NCBI RefSeq assembly: GCF_003385955.1
Contig: NZ_QRDW01000004.1
Location: forward strand, 248,001 to 312,000
Length of the DNA stretch: 64,000 bases
DNA from: Aestuariispira insulae
GTDB taxonomy: Bacteria; Pseudomonadota; Alphaproteobacteria; UBA8366; Aestuariispiraceae
Reading direction: 5' to 3'
In this document: positions 1 to 64,000 of the stretch, piece by piece
Layout of the letters: each line of letters begins with the position of its first letter
How positions within the stretch are numbered: the first letter of the stretch is position 1
The notes under the pieces: generated by a model
Databases searched by the model: none
What the model was told of the DNA's origin: nothing
Seen by the model: only the letters and a program-made list of their open reading frames with translations
Position numbers and translations under genes: made by a program

Positions 1-311
1 ATCGAGTGGTATCCGATTTCCTGAAAAAATGTGGAGGTTCCGCAGAGCCAGAAAGATCAATAGAATCAGACCGTCTATTTGAGGGGCTATGCTGGCTTCG
101 TGATTGGGACGGGCGTGCGGCATTTAGAGATTTCGACGGTGATTTTCTTGCCCTTGCCAGCAAGAATGATCCTATCGTGCCGCCCAAACTGACCCAAGAT
201 AGCTTCCAGGGGAAAGAGATCTGCTGGCATGAAGAAGCTGGCCATCTACTCCCTCTGAGCCATCCGGATTGGTGCGCTCAGAAAACATCGGAATTCCTGG
301 ACCAGTTATGA
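1..311 (+). CDS. Alpha/beta hydrolase, C-terminal fragment (candidate pimeloyl-ACP methyl ester esterase)
   Basis: Only the last ~103 codons are present; the reading frame is open to the left edge. The tail carries a segment typical of alpha/beta hydrolases: FLALASKNDPIVPP, holding the probable catalytic acid, and then AGHLLPLSHP with the probable catalytic histidine. The nucleophile serine lies outside the window. The stop codon overlaps the start of bioC (ATGA, 308-311), so the two genes are probably translationally coupled. In biotin synthesis BioC methylates malonyl-ACP and an esterase (BioH, BioG, BioJ and similar) removes the methyl group from pimeloyl-ACP. The pairing suggests that role, but the family member cannot be named from the tail alone. 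Confidence 0.7.
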   Translation, partial: RVVSDFLKKCGGSAEPERSIESDRLFEGLCWLRDWDGRAAFRDFDGDFLALASKNDPIVPPKLTQDSFQGKEICWHEEAGHLLPLSHPDWCAQKTSEFLDQL

Positions 312-1096
312 CAGACGATTTTAAAAAACGGGTCTCAACACGGTTTGGCCGCGCGGCACTGAGTTACGATTCCGCCTCAGAGGTTCAATTACAGATTGGT
401 CAGAAGCTTTTGGCTTTTCTCGGCAAGCACCGGGAAGGCGGGCCGCAACCCAAATCGATTATGGAACTAGGATGCGGCACAGGACGATTTACCGAGCTTT
501 TACGGCATACGTTTCCGGATACCGACCTCTTGGCGACTGATCTGTCACCAGAGATGGTCCGGACGGTTCAACAGAAATTTGCAGACGACAAATTATTTCA
601 CAGTCAGGTGCTGGATGCGGATCGTTTTGAGCTCCGCGCGGGCGAGGGGGCATTTGATCTCATCTGCTCCAACATGGCATCTCAATGGTTCTCTGATCTG
701 AAAGGGTCGCTTCAGACGCAATCAGCGCATTTATCACGCGGCGGATGCATCATGCATACCTTTCTGACGGATCAGACATTCATACAATGGCGTGAAGCAT
801 GTGTTTTGGCCGGACAGGAGGGAGTCGCAGTCTCTTATCCGGCTTTCGAAGAGATCCAGGCTACCGTGCCGACAGGTCTGCAAGCGTTTTGGCAACGTGA
901 AACCGTGACCCAGAAATTCCAGAATTCCCAGGCATTTCTGAACTACCTTAAGGATATTGGAGCCAGGGCCGCGGAAAATCGGCCAATGTCGGCGGCAGGT
1001 TTACGGCGCGCCTGCCGGATTTTTGAAGAAAAACATGTTTCGACAATCAGTTACGACATTGTCTTCGGCTTGTTTTTTTTAAAGCGTGATCCTTAA
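308..1096 (+). CDS. bioC: Malonyl-[acyl-carrier protein] O-methyltransferase BioC
   Basis: A 262-residue class I SAM-dependent methyltransferase. The N-terminus (KKRVSTRFGRAALSYDSAS) is the BioC-type opening and motif I is ELGCGTGRF at residues 53-61. In the known pathway BioC methylates malonyl-ACP so that the fatty acid synthase can elongate it to pimeloyl-ACP methyl ester, the biotin precursor. I chose the ATG at 308 because it overlaps the stop of the upstream esterase and gives the usual family length. An upstream GTG/ATG extension to 269 would add 13 residues with no family character. No other biotin genes lie to the right, so any bio operon extends leftwards out of the window. Confidence 0.88.
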   Translation: MTDDFKKRVSTRFGRAALSYDSASEVQLQIGQKLLAFLGKHREGGPQPKSIMELGCGTGRFTELLRHTFPDTDLLATDLSPEMVRTVQQKFADDKLFHSQVLDADRFELRAGEGAFDLICSNMASQWFSDLKGSLQTQSAHLSRGGCIMHTFLTDQTFIQWREACVLAGQEGVAVSYPAFEEIQATVPTGLQAFWQRETVTQKFQNSQAFLNYLKDIGARAAENRPMSAAGLRRACRIFEEKHVSTISYDIVFGLFFLKRDP

Positions 1097-1099
1097 AGA

Positions 1100-1135
1100 G
1101 AATGCCCGCCGAAATACGACGGGCATTCATCTTTT
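1100..1135. terminator. Bidirectional terminator between bioC and glnA
   Basis: A 9-bp inverted repeat, GAATGCCCG (1100-1108) and CGGGCATTC (1120-1128), lies between the convergent stops of bioC and glnA. On the plus strand a short CTTTT run follows, and on the minus strand TCTCTTTAA follows, so it can serve both genes. Confidence 0.7.
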
Positions 1136-1157
1136 AAACGACTGACTTCACTCGAGC

Positions 1158-2570
1158 TTAGCAGCTGTAGTACATGTCGAATTCGACCGGATGGGTGGTC
1201 ATTTCGTAGCGCTGTACTTCTTCCCATTTCAGTTCCAGATAAGCGTCAATCATATCGTCACTCATCACGTCGCCTTTGCGCAGGAAGGCACGATCTGCAT
1301 CCAGGCACTCCAATGCTTCGCGCAGGGAGCCGGCAACAGTCGGAACCTCAGCCAATTCTTCCGGCGGCAGGTCATAGAGATCTTTGTCCATCGGCTCACC
1401 CGGGTGGATTTTATTCTCAATCCCGTCGAGGCCGGCCATCAGCATGGCGGTGAAAGCCAGATACGGGTTTGCGGTCGGATCCGGGAAGCGGACTTCAACA
1501 CGCTTGCCGTTGGGGCTAGCCACATAAGGAATACGGCAGGAAGCCGAACGGTTGCGGGCGGAATAGGCCAGCAGAACCGGTGCTTCGAAGCCTGGCACCA
1601 GGCGTTTGTAGGAGTTGGTGGACGGGTTTGTGAAGGCATTCAGGGCCTTGGCATGCTTGATGATGCCGCCAATGTAATAGAGGCAGATTTCAGACAGATC
1701 CGCATAACCGGAACCGGCAAACATGTTTTTACCGTCTTTCCAGATGGACTGATGGCAATGCATGCCAGAACCGTTATCACCAACAACCGGCTTCGGCATA
1801 AAGGTTGCGGTCTTGCCGTAGGAATGGGCTACCATATGGGTGACATATTTGAAAATCTGCATCTGGTCGGCGATGGAGATCAGGGTGTCGTACTTCATGC
1901 CGAGCTCATGCTGGGACGGCGCCACCTCATGATGGTGCTTTTCCATGTCCAGGCCCATTTCACGCATGACGGTGACCATTTCCGCGCGGATATCGGTGCC
2001 AGAATCGACCGGTGCTACGGGGAAATAGCCGCCTTTATCTTTCGGGCGGTGTCCCATGTTACCGCCTTCATATTCGGAAGCGGTGTTATAGGGGCCTTCT
2101 TCGGAATCGAAGCTGTAACCCATGTCGTTCTGGGAAGTGTTCCAGCGAACATCGTCAAAGATGAAGAATTCAGCTTCCGGACCGAAATAAACGGTGTCAC
2201 CCAGGCCGAGGCTCTCGGTATATGCCAGGGCTTTTTTAGCAATGGAGCGCGGGTCGCGATCATAAGCCAAGCCGGTGGACGGCTCTACGATATCACAGAA
2301 CAGGATCATCTGCGGCTGTGCGGTGAACGGATCCATGACGGCGGTTTCCGGATCGGGCATCAGGATCATGTCGGATTCGTTGATAGCCTTCCAACCTGCG
2401 ATGGAGGAGCCATCAAACATGATGCCGTCTTTGAAGACATCTTCATCGATGGTGGAAACGTGCTGTGCGGTGTGCTGCCACTTGCCGCGGGCGTCGGTGA
2501 AACGCAGATCGACGTATTCCACGTCGTTTTCCTTGATCATTTCCAAGACTTTTTTAACGGCGTCAGACAT
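1158..2570 (-). CDS. glnA: Glutamine synthetase type I
   Basis: A 470-residue GSI subunit that condenses glutamate and ammonia to glutamine in the cytoplasm, forming a dodecamer. Visible family marks are the DGSSI segment near residue 54, [10 protein letters not shown] in the catalytic barrel, the Asn/Pro-rich [13 protein letters not shown] segment and the adenylylation loop LYDLPPEE with the target tyrosine near residue 399. That tyrosine means activity is probably tuned by GlnE. The start at 2570 is preceded by AGAGGA and gives the standard length; an extension to 2597 would add nine unrelated residues. It is the second gene of a glnB-glnA unit (about 100-bp gap), the usual alphaproteobacterial order. 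Confidence 0.97.
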
Positions 2571-2668
2571 GACTCTAATTCCTCTAGTTTGTCTCATTTG
2601 CCACTCCGGTAACCGGAGATTGGTTTGAATGATGATGCGAATGCATCAAAATTGATGGGGTCGGGGTG

Positions 2669-3010
<342 letters not shown>

Positions 3011-3088
3011 TTATCTCTGCGCTCCCGCGATATCCTTGCCGCAGTTCAATGACCGCGCCAGGGCGTTTTGTTTTCTCTGAGCCCTTTA

Positions 3089-3105
3089 TTGCATGGGGCG
3101 TGCCA
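3089..3105 (-). promoter_or_regulatory. Sigma-54 (RpoN) -24/-12 promoter of glnBA
   Basis: Reading the minus strand from 3105 gives TGGCACGCCCCATGCAA. It carries the GG at -24 (3104-3103) and GC at -12 (3092-3091) with exactly ten bases between them, and matches TGGCACG-N4-TTGCW at all but one core position. Transcription would start near 3079, giving a leader of about 70 nt before glnB. RpoN promoters need an enhancer protein, here presumably NtrC (established for glnBA in related bacteria; inference for this organism). Confidence 0.75.
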
Positions 3106-3199
3106 GTTTGCTGGAGCTGAAATAAGCTATTAAAATCAATGCTATAAACGATAGATGCACAAAAATACAACAGGCGTTCATGACTATTTTTTAGGCAAT

Positions 3200-3216
3200 T
3201 GCACTAATATTGGGCG
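3200..3216 (-). promoter_or_regulatory. Possible NtrC enhancer half-site pair upstream of glnB
   Basis: TGCACTAATATTGGGCG lies about 95-110 bp upstream of the -24 element, the distance usual for NtrC sites. The left half matches the TGCACYA consensus well and the right half poorly. A second TGCAC lies at 3155-3159. This is a weak candidate only. Confidence 0.3.
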
Positions 3217-3352
3217 ACATGAACCCCAATCAGATGAGGGTGTCAAAAAAATGAAAATTATGTCATTTTATCCGCACCAATGATCTTGACGGCGGCCATC
3301 GATAGGCTTAAAAGCCCCCCTGCAACGATGATACATCGGCAAGCAACAATAT

Positions 3353-3430
3353 GGTGGCTATAGCTCAGTTGGTTAGAGCGCTGGTTTGTGGCACCAGAGG
3401 CCGTGGGTTCAAGTCCCATTAGCCACCCCA
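3353..3430 (+). tRNA. tRNA-His (GTG)
   Basis: A complete cloverleaf. Acceptor GTGGCTA (3354-3360) pairs with TAGCCAC (3420-3426), the D arm is GCTC/GAGC, the anticodon stem-loop is CTGGT-TTGTGGC-ACCAG with anticodon GTG, and the T arm is GTGGGTTCAAGTCCCAT. CCA is encoded (3428-3430). G-1 is encoded at 3353 opposite C73 (3427), the canonical histidine identity pair. That pair is absent in a large alphaproteobacterial clade. Confidence 0.96.
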
Positions 3431-3436
3431 TATTTT

Positions 3437-3467
3437 AAAAGCCCTGGCCAGCCGGTCGGGGCTTTTT
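3437..3467 (+). terminator. Rho-independent terminator after tRNA-His
   Basis: AAAAGCCC (3437-3444) pairs with GGGCTTTT (3459-3466). An inner GGCC/GGTC stem and a loop AGCC complete the hairpin, which ends in a T run seven bases after the tRNA. Confidence 0.85.
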
Positions 3468-3584
3468 GTTTGCGTCTATAATCTTATGATCCGTCAAAGA
3501 TGCATATGCAGATTGCAACCGTCATAAACATCCGGCAAACTGCTGAATATTGGATCTGTTTTCCCAAACCGAGGTTATTTATAG

Positions 3585-3944
3585 ATGTCCAGCGAAACCA
3601 CTTTGGCAGAAGCAACCCAGGCGATCGACACTGTTGAACGCGAGCTGGGTTTGCTGTCGGAAGAAATTGAAAAAATTGGTGAATTTGCCAAGCAAATCGA
3701 TGCCATTGCCAAACAGACCAACCTTCTGGCGCTGAACGCCACCATTGAAGCGGCCCGTGCCGGTGATGCCGGCAAAGGATTTGCCGTGGTCGCCGGGGAA
3801 GTGAAGCAATTGTCCGGTCAGACCAGCAAGGCGACTTCCGAAATTGAAGAAACTCTCCAGAATCTGATGGATCAGTCTAAACGCCTGACCGAGAGCAGCC
3901 AGCGCGCCAAACGTTCCCTGGAAAAAGTTGCTATTCCAGCCTGA
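3585..3944 (+). CDS. Minimal soluble methyl-accepting chemotaxis tip protein
   Basis: A 119-residue protein made almost only of the MCP signalling hairpin. Residues 40-76 contain [21 protein letters not shown] and then [14 protein letters not shown], the highly conserved tip that contacts CheA and CheW in full receptors. Residues 12-39 and 77-112 are short amphipathic helices that could form the two arms of an antiparallel coiled coil. There is no sensor domain, no membrane segment and no HAMP, while full receptors are usually above 350 residues. The start has a GAGG about ten bases upstream and a terminator follows immediately, so it is a single-gene unit. It may be a decoy or cytoplasmic adaptor for a chemosensory array, or a remnant; the intact conserved tip argues against decay. 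Confidence 0.8.
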
Positions 3945-3963
3945 TAAGAACAGGCCAATAGTG

Positions 3964-3992
3964 GAAAAACGCCCCTTTTCAGGGCGTTTTTC
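3964..3992 (+). terminator. Rho-independent terminator after the MCP-tip gene
   Basis: AAAAACGCCC (3965-3974) pairs with GGGCGTTTTT (3982-3991) around a 7-base loop, 20 bp after the stop codon. Confidence 0.88.
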
Positions 3993-4066
3993 TTTGCCTG
4001 AATTAAAGAACGTGACAAATTGATTGCGCATCCATTGCCCAGCGATCATGCTGAGATTGCTCTTGG

Positions 4067-4603
4067 ATGATCAAAGCGGCTGAATACTGGATAGAAATGA
4101 CAGGAATCATCAATACGCGGATCGATCTGGATAAGGCGATCGACGGTGTCCGGGAAATCCTGGATTACTGGCAATCCAAACGTAAAGACGATGGCTTTCC
4201 GGGGAAATCGGATATTGAGCCTTGGGATATTCAGGAAAAGCTTGGCCGGATTTGCTTGCTCGAGGTTCAGCAGCAGCCTTTGGATTTTATATATCGCCTG
4301 GATGGTTCTAATATCGCCAGTGCCGTCACGGTGGATATGACGGGAAGGCCGGTGAGCGAAATCACACCAGAAATCTACAGCACTGCCGTAACTGAGGCCC
4401 TGTCCGCCAGCCTGGATGAAGAGGCCCCCACACTCTGGCATGTGGATATCGATATTCCACCGGCCAATTACGGTTATCAGCGACTGGTTTTGCCCTTAAC
4501 CGGCGGCAAGGCGCATATCCAATATCTAATGACTTTCTCTTATTGCCTCGACACTACGGACGGCATCTTTCCCTGGAATCGCAGTTACGGCAAGCCGGGC
4601 TAA
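4067..4603 (+). CDS. PAS_5-type PAS domain protein
   Basis: A 178-residue protein that I assign to the alphaproteobacterial PAS_5 family. The pattern is a short helical start, W at the head of a helix (LDYWQSKR), then DIEPWDIQEKLGRICLLEV, FIYRLDGSNIASAVTVDMTGRPVSEI and a C-terminal beta segment YQRLVLPLTGG. The family usually forms a lone PAS fold of about 150-180 residues with no attached output domain; its ligands are mostly unknown. A second member lies at 60667-61194. The start is uncertain: ATG at 4097 would remove ten residues and is equally plausible. It is followed 41 bp later by a MocR regulator, but there is no sign they form an operon. Confidence 0.72.
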   Translation: MIKAAEYWIEMTGIINTRIDLDKAIDGVREILDYWQSKRKDDGFPGKSDIEPWDIQEKLGRICLLEVQQQPLDFIYRLDGSNIASAVTVDMTGRPVSEITPEIYSTAVTEALSASLDEEAPTLWHVDIDIPPANYGYQRLVLPLTGGKAHIQYLMTFSYCLDTTDGIFPWNRSYGKPG

Positions 4604-4644
4604 AACCGGTATTGCGACTCCGACAGATCATGTTTGATTAGGCC

Positions 4645-6120
4645 ATGCGTTCAACTTTGTTTCATCTGGAAAAACGGCCGACAGCCAGTATCCAGTCCCA
4701 GATTCGGGAAATGCTTGTTTCTCATATCCTAAAAGGTGATTTACCCGATCAGGAGGCACTGCCATCCTGCCGGGCTCTGGCCAAGCAGTTGGGGGTCTCC
4801 CGTAATACCGTCGTGTTGGCCTATCAGGGGCTTGTGGATGATGGTTATCTGATTGCGCGGGAGCGCAGCGGTTTTTTCGTGAATGGGGAAATACTGAAAG
4901 GGCGTGTAGAGCAGGGCAAAGCCAGCCTCGCGGACGAAGAGCCGTCCGAAACCGTCGACTGGCAGGGACGACTGCGCAACCCGATCATGCGGCGACAATG
5001 GCATTTTGATCGTACGGAACGCTGGCAAGACCTGCCATATCCCTTCCTATACGGGCAGATGGATTATTCCTTGTTTCCCTTGTCTGCCTGGCGGGAATGC
5101 TCGCGACAGGCAATGGGTACCAGAACAATGGAATCAGTGACCCCGGATTCTTATGATCGGGATGATCCTGATCTGATCGAACAGATCCGCAGCCGGTTAT
5201 TGCCAAGGCGCGGGATCAACGCATCACAATCAGAAATTCTGGTAACACTGGGTGCTCAAAACGCCCTTTACCTGATCGGCTCCCTGTTGGTCAGGGATCA
5301 TGACCGTGTAGGCGTTGAGAATCCGGGCTATCCGGATGCAAGGCATATTTTCAGGCAGTTTACAGATCAGGTTGTTCCTCTAGCCGTCGATGACAGTGGT
5401 TTGGTGGTGGATGAAACCCTCGATGAGTGCCGCTATGTGCTGGCAACACCAAGCCACCATTTCCCGACCACTGTGACCATGAGTCTGGAACGAAGGAAAG
5501 CCTTGCTTGATAAGGCTTTCAAGCATGATTTTCTGTTGATTGAAGATGATTATGAGCCGGAAACAAATTTTATATCCAACCCGGCACCTGCGTTGAAATC
5601 ACTCGATCGGCAGGGGCGCGTGATCTATATGGGCAGCTTCTCAAAAAGCCTGTTTCCCGGTCTGCGCCTAGGTTACATCGTTGCACAAAGTGCCGTGATT
5701 GAGGAATTGCGGGCCTTGCGGCGGCTTATGTATCGCCATCCGCCCGGCAATAATCAAAGGACAGCCGCTTTGTTCCTGGGGCTTGGCCATTATGATTCAC
5801 TGGTGACGAAACTTCAACGCACCTATCGGGAACGCTGGGAAGTTATGGGCGATGCCTTGCAACGCTATCTTCCGAATGCATCCGAAGCACCGGTTTTTGG
5901 CGGCTCCAGCTATTGGGTGCGGGGCCCTGAAGGGATGGACTCTCTTGCATTTGCCCAGAACGCCTTGGAAAAAGGCGTTGCGCTGGACCCTTGCGTCGAC
6001 TTCTTCTTCGAAGAAACGCCTGGCCCCCGGAATTTCATTCGGCTTGGCTTTTCTTCCATCCCGACCGAGCGTATTGAACCCGGTATCAAGCTGGTTTCAG
6101 AACTCATGAAACAGATATAA
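4645..6120 (+). CDS. MocR-family transcriptional regulator (GntR HTH fused to aminotransferase fold)
   Basis: A 491-residue fusion. Residues 10-75 form a GntR winged helix (ASIQSQIREMLVSHIL, then LPSCRALAKQLGVSRNTVVLAYQGL). The rest is a fold-type I aminotransferase domain with the PLP lysine at residue 334 in GSFSKSLFPGLRLGY and a D-D-Y-E segment (IEDDYEPE) that holds the cofactor. MocR proteins such as PdxR, GabR, TauR and EnuR use PLP or a PLP-substrate adduct as ligand and usually activate the adjacent operon. Here the next genes, 15 bp away on the same strand, encode an ornithine-cyclodeaminase-like enzyme and a HAD phosphatase. Neither pdxST, gabT nor the eut genes are present, so the ligand cannot be named. 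Confidence 0.9.
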   Translation: MRSTLFHLEKRPTASIQSQIREMLVSHILKGDLPDQEALPSCRALAKQLGVSRNTVVLAYQGLVDDGYLIARERSGFFVNGEILKGRVEQGKASLADEEPSETVDWQGRLRNPIMRRQWHFDRTERWQDLPYPFLYGQMDYSLFPLSAWRECSRQAMGTRTMESVTPDSYDRDDPDLIEQIRSRLLPRRGINASQSEILVTLGAQNALYLIGSLLVRDHDRVGVENPGYPDARHIFRQFTDQVVPLAVDDSGLVVDETLDECRYVLATPSHHFPTTVTMSLERRKALLDKAFKHDFLLIEDDYEPETNFISNPAPALKSLDRQGRVIYMGSFSKSLFPGLRLGYIVAQSAVIEELRALRRLMYRHPPGNNQRTAALFLGLGHYDSLVTKLQRTYRERWEVMGDALQRYLPNASEAPVFGGSSYWVRGPEGMDSLAFAQNALEKGVALDPCVDFFFEETPGPRNFIRLGFSSIPTERIEPGIKLVSELMKQI

Positions 6121-6135
6121 GTTATTGAGAATTAT

Positions 6136-7086
6136 ATGATTATCCTAGATGAAAGCCAGACACGTCAATATCTTCCTTGGTCCGGTTTGATCGATGCTCT
6201 TCGGGCAATTTTCCGTGAAGGCTGCGAGATGCCTGTTCGCCATCATCATGACATGGCGGTGCCCGGCGAAGAGGATGCGACTTTGCTGCTGATGCCGGCC
6301 TGGGTCCCGGGGAAATACCTGGGAATCAAACTGGCCACCGTTTTCCCCGGCAACGCGACCCGGGGGCTGCCGGCTGTTTTTGGGAATTATGTTCTTTCTT
6401 CCGGCCAGAGCGGTCAGTTGCTGGCATTGATTGATGGCGGAGAGTTAACAGCAAGACGGACGGCCGCTGCGTCCGCCCTGGCGTCATCCTACTTGGCCCG
6501 AAGAGACGCAAAAGAGCTTTTGATTGTCGGCACCGGCCGGCTTGCTATAAATCTGGCGCAGGCTCATGCCACGGTCAGAGACCTTACCCGCATCAATGTC
6601 TGGGGCCGGAATATCGCCAAAGCGGACGCGTTATGTGAAGAACTCGGCGCCTTGGGTCTGAACGCTCATCCCGTGGATAATTTGGCAGAAGCGGCCGGAC
6701 GCGCGGATATCATAAGCTGCTGCACGCTAGCGACGGATCCCGTCATTCTGGGGGACTGGCTAAAACCGGGTTGCCATCTGGATTTGGTCGGTGGGTTTAA
6801 ACCATCCATGCGTGAAACAGATGACCGGGCGATTGGACGCGCGAGCGTCTTTGTCGATACCCTGGCGGGGGCGACGAAAGAAGCGGGTGACATCACACAA
6901 CCGATCGAGCAGGGGGTTCTGTCGACGGATGATATCAAAGCCGATCTTTACAGTCTCAGCCGAGGACAGCATGAAGGGCGGATTTCGAATGATGAAATCA
7001 CGCTTTTTAAATCGGTGGGAGCGGCCTGCGAGGATCTTGCCGGGGCCATTCTTGCATTTGAATCAGCAAAGAAAACAAATCCATGA
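6136..7086 (+). CDS. Ornithine cyclodeaminase / mu-crystallin family protein
   Basis: A 316-residue protein. The opening LDESQTRQYLPW, the substrate-lysine region near KYLGIKL, the TARRTAAASALASSYLARRD helix and the Rossmann segment LLIVGTGRLAINLAQAHA near residue 130 are those of the OCD/mu-crystallin family. Members include ornithine cyclodeaminase, alanine dehydrogenase (archaeal), ketimine reductases and the ectoine gene EutC; all use NAD(P) on alpha-amino or imino acids. The dinucleotide motif reads GTGRLA rather than the more common GAGxQA. It lies 15 bp after the MocR gene and overlaps the HAD gene by ATGA, indicating one operon for an amino-acid-like substrate that is not identifiable here. 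Confidence 0.85.
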   Translation: MIILDESQTRQYLPWSGLIDALRAIFREGCEMPVRHHHDMAVPGEEDATLLLMPAWVPGKYLGIKLATVFPGNATRGLPAVFGNYVLSSGQSGQLLALIDGGELTARRTAAASALASSYLARRDAKELLIVGTGRLAINLAQAHATVRDLTRINVWGRNIAKADALCEELGALGLNAHPVDNLAEAAGRADIISCCTLATDPVILGDWLKPGCHLDLVGGFKPSMRETDDRAIGRASVFVDTLAGATKEAGDITQPIEQGVLSTDDIKADLYSLSRGQHEGRISNDEITLFKSVGAACEDLAGAILAFESAKKTNP

Positions 7087-7748
7087 CACCGGAAGCGGTT
7101 ATTTTTGATTGTGACGGCGTCTTGGTGGATAGTGAGCCGATCACCAATCGAGTGATTGCAGAGGAAGTCACAAAGCTTGGCTGGCCATTGGATTTGGCCG
7201 GTGCCATCAAGGCTTTTAAAGGCAACACGATGATGGGGGTATGTACCCTCATTGAAATGAGACTGGATGCACCTTTGCCTGACAAATGGTTGCATGCCTT
7301 GGAACAAAAAATAGCCGCAGCCTTTCGGCTGTCTCTGGAAACTGTTCCGGGAACAGCCGAATTTGTACGGTTTTTGACCTCCCAATCGATCCCCATTGCC
7401 GTTGCCAGCCAGGGATCCGTCGAGAAAATGCGCACGTCTCTCGGTAAAACCGGCCTCTGGGATTATTTCAAAGGACATGTCTATTCGGCTGATATGGTTC
7501 CGGCTCCTAAACCGGCCCCTGACCTTTTCCTGTTGGCTGCCGATAAACTGGGGATAACGCCTGGAAATTGCATGGTCGTTGAAGATAGTCCGATGGGTAT
7601 TCATGCGGCCAAAGCTGCGGGTATGATGACTGTCGGCCTGGCGCCTGACGGCAAGGGGAGCGATCTCATAGAAGCCGGTGCTGATCGGATTGTACATTCC
7701 GCAAATGAGCTAACCGCATTCTTCCAAAGAAAAACCCTCTGCCAATAA
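7083..7748 (+). CDS. HAD superfamily hydrolase, beta-phosphoglucomutase/phosphatase-like
   Basis: A 221-residue HAD subfamily IA enzyme. The nucleophile motif is VIFDCDGVLVDSEP (Asp9 and Asp11), the cap domain follows, motif II is VASQGS, motif III has the lysine in PAPKPAP and motif IV is VEDSPMGIHAAKAAGM. Such enzymes dephosphorylate small phosphorylated metabolites or interconvert sugar phosphates. The glutamate-proline after motif I (DSEP) is common in beta-phosphoglucomutase-like members. The start overlaps the stop of the OCD gene (ATGA), so the two are probably translationally coupled. A terminator that starts inside the last codons ends the unit. Confidence 0.88.
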   Translation: MTPEAVIFDCDGVLVDSEPITNRVIAEEVTKLGWPLDLAGAIKAFKGNTMMGVCTLIEMRLDAPLPDKWLHALEQKIAAAFRLSLETVPGTAEFVRFLTSQSIPIAVASQGSVEKMRTSLGKTGLWDYFKGHVYSADMVPAPKPAPDLFLLAADKLGITPGNCMVVEDSPMGIHAAKAAGMMTVGLAPDGKGSDLIEAGADRIVHSANELTAFFQRKTLCQ

Positions 7749-7762
7749 GACAGAGGGTTTTC
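7731..7762 (+). terminator. Rho-independent terminator of the MocR-OCD-HAD unit
   Basis: AAAACCCTCTG (7731-7741) pairs with CAGAGGGTTTT (7751-7761). The hairpin includes the HAD stop codon. Read on the other strand it could also end the dpp operon, which stops at 7791. Confidence 0.85.
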
Positions 7763-7790
7763 AAAAAAGTGAGAGAATAAACTCGCTTAA

Positions 7791-8777
7791 TCAGCCCTTC
7801 CGGCCTTCCTCTACCGCGTGGCAGGAAACATCCCAGCCACTGGTTGCATGATGCAGTACCGGACCTTCCGATTTGCAGCGATCATTGACCAGCGGACAGC
7901 GTGGATGGAAAGCGCAACCCGAAGGAGGGCTGAGCGGGGAGGGCAGCTCACCGATCAGTTTGATCCGCTCGCGTTTCTTGTTCGGATCGGCCATGGGCGT
8001 GGCTGACAGCAATGCCCGGGTATAGGGATGCTGCGGATCAGAAAAGATCTGGTCCCTGGTACCATATTCCACCGGACGCCCCAGATACATGACCATGACT
8101 TCGTCCGCGATATGACGGACCACGGACAGATCATGGGAAATAAACAGATAGGCCAGGTTCATTTCCTGCTGTAGATCTGTGAGCAGGTTCAAAACCTGCG
8201 CCTGGATGGATACATCCAATGCGGAAACAGGCTCATCCAGGATCACAATCTTAGGTTTCAGCATCAGCGCGCGTGCAATGGCGATACGCTGGCGCTGGCC
8301 GCCGGAGAACATATGCGGATAACGGTAATAGGCCTCGGGGCGCAAGCCAACCCGGGCCATCATGTCCATTACGGCCTGTTTGCGCTCAGGCGCGCTCATG
8401 CTGGTGTTGATTTTGAGCGGCTCTTCCAGAATGGCACCGATTTTCTGACGCGGGTTCAGCGAACCGTAAGGATCCTGAAAAACGATCTGAACCATCTGGC
8501 GAAGCGTACGGCGATCTTCAGCGGAAGTGGCTGTCGCCACATCCATTCCGCCCAACTTTAATGCACCGGATGTTGGATTTTCAATCAAGGTCACCAAACG
8601 TGCCAGGGTCGATTTACCACAACCGGATTCACCAACCACAGCAAGCGTCTTACCGGCTTCCAGGTTAAAAGTAGCGCCGGAGAGAGCCTTTACGGTTCCC
8701 CCTTGGCTGAACATGCCGCCTTTAACTTCATAAAAGCGATGGAGGTCACGGGCCTCCAGAACGGTTTCTGCCGTCAT
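7791..8777 (-). CDS. dppF: Dipeptide ABC transporter ATP-binding protein DppF
   Basis: A 328-residue ABC ATPase. Walker A is GESGCGKST at residues 49-57, the signature is SGGQRQRIAIARAL, Walker B is KIVILDEP followed by SALDVS, and the C-terminal oligopeptide-type extension carries GCAFHPRCP. In Dpp/Opp importers DppD and DppF form the ATPase pair on the cytoplasmic face. The ATG at 8777 was chosen because it overlaps the dppD stop by one base (TAATG) and removes 27 residues of non-family sequence that the longer frame would add. It is the last gene of dppABCDF. Confidence 0.93.
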   Translation of the reverse strand: MTAETVLEARDLHRFYEVKGGMFSQGGTVKALSGATFNLEAGKTLAVVGESGCGKSTLARLVTLIENPTSGALKLGGMDVATATSAEDRRTLRQMVQIVFQDPYGSLNPRQKIGAILEEPLKINTSMSAPERKQAVMDMMARVGLRPEAYYRYPHMFSGGQRQRIAIARALMLKPKIVILDEPVSALDVSIQAQVLNLLTDLQQEMNLAYLFISHDLSVVRHIADEVMVMYLGRPVEYGTRDQIFSDPQHPYTRALLSATPMADPNKKRERIKLIGELPSPLSPPSGCAFHPRCPLVNDRCKSEGPVLHHATSGWDVSCHAVEEGRKG

Positions 8778-9781
8778 TATCCGTTTCCTCCTGCAACTTT
8801 GCTTTGCTGACCACCCGGGTGACCTGTGGGAACACCATCCTGGAGCGGATAATGGCACAGAACGCCGTTTGTGGTGGTCGGTGGGGTTGCATGACAGAGA
8901 TCGGTTGCAAATTCACACCGCGGGCTGAAGAGACAGCCTTTTGGGCGGTCCAACTGGCCCGGCACGACACCCGGAATAGAGGGCAGGTGTTTGTCCGTCG
9001 CCCGCTCGGGCAAAGCGTTGAGCAATGCGTGGGTATAGGGATGTCCTGGATGATTGAACAGGCCTTTGACCTCCTGTTTTTCCACCTGTTGGCCGGCATA
9101 TTGAACAACCACTCGTTCGGCTGTTTCCGCCACAACCCCCATGTCATGGGTGATCAGAACCAGGGCCATATCCTGTTTCTTCTGCAGTTCGACCAGAAGT
9201 TCCAGGATTTGGGCCTGAATGGTCACATCAAGAGCAGTCGTTGGCTCATCCGCGATCAAGAGACGCGGCTTGCAGGCAATCATCATGGCGATCATCACAC
9301 GCTGGTTCATGCCGCCCGACATCTGATGGGGATAGGCTTTCAACCGGCTTTCAGGGGCGGGGATCCCGACCATTCCCAAAAGCTCGACGGCACGTTTTTC
9401 CAACTCCTTTTTGGTGCCGCCCAGATGTTCCTTCATGACTTCCATGATCTGGTAGCCGACGGTGAAACAGGGGTTCAGGCTGGTCATCGGCTCCTGGAAG
9501 ATCATCGAGATATCTTTGCCGATGATCTTGCGCCGCTCTTTTTTGCTAATGGACAGCAAATCGATGCCGTCAAAGGTCATCACATCGGCAGTCACTTTAG
9601 CGGTCCAAGGCAGCAGCCCCATCAGGGCCAGCATGGAGACGGATTTACCGGAGCCAGATTCGCCGACAATGGAGAGGATCTGGCCTTTATCGACATTGAA
9701 ATTCACCCCATCCACAGCACGGAACATGCCATGGGCTGTTTGGAATTCGACAGAGAGGTTTTTAATATCAAGAAGACTCAT
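8777..9781 (-). CDS. dppD: Dipeptide ABC transporter ATP-binding protein DppD
   Basis: A 334-residue ABC ATPase with Walker A GESGSGKS at residues 40-47, Q-loop in [10 protein letters not shown], signature [14 protein letters not shown], Walker [15 protein letters not shown] and the family C-terminal Cys segment [16 protein letters not shown]. In some Dpp/Opp ATPases this cysteine-rich tail binds an Fe-S cluster, so that is possible here. The gene follows dppC after 5 bp and its stop overlaps dppF. The signature reads SGGMNQR in place of SGGQ-x-QR, as is common in DppD. Confidence 0.93.
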
Positions 9782-9786
9782 TTTCT

Positions 9787-10701
9787 TTAAGACCTCTTCA
9801 TTTTCGGGTCCAGCGCATCACGCAGACCGTCGCCCATCAGGTTGATCGCCAACACGGTCAACAGGATCGCCAGACCGGGGAAGGTAACAACCCACCAGGC
9901 ACTTGTGATGAATTCTCGTGCTTCCGCAAGCATGGTGCCCCATTCCGGTGTCGGCGGTTGTGCGCCCATACCGAGGAAGCCAAGAGCGGCCGCATCCAGA
10001 ATGGCTGACGAAAAGCTCAGAGTTGCCTGAACGATCAACGGTGCCATACAGTTCGGCAGGATGGTGATGAACATCAAGCGCAGCTTGCCGGCACCGGCAA
10101 CCCGGCTAGCGGTTACATAGTCACGGGCGTTTTCAGCAACCGCGGATGCTCGCGACAGCCGGACATAGTGCGGCAGGTAAGTCACGGAAATAGCAATCAT
10201 CGCATTTTCCAGCCCCGGGCCAAGAACAGCCACCAAAACAAGTGCCATCAAAAGGGAAGGGACCGCCAGGATGATGTCCATAATCCGCATTAGGATTACT
10301 TCCCACCACCCTCGGAAAAAACCGGCGGAGAGCCCCAGAGAAACACCGATGGTCAAGGTCACAGCAATAACGATGCAACCGGTATAGAGGGAATATCGAG
10401 AACCATGGATCAACCGGGAGAGCATATCACGACCAACCGCATCCGTTCCCAGGATGAAGGACCAGTTTCCGCCTTCCTGCCAGGCCGGCGGGATCAGGAT
10501 GAATTCTCGGTATTGCTCAATGGGGGCATGGGGCGAAATAACATCCGCCAAAATGGCCACCAAAACGATAAAGAGGAAAAAGAACAGACCGACGACGGCA
10601 CCCTTGTTTTCTGAGAAATAGAACCAGAATTCCTTCAACTGTTGTCGCAGCGGGCTGATCTGTTGTGTGCTATTTTGCACTTCGGCTTGCAACTCACTCA
10701 T
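9787..10701 (-). CDS. dppC: Dipeptide ABC transporter permease DppC
   Basis: A 304-residue inner-membrane permease. A cytoplasmic N-terminus of about 30 residues precedes the first membrane helix ([20 protein letters not shown]). A periplasmic segment with [21 protein letters not shown] is the DppC/OppC mark, and the permease core has five further helices with the EAA loop ([21 protein letters not shown]). It pairs with DppB to form the translocation channel. It lies 4 bp after dppB and 5 bp before dppD. Confidence 0.93.
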
Positions 10702-10705
10702 TTCC

Positions 10706-11725
10706 TTACCTCGTGTGCAAAATACGCGGGTTGATTAACCCGTAGAGGAAATCGACGACCAGGTTCACGATCATCACGATACCCGCCACCATGATAAGGC
10801 CACCTTGAACGGCGAAATAATCGCGTCGGAAAATGGCATCAACCATCCATTTACCAATACCGGGCCAGCTGAAAATGGATTCCGTCAGGATCGCGCCGGC
10901 AAGCAACACACCGACCTGAAGACCAATAACGGTCACAACTGTGATCAGTGCGTTTCGAAGCGCATGGAGGCCGATAACCCGGCCAACAGGAAGGCCTTTC
11001 GCCCGGGCCGTCCGGACATAATCCTCACCCAACACTTCAAGCATGGCAGAGCGTGTCTGACGGGCAATAACCGCCATTGGAATCGTGCCAAGTACAATCG
11101 TTGGCAAAATCAGGTGATGGATTGCAGAGCCAAAAGCACCTTCTTCTTCACTGAAGAAAAGGGTGTCAATCAACATGAAACCTGTGGTCGGTTCCACCCA
11201 GAACATGGCCGACATTCGACCGGAAACGGGGGTCCAGCCAAGCATGTCAGGGCTGGAAAACAGAATGATGAGCAGAAGGCCCCACCAGAAAATAGGCATG
11301 GAATACCCAGCCAGCGAAACCCCCATCAAGGAATGGTCGAACGCGGAACCGCGCTTTACCGCCGCGATGATTCCTGCCGGCAACCCAATCAGAGTTGCAA
11401 AAATAATGGCGCAGAGGGCCAGTTCAACCGTTGCCGGGAAGCGGGTTAGGAACTCGTCAAGAACGGGTTGCTTGGTGATGAAGGACTGACCAAGATCACC
11501 CTGCAATATATTTCCAAGAAAAATAATATATTGTTCCCACATCGGCTTATCGAAACCGAAGAGGGCCATCAATTCGGCATGGCGTTCCGGAGAAACCCCG
11601 CGCTCACCAGCCAGCAATTCAATCGGGTCACCGGGAAGCACCCTGATAAAGGCGAACGCAATCAGCGTCACACCTATAAATGTCGGAATGAGCAATCCGA
11701 GCTTGGATATAATAAAACGAATCAT
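10706..11725 (-). CDS. dppB: Dipeptide ABC transporter permease DppB
   Basis: A 339-residue permease. The first helix (ISKLGLLIPTFIGVTLIAFAF) is followed by VLPGDPIELLAGERG, the usual OppB/DppB start. The core contains TRSAMLEVLGEDYVRTARAKG, the EAA loop that docks on the ATPase, and SWPGIGKWMVDAIFRRDY near the C-terminus. It is separated from dppA by 85 bp holding a strong hairpin, which probably allows more binding protein than permease to be made. Confidence 0.93.
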   Translation of the reverse strand: MIRFIISKLGLLIPTFIGVTLIAFAFIRVLPGDPIELLAGERGVSPERHAELMALFGFDKPMWEQYIIFLGNILQGDLGQSFITKQPVLDEFLTRFPATVELALCAIIFATLIGLPAGIIAAVKRGSAFDHSLMGVSLAGYSMPIFWWGLLLIILFSSPDMLGWTPVSGRMSAMFWVEPTTGFMLIDTLFFSEEEGAFGSAIHHLILPTIVLGTIPMAVIARQTRSAMLEVLGEDYVRTARAKGLPVGRVIGLHALRNALITVVTVIGLQVGVLLAGAILTESIFSWPGIGKWMVDAIFRRDYFAVQGGLIMVAGIVMIVNLVVDFLYGLINPRILHTR

Positions 11726-11756
11726 GATCCTGATCTTATCAAACGAATAACAAGAG

Positions 11757-11781
11757 CGGGGAAGGTATCAAACCTTCCCCG
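11757..11781 (-). other. Intercistronic hairpin between dppA and dppB
   Basis: A perfect 10-bp inverted repeat, CGGGGAAGGT (11757-11766) and ACCTTCCCCG (11772-11781), with a 5-base loop. On the minus strand it is followed by CTCTTGTTATTCG, not a clean T run. It therefore looks like a partial terminator or a 3' mRNA stabiliser for dppA rather than a full stop. Confidence 0.7.
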
Positions 11782-11810
11782 TTCTATATTCACTGCATTA
11801 CTGTCAGCTC

Positions 11811-13403
11811 TTATTCGATGTCTACGCCGTAGAAGACATGGCCACCGAACGGATCGATTTTGAAGTTCTTAACTTCTTTGCGAACCGGTTTGAACACGAC
11901 AGAGTGAGCGATGGTTGCCCACGGAGCCTGCTCTTTGAAGACCAGCTGTGCTTCTTCATACAGCTTGGTACGCTCTGCAGAATCAGAGGTTACTTTCGCT
12001 TTCTGAACCAGGTCATCAAACGGCTTGTGGCACCACTGGGCGCGGTTGGAACCGCCTACAGCATCACAGCCGAGCAACACGGCCAGGAAGTTGTCCGGGT
12101 CACCATTGTCACCGGTCCAGCCCAACAGAACCGCACCGTCACGGTCTTCAGCTTTGGAGCGTTTCAGATACTCACCCCATTCGTAGGAAACGATTTCAGC
12201 TTCCACGCCGATTTTCGCCCAGTCAGCCTGAATCAGTTCCGCCATACGACGGGCATTCGGGTTGTAAGGACGCTGTACCGGCATTGCCCAGATTTTGGTT
12301 TTCAGACCGGATACACCGGCTTCTTCCAGCATTTTCTGAGCAGCAGCTGCATCATAGCTGTCGTCTTCGGTCGCGTTGTTATAGGACCAGATTGTCGGCG
12401 GAATCGGGTTCTTGGCAACTTTACCAGCACCCTGGAATACAGCATCCAGGATTGCGTTTTTGTTGATAGCCTTGTTCAGGGCCTTACGGACCTTCGGGTT
12501 ATCAAACGGTGCCATCTTGGTGTTATATGCCAGATAACCGACGTTCAGGCCTTCCTGTTGCATCAGGTTGATGTTCGGATCGGAATCCATAGCTTCCAGA
12601 TCAGCCGGATTCGGGTAAGGCATTACGTGGCATTCGCCGGCCTTCAGCTTCTGGTAACGCACGGAAGCATCCGGGGTGATTGAGAAGATCAAGCGATCAA
12701 TCGGTGCTTTGCCAGCCCAGTAGTCTTCATGAGCTGCGAAACGGATCATCGCATCTTTCTGATAGCCGACCATTTTAAACGGACCAGTGCCGATCGGTTC
12801 CAGGTCAACTTTCTCCGGAGAGCCGGCATCCATCATCTTATCAGCATATTCTGCGGAAAGGATGGAGGCAAAATCCATTGCCAGGTTGGCAATCATCGGT
12901 GCTTCCGGACGGGTCAGGACGAATTTGACGGTGTAGTCGTCAACCTTAACAATGTCCTTGATCAGGTCCGGCATGGACATGGCTTGGAAATACTCATAAC
13001 TACCACCGGAAACCTTATGGTAGGGATGGCTTTCGTCGCCCTGACGTTTGAAGGAATAAACAACGTCATCGGCGTTGAAGTCGCGGCTCGGCGTGAACGC
13101 CTTGTTGCTGTGGAACTTAACGCCTTTACGCAGTTTAAAGGTATATTCCAGGCCGTCGGAGGAAACTTCCCAGGATTCAGCCAGCGCCGGAGTAATCTTA
13201 GTGGTGCCGCGCTCGAACTCTACCAGTTTGTTGTATACCTGGCGGGAAGAGGCATCAAAGGTGGTGCCTGCGGTAAACAGGGACGGGTTGAAGCCTTCCG
13301 GGCTGCCTTCGGAACAGAAAACCAAAGTCTTCGCCTGTGCACCGGCAGACAGGGCCAAAGCCATGCCAGCGCCAGCCACGGCTGTCAGCAGTTTCTTTTT
13401 CAC
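11811..13403 (-). CDS. dppA: Periplasmic dipeptide-binding protein DppA
   Basis: A 530-residue family 5 solute-binding protein. Residues 1-24 are a Sec signal peptide ending AQA. The mature start KTLVFCSEGSPEGFNP, the segments NADDVVYSFKRQ, HKVSGGSYEYF, RPEAPMIANLAMDFASILS, IGTGPF and PYPNPADL follow E. coli DppA closely. It captures dipeptides (in some bacteria also haem or 5-aminolevulinate) and delivers them to DppBCDF. The start codon is GTG at 13403, preceded by GGGAGAA. It is the first gene of the operon and is separated from dppB by a strong hairpin. Confidence 0.95.
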   Translation of the reverse strand: MKKKLLTAVAGAGMALALSAGAQAKTLVFCSEGSPEGFNPSLFTAGTTFDASSRQVYNKLVEFERGTTKITPALAESWEVSSDGLEYTFKLRKGVKFHSNKAFTPSRDFNADDVVYSFKRQGDESHPYHKVSGGSYEYFQAMSMPDLIKDIVKVDDYTVKFVLTRPEAPMIANLAMDFASILSAEYADKMMDAGSPEKVDLEPIGTGPFKMVGYQKDAMIRFAAHEDYWAGKAPIDRLIFSITPDASVRYQKLKAGECHVMPYPNPADLEAMDSDPNINLMQQEGLNVGYLAYNTKMAPFDNPKVRKALNKAINKNAILDAVFQGAGKVAKNPIPPTIWSYNNATEDDSYDAAAAQKMLEEAGVSGLKTKIWAMPVQRPYNPNARRMAELIQADWAKIGVEAEIVSYEWGEYLKRSKAEDRDGAVLLGWTGDNGDPDNFLAVLLGCDAVGGSNRAQWCHKPFDDLVQKAKVTSDSAERTKLYEEAQLVFKEQAPWATIAHSVVFKPVRKEVKNFKIDPFGGHVFYGVDIE

Positions 13404-13691
13404 TGTATTCTCCCTCGATTACAAATTGCGATGCACTCTGTGGTTCTTTTTTGTTCTTTTTCACGGAGGGAGATTGAAACAAGCATGCTTTTCCCCCTCT
13501 CTATAATTGTGGTGGAAGCTCACCACGAGAGGCAGGGAGAGTCAATATAGAAGATGCACGAATGCTATGCCCTGACAGGTTGCCATAGGCAAAGGCTATT
13601 AACTATTTTTCTAAATTTCGCAATAAGCTTTAGATAACAAACAATATTTCGCGAATCTTCCCGGCTGATATTCCACCGGGTTTTTGTGGGG
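13404..13691 (-). promoter_or_regulatory. dppA upstream region with an operator-like inverted repeat
   Basis: 288 bp without a gene. It must hold the dppA promoter. A perfect 6-bp inverted repeat, GTGGTG (13509-13514) and CACCAC (13521-13526) with GAAGCT between, is flanked by CTCTC and GAGAG arms and sits about 106 bp upstream of the start codon. It could be an operator or a leader hairpin. I could not place a confident -35/-10 pair. A separate short hairpin at 13660-13680 lies just after the upstream Hpt gene. Confidence 0.4.
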
Positions 13692-14633
13692 TTATCTCCC
13701 GTCTAACTCATCTGCAATTCCCTCTGAAGTTGGATTGACTGGCCAGCGGAACTCTATCGCGGTCAAAGCCTTTGAAATTTCGGCTTCGATATTGGCGCCA
13801 AGATGAATGATCGGGACATTTTTCGGCAGTTTTGACAGTTCCGGTGCCTCTGCGTCAAAACTGGTCAGTATCGCAATTGGCACGTGCTGGGTGTCCGACA
13901 TCCCGACAACAGCCCGGGCAAGATCAACGCCGTTCAATCCGGTCATGCTGAATGATGAAATGACGATTGAAGGCTTGAGACGCACAATTTTCGGGAGCAC
14001 ATCATCCATATCCAACTCAGTCACAACCTCAAACCCATAGGCCTCGAGTTCGATGCTGAGCTTCAGGCCAACTGTTCTGGAATTCACGATAAGAAGTGCA
14101 CGCAACCGGTCAGGAACATAGTCAAACACCGGCTGTTCATCATTTTGCGCAATCGGAAGGTTTTCAAGAATTTCCCGGCCTTCCTCTTCGCTCAGAGGGA
14201 TCCCGACATCAATGATGCGGTCTACCGGATCGATGAAGCGCTGTGTGAGATAGAGGTCACGCTTATCCTTCATCGGATTGATTTCAAGATAATCTTCCAG
14301 TCGGTGCATGGCATGGCTGACAACAGGAAACCCGAATGTCGCGCCCATGCCTTTCAAATTGTGGGCTTCCTGCCTGACCAGCCGGTTAACGGTGTTGGGA
14401 TCGATTGCGTCGGTATGAAAATCATTGAGGATCCTCTCGATGCTCTCAAGCCGTTCCCGTGCCTCAATGAGGAATTCGCCACGCAACTGCGCGACAATCT
14501 CCTCAGGTGAGGGGGCTGATCTTTCTCTTCTTATTTCTTCGTGAAACGCCACGCCACGAACTGCCGTTTTTGCTTGGGAAACCCGGTCACGCTGCTTGCT
14601 GTCGTGAACCCTATCCGAATCATCCCGATACAT
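13692..14633 (-). CDS. Hpt phosphotransfer protein with degenerate receiver domain
   Basis: A 313-residue two-domain protein. Residues 42-165 form an Hpt-type helical bundle with the phosphorylatable histidine at residue 91 in EAHNLKGMGATFGFP. Residues 175-295 have the alternating pattern of a response-regulator receiver, but the acidic pair at the end of strand 1 is replaced (LLIVNSRTVG). The phosphoacceptor position after strand 3 reads VISSFSMTGLNGVDLARA with no Asp, and the strand 5 lysine is missing (IIHLGANIEAE). The Thr/Ser of strand 4 remains (AILTS). It is therefore probably a live Hpt coupled to a pseudo-receiver that cannot be phosphorylated. No histidine kinase is nearby. The first ~40 residues are charged and unassigned. 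Confidence 0.75.
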   Translation of the reverse strand: MYRDDSDRVHDSKQRDRVSQAKTAVRGVAFHEEIRRERSAPSPEEIVAQLRGEFLIEARERLESIERILNDFHTDAIDPNTVNRLVRQEAHNLKGMGATFGFPVVSHAMHRLEDYLEINPMKDKRDLYLTQRFIDPVDRIIDVGIPLSEEEGREILENLPIAQNDEQPVFDYVPDRLRALLIVNSRTVGLKLSIELEAYGFEVVTELDMDDVLPKIVRLKPSIVISSFSMTGLNGVDLARAVVGMSDTQHVPIAILTSFDAEAPELSKLPKNVPIIHLGANIEAEISKALTAIEFRWPVNPTSEGIADELDGR

Positions 14634-14676
14634 CCCTTTGCCGGGGACTATAGCAGATCAAGACTTAACGATCGGT

Positions 14677-14708
14677 AAAACAGCGCCGGGAGAAATGCCC
14701 CGGCGCTG
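14677..14708 (-). terminator. Rho-independent terminator of prfC
   Basis: CAGCGCCGGG (14681-14690) pairs with CCCGGCGCTG (14699-14708). On the minus strand the stem is followed by TTTTACC. It lies about 30 bp after the prfC stop. Confidence 0.88.
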
Positions 14709-14739
14709 CCTTCTATCTGATAAGCAATCGGAAAAGTGC

Positions 14740-16317
14740 TTAGGAACGTTCCCTGGTCTTTTCAAACTTAACATCAGGATTTGTTTGCTGCTGATGCCCC
14801 AACTCCCAGGAATTCCTTGCCAGGAATACCGGCGCGCCGTCACGATCCTCGGACATGGCCGAACGGTTGGAATCAATGAATTTGTTTACAGCGTCATCGG
14901 GACCGGAGACCCAGCGCGCAGTTTCGTAAGGGGCTGTTTCCAAGCCCACTTTGATGGAATATTCCTGCTCGATCCGGGTGACCAATACATCCAACTGCAA
15001 CTGGCCGACAACACCGACAATCCAATTGGCGCCAAAATACGGTTTAAAAACCTGTGTGACGCCTTCTTCCGCAAGGCTCTCAAGCGCTTTTCTCAAATGT
15101 TTGGATTTCATCGGGTCATCAAGGCGCACCCGACGCAGAATTTCCGGCGCAAAGTTTGGAATCCCGGTAAAGCGTAGATCTTCGCTTTCACTTAATGTAT
15201 CGCCAACCCGCAAGGTGCCATGGTTCGGCACACCGATAATATCGCCGGGCCAGGCTTCTTCGGCCAATTCGCGGGATTGGGCAAAGAACATGATCGGATT
15301 ATAAATCGCGATCGGTTTGCCACTTCTTACATGTTTCAGCTTCATGCCGCGCTTGAACTTGCCGGAAACCAGTCGGACAAAGGCAATCCGGTCGCGATGG
15401 TTCGGATCCATGTTGGCCTGAACCTTAAAGACAAATCCGGTGACTTTGTCTTCACCCGGATCAACAATACGGCCGACAGATGGCTGGGGACCGGGAGAGG
15501 GGGCTGCGGCACCAATACCGTTCAGCAATTCCTTCACGCCAAAATTCTTCAGGGCGCTGCCGAAATAGACCGGTGTCAAATGCCCCTCACGGAAACTATC
15601 CATGTCAAACTGCGGGCAGGCCTCCTTGGCCAACTCGGCCTCTTCCTGCAGGGTCAGTTGCTGATCTTCGGACATATAGGCGGTGAGTTTTTCATCTTCT
15701 GTGCCGCTGACTGCTATATCTTCATAACCATCTTCAGTCATACGGACAAAGCGGTTGTTGTGAATGTCATAGATTCCTTTGAATTCACGCCCCATACCGA
15801 CGGGCCACACCATGGGCGCGCAATCCAGGGCCAGGGTTTCGGAGATCTCGTCCATCAGTTCGAATGGATCTTTGGCCTCGCGGTCCATCTTGTTGACCAG
15901 GGTGATGATCGGGATGTCGCGTAACCGGCAAACTTCAAAGAGCTTCCTGGTCTGTGGCTCGATACCTTTCGCGGCATCGATCACCATGACTGCGGCATCC
16001 ACGGCCGTCAGGGTGCGGAAAGTATCTTCGGAGAAATCTTCATGGCCCGGCGTATCGAGCAGGTTATAGGTGATACCTTCACGCTCGAAAGTCATGACGG
16101 AGGTGGTGACCGAGATTCCGCGTTGCTGTTCAATCTTCATCCAGTCGGATTGGGTGCGACGGCGTTCGCCCTTGGCACGTACCTCACCGGCAAGATGAAT
16201 GGCACCGCCCATCAAAAGCAGTTTCTCGGTCAGCGTGGTTTTACCGGCATCCGGGTGAGAGATGATAGCGAAGGTACGGCGCTGGCTGGCGGCGATGGCG
16301 GCAGCGGACTGGGTCAC
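14740..16317 (-). CDS. prfC: Peptide chain release factor 3
   Basis: A 525-residue translational GTPase. G1 is SHPDAGKTT at residues 20-28, switch I contains QRGISVTTSVM, G3 is DTPGHEDF, G4 is NKMD. The RF3-specific regions PVYFGSALKNFGVKELL and VGVVGQLQLDVLVTRIEQEY follow. RF3 removes RF1 or RF2 from the ribosome after peptide release. The start codon is GTG, preceded by GGAG nine bases away. The length matches the family. It stands alone, with a clear terminator downstream. Confidence 0.95.
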   Translation of the reverse strand: MTQSAAAIAASQRRTFAIISHPDAGKTTLTEKLLLMGGAIHLAGEVRAKGERRRTQSDWMKIEQQRGISVTTSVMTFEREGITYNLLDTPGHEDFSEDTFRTLTAVDAAVMVIDAAKGIEPQTRKLFEVCRLRDIPIITLVNKMDREAKDPFELMDEISETLALDCAPMVWPVGMGREFKGIYDIHNNRFVRMTEDGYEDIAVSGTEDEKLTAYMSEDQQLTLQEEAELAKEACPQFDMDSFREGHLTPVYFGSALKNFGVKELLNGIGAAAPSPGPQPSVGRIVDPGEDKVTGFVFKVQANMDPNHRDRIAFVRLVSGKFKRGMKLKHVRSGKPIAIYNPIMFFAQSRELAEEAWPGDIIGVPNHGTLRVGDTLSESEDLRFTGIPNFAPEILRRVRLDDPMKSKHLRKALESLAEEGVTQVFKPYFGANWIVGVVGQLQLDVLVTRIEQEYSIKVGLETAPYETARWVSGPDDAVNKFIDSNRSAMSEDRDGAPVFLARNSWELGHQQQTNPDVKFEKTRERS

Positions 16318-16426
16318 GGTCTTATTCTCCAGAGATCATTAGCGCCCGCGATATAGCCGGAATGGCGCATGCTTTCAAGGAAAAGCCCTTTGAAGCGATC
16401 AGATTCCACGTCGCTACGCGACTAAA

Positions 16427-16987
16427 TCAGGCCAATTCAAAAAGAAACTCAGTAAAACAGGTAACGGCATCGTCAAAAGATCCGTCATTGTCGACCTGAA
16501 ACACATTGGCGATTGCCGGTATGGGGAAATCATAACGTTTCAACCGTTGGGCAATTTCCTCTTCGCTTTCCCGGCCCCGTTCCTTCAGACGTTTAAACGC
16601 GGTTTCCAGGCTGGCTTGAACCGCGATGACCCTCACATGGCCATATTGTGCCATGGCCTGCTCAATGACGCCTCTCGAAACATTGACAATCACATGTTGA
16701 CCCATTTCCAAAACATGCCGGATATGACCGGGAATACCATAGGCATGTCCATGGGCATGCCAATGCAAAAGGAAGGCGTTTCCTTCTTCGGAAAGCTGGA
16801 AACCATCCATAGTCGTATGAATATGATCCTCAATTCCATCATGTTCCGCGCGGGTGATCACCCGCTTGGCGAAATGGAAACGAGAATCGCCGGCAAGCCT
16901 TTCCCGGACAGCACGGATCAGGCTGTCTTTACCGCTGCCGCTGGGGCCAACCACAAGGACCAGGGTTCCTTCTTGTTGCTGCGTCAT
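16427..16987 (-). CDS. phnN: Ribose 1,5-bisphosphokinase PhnN
   Basis: A 186-residue P-loop kinase of the PhnN/guanylate-kinase-like type. The P-loop is VGPSGSGKDSL at residues 13-23, where Asp replaces the more usual Thr/Ser after GK, a PhnN mark. KRVITRAEHDGIEDH and HWHAHGHAYGIP are family segments. PhnN makes PRPP from ribose 1,5-bisphosphate, the last step of phosphonate breakdown by C-P lyase and also a PRPP bypass. No other phn gene is in the window, so the gene is an orphan here and may serve elsewhere-encoded phosphonate genes or PRPP supply. Confidence 0.88.
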   Translation of the reverse strand: MTQQQEGTLVLVVGPSGSGKDSLIRAVRERLAGDSRFHFAKRVITRAEHDGIEDHIHTTMDGFQLSEEGNAFLLHWHAHGHAYGIPGHIRHVLEMGQHVIVNVSRGVIEQAMAQYGHVRVIAVQASLETAFKRLKERGRESEEEIAQRLKRYDFPIPAIANVFQVDNDGSFDDAVTCFTEFLFELA

Positions 16988-17027
16988 TAAGCTTCTTTCC
17001 GCTGCTTTTCAGAAACCTTGATAGCCC

Positions 17028-17062
17028 AAAAATGGAAACGCCGCCAGAGCGGCGGCGTTTCC
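17028..17062 (-). terminator. Rho-independent terminator of the hut operon
   Basis: A strong hairpin, GGAAACGCCGCC (17034-17045) and GGCGGCGTTTCC (17051-17062). On the minus strand the stem is followed by ATTTTTGGG. It lies 15 bp after the hutH stop. Confidence 0.9.
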
Positions 17063-17077
17063 GGAAAGAACAAAAGA

Positions 17078-18607
17078 TCAATAGCTTGGCATGAGCCCTT
17101 CCGGCGCAAGGCCCTGGAAGGCCCCTTTCAAGACCATATCCTTAACGGCTTCCATTTCCGGATGGAAATACCGGTCCTTATCATAATGCGGCGCGACAGA
17201 GCGAATGGCGTCCATGGCTTTTTGCAATTTCTCTGACGTGCGCATGGGGGCGTGGAAGTCAATTCCCTGTGCGGCACAGAGCATTTCAACAGCAATAACA
17301 CCGGCAACATTTTCGTTAATGTCGGCAAGCCGCCGGGCCGCGAATGTTGCCATGGAGACATGGTCTTCCTGGTTGGCGCTGGTGGGCAGGGAATCGATGC
17401 TGGCCGGATGGGCAAGCGTTTTATTCTCACTGGCCAGAGCCGCTGCAGTGACCTGTGCGATCATGAAACCGGAATTGACCCCGCCATCTTCCACCAGAAA
17501 GGCCGGCAGACCACTTTGCGCCGGATCCATCATCAGGGCGATGCGCCGTTCAGAGATCGCGCCGACTTCAGATAGCGCGATCGCCAAAACGTCTGCAGAC
17601 ATGGCGACTGGTTCCGCATGGAAATTGCCGCCGGAAATCACATCGCCATTCTCTGAGAATACAAGCGGATTGTCGGAAACCGCGTTGGCTTCAATTCCAA
17701 AGGTCTGGGCTGTGAAACGCAGATGATCCAGGCAGGCCCCCATAACCTGCGGCTGACAGCGCAGGGAGTAGGGGTCCTGAACCCGGTCACAGTTCAAGTG
17801 GCTGTCACGGATCTCGCTGCCTTGCAGGAAGGACAGATAGGCCTTTGCCACATCCATCTGGCCCTGATGACCGCGCACGGACTGGATCCGCGGGTCAAAA
17901 GGCGCATCGGAACCCTTGGCCGCATCAACCGTCAAGGCGCCGGCCACCAAGGCGGAAGCAAAGACATTCTCCCCCTGGAAAAGACCGACCAACGCCAGTG
18001 CCGTACTGGTCTGGGTGCCGTTCAGCAATGCCAAGCCTTCCTTGGGCCCCAATTCTAGGATGTCCAGCCCGGCCATGGCCAGCCCTTGCTTGGCGGGGAT
18101 AATTTTGCCGCCGACCCGCACATTGCCGATCCCAAGCAAGGCGCAGGAAAGATGCGCCAAGGGAGCCAAATCACCGGACGCGCCCACAGAGCCTTTGGCC
18201 GGAATACAGGGGTAAATTCCTTCATTCATCAGTTTGGCAATGCTTTCAATCACCGACCAGCGAATGCCGGAATGGCCCCGCGCCAATGCGTTGACCTTCA
18301 GCGCCATGATGACCCGAACGATATCGTCATCCAGAAGGGCGCCTATGCCGGTCGCATGGGACATAACCAGGTTTTTCTGGAGATCCACCAGTTTGTCATT
18401 GGGGATCGTTGTTTTTGCCAACCGCCCAAAGCCGGTATTGATCCCGTAAACCGTCTTGCCGGCGGAAATAATATCAGCAACCGTCTGAGCGGATTGCTCG
18501 ACCGCAGGGCGGGCCGCTTCATCCAACTTGATTTTTGCGCCGTCATAAATCCGGCGAACCTGGTTCAAAGTCAGTTGACCCGGGGTGATTGTAATCGTTT
18601 CAGACAT
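17078..18607 (-). CDS. hutH: Histidine ammonia-lyase
   Basis: A 509-residue lyase that converts histidine to urocanate and ammonia, the first step of histidine use. The Ala-Ser-Gly triad that cyclises to the MIO cofactor is in [16 protein letters not shown], and [18 protein letters not shown] and QEDHVSM are further conserved segments. The ATG at 18607 is four bases after the hutU stop and starts with [12 protein letters not shown], the usual N-terminus. The longer frame to 18688 would overlap hutU and adds 27 basic residues of no family character. It is the last gene of hutC-hutU-hutH. Confidence 0.96.
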
Positions 18608-18611
18608 TGAA

Positions 18612-20288
18612 TTATGACTCCAGCATTGGGAGGTTAAGCCCTTGTTCACGCGCGCATTCCTGCGCGATCTCGTAGCCCGCATCCGCATGGCGCATCACGC
18701 CGGTTGCCGGATCGTTCCAAAGCACGCGGCCAATCCGTTCCGCCGCTTTGTCCGTGCCGTCGCAACAGATCACCACACCGGAATGCTGGGAAAAGCCCAT
18801 ACCGACACCGCCGCCATGATGCAGACTGACCCAGGTTGCGCCACTGGCAGTATTGAGAAGAGCGTTCAGGAGTGGCCAATCGGAAACGGCGTCCGAACCA
18901 TCTTTCATCGCTTCGGTTTCACGGTTGGGACTGGCCACCGAACCGCTGTCCAGGTGGTCGCGGCCAATCACGACCGGCGCTTTCAATTCACCATTCTTGA
19001 CCATTTCATTAAAGGCGAGTCCCAGGCGATGCCGCTGGCCCAGACCAACCCAGCAGATACGGGCCGGGAGGCCTTGGAACTGAATTCGCTCACGCGCCAT
19101 ATCCAGCCAGTTGTGAAGATGGGGATCATCCGGGATCAGCTCTTTCACCTTCTGGTCGGTCTTGTATATGTCTTCCGGATCACCAGAAAGAGCGGCCCAG
19201 CGGAACGGACCGACGCCGCGGCAGAAGAGGGGGCGGATATAGGCCGGGACGAAACCCGGGAAATCAAAGGCGTTTTCGACACCTTCATCCTTGGCGACCT
19301 GGCGGATGTTATTGCCGTAATCAAAGGTTGGGATGCCCATTTTCTGGAATTCCAACATGGCGCGGACATGAACAGCCATGGATTTCTTGGCCTCATCGCT
19401 GACCCGTTTGGGATCGCTTTCGCGCAAGCTCTGCCACTGGTCGAGTGTCCAGCCGATCGGCAGATAACCGTTCACCGGATCATGAGCAGACGTCTGATCG
19501 GTCACCGCGTCTGGGCGGATGCCCTTTTCGACCATTTCCGGCAGGATTTCAGCGGCATTACCCAACAGGCCGACAGAGATCGCTTCACCTTTCGCAACAG
19601 CTTCATCAATCATCGCCATTGCTTCATCAAGCGTATCTGCCTTCTTGTCCAGATAGCCGCTGCGCAGGCGAAAATCAATCCGACTCGGCTGGCATTCAAC
19701 GGCCAGCATGCAGGCACCCGCCATAGTCGCGGCCAGGGGTTGTGCACCGCCCATGCCACCAAGACCAGCTGTCAGAATCCATTTGCCTTTCAGGTCGCCA
19801 CTAAAATGCTGCCGGCCCATTTCAACAAAGGTTTCATAAGTGCCCTGGACGATGCCCTGGCTGCCGATATAGATCCAGGACCCGGCGGTCATCTGGCCAT
19901 ACATGGCCAGCCCCTTGGCATCCAGTTCATTGAAATGTTCCCAATTGGCCCAATGAGGTACCAGGTTGGAGTTGGCGATCAAAACCCGCGGCGCATCTTC
20001 ATGGGTGCGGAACACACCAACCGGTTTGCCGCTTTGAACCAGAAGGGTTTCATCATCGGAAAGGGTTTTCAGGCTCTCCACGATCCTGTCATAACATTCC
20101 CAGTTTCGGGCTGCGCGACCGATCCCCCCATAGACCACCAGCTCATGGGGATGTTCGGCTACATCCGGGTCCAGATTGTTCATCAGCATGCGCATCGGCG
20201 CTTCGGAAAGCCAGCTTTTACAGGTCAGTTCAGGACCGTGCGGGCTTCGGATTTCGCGGTTATTGTCCAAACGGGGATTTGAACTCAT
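18612..20288 (-). CDS. hutU: Urocanate hydratase
   Basis: A 558-residue urocanase that turns urocanate into imidazolone propionate using tightly bound NAD+. The Rossmann-like region [20 protein letters not shown] and the C-terminal active-site segment [16 protein letters not shown] are clear. The length is typical for the family. It lies 39 bp after hutC and 4 bp before hutH. hutI, hutG and hutF are not in the window, so the rest of the pathway is encoded elsewhere. Confidence 0.97.
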
Positions 20289-20327
20289 CTCAGATATCCT
20301 TCTAGGCTAGAATAAACGGTTGCCCGG

Positions 20328-21065
20328 TCAATCGACGGGCTGGCCGGTGGGCGATGAATGAAAGTGGGCCCCCAGGCGATAGCGATCACCCGGATGATAA
20401 AGTTTAGCGCTGGAAACCACCTTGCCGGAGGACCATGTGCGCCGGTGCAGCAGAAGACACGGCTGGCCGGGTTCCATGCGCAGCGCATCAGCAACGGTTT
20501 CATCCGGCAAACAGGCCTCAACCAGATGCTCGACTTCTTCCGCAGGTGCTGCTTTCACCAAAAACTCGTTGGGTGTGATAGAGGTAAAATCATTATCCCT
20601 GTACCCCGGTACGACGGCCTTGCTGACATATCGGTCTTCCAATTGGACGGGAATTTCGTTTTCATGATGCACGATCATGGAATGGAAAACTTTATTGTCA
20701 CCCTCCAGATACATGTAAGCCGCCAGGGCAGGGGAAGCCGCCTCTTCCTCAAGGCAGAGAATCTCGGCATGATAAGCGTGCCCACGCTCGCGGATTTCAT
20801 CGGCGATGTTGCGTAACTCCAGCAATACTGATTGCGGCTGCGGGCCGGCGACAAAACTGCCCAATCCCTGAACCCGGCGCAACATCCCTTCAGACGTCAG
20901 CTCACGAAGTGCCCTGTTGACGGTCATGCGACTGACATCCAGCTCCCTTACCAATTCATTCTCAGATGGGATTTTGGAATCCGCAGCCCAGGCTCCGGAT
21001 CGGATATTCCGGATGATATGATCCCGCACCATTTTATAGCGCGGAACGGGGGCCTGGTCCGACAT
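20328..21065 (-). CDS. hutC: Histidine utilisation repressor HutC (GntR family)
   Basis: A 245-residue GntR/HutC regulator. Residues 6-75 are the winged helix (YKMVRDHIIRNI, KIPSENELVRELDVSRMTVNRALREL) and residues 85-240 the UTRA ligand domain, which in HutC binds urocanate. The start at 21065 has AAGGAG seven bases upstream; the ATG at 21086 would place the start next to the operator and lacks such a site. It heads the hutCUH operon, and a perfect palindrome 22 bp upstream (21088-21099) is its likely binding site. The repressor would be released when urocanate accumulates. Confidence 0.93.
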   Translation of the reverse strand: MSDQAPVPRYKMVRDHIIRNIRSGAWAADSKIPSENELVRELDVSRMTVNRALRELTSEGMLRRVQGLGSFVAGPQPQSVLLELRNIADEIRERGHAYHAEILCLEEEAASPALAAYMYLEGDNKVFHSMIVHHENEIPVQLEDRYVSKAVVPGYRDNDFTSITPNEFLVKAAPAEEVEHLVEACLPDETVADALRMEPGQPCLLLHRRTWSSGKVVSSAKLYHPGDRYRLGAHFHSSPTGQPVD

Positions 21066-21087
21066 GATGATTTCTCCTTCATCCAAT

Positions 21088-21099
21088 TTGTATATACAA
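21088..21099. promoter_or_regulatory. HutC-like operator
   Basis: The perfect 12-bp palindrome TTGTATATACAA lies between hutC and the divergent FAH-family gene. It matches the TGTATATACA core reported for HutC sites in pseudomonads (established knowledge). Its position allows control of hutCUH and perhaps of the divergent genes. Confidence 0.75.
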
Positions 21100-21226
21100 G
21101 TTATGAAACCAAGCGACCATTTCTGTCAACCGAGATTTTCATTGGACCTGAAGGCAATTGAAATCATTGCGGATTCCTGAGGAAACGTGCAATCTGTTTC
21201 CCTCGGCAATTGAAGGAACAGCAACC

Positions 21227-22072
21227 ATGAAACTGGTACGCTTTGGCCATCCTGGAGAAGAACGTCCCGGCTTGATTGATCAGAAGGGAGAAATACGGGA
21301 CCTCAGCGGCCATATCGGGGATATTGATCCGGCTGTCCTGGACGATGCCAGCTTGAATAAACTCCGGGCTTTGAAAGAAGATGAACTTCCCCTGGTCCAG
21401 GAGCATGTCCGCCTGGGATGCTGTGTAACCGGTGTTGGGAAAATCATCTGCATCGGCCTGAACTATCTTGATCATGTCAAGGAAGCGGGCATGCAGGTGC
21501 CTGAAGAGCCGGTGGTTTTCATGAAGGCAACCAGCGCCTTGACCGGGCCTAATGACAATATCATCCTGCCCCGTAATGCTAGCCGCGTCGATTGGGAGGC
21601 AGAGCTTGCCGTGATCATTGGCAAAAAGGGAAAATACATCGAAGAGGCGAATGCTCTCGAGCATGTCGCCGGTTATGCCGTCTTCAATGATATTTCCGAG
21701 CGCCACTTCCAACTGGACCGGGGCGGGCAATGGGTAAAAGGCAAAAGCGCAGACAGTTTTGCGCCACTGGGGCCCTGGCTGGTCACACGGGACGAAATTG
21801 CTGATCCATCTGATTTAGCTATCTGGCAGGAAATTGATGGCAACAGATTTCAGGACAGCCATACAGGACAGATGATTTTCAAGGTGCCGTTGCTAATCAG
21901 CTATCTCAGCCGGTTCATGAGCCTGCATCCCGGCGATGTGATTGCCACCGGCACACCGCCTGGCGTTGGCATGGGCATGGCGCCACCGGTCTATTTGAGA
22001 GCAGGAAACAAGGTGGAGCTTGGAATTGAAGGCTTGGGCCGACAGTCCCACTATACCGTTGAAGATGACTGA
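21227..22072 (+). CDS. Fumarylacetoacetate hydrolase family protein
   Basis: A 281-residue FAH-fold enzyme. The N-terminus MKLVRFGHPGEERPGLID, the metal-site segments CIGLNYLDHVKEAG and DWEAELAVIIGKKG, the loop FNDISERHFQLDRGGQWVKGKS and HPGDVIATGTPPGVGMG mark the family, which includes 5-carboxymethyl-2-hydroxymuconate isomerase, acylpyruvate hydrolases and ureidoglycolate lyases. The substrate cannot be read from sequence. The ATG at 21227 has AAGGA nine bases upstream, and the longer frame adds 23 non-family residues. It is divergent from hutC, shares the operator region and is followed 15 bp later by the Maf-like gene. Confidence 0.88.
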   Translation: MKLVRFGHPGEERPGLIDQKGEIRDLSGHIGDIDPAVLDDASLNKLRALKEDELPLVQEHVRLGCCVTGVGKIICIGLNYLDHVKEAGMQVPEEPVVFMKATSALTGPNDNIILPRNASRVDWEAELAVIIGKKGKYIEEANALEHVAGYAVFNDISERHFQLDRGGQWVKGKSADSFAPLGPWLVTRDEIADPSDLAIWQEIDGNRFQDSHTGQMIFKVPLLISYLSRFMSLHPGDVIATGTPPGVGMGMAPPVYLRAGNKVELGIEGLGRQSHYTVEDD

Positions 22073-22087
22073 TCCCGGCCTGAACGC

Positions 22088-24019
22088 ATGTCCAAGACCT
22101 TATTCACCGAAAATTTAAGCACACTCAGGTCCCATGGATATCATGCGGAAGCCGATTACCTGGAACAAATGCCGGAACCTGCCATCAAACTGATCGAAGA
22201 GGAAAGCGGTCAGAATATCGATCTCGGCGGATCTTTTTTTTACCAGGGAAACGCCTGGGAATTCGCAAAAAACCAGATCACGCTTTATCGAGAGAAACCC
22301 AACCGGTTTTTTGTTCAGCCGCCCAAATTTGGCAGCGAGTTCCTTATGCGGGAAGAGGCCCTATACCGCACAGCTTATGAAACCTTTGGCATAATTGATT
22401 CTGTCCAGGCGAACAGGCTGGATGATCCGTCAGCAGGCTATTGCATTTCATTCGGTCTCGGACTTGGCCATCACCTTAAATTGTTAATTGAAGAATTTGA
22501 TTTTAAAGAGTTAATCATCTGCGATCAATTTTGGGAGTTTTTCTATTTCAGCTGCCAAATTCATAATCTTGAAGAGCTTTTCAGTATCTTGGCCAAACGG
22601 GGAGGAAACATCCGGTTCCTGATCGATGACGACCCGGTCCGCCTGTCAAACCGGCTCTATATTGCCCTGCGTGGCGACCAGTTCGCCCTGATCGACGGCA
22701 GTTATGTTTTTCGGCATTACACAAGTCCTTTCCTTGATCAAGCAAACCAGCTTTTCCGGGAAATGCTGCCCGGCCTTGGCATGTCGGAAGGGTTTTTCGA
22801 AGACGAATTGGTCATGCTGGATCACTCCGTTCAGAATCTAAACGCCGGGTCACGAGCCCTATTTAAGGATCTGAATGAAAAAGAGGGGCTGAAAGGGCAT
22901 AACGCGATCATTGTGGGCAGTGGACCGTCTGTTGACCAATCATTGGAGGTCATCCGCAATAACAGGGAGAAAGCACTGATCATCAGTGCAGGCACCGGCC
23001 TGGGTGTTTTGTTGCGCGCTGGGATCAAGCCGCATATTCATTGCGAGTTGGAAAATTTGCCTATCGTTTACCAGGCGGTTCTCGGCCACAAGGATGGCGG
23101 CCAGGATTTCAAAGGGATTCATCTCTTTGCTTCGCCGACAGTCGATCCGCGCATCCCTGATGAATTTGACGAAACCACCTTTGTTTACCGGGATTCGGTG
23201 ACGTCATCGCTTTTGCTGGCAGCCCCAGATCAAATCATAAATACCGGCCCGACCATTGCAAATTTCGCCAGCCGGGTCGCGATCGGTCTGGGCGTTTCGC
23301 GCATTTATCTTTTCGGGATCGATCTCGGGGCCGTCGACAGAGGAAAACATCATTCCGATCAATCGGTCTATAATCGATCTGACGACGACTTCTGGAAGAG
23401 CGGACTAGGGATGCTTGAGATGGATCAGGAAGTTCCCGGCAATCTTCGGGAAAAAGTCTATTCCAATGCCCTATTCACCCAGACCCGCACTCACTTTCAC
23501 AGTATCATTCGCCGCCATGGGTCCTGCCGTTTCTTCAATTGCAGTGACGGCGCCAGGATCGATGGCGCGGCCCCCTTGCCGCCGGACTTGGTTCGCTTGC
23601 CAGAACCACCATCAATCCCGGAGAGGGCAATGAGGAAATCTCTTTCACATTTCCAACCGGTCGATCCAAAAGGAGCCGTCATTGAGGGCAAATTGCGCGA
23701 TTATCAATTGGCTGTGGATGGCTGGTATCAGAATCTACTGTCCCTGTCAGTGCCCAACAGTGTCGAAAACCTGATCCAGTCTTTCCAACCGTTGCTGGAA
23801 CTGGAAGATGACACCGTCCGGCAATGTGCGGTCAGGCTCAACAAAGGCACTTTGATGTTAGTGTTGCAGTTTGGATATTTCTACAGCAGGCGTTTGCCCG
23901 AAGGGGAAAAACAGGCTTTCCTGGATTTCTTTCATGCGTGGATTATCAAGGAAATCAGGCAGATGCGCTCAGAATTTCAGGCACTGATTTCAAAGTTGCT
24001 GGGATCATCAAACAAATGA
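22088..24019 (+). CDS. Motility accessory factor (Maf) / DUF115 family protein
   Basis: A 643-residue protein. The central domain has HNAIIVGSGPSVDQSLEVIR near residue 272, then PHIHCELE, RDSVTSSLLLAAPDQIINTGPTIANFASRVAIGLG and IYLFGIDLG, which define DUF115/MAF_flag10. Known Maf proteins transfer nonulosonic acid sugars to flagellin and resemble sialyltransferases. The N-terminal ~260 residues and the C-terminal helical ~130 residues are the usual flanks. No flagellar, pseudaminic or legionaminic acid genes are nearby, so this is an orphan copy. It starts 15 bp after the FAH-family gene, suggesting co-transcription with it. The substrate remains unknown. Confidence 0.82.
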   Translation: MSKTLFTENLSTLRSHGYHAEADYLEQMPEPAIKLIEEESGQNIDLGGSFFYQGNAWEFAKNQITLYREKPNRFFVQPPKFGSEFLMREEALYRTAYETFGIIDSVQANRLDDPSAGYCISFGLGLGHHLKLLIEEFDFKELIICDQFWEFFYFSCQIHNLEELFSILAKRGGNIRFLIDDDPVRLSNRLYIALRGDQFALIDGSYVFRHYTSPFLDQANQLFREMLPGLGMSEGFFEDELVMLDHSVQNLNAGSRALFKDLNEKEGLKGHNAIIVGSGPSVDQSLEVIRNNREKALIISAGTGLGVLLRAGIKPHIHCELENLPIVYQAVLGHKDGGQDFKGIHLFASPTVDPRIPDEFDETTFVYRDSVTSSLLLAAPDQIINTGPTIANFASRVAIGLGVSRIYLFGIDLGAVDRGKHHSDQSVYNRSDDDFWKSGLGMLEMDQEVPGNLREKVYSNALFTQTRTHFHSIIRRHGSCRFFNCSDGARIDGAAPLPPDLVRLPEPPSIPERAMRKSLSHFQPVDPKGAVIEGKLRDYQLAVDGWYQNLLSLSVPNSVENLIQSFQPLLELEDDTVRQCAVRLNKGTLMLVLQFGYFYSRRLPEGEKQAFLDFFHAWIIKEIRQMRSEFQALISKLLGSSNK

Positions 24020-24071
24020 TGATCAAAGGCGCGCATTCTTCATAAGCCTCACTTGCGAGAAGTAAGGCGGA

Positions 24072-26420
24072 CTATTTGGTCGTTGCCACGTATACGCCAT
24101 CCCAGTCAGCGGGCAGGGGGGAAGACCGGAATTCCTCCATTCTTTGCCGATAAATCTCATAAAACTTGGCCATTTTGCCACCGAGCCTGGCTTTATTCTG
24201 CTCGCCAAGCTTCTCGGCTTCATCCCAGTTTTGGGCACGATACAATTCCAGGAACTGAGTATGTTTTTCTTCAAAAGCCTTGAATTCAGCCGGGTCCAGG
24301 TTTTCTCGCTGATCCAGCAGCGCAAAGATCCGCACCGCTTCCGTTTTGCCTTTTACCGCAATCAGGTCCAATTCCGCCGTGGCGAACTGATCGGTCACTT
24401 TGCTTTGTGTTTCTACCCCCAGCACAACATCGACACCATAACTCTTTGACTGGCCTTCCAAGCGAGATGCCAGATTGACCGAATCCCCCAGCACCGAATA
24501 GTCAAACCGCTGATCAGACCCCATATTACCGACCACGCAGTCGCCTGTATTGATACCTGCACCGATCTTAAGCGGCAGGAATTCAACCCCTTGTTCCTTT
24601 GCCTCGGCTTCACGTTCCGCATTCAAAACGTCAAGGGCTTTAAACATCGCCAGCGCAGCATCGCAGGCATGAACCTCCTGCTTCTCATCCTCCAGCGGGG
24701 CATTCCAAAAAGCCATGATGCAATCGCCCATATATTTGTCGATTGTGCCCCGGCGTTTCAAAATTTCATTGGTCAACGGGGTGAGCAGCCTGTTGATCAG
24801 CTTCGTTAACCCTTGTGGATCATCCTTGAAGCTCTCCGATATCGTGGTAAAGCCGCGCACGTCACAGAATAAAAGTGTCATGCGTTTCAACTCCCCGCCC
24901 AGGGTGAGTTGATCGGGGTTTTCGGCGAGTTGCTCCACCAAGTCCGGTGAAAGATATTGACTGAAAGCGCCGCGGACCTGGCGCTTTTCAACCGCATCAC
25001 GCATGTAGTTTGTAAATGTCAGAACAAAATAGGTCGCAAAAACCAGGATGCCGGAATAGGTAACGTCAATCAGTGTCTTTTTCTCTGTGAACATGTACCA
25101 ACTGCCGCCGACCAAAGTGCCTGCCGCCGCCAACAAACCGAGCAACGTCCAGATCGGACCGACACGAGGTATCAACAGGATCATGATAATCCCCGCCAAT
25201 ATCATCCCGATCATCTCAAAACCCGCCATTTCCACCGGATATTTGATGAAATTGTTGGTTAAAATAGTTTCGAGCAAATTGGCGTGAACCTCGATCCCGG
25301 GCAGCCTGGAATAGATCGGGGTCGACCGGATATCGAGCAGGCCGACAGCAGAAGTGCCAATGAGGATCAATTTCCCGGCAAGCCTTCCTGTTGGCAACTT
25401 GTTGTTAATCACATCCGAAGCAGAAACATAAAGCCTGCCAGAATTATCCGGCGTATTAAACCGGTCAGGTTCACTGAAATAGACCCAGACCCGACCTTTG
25501 CCATCAACCGGTATCTGATAGGCTCCCTGGGTAGTTTGAAGCCGCACATCCTGGATGCCACCTTGGTTCATGAAGGCAAAAATACTGTTTCCCTGGAAAG
25601 CGACGCGCAGCATTTCAACCGTTAGGGTCGGCTTGATCGCGCCTTCCACTTTCATCAGGATCGGAACCCGCCTGACGACACCGTCAACCTCTTCCTCAAC
25701 AGAAAACAGCCCGCGGCCAAAGGCGGATTGCTCAAGATCTTCAATATTGGCAACCAGGGATGTCTGGGTGAAAACATGGCTATCAAACAGCTTTGAGTCC
25801 GCGCCTTGAACCGCACGAACCCCTTTAAATGTTGTGCTCAATGCCAATTCAGAAGGTTTTTCCACGGCCTCCGTTTTTGTACCGGCCTGCCCGACAACTG
25901 TACGGAAGGTGCGCATGACCGACGCCATGACCGCATCGTTGCTGGGCAATGCGCGCAATTGCTCAACCGTTTCAGGGTCAGCACCCCGAATACTTTCGGC
26001 AATCCTGCCAGGAGATGTGCGATCAGGCTCTGCAAACACCATATCGAAACCGGCAACAACAGCACCCTGATCACGCAATGCTGCAAGCAGATCAGCCAGA
26101 ACCGTTCGCGGCCAGGGCCATTGCCCCAACTCGGCGAGGCTCTTTTCGTCGATATCGACAATGGCGACAGGGGTTTGCTCCCGGCTCAGACTCGGGCGTG
26201 GTTCAAGGCGATTATACAAATCGAACGTCTTTAACCGCAAAGCCTCGATTGGTTCAGGGTCAATCACTCTGATGACAATTCCCAGTGCCATGATCCCAAG
26301 GGCGGCAACGGTACCGATCTTGCTGATCCACCAGGCCGCACTTTTGCTGCCGGATTTTTTCCGGTTTTTGGAAGGCGCGCCACCTTGGGTGCCGCCAGTA
26401 TCGGATTGATCCCCTGACAT
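24072..26420 (-). CDS. CHASE2-domain adenylate/guanylate cyclase
   Basis: A 782-residue membrane cyclase. Residues 1-28 are a low-complexity cytoplasmic lead and residues ~35-55 a membrane helix. An extracytoplasmic CHASE2 domain follows (VDIDEKSLAELGQWPWPRT, FDMVFAEPD) up to about residue 390, then three closely spaced helices (~395-480), then a class III cyclase domain from about 505. The metal aspartates are in LLFCDVRGFTTIS (near residue 519) and YMGDCIMAFWNAP. VLGDSVNLASRLE is the cyclase C-terminal motif. A tail of ~100 residues follows. It would convert ATP to cAMP (or GTP to cGMP) on an unknown periplasmic signal. Confidence 0.92.
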   Translation of the reverse strand: MSGDQSDTGGTQGGAPSKNRKKSGSKSAAWWISKIGTVAALGIMALGIVIRVIDPEPIEALRLKTFDLYNRLEPRPSLSREQTPVAIVDIDEKSLAELGQWPWPRTVLADLLAALRDQGAVVAGFDMVFAEPDRTSPGRIAESIRGADPETVEQLRALPSNDAVMASVMRTFRTVVGQAGTKTEAVEKPSELALSTTFKGVRAVQGADSKLFDSHVFTQTSLVANIEDLEQSAFGRGLFSVEEEVDGVVRRVPILMKVEGAIKPTLTVEMLRVAFQGNSIFAFMNQGGIQDVRLQTTQGAYQIPVDGKGRVWVYFSEPDRFNTPDNSGRLYVSASDVINNKLPTGRLAGKLILIGTSAVGLLDIRSTPIYSRLPGIEVHANLLETILTNNFIKYPVEMAGFEMIGMILAGIIMILLIPRVGPIWTLLGLLAAAGTLVGGSWYMFTEKKTLIDVTYSGILVFATYFVLTFTNYMRDAVEKRQVRGAFSQYLSPDLVEQLAENPDQLTLGGELKRMTLLFCDVRGFTTISESFKDDPQGLTKLINRLLTPLTNEILKRRGTIDKYMGDCIMAFWNAPLEDEKQEVHACDAALAMFKALDVLNAEREAEAKEQGVEFLPLKIGAGINTGDCVVGNMGSDQRFDYSVLGDSVNLASRLEGQSKSYGVDVVLGVETQSKVTDQFATAELDLIAVKGKTEAVRIFALLDQRENLDPAEFKAFEEKHTQFLELYRAQNWDEAEKLGEQNKARLGGKMAKFYEIYRQRMEEFRSSPLPADWDGVYVATTK

Positions 26421-26634
26421 GACGTTGAGCTTAGTGTCAAAACCTTAAAAAGTCGTCAAATAAGTTCCAGTGGCAGAAGGATTTTTTTGTGTTTTTGATG
26501 AAAACGGCCCCGTTGGGAAAAACTACCGATTGAACCGAGTACCAGAATCATAGGAAAGTTGCGACAGAAACGGCCATTCGGTTTCCGATTTGAATAACCG
26601 TGAGAATAAAACGAAGAATTTAAGTGAGGTATCG

Positions 26635-27813
26635 GTGGTTTTCCTGCAAAAGCCTGTGACATTGAAATTACGCCTTCTGGCGCTCGGCACATCCTTCCTC
26701 ATCGCTGGCTGCTCCGGCATGGGGGGCCTGCTCGACGGCAATGATGCTGCGATTGACGATGATCAACGGGATTACACCGCCGCTCAAGCGACCAACCCGC
26801 CACGTTTTCAGGCAGGCGACCGCTTTCGTTTTGATAACCAGGATATGACATGGCAGGTGATTGACGTTTCGGATCAGTCCATCCAGTGGCAAAGCGATAC
26901 CGGCGAACAACAAATCACCACCGTGAACCCATTGTTGCCCGCCATCGAATGGAACAGCCGCTCCAGGGGCAAAGGTAAGCGGCTGATCAGCAACATGAAG
27001 GGGAAATTTTTTCCGTTGCGTACCGGGAATGAGGTTCATTTCAAAACAACCGTCAATACGGACAAACCACCATATGCCTGGGAGTTTGACTGGAAATGCA
27101 TGATTGCCGGTGAAGAACAGGTTCAAATCGCCATGGGTGTATTCGATACGTTTCGCGTTGAATGCAGCCGTCAGGAACCAGAAAAATGGATTTTCTACTA
27201 CGCCCCGCGGATCGGATATTATGTCAAGATGGAGGCAACGGGACTGAAAAACGGTGCCACCAGCAGCCGCACCCTGAAGGGTTATGTGAAAAATGCGGTA
27301 GCATATGGCGATATTGAACCGGCAATGGCTGCGGCTATGCCCGCCATGACAGAGCCGGCCAAGGTGACCACCGAGACAATGCCGGAGATGGATAAGCCGG
27401 AAGAGGAAATGGCCAGAAAGCCGGAAGAGCCTGCAAAAGCAGAGGAGGGCACGCAGCCTGTTTCCGGGGAAGCCAAAATGGAGAAAAATCCAGCTGAAAC
27501 CGCTATGAAACCCGTCACAGGTGAGGCCAAGCCCACGATGACGCAACCAGCAGCCTCCTCAAACGGTTTTGTCCTACATCTCGCGTCCTACAAGCAGCAG
27601 GCCAACCTGGAAAGGGGCCAGCAGGATTTGCTGAAGAAATTCCCAACACAGCTGTCGGGCATGTCTTTCAGTTCGAAGCGGGTCGATCTGGGAAGCAAGG
27701 GGGTCTACTACCGTTTGTATGTTGGCCCGACAACCAGCCGTGCCAGTGCGGACTCTTTGTGTCAGCAACTGAAAGCGCGCGGACAATATTGCATAGTAAA
27801 TAAAACCCCCTGA
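26635..27813 (+). CDS. SPOR-domain lipoprotein with acidic Pro/Ala/Glu linker
   Basis: About 392 residues. A lipobox LIAGC near residue 25 predicts an outer-membrane or inner-membrane lipoprotein. A globular region of about 200 residues follows (DRFRFDNQDMTWQVID, AWEFDWKCMIAGEEQV), then a linker of about 80 residues rich in Met, Pro, Glu, Ala and Lys with repeated EPAKAE/GEAKP units. The C-terminal SPOR domain begins at GFVLHLASYKQQ and ends YCIVNKTP. SPOR domains bind denuded septal peptidoglycan, so a cell-envelope or division role is likely. The GTG at 26635 is preceded by GAGG; TTG at 26590 and GTG at 26656 are alternatives. Confidence 0.8.
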   Translation: MVFLQKPVTLKLRLLALGTSFLIAGCSGMGGLLDGNDAAIDDDQRDYTAAQATNPPRFQAGDRFRFDNQDMTWQVIDVSDQSIQWQSDTGEQQITTVNPLLPAIEWNSRSRGKGKRLISNMKGKFFPLRTGNEVHFKTTVNTDKPPYAWEFDWKCMIAGEEQVQIAMGVFDTFRVECSRQEPEKWIFYYAPRIGYYVKMEATGLKNGATSSRTLKGYVKNAVAYGDIEPAMAAAMPAMTEPAKVTTETMPEMDKPEEEMARKPEEPAKAEEGTQPVSGEAKMEKNPAETAMKPVTGEAKPTMTQPAASSNGFVLHLASYKQQANLERGQQDLLKKFPTQLSGMSFSSKRVDLGSKGVYYRLYVGPTTSRASADSLCQQLKARGQYCIVNKTP

Positions 27814-27821
27814 ATCAGGGG
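27796..27821 (-). terminator. Terminator of the minus-strand small membrane protein gene
   Basis: CCCCTG (27807-27812) pairs with CAGGGG (27816-27821). On the minus strand the stem is followed by GGTTTTATTT. It overlaps the stop codon of the convergent SPOR lipoprotein gene. Confidence 0.65.
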
Positions 27822-27845
27822 TAGGTAAAACAGATTTCGGGAGAA

Positions 27846-28259
27846 TTATTCGCCCAGATCCGGCGATTTCGGCAGCGGCATGGTAATCTCAGTGCTGGAT
27901 TTCATCATATCGAAGTCAAATTTATCCTGAAGAAGATACCAGCTTCCACCTGCCAATAGGCCTACCGAGATGCCAAAAAGAACAGCCAACGCGGCAAGAA
28001 TGGATACAATCATTCTGCGCTGGCGTCCCAGGTTCAAAACATCAGACTGGATTTTGTTAACCTTGCTTTCCAACTGATTGTTGCCGGCATTCATATCCGC
28101 CTGCAACCGAACCAACGCTGCAGCCAAATCTGCCCGCAGGGCGCTATGCGCCTGCTGTACCGATTTTGATTCAGCCGCAACAATCCGCAGCGCGGCACGC
28201 ACTTGTGCTTCCACGGCTGATAGATGGGCTTTTAATTCATCACGGGATAGATCGGTCAT
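27846..28259 (-). CDS. Small membrane protein with coiled-coil N-terminus, unknown function
   Basis: 137 residues. Residues 1-80 are helical and charged with heptad-like spacing (AHLSAVEAQVRAALRIV, LRADLAAALVRLQADM, QLESKVNKIQSDVLNLG). A basic stretch RQRR precedes one membrane helix (residues ~84-108, SILAALAVLFGISVGLLAGGSWYLL). The C-terminal 25 residues are acidic and probably periplasmic. I do not recognise a family. It ends convergently with the SPOR lipoprotein, 32 bp apart, and starts divergently from an alpha/beta hydrolase. Confidence 0.7.
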   Translation of the reverse strand: MTDLSRDELKAHLSAVEAQVRAALRIVAAESKSVQQAHSALRADLAAALVRLQADMNAGNNQLESKVNKIQSDVLNLGRQRRMIVSILAALAVLFGISVGLLAGGSWYLLQDKFDFDMMKSSTEITMPLPKSPDLGE

Positions 28260-28460
28260 ATTCTCTGCGGCTCGATTTGCTATCTACATTCCTAGGGTCT
28301 CTTCCGGGGATAACGCATATTCAAAACAGCCAAGCAATGGCTGCAAAAAGGAAACATGGATAAACACCCGCAATTGACGTAATACAACATCCGTTAAACT
28401 CTATAAAGCAACAATTTAGCACAATTATTCTAAACGAAACGTTTCCAGGGGTATTAAAGG

Positions 28461-29273
28461 GTGCGGTCCGCTTTGCTAAATGTCCTGATTTTTCTAGTCA
28501 TCGGCTATGGCTTACTGTTGACGGGACTATACGCCTTTCAACGAAAACTGATGTATCATCCAGATCAAGACAGGCCGGTTCCAGCCCGTTACCGTCTTTT
28601 TGAAGCGCAATCTCTTGCAATACCCGGTCATGATACGCTGCCGCTGTTTAGTTGGTATCAGAAACCCTCTGCCTCTGAGAACAGGATCATTCTCTACTTT
28701 CACGGCAATGCGGGGACCATTGCCGGCCGTTCGAATAAAGCCCAGGAATTTGTGAGTAAAGGTTTCGGGGTTCTACTGCCATCATATCGCTATAACGCAG
28801 GAAACGGTGGCGAACCCAGTGAAACATCGCTGATTGCTGATGGTCTGTCCGCTTATCAATGGCTGCTGGAGCAGGGATATGCGCCGGATCAAATCATACT
28901 TTATGGTGAATCCCTTGGATCCGGGATAGCTGTTGCCATAGCCGCACAACGTGAAGCCGCGGCCGTCATCCTGGAAGCGCCATATTCCAGTGTCGCCGAT
29001 GTTGCCCAGGGCACATATTGGTTTTTGCCGGCCCGTTGGCTGGTGCATGATCCGTTTCCGTCAACAGACAGGATCGGCCGGATCACGGCGCCGATATTGA
29101 TTGTCCATGGTGCCAAAGACAGGACTATTCCTCTCAAATATGCCGAAAGGCTCTATCAAGCGGCGCCAGAAGGTGCGCAGTTTCAAATATTGCCGGATGC
29201 CGGGCACGCGGATCTATATGATCATGGCATGGCCGACGCCGTATTCGCGTTCCTATCAGGCTCTAATCCTTGA
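28461..29273 (+). CDS. Membrane-anchored alpha/beta hydrolase (BEM46/ABHD13-like)
   Basis: 270 residues. A single N-terminal hydrophobic helix (residues 3-22) anchors the protein. The hydrolase core has the oxyanion-loop segment ILYFHGNAGTIAGR, the nucleophile elbow LYGESLGSG, the acid in VHGAKDRTIP and the histidine in DAGHADLYD. This set is typical of BEM46/ABHD13 hydrolases, whose natural substrates are mostly unknown. The start is GTG at 28461. Its stop overlaps by 11 bp the end of the convergent molybdenum-cofactor gene. Confidence 0.85.
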   Translation: MRSALLNVLIFLVIGYGLLLTGLYAFQRKLMYHPDQDRPVPARYRLFEAQSLAIPGHDTLPLFSWYQKPSASENRIILYFHGNAGTIAGRSNKAQEFVSKGFGVLLPSYRYNAGNGGEPSETSLIADGLSAYQWLLEQGYAPDQIILYGESLGSGIAVAIAAQREAAAVILEAPYSSVADVAQGTYWFLPARWLVHDPFPSTDRIGRITAPILIVHGAKDRTIPLKYAERLYQAAPEGAQFQILPDAGHADLYDHGMADAVFAFLSGSNP

Positions 29274-30891
29274 GGCGTTCAAAGGCATTCCGGTCATCAA
29301 GGTCCACCAGGATACCGCCATCCTGCACCGGAACCTCATGAACCTGATCCGGATAGGCGCGGATGAGCTCACGGGCACCTTTGTCACCTCGAATTTCCAG
29401 CAATTCCGAGAAAAAACGCCGCCCGATCAGAACGGGATTGCCACGCCTGCCGTCATGAACTGGCACACAGATTTCCCGTTTTTCGTCCGGGTCAAATTCT
29501 ACAGCCAGTTTTTCCAAAGTGTCTGAGGAAACCATGGGCATATCCCCCAAACAAACCAAAACCCCGTCGCAATCCAGCGGCATATGGGAAATTCCCCTGC
29601 GCAGTGAACTGCTCATGCCATCGGCAAAATCCGGATTATGGATCAATTTGACGTCATGATCGGCCAGTAACGCCTCAACATCGCGATATTGATGCCCGGT
29701 AACAACAGATGGCTGGGCCATCCCGCAACTGGCCAAGGTCTCCATGATATGAAGGATCAAAGGTCGGTCCCGGAAAACCGTCAGAAGCTTGTTTCCGTTT
29801 TCCATGCGTGACGATCGGCCGGCTGCAAGAATCAAAGGCACAATATTTCTGGATTTTTTGACAGCGCCCCGATTGTGTTCCGCTACATGGCCACGGGGCA
29901 GGGGGCGTGTTGGGATTTCCTTCAACAGACCGCCAACCCCCATGGCGCGGATATCTCGGCCTGACACAGCAATGTCCGCACATAGGCGCTGTAAGACCCA
30001 GTCAAACCCGTTGATTTTGGGTGAACGCGCGCATCCGGGAATGCCAATCACCTGGGTTTTGTCAATATTTCCAAGCATGAGCAGATTTCCAGGATCCACC
30101 GGCATACCAAACTGTGCAACCGTGCCACCAGCAGCTTCCAATGCCGAAGGAATGATATCCCGCCGGTCAGTAATGGCGGAGGCACCGCTAACCAGAAAGA
30201 TATCAGGCTTATCTGATGCTAAATGCTCAATTTGTTCGCGGACAGCTTCCACCTCATGGGAACAACGTGTCTCCCCGATCAGGCTGCTACCCAATTCCTG
30301 AAGCCGCCAATCCAGGACCGATGCCGTCTTATCGAGAATTTTTTCCGTTGTGCCGGGTAGGGTGGTTTGAACCAGAAAAGCTCGCTTCCGTTGAAATGGC
30401 CTCAATTCAATGGTTTTCGGCTGACCGTAGGTGCGCCCCTCCCAGTCCAACAGGCTTTCTTTTGACGCTGCAAATGGAATGACCTTGATTGTTGCCACCA
30501 TCTGGTTTGGCACAACCTGTTCGAAGTTCGGCAAGGTAGCGACAGTGATCGCTTCATCAATCTGGTTCAGCTCGTTCAGCAATAATGTGTCGATGGCTAA
30601 TAGCCCGTGTTCTTGTGCAAGCAGGTTTACCCGTCCGGTATATGCCCGGCTTAACATTAAATTGCTGCCGACAATCGCTTTGGCGATTTGATCTGCGGCT
30701 AAATCCTCGTGACTGTCTTCGTCCTGCAATTCCGCCACGACCAAGGAAGCAACGCCCGATTGACGGATGAGGCTGAGATCGGTTTCTGAGAGGATATGGC
30801 CTTTTTTGAGCCGCCGCCCTTCCAATGCCAGACTATGCGCCAGGATGGCTCCTGGTCGGATGTTCGCAATCGTTTTTTTTGCAAAATCCAT
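29263..30891 (-). CDS. Molybdopterin-binding (MoCF) / MobA-like nucleotidyltransferase fusion
   Basis: A 542-residue two-domain protein. Residues ~1-330 resemble the molybdopterin-binding MoeA/MoCF type (IFLVSGASAITDRRDIIPSALEAAGGTV and GCARSPKINGFDWVLQRL). Residues ~345-540 form a MobA/MocA-type nucleotidyltransferase (LILAAGRSSRMENGNKLL, CLGDMPMVSSDTLEKL, GRRGNPVLIGRRFF). MocA makes molybdopterin cytosine dinucleotide, the cofactor of CO-dehydrogenase-family enzymes, so the fusion may insert metal and attach CMP. It follows the XdhC-like gene by 4 bp, at the end of the cox accessory genes. The start at 30891 removes ten residues that overlap the upstream gene. Confidence 0.85.
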   Translation of the reverse strand: MDFAKKTIANIRPGAILAHSLALEGRRLKKGHILSETDLSLIRQSGVASLVVAELQDEDSHEDLAADQIAKAIVGSNLMLSRAYTGRVNLLAQEHGLLAIDTLLLNELNQIDEAITVATLPNFEQVVPNQMVATIKVIPFAASKESLLDWEGRTYGQPKTIELRPFQRKRAFLVQTTLPGTTEKILDKTASVLDWRLQELGSSLIGETRCSHEVEAVREQIEHLASDKPDIFLVSGASAITDRRDIIPSALEAAGGTVAQFGMPVDPGNLLMLGNIDKTQVIGIPGCARSPKINGFDWVLQRLCADIAVSGRDIRAMGVGGLLKEIPTRPLPRGHVAEHNRGAVKKSRNIVPLILAAGRSSRMENGNKLLTVFRDRPLILHIMETLASCGMAQPSVVTGHQYRDVEALLADHDVKLIHNPDFADGMSSSLRRGISHMPLDCDGVLVCLGDMPMVSSDTLEKLAVEFDPDEKREICVPVHDGRRGNPVLIGRRFFSELLEIRGDKGARELIRAYPDQVHEVPVQDGGILVDLDDRNAFERLKD

Positions 30892-30895
30892 TCTG

Positions 30896-31603
30896 TTATA
30901 TCGTTTTCCGCCGAGGACCATGAAGAGACAAGGTCATTTCAGCCAAAATTGAAACAGCAATTTCAGCGGGGGATATGGCGCCGATATCCAGGCCGACCGG
31001 GGCCGCAATTCGACGGGTATCCGCTTCGCCAAAACCAATGGCTGCCAATCTTTCCACTCGCTTGCCATGGGTCTTCCGGCTGCCCAACGCCCCTAGATAA
31101 AAACACTCTGAACGTAATGCAAACTCAAGCGCCGGATCATCCAACTTTGGGTCATGGGTCAATGTAACAATCGCTGTTCGGGCATCAGGTGCCAGATCTG
31201 CCAAAGCCTCATCGGGCCAGCGTTTATCAAGTGGAATACCGGGAAAACGTTCTTGTGTTGCCCAGGCTCCCCTGGGATCAATCAGGGTAACCCCATATCC
31301 GGACATAACGGCCATTGGAGCCAGGAATTGCGAAATATGGACGGCACCGACAATCAGAAGCCGTTTGGGTGGATTATGCACTTGCAGAAAGTAGCGCTCA
31401 TCGGCCAACTCAAACTGGCACCCTTTGTCCTTTAGCAAAGCGTCGCGGCAAGCATCTGCCAGAATTTCGGGGAATTCAGTTTTGGACAGATTGGCATATT
31501 CCGACCACAAAACCTGATGCCCATCACCAAGCCTTGTCACCAGAACGCAGGGCAGTTTTCGTTCTTTCTCGCTGAGAAGATTATCAAGTGTTGAGAGCTT
31601 CAT
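30896..31603 (-). CDS. XdhC-family protein, Rossmann-domain part
   Basis: 235 residues. The C-terminal two-thirds is the XdhC Rossmann domain (RLLIVGAVHISQFLAPMA near residue 80, DPRGAWATQERFPG, TLTHDPKLDDPAL, YLGALGSRKTHGKR, PVGLDIGAISPAEIAVSILAE). XdhC/CoxF proteins hold and sulfurate the molybdenum cofactor before insertion. The usual XdhC N-terminal CoxI domain is not in this protein but is encoded by the preceding gene, whose stop overlaps this start by 4 bp. The first ~75 residues are poorly conserved. Confidence 0.85.
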   Translation of the reverse strand: MKLSTLDNLLSEKERKLPCVLVTRLGDGHQVLWSEYANLSKTEFPEILADACRDALLKDKGCQFELADERYFLQVHNPPKRLLIVGAVHISQFLAPMAVMSGYGVTLIDPRGAWATQERFPGIPLDKRWPDEALADLAPDARTAIVTLTHDPKLDDPALEFALRSECFYLGALGSRKTHGKRVERLAAIGFGEADTRRIAAPVGLDIGAISPAEIAVSILAEMTLSLHGPRRKTI

Positions 31604-31947
31604 ATTTCCAGTCTTTCAACAAAGACTTCAATTTCACCGCCGCAGGCGAGTCCGACCTCCCAGGCCATGGCGTCGGAGACACCAAAGGACAATAGCTTTG
31701 GCATGCCGCTTGTCATAATATCCAGTGCTTCAGTTACCACAGCCCCTTCGATACAGCCGCCCGAAACAGAACCGACAAATGAAGAATCCTCATTCACAAC
31801 CAATTGACTGCCAACCGGTCTTGGAGACGATCCCCACGTTTTTACAACAGTTGCGATCGCCACTTTTTTTCCGTCACCAAACCATCTGGCTGCTTGTTTC
31901 AAAACATCTTCCTCCAGGCCGAATGGCGGCGCGTTTTCCGTCATCAT
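31600..31947 (-). CDS. coxI: XdhC/CoxI-domain protein
   Basis: 115 residues comprising only the XdhC_CoxI domain (VAIATVVKTWGSSPRPVGSQ, GSVSGGCIEGAVVTEA, GLACGGEIEVFVE). Two cysteines, in SGGCIEG and GLACGG, are the conserved pair of the family. It is a molybdenum-cofactor maturation factor for CO-dehydrogenase-type enzymes. The gene overlaps coxE upstream and the Rossmann-type XdhC gene downstream (ATGA in both cases). ATG at 31947 or 31944 may be the start. Confidence 0.85.
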   Translation of the reverse strand: MMTENAPPFGLEEDVLKQAARWFGDGKKVAIATVVKTWGSSPRPVGSQLVVNEDSSFVGSVSGGCIEGAVVTEALDIMTSGMPKLLSFGVSDAMAWEVGLACGGEIEVFVERLEI

Positions 31948-33212
31948 GATGCTCTCTTTTTCCAGTCAGCCATTTCCAGATCCGACATGCATCCGTTCCC
32001 GCTCAAGGCCTGCCCAAGCTGGGCGACACTCACCAGGTTATGCACCGGCCTGAATTCATCAACATGCGCCATTATAGCCCGCGCGCCCCTAGATTTGGGT
32101 TCATATTGGTCAAATCGCAACAACGGATTGAGCCAAATTAGTTTGCGGCAGGATTTATGCAGCCGTTCCATCTCCTTGGAAACCCCCTCAGCGCCGGCAC
32201 GGTCCAAACCGTCAGTAATCAACAATACCACGGCCCCTTGACCCAACACACGCCGGGACCAGTCTTTGTTGAAACTCTGCAAGGCATCTCCAATTCGAGT
32301 GCCACCGGACCAGTCCTGAACTTGCTTGCTGATAAGATCAAGAGCCTGGTCGGGATCTTTGCGCCGTAGATGACGGCTAATGTTGGTCAGTCTGGTGCCG
32401 AATAAAAATGTATGCACCCGATCCCGGTCATTGCTCAGTGCATGAAGATAAAACAAAATGGTCCGGGCATAACGGTCCATCGAACCTGAAATGTCGCAAA
32501 GGACAACCAGCGGCGGTTTGACCGTGCGTTGCCGGCGATACTTGAGCCAGATTCCTTCGCCGCCACGCCTTGCGGAAGCACGCATGCTGTTACGCATATC
32601 CACTTTACGACCATTGGCATGTGCCTGAAACCGGCGTGTCTGATAGGGCTTCATCGGTAAGGCCAGTCGTTTCATGACAGCACGGACCGAAGCCAGTTCA
32701 TCCAGTGACATTTTTTCAAAATCCTTCTCCGCCAATTGTTCCCTAGCGGAATAGGTCAAGCTCGCGTCCAGTTCGATCCTGGTGTCTTCATCCTGGTCCG
32801 GCTGGTTTTGCCCCACCTGGCCAGAGGAATCAGAAGGGGCAAGGGCTTCGGCTATCCGACGCAGGATTTCATCTTCCTGTTGCAGCAATTCCTCGCCACG
32901 AAAGGTGGGCAAAAGCATCCCCATCATCCGATCCAATAGCTTTGGGTTACGCCAGAAAAAATGAAATGCCTGGTCGAAAATCAGTCTTTGATCCTGCCGA
33001 TTCACCAAGACGGCATGCAGCGCCCAATAGAAATCATCACGGTTTTCCAAACCAACCGCTTCAACAGCCTTTAAAGCATCAAGGATTTTGCCGGGTCCCA
33101 CCGGCAAACCAGCCTGTCGCAGCACCCGGCCAAAATGCATGATATTCTCGTCGAGACGGCCCTGTGCCTCTCCGGTTTCAGGCAAGCAAGGAAGTGTGGG
33201 GGGATTTTGCAT
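31944..33212 (-). CDS. coxE: CoxE-type VWA domain protein
   Basis: 422 residues. A helical N-terminus (IMHFGRVLRQAGLPVGPGKILDALKAV) and an acidic linker near residue 135 precede a von Willebrand A domain with the MIDAS motif LCDISGSMDRY at about residue 240 and LLITDGLDR. CoxE works with the MoxR-type ATPase CoxD to mature the CO dehydrogenase active site (shown for Afipia/Oligotropha carboxidovorans). The start overlaps the coxD stop by one base (TAATG). Confidence 0.9.
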   Translation of the reverse strand: MQNPPTLPCLPETGEAQGRLDENIMHFGRVLRQAGLPVGPGKILDALKAVEAVGLENRDDFYWALHAVLVNRQDQRLIFDQAFHFFWRNPKLLDRMMGMLLPTFRGEELLQQEDEILRRIAEALAPSDSSGQVGQNQPDQDEDTRIELDASLTYSAREQLAEKDFEKMSLDELASVRAVMKRLALPMKPYQTRRFQAHANGRKVDMRNSMRASARRGGEGIWLKYRRQRTVKPPLVVLCDISGSMDRYARTILFYLHALSNDRDRVHTFLFGTRLTNISRHLRRKDPDQALDLISKQVQDWSGGTRIGDALQSFNKDWSRRVLGQGAVVLLITDGLDRAGAEGVSKEMERLHKSCRKLIWLNPLLRFDQYEPKSRGARAIMAHVDEFRPVHNLVSVAQLGQALSGNGCMSDLEMADWKKRAS

Positions 33213-34138
33213 TATCCGGATCTCTGGCCCACTTGCAGAGCTGCATTGACCTCATCAAGGATACGGGCTGCTTCGGAGCCTTTAATGCGCGCGATATCAT
33301 CTTGATATTTAAGCAAAGTACCCAACGTATCGTTAATCACATCCGGCGACAGGGTCAAATGGTCAAGCTGTACCAGCGCATGCGCCCAATCGATAGTTTC
33401 CGCGACGCCCGGCAGTTTAAACAAATCCATATCCCGCAGCGTTTGAACAAAAGCGACGATCTGGGTGCTTAGCTTTTGCGGCATATCCGGCGCTTTGAAT
33501 GACAGGATCTCAAGCTCCCGTTCTGTATCCGGATAATCAACCCAATAATAGAAACAGCGCCGCTTGATCGCATCATGGATCTCGCGAGTACGGTTAGAGG
33601 TAATAATGACCAGAGGCGGCTCTTGTGCCTTGATGGTGCCAAGCTCCGGGATTGTAACCTGGAAATCGGACAAAACTTCCAGAAGGAAAGCTTCGAACGG
33701 CTCGTCTGTGCGATCCAATTCATCAATCAACAGAATAGGCGGACCTTCCGGTGTTTTATCCAGCGCATGCAGGATCGGCCGCTTCACCAGGAATTTTTCT
33801 GAAAACAGATCTGAACTCAGTTTTTCCTTATCCCCGGTTCCTGTGACCTCCGCCAGGCGGATTTCAACCATCTGGCGGGCGTAATTCCATTCGTAAACCG
33901 AAGAAGCCACATCAAGGCCTTCATAGCATTGCAACCGTACGAGCGGCCGCTTTAACTGCAGGCTCAGAACTTTGGCAATCTCGGTTTTACCAACACCGGC
34001 TTCCCCCTCAAGAAATAGAGGCCTGCCCAGACTTAAAGATAAATAAAGCGCAGTCGCCAGCGATCGGTCGGCTACATATCGACCATCTCGCAGCAATTGG
34101 CCGGTTTCATCAACGGAATCGGGTAGGGTACTCATCAT
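33212..34138 (-). CDS. coxD: CoxD-type MoxR AAA+ ATPase
   Basis: 308 residues. A MoxR-family AAA+ ATPase with Walker A GEAGVGKTE at about residue 43, the DVASSVYEWNYARQM segment, Walker B ILLIDELDRTDEPFEAFLLE and sensor 1 LVIITSNRTREIHDAIKRR. CoxD is a chaperone needed for copper and sulfur insertion into CO dehydrogenase. The longer frame to 34147 begins with TTG; ATG at 34138 or 34135 is more likely. The gene lies 99 bp after the CNB-protein gene and overlaps coxE. Confidence 0.9.
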   Translation of the reverse strand: MMSTLPDSVDETGQLLRDGRYVADRSLATALYLSLSLGRPLFLEGEAGVGKTEIAKVLSLQLKRPLVRLQCYEGLDVASSVYEWNYARQMVEIRLAEVTGTGDKEKLSSDLFSEKFLVKRPILHALDKTPEGPPILLIDELDRTDEPFEAFLLEVLSDFQVTIPELGTIKAQEPPLVIITSNRTREIHDAIKRRCFYYWVDYPDTERELEILSFKAPDMPQKLSTQIVAFVQTLRDMDLFKLPGVAETIDWAHALVQLDHLTLSPDVINDTLGTLLKYQDDIARIKGSEAARILDEVNAALQVGQRSG

Positions 34139-34237
34139 CCTGTCCAATGATTATTATTATGTTTCATCGGCTTATTATCCCGCATGGTGAAATCGGGTGC
34201 AACAGCTGGAATAGGTGAGAGCCTCAATTCCAGCAGG

Positions 34238-36007
34238 CTATTTCATCGCATCAATTTCACGCTCTGCCGCATGCCGGTTGCGCCTGACCAATTCAACCAT
34301 GCTGGATTGATGCTTGTCGTGAAAGACGGCTTCTGCTCCCCGAAAACAGTCGATCGATAGCGCCAACTGTTCTTTATCCTCGGATAGAGAGCCCAGCAGA
34401 TAACGAGACGTGCCGATATTATTCTGTGTGCGCGCCCATCCCAGCGGATTATGGTCCTGAGAGCGCACTTCCAGAGCCGACAGACAGACCTTGATGGACC
34501 ATTTCAGCAGATCAGTTTTGTGGGACAGCCGCCCAAACAGTTGAAGGATCTGTCCCAATCCATTCATGACATCAGCCCATTGATCGGGGAGTGCCTGACG
34601 ATCACTTATCGCAAGCGCTGCCTGAAATGCTTCTACGCCTTGACGACATCTTTCAATGTCACAATCCAGAACTGCTGTCCGATAATGGATTGCGCCCAGC
34701 CGGGCCAGGGCAGTCAATGCTTGCACCGGCACGATTTTCGGATCCAGCAATTCGCTTGCCTCATGGCAGGCTTCTGCCGCAGCCCTGAGAATTTCCTCGC
34801 TTCGGCCCCGTTCACCCATGCTGCTTAGAATCACGGCCATGTGAAGCAAAATAGTTGCGTTTTCAATAGGATAATCCGGATCGCTCAACTGGGATGCAAG
34901 CTTGAATGCGGCGGATGCTTCCACAAGCCATTCTGCTTTCTGACATAAAATTGAGGCTTTCGCGGCCGTATTACCATAGCAGGAAAGCATCCGGACATAT
35001 TGCTGTTTCGAACACCGGCTTTGATCTATCGCGCCTGTTTTTAGCGCTTCTTGCATCGTATCCGGCAATAAGTGCGAGATAGCTTTTGCAGCTTCTTCAC
35101 CGCTCATTTGGGTTCCAGCCAATACCCACGCGGCAAACAGATCACCTGCCGGTCCTTCAAAATCAACAGGCAACTCCATCTGATCGAAGATGGATACCCC
35201 GCCCAGGCGACCTTCTTCATCCAGCCACCGACTAACAATCCTAATTGAGATCATGGCATCTTCTGCCATACCATCATCCACCATGGCATGCAGAAGGACA
35301 GCAGCATCCTTTTCCGCTAGCATGCGCCTGGCATTGGCCGCGGCCTTTTGCATCAGGACAGGATCCGCAAAGGAGCCAGCTTTGCCGACCTGTTTCTCCT
35401 GTCCGATAACCGTCAGGCCATAACAATTGCGCAGACGGTCCGCCAGCATACCGGTAATGCGTCCATCCCGGTCACCCAGAACCATCGGCAGGATCACTCG
35501 TCCGTCGGCAGCGGATTGTCGAGTTTGCAATTCCGGTCTGACACTGCCGCTAGCAGCGGTCTTGTCTTTTTCATCTTCGGAGGAACCATCTTTTAAATTG
35601 TTGGTATTATTAGAAATATCCTCACCGGACTGCAACAGGACTGGACTGCCTTCCGCTGGTAACTGCCCCCGCAGACGTTGAACCAGGATGCCCATCACCT
35701 CAGCCGCGAAGCGTGAATTTTCTTCCAGCTCCCGAAGGAAATCTTCTTTTTCAATTCGGTCCAGGGTGGCTTCGGTTTTAGTGATCAAAGTAGCACTGCG
35801 TGGTTGACCATCGATCAACCCCATCTCACCGAGCAATTCGCCAGCACCAAGTACCGTCAGCGGTCGGTCTTCGCCATCGATATTCTTGAAGACCTCAACG
35901 CTTCCAGTATTCAACAAGAACGCGCAATCGCTGGGATCCCCCTCGGAGAACAGCGTCTCACCTTCCGGTAGCTTGATCCGGGATTTTTTCACCCCATGCA
36001 AATTCAT
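34238..36007 (-). CDS. Cyclic nucleotide-binding domain protein with C-terminal TPR-like repeats
   Basis: 589 residues. Residues 12-115 are a cNMP-binding domain; its phosphate cassette LLGEMGLIDGQPRSATL keeps the glutamate (61) and the Arg-Ser pair (70-71) needed to hold the nucleotide. Residues ~120-165 are a low-complexity linker. Residues ~170-300 form a domain I do not recognise (ILPMVLGDRDGRITGMLADRL, SIRIVSRWLDEEGRLGGV). Residues ~330-580 are helical with TPR-like spacing (GWARTQNNIGTSRYLLGSL, WADVMNGLGQILQLFG). There is no DNA-binding or enzymatic domain. It sits between the coxM terminator and coxD on the same strand, so it is part of the cox gene set and probably a cAMP-responsive scaffold or sensor (inference). 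Confidence 0.75.
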   Translation of the reverse strand: MNLHGVKKSRIKLPEGETLFSEGDPSDCAFLLNTGSVEVFKNIDGEDRPLTVLGAGELLGEMGLIDGQPRSATLITKTEATLDRIEKEDFLRELEENSRFAAEVMGILVQRLRGQLPAEGSPVLLQSGEDISNNTNNLKDGSSEDEKDKTAASGSVRPELQTRQSAADGRVILPMVLGDRDGRITGMLADRLRNCYGLTVIGQEKQVGKAGSFADPVLMQKAAANARRMLAEKDAAVLLHAMVDDGMAEDAMISIRIVSRWLDEEGRLGGVSIFDQMELPVDFEGPAGDLFAAWVLAGTQMSGEEAAKAISHLLPDTMQEALKTGAIDQSRCSKQQYVRMLSCYGNTAAKASILCQKAEWLVEASAAFKLASQLSDPDYPIENATILLHMAVILSSMGERGRSEEILRAAAEACHEASELLDPKIVPVQALTALARLGAIHYRTAVLDCDIERCRQGVEAFQAALAISDRQALPDQWADVMNGLGQILQLFGRLSHKTDLLKWSIKVCLSALEVRSQDHNPLGWARTQNNIGTSRYLLGSLSEDKEQLALSIDCFRGAEAVFHDKHQSSMVELVRRNRHAAEREIDAMK

Positions 36008-36080
36008 AGGCTAATCCAGCCTCATAACAGCTCATTAGTTTGGGAATACACTTTAATTCCAAATAGTAAGGCAAGAAAGG

Positions 36081-36111
36081 AAAAACAGGCTCCGGTAGTG
36101 ACCGAAGCCTG
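36081..36111 (-). terminator. Rho-independent terminator after coxM
   Basis: CAGGCTCCGGT (36086-36096) pairs with ACCGAAGCCTG (36101-36111) with one internal mismatch. On the minus strand it is followed by TTTTTCC. It divides the cox region into a structural and an accessory transcription unit. Confidence 0.85.
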
Positions 36112-36143
36112 CTCTCATAGAATGAAACCGAGGAAAATGCAGC

Positions 36144-36941
36144 TTAACCGCAGGCTTCCACAGCCCGCTTCCCCATGACCCGGATCAGATTTTCCCGATA
36201 ACCGGGACTGCCATGGATATCCTCAAGAAGGTCCGGTAGATGAACCATTTCGATATCAAGGGAGGAGGCCGAAAAACTGCCGTCTAGAGCCGACTCGAAA
36301 GCATCAACCCGGAAAACGCCGTCAGCCCCGGCTCCGGTCACAGCAACCCTGACGCCGCTGGACATCTTGGCCACCATCACACCGACCAAGGCATAGCGCG
36401 AAGCCGGATTGGGGAACTTCTGATAACAGGCCTTTTCCGGCTTGGGAAATCGGATGGCTGTGATGATTTCATGCTCATCCAGCGCTGTTTCAAACAGGCC
36501 GGTGAAAAAGTCATCTGCCACAATTTCACGCTTGTCAGTCACAATTACCGCCCCAAGACCAAGACAGGCCGCTGGATAATCCGCTGCAGGATCATTATTG
36601 GCAATAGAGCCGCCGATCGTGCCCAGATTACGCACCTGCGCATCGCCGATATTGGAGGCCAGCCCCGCCAGAGCCGGTATTGCCGATTGAACCTCTGCTG
36701 AATTAGCGACCATGGCATGGGTAGTCATGGCCCCAATGGTGACAGTATCGCCATCGACAGAGATGCCGCAAAGCTCACTGCAACCGCCAAGGTCAATAAG
36801 GTCACTGGGAGAGGCCAACCGCTGCTTAAGCGTTGGCAGCAATGTCTGGCCGCCGGCCACAATCTTGCCGTCACTGGCATTCCTCAGGGCTTGCTCCGCA
36901 TCAGAGACGGAACTGGCTTTATGATAGTTGAATTCATACAT
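36144..36941 (-). CDS. coxM: CO-dehydrogenase-family FAD subunit (CoxM type)
   Basis: A 265-residue flavoprotein of the CoxM/CutM family. FAD-binding segments are IVAGGQTLLPTLKQRLA near residue 30 and LGTIGGSIANNDPAADYPA near residue 106. It carries electrons from the 2Fe-2S clusters of CoxS to quinone or another acceptor. It lies 15 bp after coxL, and the S-L-M order is that of form II clusters. The length is slightly below the usual 285-290. Confidence 0.93.
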   Translation of the reverse strand: MYEFNYHKASSVSDAEQALRNASDGKIVAGGQTLLPTLKQRLASPSDLIDLGGCSELCGISVDGDTVTIGAMTTHAMVANSAEVQSAIPALAGLASNIGDAQVRNLGTIGGSIANNDPAADYPAACLGLGAVIVTDKREIVADDFFTGLFETALDEHEIITAIRFPKPEKACYQKFPNPASRYALVGVMVAKMSSGVRVAVTGAGADGVFRVDAFESALDGSFSASSLDIEMVHLPDLLEDIHGSPGYRENLIRVMGKRAVEACG

Positions 36942-36956
36942 GATCCATCTCCCTCC

Positions 36957-39326
36957 TTATTCCGCGGCCATGGCGGTTTTTGCACCGTTGAGCGCATTCC
37001 AGACGGCGTTTGGTGTGGCCGGCATGGCAATATCCCGAACGCCCTGATCCCAGAGCGCATCCACGACCGCATTAATCACGGCTGGTGGAGAGCCGATGGC
37101 ACCCACTTCACCGCAGCCTTTCACCCCCAGCGAGTTATGGGTGCAAAGCGTAGTGGTGGTGCCGACCTTGAAATCCGGCAGGTCATCGGCACGCGGCATG
37201 CAATAATCCATATAGGATCCGGTCAGCAGTTGTCCGTCATCATCATAACGGGCACCTTCCATCAAAGCTTGGCCGATCCCTTGCGCCAACCCGCCATGGA
37301 TCTGCCCCTCCACAATCATCGGATTGATCACTCGGCCGACATCATCCATGGCGGTCATGGCCACAACCTCGACAACGCCGGTATCCGGGTCAATTTCCAC
37401 CTCGCAGATATGACAGCCGGCGGGATAGGTGAAGTTCATCGGGTCATAGAAGGCTTGTTCCTCTAACCCGGGTTCCAGCTCGTCATGGGGGAAGTTATGA
37501 GGCACATAGGCGGTCAGCGCCACATCGCCAAAAGCCATTTCCCGATCCGTGCCGGCCACAGTGAATTTACCATCCTTGAATTCGATATCGGCACTGTCAG
37601 CTTCCAGCACATGGGCTGCGATCTTCTTGGATTTGGTGATGACTTTGTCCAGCGCCTTCATGATGGCCTCACCGCCGACCGCAAGTGAACGGGAGCCATA
37701 GGTCCCCATGCCGAACGCCACTTTGTTGGTGTCACCGTGGCTGATATCTACATTCTCGATCGGGATACCGAGACTGTCGGAAACCAGTTGGGCGAAGGTG
37801 GTTTCATGCCCCTGTCCATGGCTGTGGGAACCGGTATAGACCGTCACCGATCCTGTGGGATGCACACGGATATTGGCTGATTCAAAAAGCCCTGCGCGTG
37901 CCCCAAGCGAGCCGACAACAGCGCTTGGGGCAATGCCGCACGCTTCCACATAAGTGGAATAGCCCAGGCCCCGCAACTTGCCCCGGCTGGCCGCTTCCGA
38001 CCGTCTTGCCTGGAAACCGGCTACATCGGCAAGCTCTTCGGCCCGGTCCAAGGTGGCCGTGTAATTGCCTGAATCATATTGCAGTGCCACCGGTGTCTGA
38101 TAGGGGAAGGCGTCTTCCGGGATGAAGTTTTTGCGCCGGATTTCCGACTGGCTCATCCCTGTTTCCCGGGCCGCCCGATCCACCAGCCGTTCCAGCAGGT
38201 AGGTTGCCTCCGGCCGACCGGCGCCACGATAGGCATCCACCGGCACAGTATTGGTGAAAACCGCCTTCACATTGCAATAAATGGCAGGTGTCGTGTAAAC
38301 ACCGGCCAACAAAGTGGCATGCAGATAGGTTGGAACACAGGTGGAGAAGGTGGAGAGGTAGGCACCCATATTGGCCTTTGTGTAACAGCGCAGGCCGATG
38401 AATTTTCCGTCTTGATCCAAAGCCAGCTCCGCCTTTGTCACATGATCGCGACCATGGGCATCGGACAGAAAAGATTCCGAGCGTTCCGCGCGCCATTTGA
38501 TTGGACGGCGAACCTTTTGCGCTGCCCAGGTGACAATTGCTTCTTCCGCATAATGAAAAATCTTGGAGCCAAAGCCGCCGCCAACATCGGGGGCAACGAC
38601 CCGCAGTTTATGTTCCGGGATCTGGAGCACGAATGCCCCCATCAAGAGCCGGATCACATGCGGGTTTTGGCTGGTGGTATAGAGGGTATATTCGCCCGTT
38701 GCGGAATCATATTCGCCGATGGCGGCCCTGGGCTCCATGGCATTGGGCACAAGGCGGTTATTGACGATATCCATCGAGGTCACATGATGGGCGCTTTCAA
38801 AGATTGCATTAACCTGAGCCTCTTCGCCAATTTCCCAGTCATAACAAAGATTTCCGGGCGCTTCATCATGAACCAGAGTGGATTGATCCAGCGCGGTTGC
38901 CAGGTCGGCGACGGCCGGCAGCTCTTCATAATCCACATCAATCAGCTCTGCCGCGGCCCGTGCCTCAGCATAGCTTTCGGCGATCACGATCGCCACCTGG
39001 TCGCCCACATGGCGGACCTTGCCCTGGGCCAGGGCCGGGTGAGGGGGCTCGTTCATAGGTGAGCCATCCTTGTTATTCACGCCCCATCCGCAAGGGATTG
39101 AACCGACCTGCATGTCATCGCCGGTGAAAATCGCCACCACACCGGGTGCCGCTTTGGCTTCAGCCAGATCGATGCCATTGATTTTCGCGTGGGCAACCGG
39201 GCTGCGCAGGATATAACCATATGTCTGGCCCGGACGGTTGATGTCATCCGTATAGGTTCCCTGGCCGGTGAGAAAACGGAAATCTTCCTTGCGCCTGACG
39301 GACGCGCCAATTCCAGTATCATTCAT
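36957..39326 (-). CDS. coxL: CO-dehydrogenase-family molybdenum subunit, form II (CoxL type)
   Basis: A 789-residue xanthine-oxidase-family large subunit. The active-site loop reads AYRGAGR at about residues 364-370, the form II signature; form I enzymes have AYxCSFR with the copper-binding cysteine. Cofactor-binding segments include [26 protein letters not shown] and [10 protein letters not shown], whose glutamate is the catalytic base. Form II members have been reported to oxidise CO weakly in some bacteria, but the true substrate is unsettled. It lies 15 bp after coxS. Confidence 0.93.
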
Positions 39327-39341
39327 GGTATCCGCCTCCCT

Positions 39342-39815
39342 TTATTCCGCAGCTTTCATGGCATTGCTGCCAGCACGAACGGATTTGACGATGTTGTGGT
39401 ATCCGGTACAGCGGCAGATGTTGCCTTCCAGCCCGTCTCGGATTTCCGTGTCCGTGAGATCAGGATTTTTGGTCACCAGGTCAACAGCGCTCATCACCAT
39501 GCCGGGGGTACAGAACCCGCATTGCAAACCGTGATTTTCCCGGAAAGCCGCCTGCATTGGGTGCAGGTCGTCCCCATTGGCCAGCCCTTCAATGGTAGTC
39601 ACTTCACATCCCGCTGCCTGAACAGCCAGCATGGTGCAGCTTTTAACCGACTTGCCATCTACATGGATCACACAGGCCCCGCATTGGCTGGTGTCACAGC
39701 CTACATGGGTTCCGGTAAGACCAATATTTTCACGAAGATACTCAACCAACAGCGTGCGCGGCTCAACATCCGCTGAGACCGGACGGCCATTGACCGTCAT
39801 GCTCACATTCGTCAT
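39342..39815 (-). CDS. coxS: CO-dehydrogenase-family 2Fe-2S subunit (CoxS type)
   Basis: A 157-residue iron-sulfur subunit. The N-terminal plant-ferredoxin cluster uses CDTSQCGAC and the later C in KSCTM, and the C-terminal helical cluster uses CGFCTPGM and CRCTGY. This is the standard two-cluster small subunit. The start is preceded by AGGGAGAA. It heads the S-L-M unit, and 183 bp separate it from coxG on the same strand. Confidence 0.95.
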
Positions 39816-39998
39816 GCGGCTTCTCCCTGATTATAGTGCTATTATCCCCGTATCGTGCGTTGAACACGTCGGAACTATTTCTTTTATTGAGAGAAGTTTG
39901 GGACGGCTTTGAAATCAGGTCAAGAGAAACGCATAAAACTTTTGTGAATATTAATACTACCGCAGCGCAACATTATTACGATACGAATTATTCGCGGA

Positions 39999-40661
39999 TC
40001 ATTGATAAAATGCGTAAACAAGCACCGTTGCGACCGCCACAAGGCCAATGACCCAAACCGCAGGATTGATACCAGGTGCCGGCATTGGCGACTGTGGAAT
40101 TGGGGCAGGATGCGGCATAGCATGCATCGTTTCTTCGGATGCACGATCCGGTTCATTTTCAATTGCCTTCGGAGCCGCCATTGCCGGATTAGGCTGGGCC
40201 GCCATATTTTCATCTGGCGCGCGCTTTTTCACTTCCTCGGTAAAAGTGGCAAAAAAGTCGCCGGCAAGCTTCTTGGCGCTGGCATCCACCAACCGGGACC
40301 CGATCTGGGCCAGTTTGCCACCAACTTTGGCATCAACCTCATAACGGAGCAGGGTCCCGCCTTCTGTTTCACTAAGTGAAACATCCGCCGCTCCCTTTGC
40401 AAAACCGGCAGCGCCGCCTTTGCCTTCACCAGTGATCGTATAGCTGTTTGGCGCATCCACATTGGATAATGTCACCACGCCGCTGAATTTCGCCTTCACC
40501 GGACCGATTTTCGCCTGCACCGTCGCTTCATAGCCATTTTCCCCGTTTGCGACCAAGTCCAGGCAACCGGGAATGCAGGCTTTGAGCACTTCCGGATCAT
40601 TCAAGCCGTCCCAGACCTGCTGCCGTGGGATTGCAATCAATTCTTCGCCTGCCATCTTCAT
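39999..40661 (-). CDS. coxG: CoxG-like SRPBCC protein with C-terminal membrane anchor
   Basis: 220 residues. Residues 1-145 are a CoxG/SRPBCC domain (MKMAGEELIAIPRQQVWDGL, NDPEVLKACIPGC, IGPVKAKFSGVVTL, LIQIGSRLVDASAKKLAGDFF-like region). A Pro/Ala/Met-rich linker (~150-195) leads to one C-terminal membrane helix (AVWVIGLVAVATVLVYAFY). CoxG anchors CO dehydrogenase to the cytoplasmic membrane in carboxydotrophs. It is the first gene of the cox region in the direction of transcription. Confidence 0.88.
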   Translation of the reverse strand: MKMAGEELIAIPRQQVWDGLNDPEVLKACIPGCLDLVANGENGYEATVQAKIGPVKAKFSGVVTLSNVDAPNSYTITGEGKGGAAGFAKGAADVSLSETEGGTLLRYEVDAKVGGKLAQIGSRLVDASAKKLAGDFFATFTEEVKKRAPDENMAAQPNPAMAAPKAIENEPDRASEETMHAMPHPAPIPQSPMPAPGINPAVWVIGLVAVATVLVYAFYQ

Positions 40662-40863
40662 CTCGGGACTCCCTGGTGCTAATCTGTGACTTGGGTCCGG
40701 ACATCTGTTGCGCCGGTTGACTGAAAAAAGGTAATCGCCTCCCGCATGGGGTGCAAGTGGGGGAATAAATTATTGATCACAAGCGCGACTCGCGCCCTTT
40801 CTGCATGGTATACAGTAGCATTTGTCAAAACCATTGGGCGTTTCCGGGAGAATCCTTAGCGTA

Positions 40864-41400
40864 ATGACCACCCCAGCTGTTCCATCCGCCATCGATGTCG
40901 CAAACTGGTTTGCGGAGATTGCCCGCAAGGAAGATATCTATCTCCAGCCGCAGAAACTCCAGCGCCTGCTCTATATTTCTCAAGGATCCTATGCAGCAAT
41001 GAATTATGGGCGCAAACTCATGCCCGCGACCTTTGTTGCGGACGAAACGGGCCCGCTGGAACCCAATGTCTATCGCGTTTTTGAATTGGGACGGCCAAAG
41101 ATCACCGCCTATAAAATGCCGCCCGAGATCGAGAATTTTCTGGCCCGGATCTGGCGCAAATATTGCCATCATTCTACAGACTATATCAATCAGCAGATCC
41201 AGTATCACGAGATCTATATGGAGGCGATCCGCAAAGGCCATTTTGAGGAAATCCCGTTTGATAAAATCGTAAGGTTCTTTTCCGGTCGCGAGAAACCGAA
41301 AATCCAGCGCAAGCAGAAGAAGGTGGTTACGGCTGATGGGCGCAAGCTTGAAAAATGGTTGCCGACAGCCCAGGCAACATCCCGCCCAACCAATCGATAA
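40864..41400 (+). CDS. Panacea / SocA-like antitoxin-domain protein
   Basis: 178 residues. DVANWFAEIARKED, QPQKLQRLLYISQGSYAAMNYGRKLMPATFVADETGPLEPNVY and FLARIWRKYCHHS are the Panacea (DUF4065) pattern found in the Caulobacter antitoxin SocA and in GepA. The C-terminal 40 residues are basic. Panacea proteins neutralise many unrelated toxins and are normally encoded beside one. No toxin-like partner is adjacent: coxG is divergent and an antiporter gene follows 165 bp later. The start at ATG 40864 is preferred, as the frame to 40822 begins with TTG and non-family residues. Confidence 0.78.
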   Translation: MTTPAVPSAIDVANWFAEIARKEDIYLQPQKLQRLLYISQGSYAAMNYGRKLMPATFVADETGPLEPNVYRVFELGRPKITAYKMPPEIENFLARIWRKYCHHSTDYINQQIQYHEIYMEAIRKGHFEEIPFDKIVRFFSGREKPKIQRKQKKVVTADGRKLEKWLPTAQATSRPTNR

Positions 41401-41449
41401 TCCTATACCCATTGCAATCTGTGGCAGAGGGCCGATGGCATATTTTATT

Positions 41450-41512
41450 CCTGCCGGCAGGACGAATCAGTTAAACAAGGCAGATTCGCCGTTCCGGAGT
41501 TGACTCCTCCGG
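41450..41512 (+). promoter_or_regulatory. Structured 5' leader of the NhaD-type antiporter gene
   Basis: Three inverted repeats lie upstream of the start at 41565: CCTGCCGGCAGG (41450-41461), CGAATC/GATTCG (41463-41468 and 41483-41488) and CCGGAG/CTCCGG (41494-41499 and 41507-41512). No T run follows, so these are not a plain terminator. I could not match the region to a named riboswitch class. Confidence 0.35.
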
Positions 41513-41564
41513 CGTATTCATCATGTTTGGCAAAATTCTCTCAGGGCGATACCGAGGAACAGGG

Positions 41565-43001
41565 ATGTACCAGAAAATCACCACGGCCACTCTCACGATT
41601 TTGTTCGCGATTTTGTACAGCATACCCGCGCAGGCCGCTGGTGCCGGTGCCCCTCATCTCGATGGTGGGGAAATGGCTCTGATCTGGGCTGTTCCCTTCG
41701 CAGGCATTTTATTGTCAATCGCCATCTTCCCGCTTGTGGCCGAAGATTTCTGGCACCATCATTTTGGTAAGATTTCCGCAGCTTGGGCCCTAGCCTTCAT
41801 GATTCCATTCACCCTTCAGTTCGGCTGGGAACTGGCCCTGTTTGAAACGTTGCATGTATTCTTCCTGGAATATCTGCCCTTCATCATCCTGTTATTCGCA
41901 CTTTTCACCGTGGCCGGCGGTGTGCGGGTGCGCGGCAAGCTGCAGGGAACGCCGATCGTCAACACCACCTTCCTGCTGATCGGGACCGTTATCGCGAGTT
42001 GGATGGGCACCACCGGTGCGGCCATGCTGCTGATCCGCCCTTTGATCCGGGCCAATGAGTGGCGGACCCATAAAGTTCATGTGATTGTTTTCTTCATTTT
42101 CCTCGTGGCCAATATTGGTGGCTCCCTGACGCCGCTGGGCGACCCGCCGCTGTTTCTGGGTTTCCTGAAAGGTGTCAGCTTCTTCTGGCCGACATCTCAT
42201 ATGCTGGCCCCGATGGCATTGGTTTCGGTAATTCTGCTGGCGGTTTTCTTCCTGCTGGACAGTTATTATTACAAGAAAGAGGGCAGTCTTCCGGATTTGA
42301 ATGAGTTGCATAAGGATGAACCTGACGGCATCAAAATCGAGGGCGGCATCAATATCCTGCTCCTGGGCGGCGTTGTCGCTGCGGTTCTGATGAGCGGCAT
42401 CTGGAAGCCGGGCATAGAATTTACCGTTTTCCATGTCCATGTGGAATTACAGAATGTTCTGCGCGATCTGGCTTTGATCGGCCTTGCCTTGCTTTCATTG
42501 AAACTGACCAGCCGGTCCAGCAGGGTTGCCAATGGTTTCTCCTGGTTCCCAATTCTGGAAGTTGGGAAATTGTTTGCGGGGATTTTCATCACCATCATTC
42601 CTGCCATTGCCATCCTGAAGGCAGGGACCTCCGGTGCGCTGGAGCCTGTGGTTTCTGCGGTTACCAGTGAGTCTGGCGAGCCGGTGAATTACATGTATTT
42701 CTGGCTGACCGGAATCCTGTCCAGTTTCCTGGATAACGCACCGACTTATTTGGTATTCTTCAACACCGCTGGCGGCGACGCAGGCCATTTGATGGGGCCG
42801 TTGGCAAACACATTGCTTGCCATTTCTGCCGGTGCGGTCTTCATGGGCGCCAATACCTATATCGGTAACGCGCCGAACTTCATGGTCCGCTCCATCGCGG
42901 AAGAACGCGGAATCTCCATGCCCAGTTTCTTCGGCTATATGGTCTGGTCCTGCATCTTCCTGGTTCCCTGTTTCGTCCTGATCACATTCGTCTTCTTCTG
43001 A
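41565..43001 (+). CDS. NhaD-type sodium:proton antiporter (CitMHS/ArsB-like fold)
   Basis: A 478-residue polytopic membrane protein. It may begin with a cleaved signal segment (residues 1-22, ending AQA), as seen in NhaD homologues, followed by about twelve helices. Conserved core segments are IASWMGTTGAAMLLIRPLIRAN, GGSLTPLGDPPLFLGFLKGVSF and the second repeat SSFLDNAPTYLVFFN, with the helix-break Asp/Asn residues of the ion-transporter superfamily. The start at 41565 has GAGGAA six bases upstream; the ATG at 41523 would add 14 residues. NhaD is usual in marine or halotolerant bacteria. A citrate or tricarboxylate role is the main alternative. Confidence 0.75.
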   Translation: MYQKITTATLTILFAILYSIPAQAAGAGAPHLDGGEMALIWAVPFAGILLSIAIFPLVAEDFWHHHFGKISAAWALAFMIPFTLQFGWELALFETLHVFFLEYLPFIILLFALFTVAGGVRVRGKLQGTPIVNTTFLLIGTVIASWMGTTGAAMLLIRPLIRANEWRTHKVHVIVFFIFLVANIGGSLTPLGDPPLFLGFLKGVSFFWPTSHMLAPMALVSVILLAVFFLLDSYYYKKEGSLPDLNELHKDEPDGIKIEGGINILLLGGVVAAVLMSGIWKPGIEFTVFHVHVELQNVLRDLALIGLALLSLKLTSRSSRVANGFSWFPILEVGKLFAGIFITIIPAIAILKAGTSGALEPVVSAVTSESGEPVNYMYFWLTGILSSFLDNAPTYLVFFNTAGGDAGHLMGPLANTLLAISAGAVFMGANTYIGNAPNFMVRSIAEERGISMPSFFGYMVWSCIFLVPCFVLITFVFF

Positions 43002-43029
43002 CGCGTGAATGGGCATAGCAGAGGCGCGT

Positions 43030-43692
43030 ATGGAACTGGACCATATATTCGTTTGGGTCTCACCGGGCGCACCAGAAGTCCGGTATCTGGAAAAGCTTGG
43101 CCTTGTTTCCGGCGGCGGTCGCGACCATCCAGGGCAGGGAACCAGCAATAAAAATTTCTTTTTCGGCAATGCCTATTTGGAACTGCTTTTCGTAAACGAA
43201 CTGGACAAGATCACCAGCCCTGCAGTCCTGGAAACCAGGCTTCATGAACGCGCCCAATGGCAATCAAACGGCGCCAGCCCATTTGGCATCGCCTATCGCG
43301 GTCGCGGTAACGCACTGGATAAGGACTTGCCTGTATCCTGTTGGGGATATGAAGCACCCTATGGCCTGACCATACCTGTGGCCGAACTTTCAAGGGATAT
43401 TCAGCAGCCCTTCCTGTTCCGTTCACCGGGCACCGAACGGCCGGACCAATGGGACCGGGATGTGCCATTGCAAAAAAACAGCCTCACTCTAAGGGATATA
43501 GTCCTGGAGCTGCCAGATACAATGCAAGCCGCCGCCGATCTGCGCCATCTGGCGGAACAAGGTCTGTTAACCCTGAAAGAAGGGGCCGCAGCCCACCGGT
43601 TGATCGTCGGCATCGGTGCCGAGGGCTGTCCCACGGATCGCTGGCTTTCTTTACCGGATTTTACATGGGTGGAAGAAAGGGAACCGGTCTGA
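43030..43692 (+). CDS. VOC-family glyoxalase-like protein
   Basis: 220 residues. The N-terminus MELDHIFVWVSPGAP and the later FFFGNAYLELLFVNE are those of the Glyoxalase_3-like VOC group, with His4 and Glu near residue 58 as possible metal ligands. The C-terminal half ends in a helix-strand unit without further motifs. The substrate is unknown. The start has AGAGG five bases upstream. It lies 28 bp after the antiporter gene, so co-transcription is likely. The stop codon is inside a strong hairpin. Confidence 0.72.
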   Translation: MELDHIFVWVSPGAPEVRYLEKLGLVSGGGRDHPGQGTSNKNFFFGNAYLELLFVNELDKITSPAVLETRLHERAQWQSNGASPFGIAYRGRGNALDKDLPVSCWGYEAPYGLTIPVAELSRDIQQPFLFRSPGTERPDQWDRDVPLQKNSLTLRDIVLELPDTMQAAADLRHLAEQGLLTLKEGAAAHRLIVGIGAEGCPTDRWLSLPDFTWVEEREPV

Positions 43693-43709
43693 AGAATGCA
43701 GACCGGTTC
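43681..43709. terminator. Bidirectional terminator between the VOC gene and thiC
   Basis: A perfect 11-bp inverted repeat, GAACCGGTCTG (43681-43691) and CAGACCGGTTC (43699-43709). It lies between the convergent VOC and thiC genes. The T runs on both sides are weak (CCTTTCTT on the minus strand). Confidence 0.7.
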
Positions 43710-43721
43710 CGATTTGTCGGT

Positions 43722-45827
<2,106 letters not shown>

Positions 45828-45873
45828 TTAAATCGCGGCTGGTAATCATGCTTCTCTGCCCCTATCTTCTTAT

Positions 45874-45889
45874 TTCGAAGATATTCGAA
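45874..45889 (+). promoter_or_regulatory. Dyad TTCGAA-N4-TTCGAA upstream of the Atm1-like gene
   Basis: Two TTCGAA palindromes separated by GATA lie 29 bp before the chosen start of the exporter gene, in the gap between it and the divergent thiC riboswitch. The symmetry and position suggest an operator, but I do not recognise the regulator. Confidence 0.4.
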
Positions 45890-45918
45890 TAATGATCTCG
45901 ATCAGGAAAAATGTTTTT

Positions 45919-47742
45919 ATGACTGACGCATCCGCCAATCGTGAAAAACGGCGCAATCAATGGAAAACATTGATGACGTTGCTGCCGTATCTCTGGCCGC
46001 GCAACAAACCCGGCATTCGGCTGCGTGTGACCCTGGCGCTGTTTTGCCTGGCGCTGGCCAAAGTGACCAATGTAACCGTCCCGGTGATTTTCAAAGACGT
46101 CGTTGATGCGCTGGATGGCGAGCAGGCGATCCTGGCCCTGCCTGTGGCGTTGTTGCTGGCCTATGGGCTGGCCCGCCTGATGACCGTGGTTTTTCAGGAA
46201 ATGCGAGAAGCATTATTTGCCAAAGTTAAGATGCGCGCGCTTCGGGTTGTCGCTCTGCAAACCTTCCAGCATCTTCATTCCCTCTCGCTGCGGTTTCATA
46301 TGGATCGTCAGACTGGTGGATTGTCACGGGCGATTGACAGGGGTGTGAAGGGGATTGAATTCCTGCTCAATTTCACCCTGTTCAACATTCTGCCGACGCT
46401 GCTTGAGATCTTCATGGTCTGCGGGTTGCTTTGGGCTTTCTTCGATTTTTGGTTCGCTCTGGTCACTTTCGTCACTATTGGGTCCTATATCGCCTTCACC
46501 ATGCTGGTCACGGAATGGCGCCTGAAATTCAGGCGACAGATGAACGACAAGGATAATGAAGCCAATACCAAAGCTATTGACAGCCTGCTGAATTTTGAAA
46601 CTGTCAAATATTTTGGCAATGAAGACCACGAAGCCCAGCGGTTTGACCGGGCAATGCGCGGCTACGAGAAAGCGGCGATCACCTCTACCGTCAGCCTGTC
46701 GGCGGTAAATATCGGCCAGGGCGGCATTATCGCGGCAGGCCTGGTGATTCTGATGATGATGGCTGGGCAGGGCGTCATAGAAGGCACCATGACTTTGGGT
46801 GATTTCGTCATGGTAAACACTTATCTGATTCAACTCTATCTGCCCCTCAATTTTCTAGGCTTTGTCTATCGACAGATCCGCCAGTCGCTAACTGATATGG
46901 AGGATATGTTCGAATTACTGCGCGTATCCCAGGAAGTCTCCGACAATGAAAATGCCACGTCTCTCAACGTTAACGGCGCAGAACTTCGCTTCGAACAAGT
47001 TTCTTTTGGCTATGATCCAAGACGACCGATCCTAAAAGATGTTTCTTTCAAGGTTCCTGCCGGTGGCAGCATTGCTATTGTCGGTCCCAGTGGCGCCGGA
47101 AAATCGACGATCAGCCGCTTGCTATTCCGTTTTTATGACGCGGATCAGGGAGCTATCACCATTGATCAGCAGAACCTGCGCGATGTGACGCAGAAATCCC
47201 TTCGTCAGGCTATCGGGATCGTGCCGCAGGATACCGTTCTGTTCAATGACACGATCTTCTATAACATTGCCTATGGCCGCCCGGGTGCCAACCGGGAAGA
47301 GGTGGAACATGCTGCCAAATTAGCCAGCATCCACGAATTCATCCTCAGCCTGCCGGAAGGATATGATACGGTTGTCGGCGAAAGAGGACTAAAACTATCT
47401 GGCGGCGAGAAACAACGGGTCGCCATAGCGCGGACGATCTTGAAACAACCAGCGATCCTGTTGTTTGATGAAGCCACATCCGCCCTGGATACGGCGACAG
47501 AGCGTGAAATCCAGATGAGTCTGAAAGAAGTGAGCCGTGGGAGAACCACTCTTATGATTGCCCACCGGCTCTCCACCGTGGTCGACGCGGATCAGATCCT
47601 GGTTCTATCAAATGGACAGGTTGTCGAATCAGGCCGGCACCCGGATTTGATCGCACAAGACGGGCTGTATGCCCAGATGTGGACCAGACAGCAGGAGGCC
47701 GCTGACAATAATGGCCAACCGGTTGGGATTCCAGGCGAATAA
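45919..47742 (+). CDS. Atm1-like ABC exporter
   Basis: A 607-residue half-transporter with a six-helix membrane domain (residues ~25-310) fused to an ABC ATPase. Walker A is VGPSGAGKSTISRLLFRF near residue 393, the signature LSGGEKQRVAIAR, Walker B ILLFDEATSALD and the H-loop MIAHRLSTV. The N-terminus (KTLMTLLPYLWPRNKPGIRLRV) and the LNFETVKYFGNE coupling segment are those of the Atm1/HMT1 group. These export glutathione-linked sulfur species or metal-glutathione conjugates; the mitochondrial version supplies cytosolic Fe-S assembly. The ATG at 45919 is chosen over 45892 because MTDASANREKRR fits the family better. Confidence 0.88.
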   Translation: MTDASANREKRRNQWKTLMTLLPYLWPRNKPGIRLRVTLALFCLALAKVTNVTVPVIFKDVVDALDGEQAILALPVALLLAYGLARLMTVVFQEMREALFAKVKMRALRVVALQTFQHLHSLSLRFHMDRQTGGLSRAIDRGVKGIEFLLNFTLFNILPTLLEIFMVCGLLWAFFDFWFALVTFVTIGSYIAFTMLVTEWRLKFRRQMNDKDNEANTKAIDSLLNFETVKYFGNEDHEAQRFDRAMRGYEKAAITSTVSLSAVNIGQGGIIAAGLVILMMMAGQGVIEGTMTLGDFVMVNTYLIQLYLPLNFLGFVYRQIRQSLTDMEDMFELLRVSQEVSDNENATSLNVNGAELRFEQVSFGYDPRRPILKDVSFKVPAGGSIAIVGPSGAGKSTISRLLFRFYDADQGAITIDQQNLRDVTQKSLRQAIGIVPQDTVLFNDTIFYNIAYGRPGANREEVEHAAKLASIHEFILSLPEGYDTVVGERGLKLSGGEKQRVAIARTILKQPAILLFDEATSALDTATEREIQMSLKEVSRGRTTLMIAHRLSTVVDADQILVLSNGQVVESGRHPDLIAQDGLYAQMWTRQQEAADNNGQPVGIPGE

Positions 47743-47764
47743 AGATGAAGGAAACCGGTGAGAG

Positions 47765-48217
47765 ATGAAGATGTTGTATCCAGTGCTCTTCTTGCTGTTT
47801 TTGGCGGCTCCGGCCAGTGCCCAACAGGAGACCCTATTCGAAACGAATCACCTCACCATTATCACTCAGGAAGGCAAACAGGAATTTCTGGTAGAGGTCG
47901 CACGCACAGAAAAGCAGAGAGCCCGCGGCTTGATGTTCCGCAAGGGACTGGAAGAACGTGCTGGGATGCTATTTGATTATGGTTATCCTCAACGTGCCTC
48001 CATGTGGATGAAAAACACATTGATTCCGCTGGATATGCTGTTCGTCCGAAGCAATGGCATCATAGAAAAGATTGTCGAGCGTACGACCCCGCATTCATTA
48101 TCCACGATTTCGTCAAAGGGAGAGGTTCGAGCGGTCCTGGAGTTGAAGGGGGGAATGGCGGAGAAGCTGGGAATAGCGGTTGGTGACCGGGTGCAGCATC
48201 CGATCTTCCGGCCCTAA
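47765..48217 (+). CDS. DUF192 family exported protein
   Basis: 150 residues. A signal peptide (residues 1-19, ending ASA) precedes a DUF192 domain (FLVEVARTEKQRARGLMFRKGLEERAGMLFDY, MWMKNTLIPLDMLFVRSNGII, VLELKGGMAEKLGIAVGD). The function of the family is unknown; it is widespread in alphaproteobacteria. It lies 22 bp after the Atm1-like gene on the same strand and may be co-transcribed. Confidence 0.85.
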   Translation: MKMLYPVLFLLFLAAPASAQQETLFETNHLTIITQEGKQEFLVEVARTEKQRARGLMFRKGLEERAGMLFDYGYPQRASMWMKNTLIPLDMLFVRSNGIIEKIVERTTPHSLSTISSKGEVRAVLELKGGMAEKLGIAVGDRVQHPIFRP

Positions 48218-48238
48218 CAGCCCCACAAACCGAGATAT

Positions 48239-48430
48239 TCACTTCCCTTCCTGATAGCGGGTGAATACCGTATCGATCAATTGTTTGACCGTATCATCGG
48301 AATAGCCTTGGCTGACCCAGATTTCTATCGCCTTTTCGATCAAGGCAACGGCCACCACTCTTTCTTCGGATTCGTTCAACTGCAGATCAATTGAACGGAT
48401 GGAGTTTATGCGATAGGAAATATTAGCCAT
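48239..48430 (-). CDS. Small conserved-looking hypothetical protein
   Basis: 63 residues (MANISYRINSIRSIDLQLNE, EKAIEIWVSQGYSDDTVKQLIDTVF). It is mostly helical and acidic, with no membrane helix and no family I recognise. There is no clear ribosome binding site. It ends convergently 21 bp from the DUF192 gene. Coding is plausible from its amino acid composition but unproven. Confidence 0.5.
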   Translation of the reverse strand: MANISYRINSIRSIDLQLNESEERVVAVALIEKAIEIWVSQGYSDDTVKQLIDTVFTRYQEGK

Positions 48431-48538
48431 GGGATGATTATCGCGCAGAGTTTATTAACAGAGCGTTGATAATGATAGCATCATGAAGATTAGTTCAGAA
48501 CAAAGTTCTGAGAGTTTGATCTCAATGAGGAGAAAAAC

Positions 48539-49240
48539 TTGTTCCGGTCAATCCTTGCTAAACCTGCCTGCCTGTTTCTGTTGGCCGCAAATCTGTTGTC
48601 CGGATGCGAGTATGCCGAATCTTCGGATCCGGGATATGAAATCCCCGCCAGCGTTGATCCCAGCGATATCCCCCTGGCCGCAGGCAATACATTTGACTAT
48701 TGGAACAGGCTGGACAAAATCTCACCCAACGCCGCCATTGTGAACATTAATTACAAATATCTGTTTGACCACACCACCGGGATTTCTGCTCCGGGGATGT
48801 TTGATGCAAAAAGCTGGGCCTATATAGAAAGAGACCCAGCGGAAGATCGCAAAATACTGTTCATTTCAGTGCGGGAAGAGGCTGAAACCGTCGAAGACCC
48901 TTCGGGCCGCGTCCTGGTGTTTGGGCGTCACCAATTGGTCTCCGATGCCCATTGTCTTGATGCCGATAATCCGACGGAAGATGAAACGATTGCCCCCTAT
49001 GAGCAAGCGGCGAAGAATCGTTTCCCCGATTTGGACAGTCCCATCCTGCTGCACCGCTTTCTATCCCGGGAGAAAGAGGAAGATAATACGCGCCTGGAGA
49101 TGGTTCATATCCTCGATCTGGCACCATATGGCCTGACATGCACGGACTTGGGCAACCTTGAAGAGCCGAGTGAAGAAATGGCAAAAATGCTGGATGAGCT
49201 CTACAGCACCGCGCAGCGTTCCTTTGAAATGATCGGATGA
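48539..49240 (+). CDS. Putative lipoprotein of unknown function
   Basis: 233 residues. The signal segment ACLFLLAANLLSGC contains a lipobox (LLSGC, cysteine at 23). The mature part is acidic (EYAESSDPGYEIPASVDPSD) and has five further possible beta segments and an acidic helical C-terminus. The start is TTG at 48539, chosen because GAGGAG lies six bases upstream and no ATG gives the signal peptide. No family is recognised. It is flanked by a divergent small gene and a second lipoprotein gene. Confidence 0.7.
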   Translation: MFRSILAKPACLFLLAANLLSGCEYAESSDPGYEIPASVDPSDIPLAAGNTFDYWNRLDKISPNAAIVNINYKYLFDHTTGISAPGMFDAKSWAYIERDPAEDRKILFISVREEAETVEDPSGRVLVFGRHQLVSDAHCLDADNPTEDETIAPYEQAAKNRFPDLDSPILLHRFLSREKEEDNTRLEMVHILDLAPYGLTCTDLGNLEEPSEEMAKMLDELYSTAQRSFEMIG

Positions 49241-49436
49241 ATCTAAAGCCTGCAATAACTCAGTTTTCTCCTTCGATATCCAGCTATTAAAAATAATGAT
49301 TAGAGGTTTCCCTCGATTCGCACTCCAAAAAAGGTGTTCCTTTGGGTTCGGGGTTGATTGTCAAGGAACCGTTGTAACCTCCGTTACAGGGAAATAGTTT
49401 GGGCCTTTGATTAAGGCCTTATATCTTGGATTTGTT

Positions 49437-49901
49437 ATGAATTACCGATTGATTTCTGCCGCATTTCTCGCGGTCAGCCTGACAGGATGCTCAACCTACA
49501 AAGGGCCTATGAATTTCGATGTAGACGTCTCAAATAAAGACTACATGGATGTGGGAGCGTGTTTATATACGAAGATATTCAAACATCACCACGCTGGGAT
49601 TACTTTTGGAGAAACAGAAGAAGAGCTGGATGCATTGGTAATGTTGGCCATCACTAAGGAGAATATGCCGGAAAGCCAAACCATTGTGATCCGACGCCCA
49701 ATTGAAGAAGACTTCACATCGACTTATGCCAAGTTTGGCATATATGACTATTGGGTAGTGAAGGTTTCACAGAACGGTTCTGATGTCCGGGTTAGCATGA
49801 ATCATACTGATAACCGAAAAATGGATTTTGCCTATCAAATGCCGGTATATGTGTTGCCCGCTTTTAGTGAAGAATTCATTCCCAACTGTTCTGCAGGATA
49901 A
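49437..49901 (+). CDS. Putative small lipoprotein of unknown function
   Basis: 154 residues. MNYRLISAAFLAVSLTGCST has a lipobox (SLTGC). The mature part has beta-rich segments (ITFGETEEELDALVMLAI, YDYWVVKVSQNGSDVRVSM) and ends NCSAG. No family is recognised. The ATG at 49437 starts the signal peptide; the frame extends to TTG at 49407 without family support. It lies alone before tRNA-Pro. Confidence 0.68.
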   Translation: MNYRLISAAFLAVSLTGCSTYKGPMNFDVDVSNKDYMDVGACLYTKIFKHHHAGITFGETEEELDALVMLAITKENMPESQTIVIRRPIEEDFTSTYAKFGIYDYWVVKVSQNGSDVRVSMNHTDNRKMDFAYQMPVYVLPAFSEEFIPNCSAG

Positions 49902-50019
49902 CCTGCAAGCCTTACCTGGTTGATTTCTGATTAGCAGCTCTGCAGCCAAGCGCCCAAGCGCTGGCGCAATTCATTGATCATTAACGACGGGCAGGAGCAG
50001 TCTCATCACACTTTGGACT

Positions 50020-50040
50020 TTCTGACGTGAATTCTGACGT
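50020..50040. repeat. Short direct repeat TTCTGACGT
   Basis: TTCTGACGT occurs at 50020-50028 and again at 50032-50040 with GAA between. It is in the 238-bp gap between the lipoprotein gene and tRNA-Pro, where I see no gene, terminator or clear promoter. Confidence 0.4.
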
Positions 50041-50139
50041 ATTTCCGGCACTGTATGGATTTTTACGTTGATTTCATGCAATTTAAGGGCTTGCCAGACG
50101 TTCACAAAATCAGTACTTAAGCCGCAGCAAATCTTGTGA

Positions 50140-50216
<77 letters not shown>

Positions 50217-50285
50217 TAAGATAAAAGCAATCCGACAGGATGGTTTTGTTGGGCTGTTCGTTCTAATTCATGTGGAGCCAGTTTG

Positions 50286-50591
50286 ATGGAAGTACGCATT
50301 TTCAAACCTGCGAAAACAGCGATGCAGTCCGGACGGGCAAAATCCAACAGCTGGGTTATGGAATTTGAACCACGCGATGCCGTACGACCGGATCCTCTGA
50401 TGGGTTGGTCTGGTTCTGCCGACACGTCCAAACAGGTTCGGCTCAGCTTTGACAGTCGGGAAGACGCGGTTGCCTATGCTGAGAAGCACGGCCATTCCTA
50501 TACCATCCATGAAGAGCGCAGCCGTAAGATCAAGCCGAAGGCTTATGCTGACAATTTCGCCTATCATCGCATTGCTCCCTGGACACACTGA
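50286..50591 (+). CDS. NADH-ubiquinone oxidoreductase accessory subunit, NDUFS4 family
   Basis: 101 residues. VRIFKPAKTAMQSGRAKSNSW, LMGWSGSADTSKQVRLSFDSREDAVAYAEKHG and PKAYADNFAYHRIAPWTH are the NDUFS4 (18 kDa) pattern. This supernumerary complex I subunit is found in alphaproteobacteria and mitochondria and sits on the matrix arm near the N module. The ATG at 50286 has GGAG eight bases upstream. It lies between two tRNA genes and far from the nuo operon, as is common for this gene. Confidence 0.92.
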   Translation: MEVRIFKPAKTAMQSGRAKSNSWVMEFEPRDAVRPDPLMGWSGSADTSKQVRLSFDSREDAVAYAEKHGHSYTIHEERSRKIKPKAYADNFAYHRIAPWTH

Positions 50592-50633
50592 TCAGGGAAT
50601 TAATGCGCCGTCTAATACTAGAACGGCTTTTGT

Positions 50634-50710
50634 GGTCCCGTAGCTCAACTGGATAGAGCACCAGACTTCTAATCTGACGGCTGCAGGTTCGAGTCCTGCC
50701 GGGATCGCCA
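50634..50710 (+). tRNA. tRNA-Arg (TCT)
   Basis: Acceptor GGTCCCG (50634-50640) pairs with CGGGATC (50700-50706, one G-T pair). The anticodon loop CTTCTAA gives anticodon TCT, which reads AGA, and the T arm is GCAGGTTCGAGTCCTGC. G73 and encoded CCA (50708-50710) follow. The first anticodon-stem pair is a C-A mismatch. Confidence 0.93.
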
Positions 50711-50772
50711 TCTCTTCTTTCAAATCAAGACTGCCTTACATCCTTTAATCGCATCAAGCTGTGATGCATGGG

Positions 50773-52209
50773 CTATGTATTTGACCGGCCAGCCTTCCTG
50801 CATATGACGGCAAATATCCATTGACCGATGGATAAAAGACCGATCGATCCGAATATGGAGAGATAGGGCAATAGCCCAACATTGTAGCGCTTGGCGTTGA
50901 CGGAGAGAAATCCATTCAGACCCAGGATGAAAAGAGCCGGCGCCGCGACGGTTAAAATCGAAACAATCCTTCGACTGCGTATTTGTGAAACCATCTGACC
51001 GGCAGCAAAGACATGGGTGATCAGACCAAAATTCTTTGCCAGGAACATGCCGCGCCAACAAAGCAGCAATGTAACAATCACATGGGTTGGTAAATCCCGG
51101 ATGACATAAGTTTGCAACGTATAGGCCAAGACGTTTTGTTCTGACGCTGCGGCTTCCGCGCGGATCTGTTTTTGAAGTTCATCATTGCCGACACGATAAA
51201 ACCCTTCCTCCGCATACCATCTTAGGCGTTCAATGTTTTCCGCACCAAATAAGTGAAAGGCCAGGTTGTCGCCAAAATCCGGCAGCCAATATATCCATCC
51301 GGCCAGCCACTCGGTCATGGTCATTTGATTATAAGAAACCCGCTCAATCAAAATATGGGCTCCGTGACCGCTGGTCAGGGCAAGGCTCTCAAACTGCACC
51401 CAGTTGCGAATCAGCAGGGGAAGCAGTAACAGCCCGAAACCGAGGGCAAAGAATAATGCCGGCTTAAAGGCCTTTGCCCGGGATTTCCGGACCGCGGGAT
51501 TCTTATATTTTGCCCAAATGAGCAAAACCGGGAGGCAGGCGATAATGGCATAACCAAGAAAAACAAAAGTGGGGCGATTCAAACTGCAGATAGCCAGCGC
51601 TGAGCCCGCCAACACCCAATCCCAGGTTCTGATTGCTTTTGTTTCAATTAGAAAATGGGCCGCGCGACACAGAAAAAACGTGAAGGCGGAAAAGAAAAAC
51701 AGAACCAATCCTTCTGTTAGGAAATGACGGGCAAAATAGGCGTGCTGGCCCGATGACAAAGCCACAAAAAGACAGAACCACCTGGTTTTCACACCCGCGC
51801 CGCATAATGCGGCAATCTGCCAGATCAAAACGAGGCCAAGCCCTGCAACAACAATCTGGATGGGAAGATAGGCACCATAATTCAGAGCGCATTGTGCAGG
51901 TGCCTGACTTTCGCCTGCCTTAAGAATACAGGAGATGGTTTCCTTGAAAACCGGATCAACCGACATGATCCCGGCGAAATATAGCGGCGTCACCGGCGCA
52001 AATTTCATGCTGGGCGTCAGTTTAACATCCCCATCCTTTCGGGGTCGTTCGGTTATAACACCGTAATCAACAAGGTTTTCAGCCATATGAAGATAGCGGT
52101 ATTCATCGGACTGCGGATATCGTTCGCCCTTCTTCATCACCTGAACGGACACCACCAACACAGCCACAAGAAAAACAGCAACAAGGGATTGGAGAAAACG
52201 GTTTATCAT
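50773..52209 (-). CDS. Polytopic membrane protein, possible GT-C glycosyltransferase (PMT-like)
   Basis: 478 residues with about nine to eleven membrane helices. After the first helix a loop with RYPQSDEYRYLHMAENLVDYG carries an Asp-Glu pair in the position of the catalytic acid of GT-C enzymes (PMT/ArnT/GT39). Later loops contain LNRPTFVFLGYAI and large periplasmic segments. GT-C enzymes transfer sugars from polyprenyl-phosphate donors. The assignment rests on topology and this motif only. No partner glycosyl gene is adjacent. Confidence 0.6.
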   Translation of the reverse strand: MINRFLQSLVAVFLVAVLVVSVQVMKKGERYPQSDEYRYLHMAENLVDYGVITERPRKDGDVKLTPSMKFAPVTPLYFAGIMSVDPVFKETISCILKAGESQAPAQCALNYGAYLPIQIVVAGLGLVLIWQIAALCGAGVKTRWFCLFVALSSGQHAYFARHFLTEGLVLFFFSAFTFFLCRAAHFLIETKAIRTWDWVLAGSALAICSLNRPTFVFLGYAIIACLPVLLIWAKYKNPAVRKSRAKAFKPALFFALGFGLLLLPLLIRNWVQFESLALTSGHGAHILIERVSYNQMTMTEWLAGWIYWLPDFGDNLAFHLFGAENIERLRWYAEEGFYRVGNDELQKQIRAEAAASEQNVLAYTLQTYVIRDLPTHVIVTLLLCWRGMFLAKNFGLITHVFAAGQMVSQIRSRRIVSILTVAAPALFILGLNGFLSVNAKRYNVGLLPYLSIFGSIGLLSIGQWIFAVICRKAGRSNT

Positions 52210-52351
52210 TAGTATCTAAGAACAAATAAATGAAGGGAAACAGACTGTCATCTTCAGGAAGGTGGAACTCTATCCACTTGCCAGGAAATAGGCAAAACAA
52301 TATAGATTTTATTCTGATCACTTCCAAAAAATTCGTGACGAGGATCCACAG

Positions 52352-52837
52352 ATGCCATCATTTGACGTTGTTTCAAAAACCGACATGCAGGAAGTTGCCA
52401 ATGCTCTGGATGGTGTAAAACGTGAGATTGCACAACGCTATGACTTCAAAGGGTCAGAAAGCGAAGTCACTCAGGCTGAAGAGGTCATCACGATCCTGGC
52501 GGATGATGACATGAAGCTGCGCCAGATCCATGAACTGCTGGCAACTCATATGACGCGCAGGAATGTGGATGCCGCCGCCCTGGACTATGGAACGCCGCAG
52601 GCTGCTTCCGGCAACATGGTGCGACAGACGGTCACCATCCGGCAGGGCATCGATAAGGAACTTGCAAAAAAGCTGACCAAGGCAGTGAAGCAGAGCAAAC
52701 TGAAGGTTCAAGCCGCAATTCAAGGTGATGAAGTTCGGGTGACCGGCAAAAAACGGGACGATCTGCAAGAGGCAATCACCCTGTTTAAGTCCATGGATAT
52801 CGAACTGCCTTTGCAATTCGTCAATTTCCGCGATTGA
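52352..52837 (+). CDS. yajQ: YajQ-family nucleotide-binding protein
   Basis: 161 residues. MPSFDVVSKTDMQEVANALDG, QRYDFKGSESEV and the C-terminal LQEAITLFKSMDIELPLQFVNFRD match YajQ (DUF520) over the full length. Homologues bind cyclic di-GMP in Xanthomonas and act as effectors with transcription factors, and they bind nucleic acid and GTP in other studies. GAGG lies upstream of the ATG. It is a single-gene unit. Confidence 0.95.
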   Translation: MPSFDVVSKTDMQEVANALDGVKREIAQRYDFKGSESEVTQAEEVITILADDDMKLRQIHELLATHMTRRNVDAAALDYGTPQAASGNMVRQTVTIRQGIDKELAKKLTKAVKQSKLKVQAAIQGDEVRVTGKKRDDLQEAITLFKSMDIELPLQFVNFRD

Positions 52838-52905
52838 GCTGGCGTCAAACTGACTGCTGTCACGCTCTTCATCCAATCATGCAGCGCAAAGTCGCGCCTT
52901 AACAC

Positions 52906-53394
52906 TTATTCCGTCACACCCATCGGATAAAACTTGGCTGAGGCCGAACGCTCCAAGGCGGCAAAATGTTGCCAAAGAAGCCTGATGAGGCTTCGAATCT
53001 GAGCCAGGTTTTGCCGGGTCACGGCGGAATATTCCCCAGCCAGCTTTTCTCGCGGCGGCACAAGCAGGAATCTGTTGGCTTGTGAGGGCAGGGGCATTCC
53101 ATGTTTGAAAATTTCAATATCCAGGTCGTCTGCTGTCGCCAGCAGACGTTCCAGTTTCTCCTGCAACTCGCGATCCTGAAACCGATAGCCGCCTTTATTC
53201 CAACGCAGCACGAGTTTTTTGAGGAAACGTATCCGGGAATAAGGGATGCTGTCGGTCAAATCTGCATGCCGCAACAATTCGATATCCCTGATCTGAATAA
53301 AGTCATATAGCTCTGAAAACAGCTTCATGTCCCGCGGATCGAACAACGCTGCAGGAGATTTAGCATAGATATCCAATATCCAAGCCGCCGTCAT
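52906..53394 (-). CDS. Hypothetical protein, all-helical
   Basis: 162 residues (AWILDIYAKSPAALFDPRDM, IRDIELLRHADLTDSIPYSRIRFLKKLVLRW, LARLLATADDLDIEIFKHG-like region). No signal peptide, membrane helix or known motif is visible. The composition is normal for a coding gene. It is convergent with yajQ, 68 bp apart. Confidence 0.6.
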   Translation of the reverse strand: MTAAWILDIYAKSPAALFDPRDMKLFSELYDFIQIRDIELLRHADLTDSIPYSRIRFLKKLVLRWNKGGYRFQDRELQEKLERLLATADDLDIEIFKHGMPLPSQANRFLLVPPREKLAGEYSAVTRQNLAQIRSLIRLLWQHFAALERSASAKFYPMGVTE

Positions 53395-53595
53395 GCCCCG
53401 TCCCCTCCCAGATGTGAATGCGATCTGAATGCCGCGTCATTGTCTGTTCAACGCATATAGGCGTTTGACATCTTCAAGCAATAGAAATGCCAGTCAGATT
53501 CTCTTAATCATTTCAACACTGAAATGTAATGAGAAATTTGGGGAAAGTTAATTTTGTAAATTATTCCGACATAACATTGCCGTTTTTCCAGACAG

Positions 53596-54849
53596 TCAAA
53601 TCCCCTGGCAAGATTGCAGCGAGAATACTTCCTGAGGTTCTTCCACCCCTCGCATTTTGTGAATGCCTCTGGACACGGTCTCCACATCTGCAATGGCCGC
53701 GAAATCCTTAGACATTAACAAGGGACAGCCCACATCCTTGGTCAACCCTTCAAGGCGTGCCGTTCTGTTCACTGCAGGCCCCATGACAGTGAAATCAAGG
53801 CGTGCCGGCGCACCGACATTACCGTAAATGACGGTGCCTTCATGCAGGCCGACGCCAAACCGGATCTCAGGTTTTCCCTGTTTCTCCCTGCCTTCGTTAA
53901 AAGATGCGAGGGACAGGAATGCTCTTTCTGCGGCCTTAAGGGCGGCACGGCAGGCTTCTTTGGGGCCGCCGGCTGTTTCAGCGGTGAAGACGATTAACAT
54001 AGCATCGCCGATAAAGCGTAGCACTTCACCGCCAAATTCATTGACGGCGTCAAACACAAATTCAAAATATGTGTTCAACACATCAAGCAATTCCTCAGCA
54101 GGGAGGCTCTCGGTCAGTGCAGTGAAATCCCGCAGATCGCTGAACCACAAGGCCGCTTCGATCAACTCTCCGTCGCCCCGCTTGATCTGGCCACGCAACA
54201 CGCGCTGTCCCGTCCTGGCTCCGACATAGGTATTCAATAATTCCACAGACATGCTTCGCATGGCCAAAACCTCGACTTTTGGCTGAAGGAAGTCACACAT
54301 CCTGTTGAATTTACTTATGTCCTGGTCGCAAAACCCAACTGGCCGATCTGTGGAGATAAAAACAGTGTGATACTCGCCGCTGGCAGCCCGCATGGGAATA
54401 CCGACGTAATCTGTAACGCCTTGTACATGCAGTTCCCGCAACACCGGATGTTCTTTATCAAAATCCAGCTCATCCATACGATAGCGCTGCAATTGCTGAG
54501 TATTGACAACCTTTTCCGCCGGGCTGCCGATCCATGCACCCGTTTCGCGAATGCCATGCGGGACCGAAACCTGTTCAATATGGTCATCGGTTTTGGTCCA
54601 GATAAAGGTAATCGCCGCAATTTGTGGATGAATGGTCCAAAAGGAATAACGGATTCGATTAATCGGCGCGCCGACCGCCAGCAATTCATCCACAAGTCCA
54701 CGCAACAATTCCGTGGCATCCAGCGTTTTTGCCGAAGAACTGAACATCCAGTCCAAAACAGGGGAAAGTGCCCAGCCGTCGGTTTCGCGCAACAGCAGTC
54801 TTGCCTGATCCTCCGGTGCAAGAATGTTGGGAATCTGATGGCTGTCCAT
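53596..54849 (-). CDS. Class III adenylate/guanylate cyclase with GAF-like N-terminus
   Basis: A 417-residue soluble cyclase. Residues ~20-190 resemble the GAF-like sensor region of alphaproteobacterial cyclases (WMFSSSAKTLDATELLRGLVDELL, LHVQGVTDYVGIPMRA). The catalytic domain begins near residue 225. The metal aspartates lie in WFSDLRDFTAL (near residue 234) and RFIGDAMLIVF, and VMGPAVNRTARLEGL is the C-terminal motif. The start at 54849 has AGGA six bases upstream. It is the second cyclase of the window. Its neighbours give no clue to the signal. Confidence 0.9.
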   Translation of the reverse strand: MDSHQIPNILAPEDQARLLLRETDGWALSPVLDWMFSSSAKTLDATELLRGLVDELLAVGAPINRIRYSFWTIHPQIAAITFIWTKTDDHIEQVSVPHGIRETGAWIGSPAEKVVNTQQLQRYRMDELDFDKEHPVLRELHVQGVTDYVGIPMRAASGEYHTVFISTDRPVGFCDQDISKFNRMCDFLQPKVEVLAMRSMSVELLNTYVGARTGQRVLRGQIKRGDGELIEAALWFSDLRDFTALTESLPAEELLDVLNTYFEFVFDAVNEFGGEVLRFIGDAMLIVFTAETAGGPKEACRAALKAAERAFLSLASFNEGREKQGKPEIRFGVGLHEGTVIYGNVGAPARLDFTVMGPAVNRTARLEGLTKDVGCPLLMSKDFAAIADVETVSRGIHKMRGVEEPQEVFSLQSCQGI

Positions 54850-54986
54850 AGTCATTCCTAGCAACCCCGGCAGGAAAGCCCTGGGAGAGCCGGGTGCTGG
54901 ATCTCAGGGCTATGGAATCATTCCTTCAAGATAAGCGTTTTTTGTTGATTTTCCAGCAAACTTACAGATTTTCACCTGTCGGAGTA

Positions 54987-56147
54987 TCAAAGAGCCTGTT
55001 TCAGGCGTTCAAACCCGGCTTCTAGATCCAGAATCAGATCCTCCACATCCTCAAGACCGACATGCATACGCATAGTCTGGCCCTCGCCATCCCATTTCGC
55101 TGCGGTACGCACGCTATTGGGGTTGACCGGGATCAACAGGCTTTCAAATCCACCCCAGCTATAACCCATGCCAAAGAAATGCAGGCCCTCCAGCATGGCA
55201 GCCAGGGCTTTTTCCGGCACTTCATTCATGACAAACCCGAATAAACCGCAGGCGCCGGTGAAATCCCGCTTCCAAATCTCATGCCCCGGATCATCAGGCA
55301 GGGCCGGATGCATGACTCGCGTCACTTCCGGCCGGTTTTTGAGCCAATTGGCCAGCTTGACCCCATTTTCATGATGCTGGCGAAGTCGGGTTCCCATGGA
55401 ACGAAGCCCGCGCTGGGCCAGATACAAATCATCCGGACCGGCGCACATGCCCAAAAGCCATGCGGCTTCACGCACCCGGGGTAGGGTGGCTTCATTACAG
55501 GTGATCACCCCCATCATGGCATCGGAATGGCCCACGATGTATTTTGTCGCGGCCTGGACGGAAATATCCACCCCAAGCGACAGGGGTTTGAAGAAATATC
55601 CGGCGGACCAGGTATTGTCGATGATGGTCAAAATTTCATGTTTCTTGGCCACCGAAACGATGGCCGGCACATCCTGCATTTCAAAGGTCCAGGATCCCGG
55701 CGCTTCCATGAAGATCATGGCTGTTTCTGGTTTGATATATTTCTCGATATCGGCCCCAATCGTCGGCTCGTAATACTCCACTGTCACGCCGAAACGGGCC
55801 AACATCTTATCCATATAGAGGCGGGTTGGCGCATAAACACTGTCTGTGATCAGAACATGATCACCTGCTTTGGTGCAGGCCTGAATGGCCGTTGTAACTG
55901 CACCAAGGCCGGAAGAGGCTGTCACCGTGCCGGCACCGCCTTCCAGCGCACAAACCGCATCCTCCAGCGCGTGGCTGGTCGGTGTGCCTTTCCGACCGTA
56001 GGTCACTTTCACTTTTGGATCGCGGCCGTGAAAGCTATCCAATGTGGGAAATAGAATGGTCGAGGCATGATAGACCGGCGGATTGACCACACCTTTGTTT
56101 TTGAACGGATGGCGCCCGGCATGGGCCAAAAGGCTGTCGTCTTTCAT
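54987..56147 (-). CDS. metC: Cystathionine beta-lyase
   Basis: A 386-residue Cys/Met metabolism PLP enzyme. The PLP lysine is in SVQAATKYIVGHSDAMMG. VTYGRKGTPTSHALEDAV, ASSGLGAVTTAI, DNTWSAGYFFKPLSLG and GYSWGGFESLLIPV follow the MetC group rather than MetB or MetZ. It cleaves cystathionine to homocysteine, pyruvate and ammonia. The ATG at 56147 has GAGAG upstream; the longer frame begins with GTG. It lies alone, divergent from the FAD oxidoreductase gene. Confidence 0.92.
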   Translation of the reverse strand: MKDDSLLAHAGRHPFKNKGVVNPPVYHASTILFPTLDSFHGRDPKVKVTYGRKGTPTSHALEDAVCALEGGAGTVTASSGLGAVTTAIQACTKAGDHVLITDSVYAPTRLYMDKMLARFGVTVEYYEPTIGADIEKYIKPETAMIFMEAPGSWTFEMQDVPAIVSVAKKHEILTIIDNTWSAGYFFKPLSLGVDISVQAATKYIVGHSDAMMGVITCNEATLPRVREAAWLLGMCAGPDDLYLAQRGLRSMGTRLRQHHENGVKLANWLKNRPEVTRVMHPALPDDPGHEIWKRDFTGACGLFGFVMNEVPEKALAAMLEGLHFFGMGYSWGGFESLLIPVNPNSVRTAAKWDGEGQTMRMHVGLEDVEDLILDLEAGFERLKQAL

Positions 56148-56275
56148 GAATCTCTCTTTCACTCTGGGCCCAAGTCATTCTCTCAGCAACACGATGCCTG
56201 CCAAAGGCCGATTGATCATGCATTTAGGACGTGATAGCAGCGGTATAGGTATTGAGCAAGCGAGGGAATGGTAAG

Positions 56276-57388
56276 TTGGACAAGGCAACTGTCGACAGTG
56301 TGGTCATTGGTGCCGGGGTCGTAGGCCTGGCGGTCGCAAGGGCTCTGGCCCGCCAAGGCCGTGATGTGATTATCCTTGAGGCAGAAGATGCTATTGGTAC
56401 CGGAATCAGCTCGCGCAACAGTGAGGTGATCCATGCCGGCATTTATTACCCGCAAGGCAGCCTGAAAGCACGCCTTTGCCTGGAAGGCAATAAAGCGCTC
56501 TATCAATTCTGTGAAGCTTTTAAAGTGGAATATCGGCGGTGCGGCAAATTGATCGTGGCCAGTGCGAATGCGCAAGTCGCGCAGATAGAAGGTATTCAGC
56601 AAAAAGCAATTGCCAACGGCGTGGATGACCTTACCCCCCTTGATCAGGGGCAAGCTCAATCATTGGAGCCAGAATTGAACTGTGTCGCCGCATTATTATC
56701 CCCCTCGACCGGCATCATAGACAGTCACGGCTATATGCTGGCTCTGCAAGGCGACAGTGAGGCCCATGGCGCCATGATCGCATTCCAATCCCCGGTTCGC
56801 GAAGGAGAAACACTGGATAACGGAGCCATCCGTCTGATAACCGGCGGGGAGGCTCCCATGGAACTGACTGCAAATCTGGTTATCAATGCTGCGGGCCTTG
56901 CGGCACCGTCTCTAGCCCGCAGAATAGCGGGCTTGAATCCGGACAATATACCCAAGGAATATCTGTGCAAAGGGAACTATTTTGTTCTAGATGGCAAGGC
57001 ACCCTTCAGCCATCTGATTTATCCCATGCCGGACGAGGCTGGGCTCGGCGTTCACCTGACACTGGATCTGGGGGGCCAGGCAAAATTCGGACCCGATACT
57101 CAATGGATTGATCAGCTGGAATATCCGGTGGACCCGGCCCGGGCAAACAGTTTCTATGACGCCGTACGCAGTTACTGGCCAGGATTAAGAGATGGAGCGT
57201 TGATGCCTGGTTATAGCGGCATCAGGCCCAAAATTGCCGGCCCAAATGAGGCGGCCGCGGATTTTGTCATCCAGGGCCCGTCTGATCATGGAGTGCCGGG
57301 ACTGGTCAATCTGTTTGGCATAGAATCACCCGGATTGACCGCGTCCCTGGCCATCGCCGATTATGTTTGCCGCCTCACAGACGGCTAA
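56276..57388 (+). CDS. FAD-dependent oxidoreductase, L-2-hydroxyglutarate dehydrogenase-like
   Basis: A 370-residue DAO-family flavoenzyme. The dinucleotide fold [30 protein letters not shown] starts the protein. [83 protein letters not shown] and YSGIRPKI are those of L2HGDH/LhgO. These oxidise L-2-hydroxyglutarate to 2-oxoglutarate with electrons passed to quinone. The start codon is probably TTG at 56276 (GAGGG upstream); TTG at 56252 is an alternative, and no ATG is available upstream. It ends 15 bp from the convergent ald gene. Confidence 0.85.
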
Positions 57389-57403
57389 ATCAAACGATCC
57401 TAT

Positions 57404-58501
57404 TCACTCCGCGAGATAGGCTTCGGGATCCAACCGTTCCCGGTTTTGCAAGCGGGCAGTTTCCGCATGGGTCAAAGTGCCCTCGGCACAAACCAAGCCA
57501 CGGCGCAGCCAGGCATTGGAGCGTGCTGCCTCGCGCCAGCCATTGGCCAGGATATTGCGGATATGGGGCACCAGAGCTTTGCCATATCCGGCACTTGCCG
57601 CCACGGGCACGCTGCCAGGAATATTGTCGACGCAAAAATGCGTAATCCCCTCCTCGCGATAGGTCGGTTCCTGCCAGGTGGTCGGGCGACAGGTTTCAAC
57701 CGCACCTCCCGCGTCACAGGAAATATCTGTGATCACAGCGGTCGGTTTCAGCTGTTTTAACTGTGCCCGACTGATCAGATGATCATCACGATGCTTTGGC
57801 CATAACACGCAGTTCACGATCAGGTCGAACTCTGACGTGCGATGGACGAAGTCACCGATGTCTGCAGTGCTGAAATTCGTGGCATCCCAATCCTGTTCAG
57901 TGCGATAGCGGATGCCGTCAGAAATATCGAAACCAACCACTTCCACGCCAAGCGACAGCAAGACCCGTAAGGCACCACGCCCGACATTGCCAAGACCGAT
58001 AACAGCCGCCTTGATCGGTTGGGATCCAAAATGCGGCAGGAAATGGCGCCCAGACCCGCCATGCTGGGCAAAACAGAGACGAATGCCTTCAAACGCACCA
58101 ACCTCACCGGCCAGCGCACAGTTTGGCGAACCGAATTCATGGGTGTCTTCAGCCGCAAAAGCCACAAGGCCGCGCTCCAGCAGGACATCCACTTGCTGGG
58201 GCGTTGCCGCCGGATGGATATTGGTAAACAGGATATGGTCTTCGCGCAGCAGCGGATATTCCGGCTCCAGAAACTCCTTCACCTTGAAGATCAGTCCGCT
58301 TTCCGCATAAACCGCTTCCATACTGTTCATGACGGTTGCACCGGCCGCAGCATAGTCGTCATTTGTCGCACCGGAAAGCAAACCTGCGCCGGATTGAACA
58401 TTGACGCCAAAGCCATCCCTGACCAAATCAGACACAAGATTGGGCAACAGAGCCACGCGGCCTTCCTGTGGCTTAATTTCCTTTGGAACACCGATCATCA
58501 T
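57404..58501 (-). CDS. ald: Alanine dehydrogenase
   Basis: A 365-residue AlaDH/PNT-type enzyme. GVPKEIKPQEGRVALLP at the N-terminus, FTNIHPAATPQQVDVLLERG, the Rossmann motif AAVIGLGNVGRGALRVLLSLG and VDNIPGSVPVAASAGYGKALVPHI define the family. It interconverts alanine with pyruvate and ammonia using NAD. It is the last gene of a probable sseA-GNAT-ald unit with gaps of 2 and 33 bp. Saccharopine or lysine dehydrogenase of the same fold is a less likely alternative. Confidence 0.8.
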   Translation of the reverse strand: MMIGVPKEIKPQEGRVALLPNLVSDLVRDGFGVNVQSGAGLLSGATNDDYAAAGATVMNSMEAVYAESGLIFKVKEFLEPEYPLLREDHILFTNIHPAATPQQVDVLLERGLVAFAAEDTHEFGSPNCALAGEVGAFEGIRLCFAQHGGSGRHFLPHFGSQPIKAAVIGLGNVGRGALRVLLSLGVEVVGFDISDGIRYRTEQDWDATNFSTADIGDFVHRTSEFDLIVNCVLWPKHRDDHLISRAQLKQLKPTAVITDISCDAGGAVETCRPTTWQEPTYREEGITHFCVDNIPGSVPVAASAGYGKALVPHIRNILANGWREAARSNAWLRRGLVCAEGTLTHAETARLQNRERLDPEAYLAE

Positions 58502-58534
58502 TTCACTGTCTCTCCGTTCATACTTTTTCATTGT

Positions 58535-59563
58535 TCATGCCCGCGGATCTCGGGCAGGCAAGGGTAAATCATATGGCAGAATGCCATTTAGCCTTGGATC
58601 CGGCACTTGCCTTTCTTCCTGCCTATATGGCGTGAAGCCAGCTTTTTGATAGGTTGCCAGTGCAGCAGGATGATCCAGCGTGCAGGTATTAACTTCCAGC
58701 CGTTCCGGCCGGCTTTCATGGGCCCAGGCTGTGCGGATAGCCCAGTCCAGCAAGTAACCACCAAGCCCCATGCCAATGAAATCCGGGACCAGGCCGAAAT
58801 AGGCAATTTCAACGGTCCTTAGTGTCCGGATTGCATTCAACTCAACAAACCCCGCCGGATTACTGCCGACAGACAGGAGATAGATCTCGGTGTCGGCGGA
58901 CTGAATCACCCTTTGCAGATCCTCATCCGGCATCGCCCGACGTTCCCACCACAACCAGGGTTCTCCCACGGTGTTATAGAGATAACGATAGAAGGAGAGG
59001 GATGGTGACTGTACACGGGTGAGGGATAACGGAATGCCAATTGAGGGAACCGGTATGGCCGGGCGCAAAGGGGGGGCCGTCATCTCCAGCCAGGTCACCG
59101 TTACCGGTAAATCACGGCTCTCTTCTTTTCTGGTCTCAGTTTCATCATTGAGCCATTTGGACAGGACGGCGACATCTTCATGCTGATAACCCGCTGCATG
59201 ATAATATGAGAGAATCCCGTTGTTACTGGTGCGGACCATCAATTCCACCTTCGGCGCCCCCTGGGATGCCAGCCATTCTTCCGCCTCAGTCAACAGAGGC
59301 TTGCTAAAGCCTTTTCCCTGACAATCAGGGGCAACGGCAAAATAATAGAGCCAGCCTCGATGGCCATCCAAACCACATAAAACCGACCCGACAATGCGGT
59401 CGTCCAGCAGCCCGACAATCAATCTGGATGATTGGGTATTCAGAGCCAGAGCAATATCCTCTTCCGGATCATTCCAGGGGCGAACAAGGCCGCAATCCGT
59501 CCAAAGACCGACCACAGCATCCAAATCCCCGTCCCGAAAGTCACGAATGGAGAGTTCTGGCAT
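58535..59563 (-). CDS. Tandem GNAT acetyltransferase
   Basis: 342 residues with two GNAT folds. The first (residues ~4-145) resembles YpeA, with LSIRDFRDGDLDAVVGLW, LYYFAVAPDCQGKGFSKPLL and NGILSYYHAAGYQHED. The second (~185-330) has WLWWERRAMPDEDLQRVI, YFGLVPDFIGMGLGGYLLDW and TCTLDHPAALATYQKAGF. Both acetyl-CoA loops are present (QGKGFSK, IGMGLGG). A linker of about 40 residues joins them. Substrates are unknown. It starts two bases after the sseA stop, so the two are almost certainly co-transcribed. Confidence 0.85.
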   Translation of the reverse strand: MPELSIRDFRDGDLDAVVGLWTDCGLVRPWNDPEEDIALALNTQSSRLIVGLLDDRIVGSVLCGLDGHRGWLYYFAVAPDCQGKGFSKPLLTEAEEWLASQGAPKVELMVRTSNNGILSYYHAAGYQHEDVAVLSKWLNDETETRKEESRDLPVTVTWLEMTAPPLRPAIPVPSIGIPLSLTRVQSPSLSFYRYLYNTVGEPWLWWERRAMPDEDLQRVIQSADTEIYLLSVGSNPAGFVELNAIRTLRTVEIAYFGLVPDFIGMGLGGYLLDWAIRTAWAHESRPERLEVNTCTLDHPAALATYQKAGFTPYRQEERQVPDPRLNGILPYDLPLPARDPRA

Positions 59564-59565
59564 TC

Positions 59566-60420
59566 TTACCCCACCTCGACAGGTGTGTCCGATTGAGAAG
59601 CCCATTCCGTCCAGGACCCATCATAAACAGCCGTATCATCCTTACCGATCAGATGGAATCCAAAGGCCAACACACAAGCCGTCACACCGGTACCACAGCT
59701 GAAAACGAGGCCTTGCCCTGACGCGGGCGCTAGGGGTGCGAGCAGGCTGCGGAGCTTGCTGATCGGCAGGACCTTTTTACTATCCATTTCCAACAACGTG
59801 TCAAAAGGCAAGTTCTTGGCACCCGGCATATGGCCCCCACGTAGACCAGGGCGCGGTTCAGGAGCCTCGCCGGAAAACCGGGCGGCGGAGCGGGCATCGA
59901 TCACCAAATCCCTGTTTTCAACCAGATTATGTTCCATATCCTTCAAAGACCGCACTCGTTCGGCATGATATGTCGCTCTGAAACGGCTTGCGGTTACATT
60001 GGGGAAACCGGTTTCCATGGCCCCGTTTACTGCCTTCCAGGCCTCTAACCCACCATTTAAGATCGCCACTTTTTCATGGCCAAAGACCCGGAACATCCAC
60101 CAGACGCGCGCCGCGGAAAATAGGCCGTGTACGTCATAGACCACTACGCAATCATCATTCCTAATCCCAAGATCCGCGACCGCTTTTTCGAAATCAACCG
60201 GCTGCGGAAGCATATGGGGCATGTCATGGGTGGGGTCTGAAACCGCATCGATATCGAAGAAAACCGCCCCCGGCAGATGGCCGTTACCATACTCCTCGCG
60301 GGCATTCCGGCCGGACGTCGGCATATGCCAGGATGCATCAATAACACGAAGGTCTGAACGATCGATATTCTCTTTCAGCCAACCAGCTTCGACGAGACTG
60401 GGCAGTTCACTAGTGGTCAT
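59566..60420 (-). CDS. sseA: 3-mercaptopyruvate sulfurtransferase
   Basis: A 284-residue two-domain rhodanese. The N-terminal domain is the inactive one (VIDASWHMPTSGRNAREEYGNGHLPGAVFFDID), and the C-terminal domain has the catalytic cysteine in FSCGTGVTACVLA, the mercaptopyruvate type (CGxGV) rather than the thiosulfate type. It moves sulfur from 3-mercaptopyruvate to thiols or cyanide, leaving pyruvate. GGGAGG lies upstream of the ATG at 60420. It is the first gene of the sseA-GNAT-ald unit. Confidence 0.93.
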   Translation of the reverse strand: MTTSELPSLVEAGWLKENIDRSDLRVIDASWHMPTSGRNAREEYGNGHLPGAVFFDIDAVSDPTHDMPHMLPQPVDFEKAVADLGIRNDDCVVVYDVHGLFSAARVWWMFRVFGHEKVAILNGGLEAWKAVNGAMETGFPNVTASRFRATYHAERVRSLKDMEHNLVENRDLVIDARSAARFSGEAPEPRPGLRGGHMPGAKNLPFDTLLEMDSKKVLPISKLRSLLAPLAPASGQGLVFSCGTGVTACVLAFGFHLIGKDDTAVYDGSWTEWASQSDTPVEVG

Positions 60421-60666
60421 CTTGTGCCTCCCTGGCATGATTTCGCGCATCCATTAGAACGGTTTAGCCCTTAGCGGCCCATTTTGCACCCGAATTTCAT
60501 TGCTTTTTCCAAGTCCTGTGCTGTGGAGGGGATCGCTTAGGCAGTAAGAATAGGACCTTTCCGTTATACGAGAAGGCAAATGACTGAATTCGCCTTCTCT
60601 TAACGCGATCTTAACACCTGTCCGATTAAGTGATATTGGCTGCAAAAGTGTGGGTGATGAAAAGAA

Positions 60667-61194
60667 ATGAATAGATTTGAACGGTGCCAGGGCCTGCCAA
60701 AGGAAATGCACCCGGACCTGCAGAATTTTATTAAATTCTGGCGGAACAAAAAAGGCAGCCGGCAGATGCCGGATATCCATGAGATTGACCTCTTGGAATT
60801 TCCTCACTTATCCGGTGGTTTGTTCATCATAGATATCATCTATGAGAATGACAGGCCGATACGTTTTCAATATCGCTTGGCCGGAAAAGAGATGGTTGAA
60901 ACCATTGGAACAGATGTCAATGGCCGGTTTCTTGACGAAATATTCCCAGCGGAAAGCTATCAGATCCTGATGGAGGATTATCAGGATGCGATCAACAGCT
61001 GTGAGCCGCGTTACATGTCCTATCTGGAAACTTCGGCCCCGAATGCGATGATCCTGTTCGAGCGGCTGCTTTTACCGGTCGGACCGGAAGGGGCAGACCG
61101 GCCAGCATATTTCGTCGGCCTGCACACCCGAACAGCAAAAGGAACCGCTCGAATCGCTGACAGTTGTCATCCCTTTGCCGTAAGAACCGATTGA
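60667..61194 (+). CDS. PAS_5-type PAS domain protein (second copy)
   Basis: 175 residues of the same family as the protein at 4067-4603. The shared layout is LQNFIKFWRNKKGSRQMPDIHEIDLLEF, FIIDIIYENDRPIRFQYRLAGKEMVE, TDVNGRFLDEIF and FERLLLPVGPEG. No output domain is attached. The gene is divergent from sseA, with 246 bp between them that probably hold both promoters. It ends four bases from the convergent alaX gene. Confidence 0.72.
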   Translation: MNRFERCQGLPKEMHPDLQNFIKFWRNKKGSRQMPDIHEIDLLEFPHLSGGLFIIDIIYENDRPIRFQYRLAGKEMVETIGTDVNGRFLDEIFPAESYQILMEDYQDAINSCEPRYMSYLETSAPNAMILFERLLLPVGPEGADRPAYFVGLHTRTAKGTARIADSCHPFAVRTD

Positions 61195-61198
61195 TAAG

Positions 61199-61912
61199 TC
61201 ATTCAAAAATAATATTCACCCGTCGATTCCGCTTCCCCTTATTTTCGATTTTTGAAACGGATATCCGCCCGATTTCACTGGTTCGTTTCACATGGGTTCC
61301 ACCACAGGGTTGAAGATCCGTAGCCTCGCCAATCTTGACCAGGCGGATCCTGCCGCTGCCGCGCGGCGGTTGCACAGACATGGTCCTCACCAAGTCCGGG
61401 CTCGCATCCAGCTCTGCATCCAAAATCCATTGCGCAGAAACCAGTTCATCATTCTCCACCAATTCATTGATAGATCTGGTTATTTCTTCTTTATCAAGGA
61501 CGTGGTCACCAATATCAAAGTCAAGGCGGCTTTTGGCTTCACCGACCTGCCCGCCGGTCACTCCACAAGGGACAACAGAACACATTAGATGCATGGCGCT
61601 ATGCATGCGCATATGGCGATAGCGTCTTTCCCAGTCGATGACGGCTTTCACCTGATCTCCAACCGCTGGCATGTCCTGTTCAGCGGCAGGCACATGGATG
61701 ATTTCGTCCGGGCCATCCCCCTTAACCGTGGTCGCGATAACCAGCCGACGTCCTCCCGGAAGCTCAAAACAACCGCTGTCACCTGGTTGGCCGCCACCAG
61801 TGGGATAAAACACCGTTTTATCAAGAATAATACCACCACGATCATTTATGGCGGTTACGGTCGCACTGCATTCACGCAGATAGGCATCTTCACGATACAA
61901 GGCTTCAGTCAC
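61199..61912 (-). CDS. alaX: Alanyl-tRNA editing protein AlaX
   Basis: A 237-residue free-standing editing domain. FYPTGGGQPGDSG near residue 36 is the AlaX/ThrRS/AlaRS second-additional-domain mark. The zinc site is HMRMHSAMHLM (HxxxH) plus CGGTHVKRTSEIG. It removes serine or glycine from mischarged tRNA-Ala. The length fits the AlaX-M class. The start codon is GTG with GAGG five bases upstream. It lies 154 bp downstream of the cysteine synthase gene on the same strand, with a terminator between. Confidence 0.92.
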   Translation of the reverse strand: MTEALYREDAYLRECSATVTAINDRGGIILDKTVFYPTGGGQPGDSGCFELPGGRRLVIATTVKGDGPDEIIHVPAAEQDMPAVGDQVKAVIDWERRYRHMRMHSAMHLMCSVVPCGVTGGQVGEAKSRLDFDIGDHVLDKEEITRSINELVENDELVSAQWILDAELDASPDLVRTMSVQPPRGSGRIRLVKIGEATDLQPCGGTHVKRTSEIGRISVSKIENKGKRNRRVNIIFE

Positions 61913-62014
61913 TTCATCCTCACCTGGCCAGATATTTTCATCATTTCATGCAATGGTCCGCACAAGCCGGGCAGGGGTCAACGTCTTAATTGTCTCGATA
62001 CAGCCGAACAAAAA

Positions 62015-62042
62015 GAAAAGCGCACCCGGAAGTGCGCTTTTC
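62015..62042 (-). terminator. Rho-independent terminator of cysK
   Basis: GAAAAGCGCAC (62015-62025) pairs with GTGCGCTTTTC (62032-62042). On the minus strand TTTTCTTTTTG follows. It lies 25 bp after the cysK stop. Confidence 0.9.
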
Positions 62043-62066
62043 CAAGATATTGCCGGCACAGCGAGG

Positions 62067-63065
62067 TCAAAGCCAGTCAGGTACGGGCAGCTCCTGGCTT
62101 TTGAGAAATTCGGGGTTATAGAGCTTGGATTGATAGCGAGATCCGGAATCACACAGAACGGTGACGATGGTTTTCCCCGGCCCCATTTTTTTGGCAAGTT
62201 TCATCGCGCCCAAAACATTGATAGCGGAAGAACCGCCCAGGCAAAGCCCTTCATGTTTCAAGAGATCAAACAAAACGGGCAGGGCTTCCTGGTCAGAGAT
62301 CTGGAACGGTTCATCAAAATCCACGCCATCAAGATTGGCTGTAATGCGCCCCTGGCCAATGCCTTCCGTGATGGAACTGCCTTCAGATTTCAATTCGCCG
62401 TTTTTATAGAAATTGTAGAGCGCTGCGCCCATCGGATCAGCCAGGCCAATCACGATATCCTTATTGTGTTCGCGCAGGGCCATAGCAACCCCTGCAAGGG
62501 TTCCCCCGGTGCCAACCGCGCAAATAAACCCATCGACCTTACCCTGGGTCTGTTCCCAGATCTCAGGACCAGTTGTCTCGATATGTCCCTGGCGATTGGC
62601 GATATTGTCGAATTGATTGGCCCAGATCGCACCATTGGGCTCGCTGGCCGCGATTTCCTCTGCCAAACGCCCGGAATATTTCACATAGTTGTTGGGATCC
62701 TTGTAGGGAACAGCAGGCACTTCACGCAAATCGGCACCCGCCAGTCTGAGCATGTCCTTCTTTTCCTGAGACTGCGTTTCCGGAATGACGATCACCGTCC
62801 GATAGCCGCGGGCATTACCAACAAGCGCAAGGCCGATACCGGTGTTGCCCGCCGTTCCCTCAACAATAACACCGCCCGGCCGCAGCAATCCCTTTTGCTC
62901 AGCATCCAGAATGATGGCCTTAGCCGCCCGGTCCTTGACCGAACCGCCGGGATTCATGAATTCCGCCTTACCCAAAATGGTGCAGCCGGTCAGTTCGGAT
63001 GGGCCGCGCAGTTTGATCAGGGGCGTATTGCCAACGGCATCCACGAAATCCGCTCTAAATTCCAT
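62067..63065 (-). CDS. cysK: Cysteine synthase (CysK-type)
   Basis: A 332-residue fold-type II PLP enzyme. The PLP lysine is in FMNPGGSVKDRAA, EGTAGNTGIGLALVG holds the substrate loop (EGTAGNTG in place of the more usual EPTSGNTG), and VGTGGTLAGVAMAL binds the phosphate. It makes cysteine from O-acetylserine and sulfide. The EGTAGNTG loop is shared with a subgroup of annotated cysteine synthase A, and a related specificity (for example cystathionine beta-synthase-like) is not excluded. A strong terminator follows. Confidence 0.85.
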   Translation of the reverse strand: MEFRADFVDAVGNTPLIKLRGPSELTGCTILGKAEFMNPGGSVKDRAAKAIILDAEQKGLLRPGGVIVEGTAGNTGIGLALVGNARGYRTVIVIPETQSQEKKDMLRLAGADLREVPAVPYKDPNNYVKYSGRLAEEIAASEPNGAIWANQFDNIANRQGHIETTGPEIWEQTQGKVDGFICAVGTGGTLAGVAMALREHNKDIVIGLADPMGAALYNFYKNGELKSEGSSITEGIGQGRITANLDGVDFDEPFQISDQEALPVLFDLLKHEGLCLGGSSAINVLGAMKLAKKMGPGKTIVTVLCDSGSRYQSKLYNPEFLKSQELPVPDWL

Positions 63066-63096
63066 TTCTTTAGTGTCCTTTAAATGAATCTACATT

Positions 63097-63726
63097 CTAT
63101 TTAAGTCCTAGCCAGCGTGAACGCAAGTCCTGCCTTTTGAATGACAGCCAAAAGAGTGCTGTCACCAGCGACATATTCACCAGTTTTCCTTGGATTGCAG
63201 CCTCGAGCGCCTGATCAAAAGCCAGTGTGAAAGCTCTGATATCCTCGCCTTCATCATCCAGTCCATGATGTCCGGAAATAGTTCTCGCGTCGCAACGGGC
63301 GATAAAAAGAACATTTTCTTCTGAACAACCGCCGGCGCTGGGCATGAAGTTGCCGGCTTCCACCAGATCCGATATTTCACATCCGGCTTCTTCAAACGCT
63401 TCACGCTTGGCCACATCTTCAGGGCTTTCACCTTTCTCAATGATTCCTGCGATCGTCTCAACCAGCCAACAATCCTCCCGCCCGCTGGCATAGGCACCGG
63501 GTCGGAACTGTTCAATCAGGACAACTTCATCACGAACCGGATCATAAGGAAGGCAGACGACCGCGTGACCTCGTTCAAAAATCTCCCGCTTGATGGGATC
63601 CGAAAAGGAACCATCATATTTGCGATGGCGGAGGGTATATTCATCGACTTGGAAATAGCCTTTAAAGCGGGTTTCCCGGGCGATCAGCTCCACATCGCCA
63701 CGGGTAAACCTTGTTGGGTTCGTCAT
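63097..63726 (-). CDS. NUDIX hydrolase, ADP-ribose pyrophosphatase-like
   Basis: 209 residues. The Nudix box GIIEKGESPEDVAKREAFEEAG is complete (Gx5Ex7REUxEExGU) starting near residue 94, preceded by VVLIEQFRPGAYASG. The overall length and the C-terminal AFTLAFDQALEAAIQGK segment fit ADP-ribose pyrophosphatases (NudF), which split ADP-ribose to AMP and ribose 5-phosphate. It is upstream of cysK by 31 bp on the same strand, so the two may be co-transcribed. Confidence 0.88.
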   Translation of the reverse strand: MTNPTRFTRGDVELIARETRFKGYFQVDEYTLRHRKYDGSFSDPIKREIFERGHAVVCLPYDPVRDEVVLIEQFRPGAYASGREDCWLVETIAGIIEKGESPEDVAKREAFEEAGCEISDLVEAGNFMPSAGGCSEENVLFIARCDARTISGHHGLDDEGEDIRAFTLAFDQALEAAIQGKLVNMSLVTALFWLSFKRQDLRSRWLGLK

Positions 63727-63812
63727 TTTGTTTTTTCCCGAATTGAGGTCGTTAATCCCTTTGCTGCGGCCATTAGGTCAGAAAGCAGGCACGAGTAAAA
63801 CCCGTAAAAGAA

Positions 63813-63837
63813 ATGCCCGGCACAATTGGCCGGGCAT
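63813..63837 (-). terminator. Terminator of the gene at the right edge
   Basis: ATGCCCGGC (63813-63821) pairs with GCCGGGCAT (63829-63837). On the minus strand TTTCTTTTAC follows. It lies about 15 bp after the stop of the partial gene. Confidence 0.85.
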
Positions 63838-63851
63838 CCTCAGTCTTGAGT

Positions 63852-64000
63852 TCAGATTCTCGCAAAGGGATATTTCGGGATATCTTTAGCTTTCCAGAAA
63901 TGACGCCGGAAAACCTCGCTATAGGATCTGTAAAAATAACCGCCGTTATGCATCAAAATCGCTTCGCGATTGGCACGATAAAAAGCGGGAATCCGGTACC
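63852..64000 (-). CDS. Partial CDS, C-terminal end of an unidentified protein
   Basis: An open minus-strand frame runs from the right edge to a TGA at 63852-63854, giving the last 48 residues (YRIPAFYRANREAILM, HNGGYFYRSYSEVFRRHFW, AKDIPKYPFARI). The composition looks coding and a terminator follows, so this is a real gene end. I do not recognise the family from this fragment. Confidence 0.65.
   Translation of the reverse strand, partial: YRIPAFYRANREAILMHNGGYFYRSYSEVFRRHFWKAKDIPKYPFARI

Follow-up and report, generated by a model that had tools for sequence, protein, structure and literature searches.

The 64,000-nucleotide stretch of the Aestuariispira insulae genome analyzed here (the window) encodes, directly upstream of coxD, a protein in which a cyclic-nucleotide-binding domain (CNBD) is followed by a predicted TolB_N-like alpha/beta domain and a TPR-like helical tail. 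The gene is an optional accessory beside the cox cluster and not a standard part of it. Its product, on balance, probably acts as an optional cyclic-nucleotide-gated scaffold and not as a required maturation part.

A CNBD gene in a putative form II cox cluster

The CNBD-TolB_N-TPR gene (34238-36007, minus strand) is read from an ATG start through 589 uninterrupted codons. The minus-strand order is coxG, coxS, coxL, coxM, the CNBD-TolB_N-TPR gene, coxD, coxE, two XdhC pieces and a MoCF/MocA fusion:

39999-40661, minus strand: coxG-like protein (Pfam)
39342-39815, minus strand: coxS-like 2Fe-2S subunit (Pfam)
36957-39326, minus strand: coxL-like large subunit with the AYRGAGR (form II) motif (Pfam and motif)
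36144-36941, minus strand: coxM-like FAD subunit (Pfam)
33212-34147, minus strand: coxD-like MoxR-type AAA+ ATPase (Pfam, NCBIfam)
31944-33212, minus strand: coxE-like vWA protein (Pfam)
30896-31947, minus strand: XdhC N-terminal and C-terminal domains in two genes, 31600-31947 and 30896-31603 (Pfam)
29263-30921, minus strand: MoCF-binding and MocA-like cytidylyltransferase (Pfam, NCBIfam)

The name coxD was given from the AAA match together with the place of the gene before the VWA_CoxE gene. For the form I enzyme of Oligotropha, maturation roles of CoxD and CoxE are described in the available text of PMC4240915. The large subunit in the window carries AYRGAGR at residue 365 and the subunit genes run S-L-M; both are marks of form II cox in the available text of PMC13203968, and both were checked for the window only. 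A form I CO dehydrogenase was rejected, as the AYXCSFR motif and M-S-L order of that form are absent and AYRGAGR and S-L-M are found instead. The preliminary description had located the gene between coxM and coxD, all on one strand, within a 'CO-dehydrogenase cluster'. The location holds, while the name is too strong given the form II marks: the cluster encodes a xanthine oxidase-family molybdenum hydroxylase whose type is form II cox, and it is not a proven CO dehydrogenase.

Domain architecture and predicted fold

AlphaFold2 modeled the protein with a mean pLDDT of 81 (four-row alignment) as three ordered parts and a low-confidence linker:

34238-36007, minus strand: CNBD-TolB_N-like-TPR protein, 589 aa (open frame, Pfam, AlphaFold2)
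35666-35986, minus strand: CNBD, residues 8-114 (Pfam, structure matches), with key residues E61, M62, D66, R70, S71, R111, L112 and R113
35504-35665, minus strand: linker, residues 115-168 (pLDDT below 50 over 113-166)
35108-35503, minus strand: alpha/beta domain, residues 169-300, predicted fold of the TolB N-terminal / FlgT / PelC type
34244-35098, minus strand: TPR-like helical superhelix, residues 304-588 (sub-threshold TPR_12 and TPR_10; AlphaFold2 helix pairs)

Domain limits in the model were 8-114 for the CNBD, about 168 for the end of the linker, 170-298 for the alpha/beta domain and 304-588 for the successive helices. PF00027 matched the CNBD over residues 11-97 (E=1e-21, 77.2 bits versus a curated Pfam cut-off of 27.5). 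In line with the preliminary description, no HTH or catalytic domain was found: none was matched by Pfam or NCBIfam at E values up to 0.01, and NCBIfam CRP-type and similar models matched the CNBD portion alone. A CRP/FNR transcription factor was rejected, as no C-terminal HTH was found in Pfam or NCBIfam and TPR-like helices follow the CNBD in the model. Neither Pfam nor NCBIfam has a model dedicated to the CNBD-TolB_N-TPR arrangement.

TPR profiles in Pfam matched the tail below their cut-offs (TPR_12, 22.5 bits versus 30.1; TPR_10, 16.7 versus 27.5). In the AlphaFold2 model the tail, mostly at pLDDT above 85 in ten-residue blocks, forms tandem antiparallel helix pairs, with helices 15-22 residues long over 334-588 as read from its list of structural elements; the TPR-like tail proposed earlier is thus borne out as a predicted superhelix.

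The middle domain, previously left as unrecognized, has no sequence-family match in Pfam or NCBIfam but can be recognized through its predicted fold. Because a Foldseek search with the whole model gave CNBDs among the 50 rows listed, this domain was predicted separately, with a pLDDT of 80.6. Its ten best Foldseek rows were PelC or TolB (probability 0.90-0.99), none with E below 0.001. By VIA, it aligned with FlgT at Z 10.0 (119 residues, 3.0 A), with TolB at Z 8.2-9.6 (Z 9.6 over 120 residues at 3.6 A) and with tRNA-synthetase anticodon domains at Z 7.3-8.1. We assign it as TolB_N-like with moderate confidence on the basis of the predicted fold.

Residues of the nucleotide pocket

The phosphate cassette had been described as intact, and E61, R70 and S71 are indeed present and identical in the two cox-linked orthologues aligned. 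The nearest single-domain solved relative of the whole CNBD by sequence, and also the top fold match, was the cAMP/cGMP-binding domain of Bd1971 (6hq3, E=2e-16); with residues 55-120 alone, other CNBDs such as Clr (7pza) outscored it. In the available text of PMC6717892, the contact and switch residues of Bd1971 are Glu58, Met59, Arg67/Ser68, Arg108, Leu109 and the Asp63-Arg110 pair. In the window, E61/M62/D66/R70/S71/R111/L112/R113 have the same spacing as Bd1971 E58/M59/D63/R67/S68/R108/L109/R110, a correspondence drawn from spacing and the residue numbers of that paper and not from a letter-by-letter alignment. Stretches of equal length were aligned to Bd1971, namely 13-114 to 7-108 and 2-60 to 50-108.

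All eight pocket letters are identical in the three cox-linked proteins. Two relatives away from cox also retain the pocket, with E, R-S and RLR all kept in the L085 protein and a single change, Ser to Asn, in G085; an intact pocket is therefore not special to the cox-linked clade. The remaining nine CNBD-bearing relatives aligned have lost some or all pocket letters, and these degenerate pockets in distant relatives imply that the fold by itself is no proof of ligand binding. The relatives at L077, L078, L079, L080 and L081 have lost Arg-Ser and, in four of five, Glu, with the three-domain layout retained. For the protein in the window, cyclic-nucleotide sensing by the CNBD is likely, judging from Bd1971 as its nearest relative.

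Occurrence among relatives

Among 43 genomes of the order, three (G000, G009 and G011) have full-length copies (match to both middle and tail) and four others have TPR-only matches. The gene is directly upstream of coxD in all three carriers, which corresponds to 3 of 33 coxD-coxE clusters, and was seen in no other. These 33 clusters are those of the genomes whose coxD match reached 2.5e-133 or better; the ten genomes left out comprise five with 47-51% identical relatives alone and five with no match at 1e-40. Among the 33, the slot upstream of coxD falls beyond the contig end in G026, and the contigs of G031, G034 and G023 end within 1.4-2.5 kb; none of these four genomes has a full-length match elsewhere. 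Apart from the three carriers, no further CNBD protein was found near cox clusters in the stretches examined. According to the preliminary description, no such protein belongs to the classic cox set. Thirty of the 33 clusters show none, and a core cox maturation gene, expected in most clusters and not in three, was rejected.

The slot itself varies. coxM immediately precedes coxD in 8 of 33 clusters and different ORFs lie there in most others, in a survey in which overlapping ORFs cost some coxD labels (G004, G002 and G020). Similar-sized ORFs fill the slot in several relatives. The carriers likewise differ in what lies upstream of the gene: the window has coxM there, G009 a DUF1318 gene and G011 a 131-codon ORF in a similar place. 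In G009 (L068 3448-7352, L009 173-568), genes for a TPR protein, a YdbH-like protein and a DUF1318 protein lie between coxM and the CNBD-TolB_N-TPR gene. Such variability would be expected if the gene were a bystander tolerated in the space that separates two transcription units, working in an unrelated cAMP pathway and owing its position to common descent with several losses. The YdbH-like and DUF1318 genes sharing the slot in G009 point the same way. We regard this bystander explanation as possible, though unlikely.

Beyond the order, at least 12 of 385 genomes in a class sample contained a three-domain match in one frame, with the first three candidates per genome scored. Two of the 12 are cox-linked (G000 and G009) and ten are not, the match in G073 being weak (E=4e-81). 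A CoxE match was absent from all ten non-cox-linked genomes of this sample, four of which are 63-87% complete. With G011 and L085 added, full-length relatives occur in at least 14 genomes, three cox-linked and 11 away from cox, and 10 of these 11 genomes have no detectable CoxE. In the genome of L085 (G782), cox genes are on another contig and the gene is absent from 15.5 kb there. The L085 copy (8408-10656, a Rhodospirillales relative) is split into two overlapping frames, possibly through an assembly error. Among the matches listed for a phylum sample of 398 genomes, again with the first three candidates per genome scored, G000 and G085 were the only genomes with a full-length one. The contig scan for relatives used two peptide patterns and covered the best 80 of 135 loci.

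This distribution bears on the proposal that the gene provides cAMP-dependent control of maturation or assembly of the hydroxylase. The sensing part of that proposal stands as likely, with Bd1971 as the best relative; the maturation part is not supported, with no such gene seen in 30 of 33 clusters and, at the family level, homologues mostly away from cox (11 of 14 genomes), which is the outcome that the preliminary description had set as refuting it, although those relatives are distant and may differ in function. In its most specific form, the proposal has the protein join the CoxD-CoxE (MoxR-vWA) chaperone pair as a third component, which responds to cAMP and controls metal/cofactor maturation of the Mo hydroxylase. 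Its position directly before coxD in all three carriers, despite differing upstream neighbors, argues for such a component, as does the recruitment of a third component by MoxR-vWA pairs elsewhere, described in the available text of PMC7159879. The 30 clusters in which the gene was not seen indicate, however, that the CoxD-CoxE pair does not need this protein, and the absence of a CoxE match from all ten of the other class-sample genomes also speaks against it. We hold the third-component explanation to be doubtful, more so than that of a bystander.

Phylogeny, conservation and composition

In a 14-row tree the three cox-linked proteins group together as a clade with support 1.000, a point in favor of the third component, and the carriers are not sisters on the CoxD+CoxE tree (read without support values), which fits the bystander explanation. 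Taken together, the two trees imply an old gene with repeated losses or, alternatively, transfer of the gene into one and the same position. One clade in the same slot before coxD further indicates that linkage to cox is not accidental. GC and GC3 match those of the neighboring genes and give no sign of recent horizontal arrival, a candidate that was rejected; this composition is also in line with a resident bystander.

Compared with G009, identity was 35% for the CNBD-TolB_N-TPR protein, 76% for CoxD, 57% for CoxE, 80-81% for CoxL and 48% for MoCF/MocA. The protein is the least alike among the genes from coxG to moeA/mocA, which counts against a role as third component of the chaperone pair; the sole lower score was that of an unconfirmed ORF beyond coxG (40825-41412, 31% versus L084). 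Nevertheless, the position has been kept in two lineages whose proteins have diverged this far, which hints at some benefit of the location and speaks against a bystander. Within the protein, identity to G009 was 45% in the C-terminal TPR half, 41% in the CNBD, 30% in the first TPR half and 29% in the middle domain.

Candidate transcription signals around the gene

Two candidate signals flank the gene in the window:

36081-36116, minus strand: terminator-like hairpin with T tail, after coxM and before the CNBD-TolB_N-TPR gene (z -4.55)
34174-34202, minus strand: weak promoter-like TTGCAC-17-GATAAT before coxD (found by eye; not returned by the promoter scan)

The hairpin has 16 pairs and a T5 tail. 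A scan of 8.5 kb gave eight terminator-like sites overall versus a shuffle mean of 9.1, which is no excess, and the promoter scan of 8.5 kb returned no promoter-like site in the gap before the CNBD-TolB_N-TPR gene. Of 24 loci that have coxM, 14 show such a hairpin behind it, G009 and G011 among them, a count made without a control. Between the gene and coxD, no terminator-like hairpin was found in the three carriers.

A second element, TTGAGR-N16-TATATCGT, has seven occurrences across 480 kb of cox loci, all of them just before coxD (7 of 33 loci: L194, L196, L197, L198, L202, L225 and L226). It is shared by the carriers G009 and G011, where it lies between the CNBD-TolB_N-TPR gene and coxD, and by five non-carriers, including two with nearly the same sequence at this place; the counterpart in the window is the weak one listed above. 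The element was absent from 20 shuffles (one strand, single-base content kept), a control after the fact because the element had been spotted by eye in the same data. Promoters typically keep such a constant distance, here 16 bases, while the spacer sequence itself changes, and the element is probably a conserved coxD promoter. Together with the hairpin after coxM, the promoter-like element before coxD in two carriers suggests that the CNBD-TolB_N-TPR gene may be transcribed as a separate unit. That coxD has a promoter-like element of its own in two of three carriers weakens the case for a third component.

Class III cyclases in and around the window

The preliminary description drew on two class III cyclases in the same window, and both were found:

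24072-26420, minus strand: CHASE2 class III cyclase, a context gene syntenic with cox
53596-54864: second class III cyclase

The host genome has 13 class III cyclase domains, for which two in 64 kb has a Poisson probability of about 0.013 before correction for having looked. A Fer2 2Fe-2S domain is present in two class III cyclases of the host (L320 2498-4189 and L323 849-2519). At 12 of 22 loci the CHASE2 cyclase keeps synteny with cox, lying on the same strand and 1.3-7.3 kb beyond moeA/mocA (24072-26420 on the minus strand of the window, and L286, L290, L292, L294, L297-L300, L302, L303, L305 and L314). The count required 5.8 kb or more of sequence downstream, which left out 11 of the 33 loci; G031 entered with 6.3 kb, and as three positives lie 6.7-7.3 kb away its absence there is not certain.

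This synteny suggests some old link between cyclase and region and counts somewhat for cAMP-dependent maturation, including the third-component explanation. It is, however, not associated with the CNBD-TolB_N-TPR gene, the cyclase being found in one of three carriers versus 11 of 19 non-carriers (Fisher p=0.57, with little power). Up to a distance of 17 kb from cox, G009 and G011 have no CHASE2 cyclase, and in the window the CHASE2 cyclase is separated from the cox cluster by genes on the opposite strand. Across these cox-locus stretches, no ORF had the second cyclase as its best match. Some rhizobial cyclases may have TolB-like plus TPR tails, which our literature search did not confirm. In the host, no match to the TolB_N-TPR module was found in ORFs of at least 200 codons across 11 of the 13 cyclase regions, the two in the window being left out.

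Membership in a Pycsar-like anti-phage system, with the CNBD protein as effector and a cyclase of the window as PycC, was also considered. PADLOC models for PycTIR and TIR effectors matched the CNBD (best E=7e-9) and those for PycC matched both cyclases (E=8e-27 and 2e-22), as would be expected from shared domains. The effector matches span residues 12-119 at most, no TIR or other effector domain was found by Pfam or PADLOC, and unrelated genes separate the cyclases, about 8 and 18 kb distant, from the CNBD gene. A Pycsar effector was rejected on account of this restriction of the PADLOC match to the CNBD portion and the lack of a fused effector domain, and we consider such a system highly improbable.

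Proposed role

No enzymatic or DNA-binding part was found, so the protein must act through binding a partner. The analysis shows the gene, its residues, predicted fold, position and distribution; from these we infer cAMP binding, dimerization, partner docking and possible transcription of the gene on its own. By analogy with Bd1971, the N-terminal CNBD would bind cAMP (cGMP is possible), probably as a dimer. The ligand would shift or expose the TolB_N-like domain and the TPR-like superhelix beyond the flexible linker, and the superhelix would dock a partner protein; in the simplest model, cAMP on the CNBD dimer changes access to the TolB_N-TPR part. In this bacterial family, the gene is placed behind the last cox structural gene and ahead of coxD, and it may form a transcription unit by itself.

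The scaffold reading overlaps in probability with the third-component and bystander explanations, which are two ways of supplying the partner. Control of CoxD/CoxE maturation is possible; CoxD/CoxE as partner would suit both the general habit of MoxR-vWA pairs to acquire third components (PMC7159879) and the maturation roles of the two proteins in Oligotropha (PMC4240915). A fuller version, in which the syntenic CHASE2 cyclase would supply the cAMP that tunes form II hydroxylase activation through a second-messenger switch on CoxD-CoxE in one alphaproteobacterial lineage, strikes us as improbable. A same-strand position inside a gene cluster says little about whether function is shared. Should the partner be CoxD/CoxE, the protein would offer a route for second-messenger control of metal-cofactor insertion. 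If not, it belongs to a small family of alphaproteobacterial cyclic-nucleotide adaptors whose intact-pocket and degenerate-pocket branches can be compared.

Comparison with known systems

The CNBD-TolB_N-TPR arrangement was not named in the titles and abstract openings of the literature searched, and its parts resemble several known systems. The middle domain as predicted appears similar in topology and size to the TolB N-terminal / FlgT / PelC group, with identity of 4-14% in the rows listed. TolB, FlgT and PelC are envelope proteins. Unlike in that group, the domain here is placed between a CNBD and TPR-like repeats.

The CNBD shares the contact-residue spacing of Bd1971, the Bdellovibrio cAMP-sensing c-di-GMP phosphodiesterase described in the available text of PMC6717892. 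The output of Bd1971 is an EAL enzyme, whereas here a TolB_N-like domain and TPR-like repeats follow and no enzyme was found. The ternary MoxR-vWA systems (VMAP, iSTAND), as the available text of PMC7159879 presents them, likewise have a third protein encoded beside the pair, and cNMP cyclase domains occur in some of them. In contrast to the VMAP and iSTAND systems, no VMAP or STAND domain was found here, and no such third gene was seen with the CoxD-CoxE pair in 30 of 33 clusters. Finally, the window has the S-L-M order and AYRGAGR motif in common with form II cox clusters as set out in the available text of PMC13203968, to which the CNBD-TolB_N-TPR gene is an addition, present in 3 of 33 clusters.
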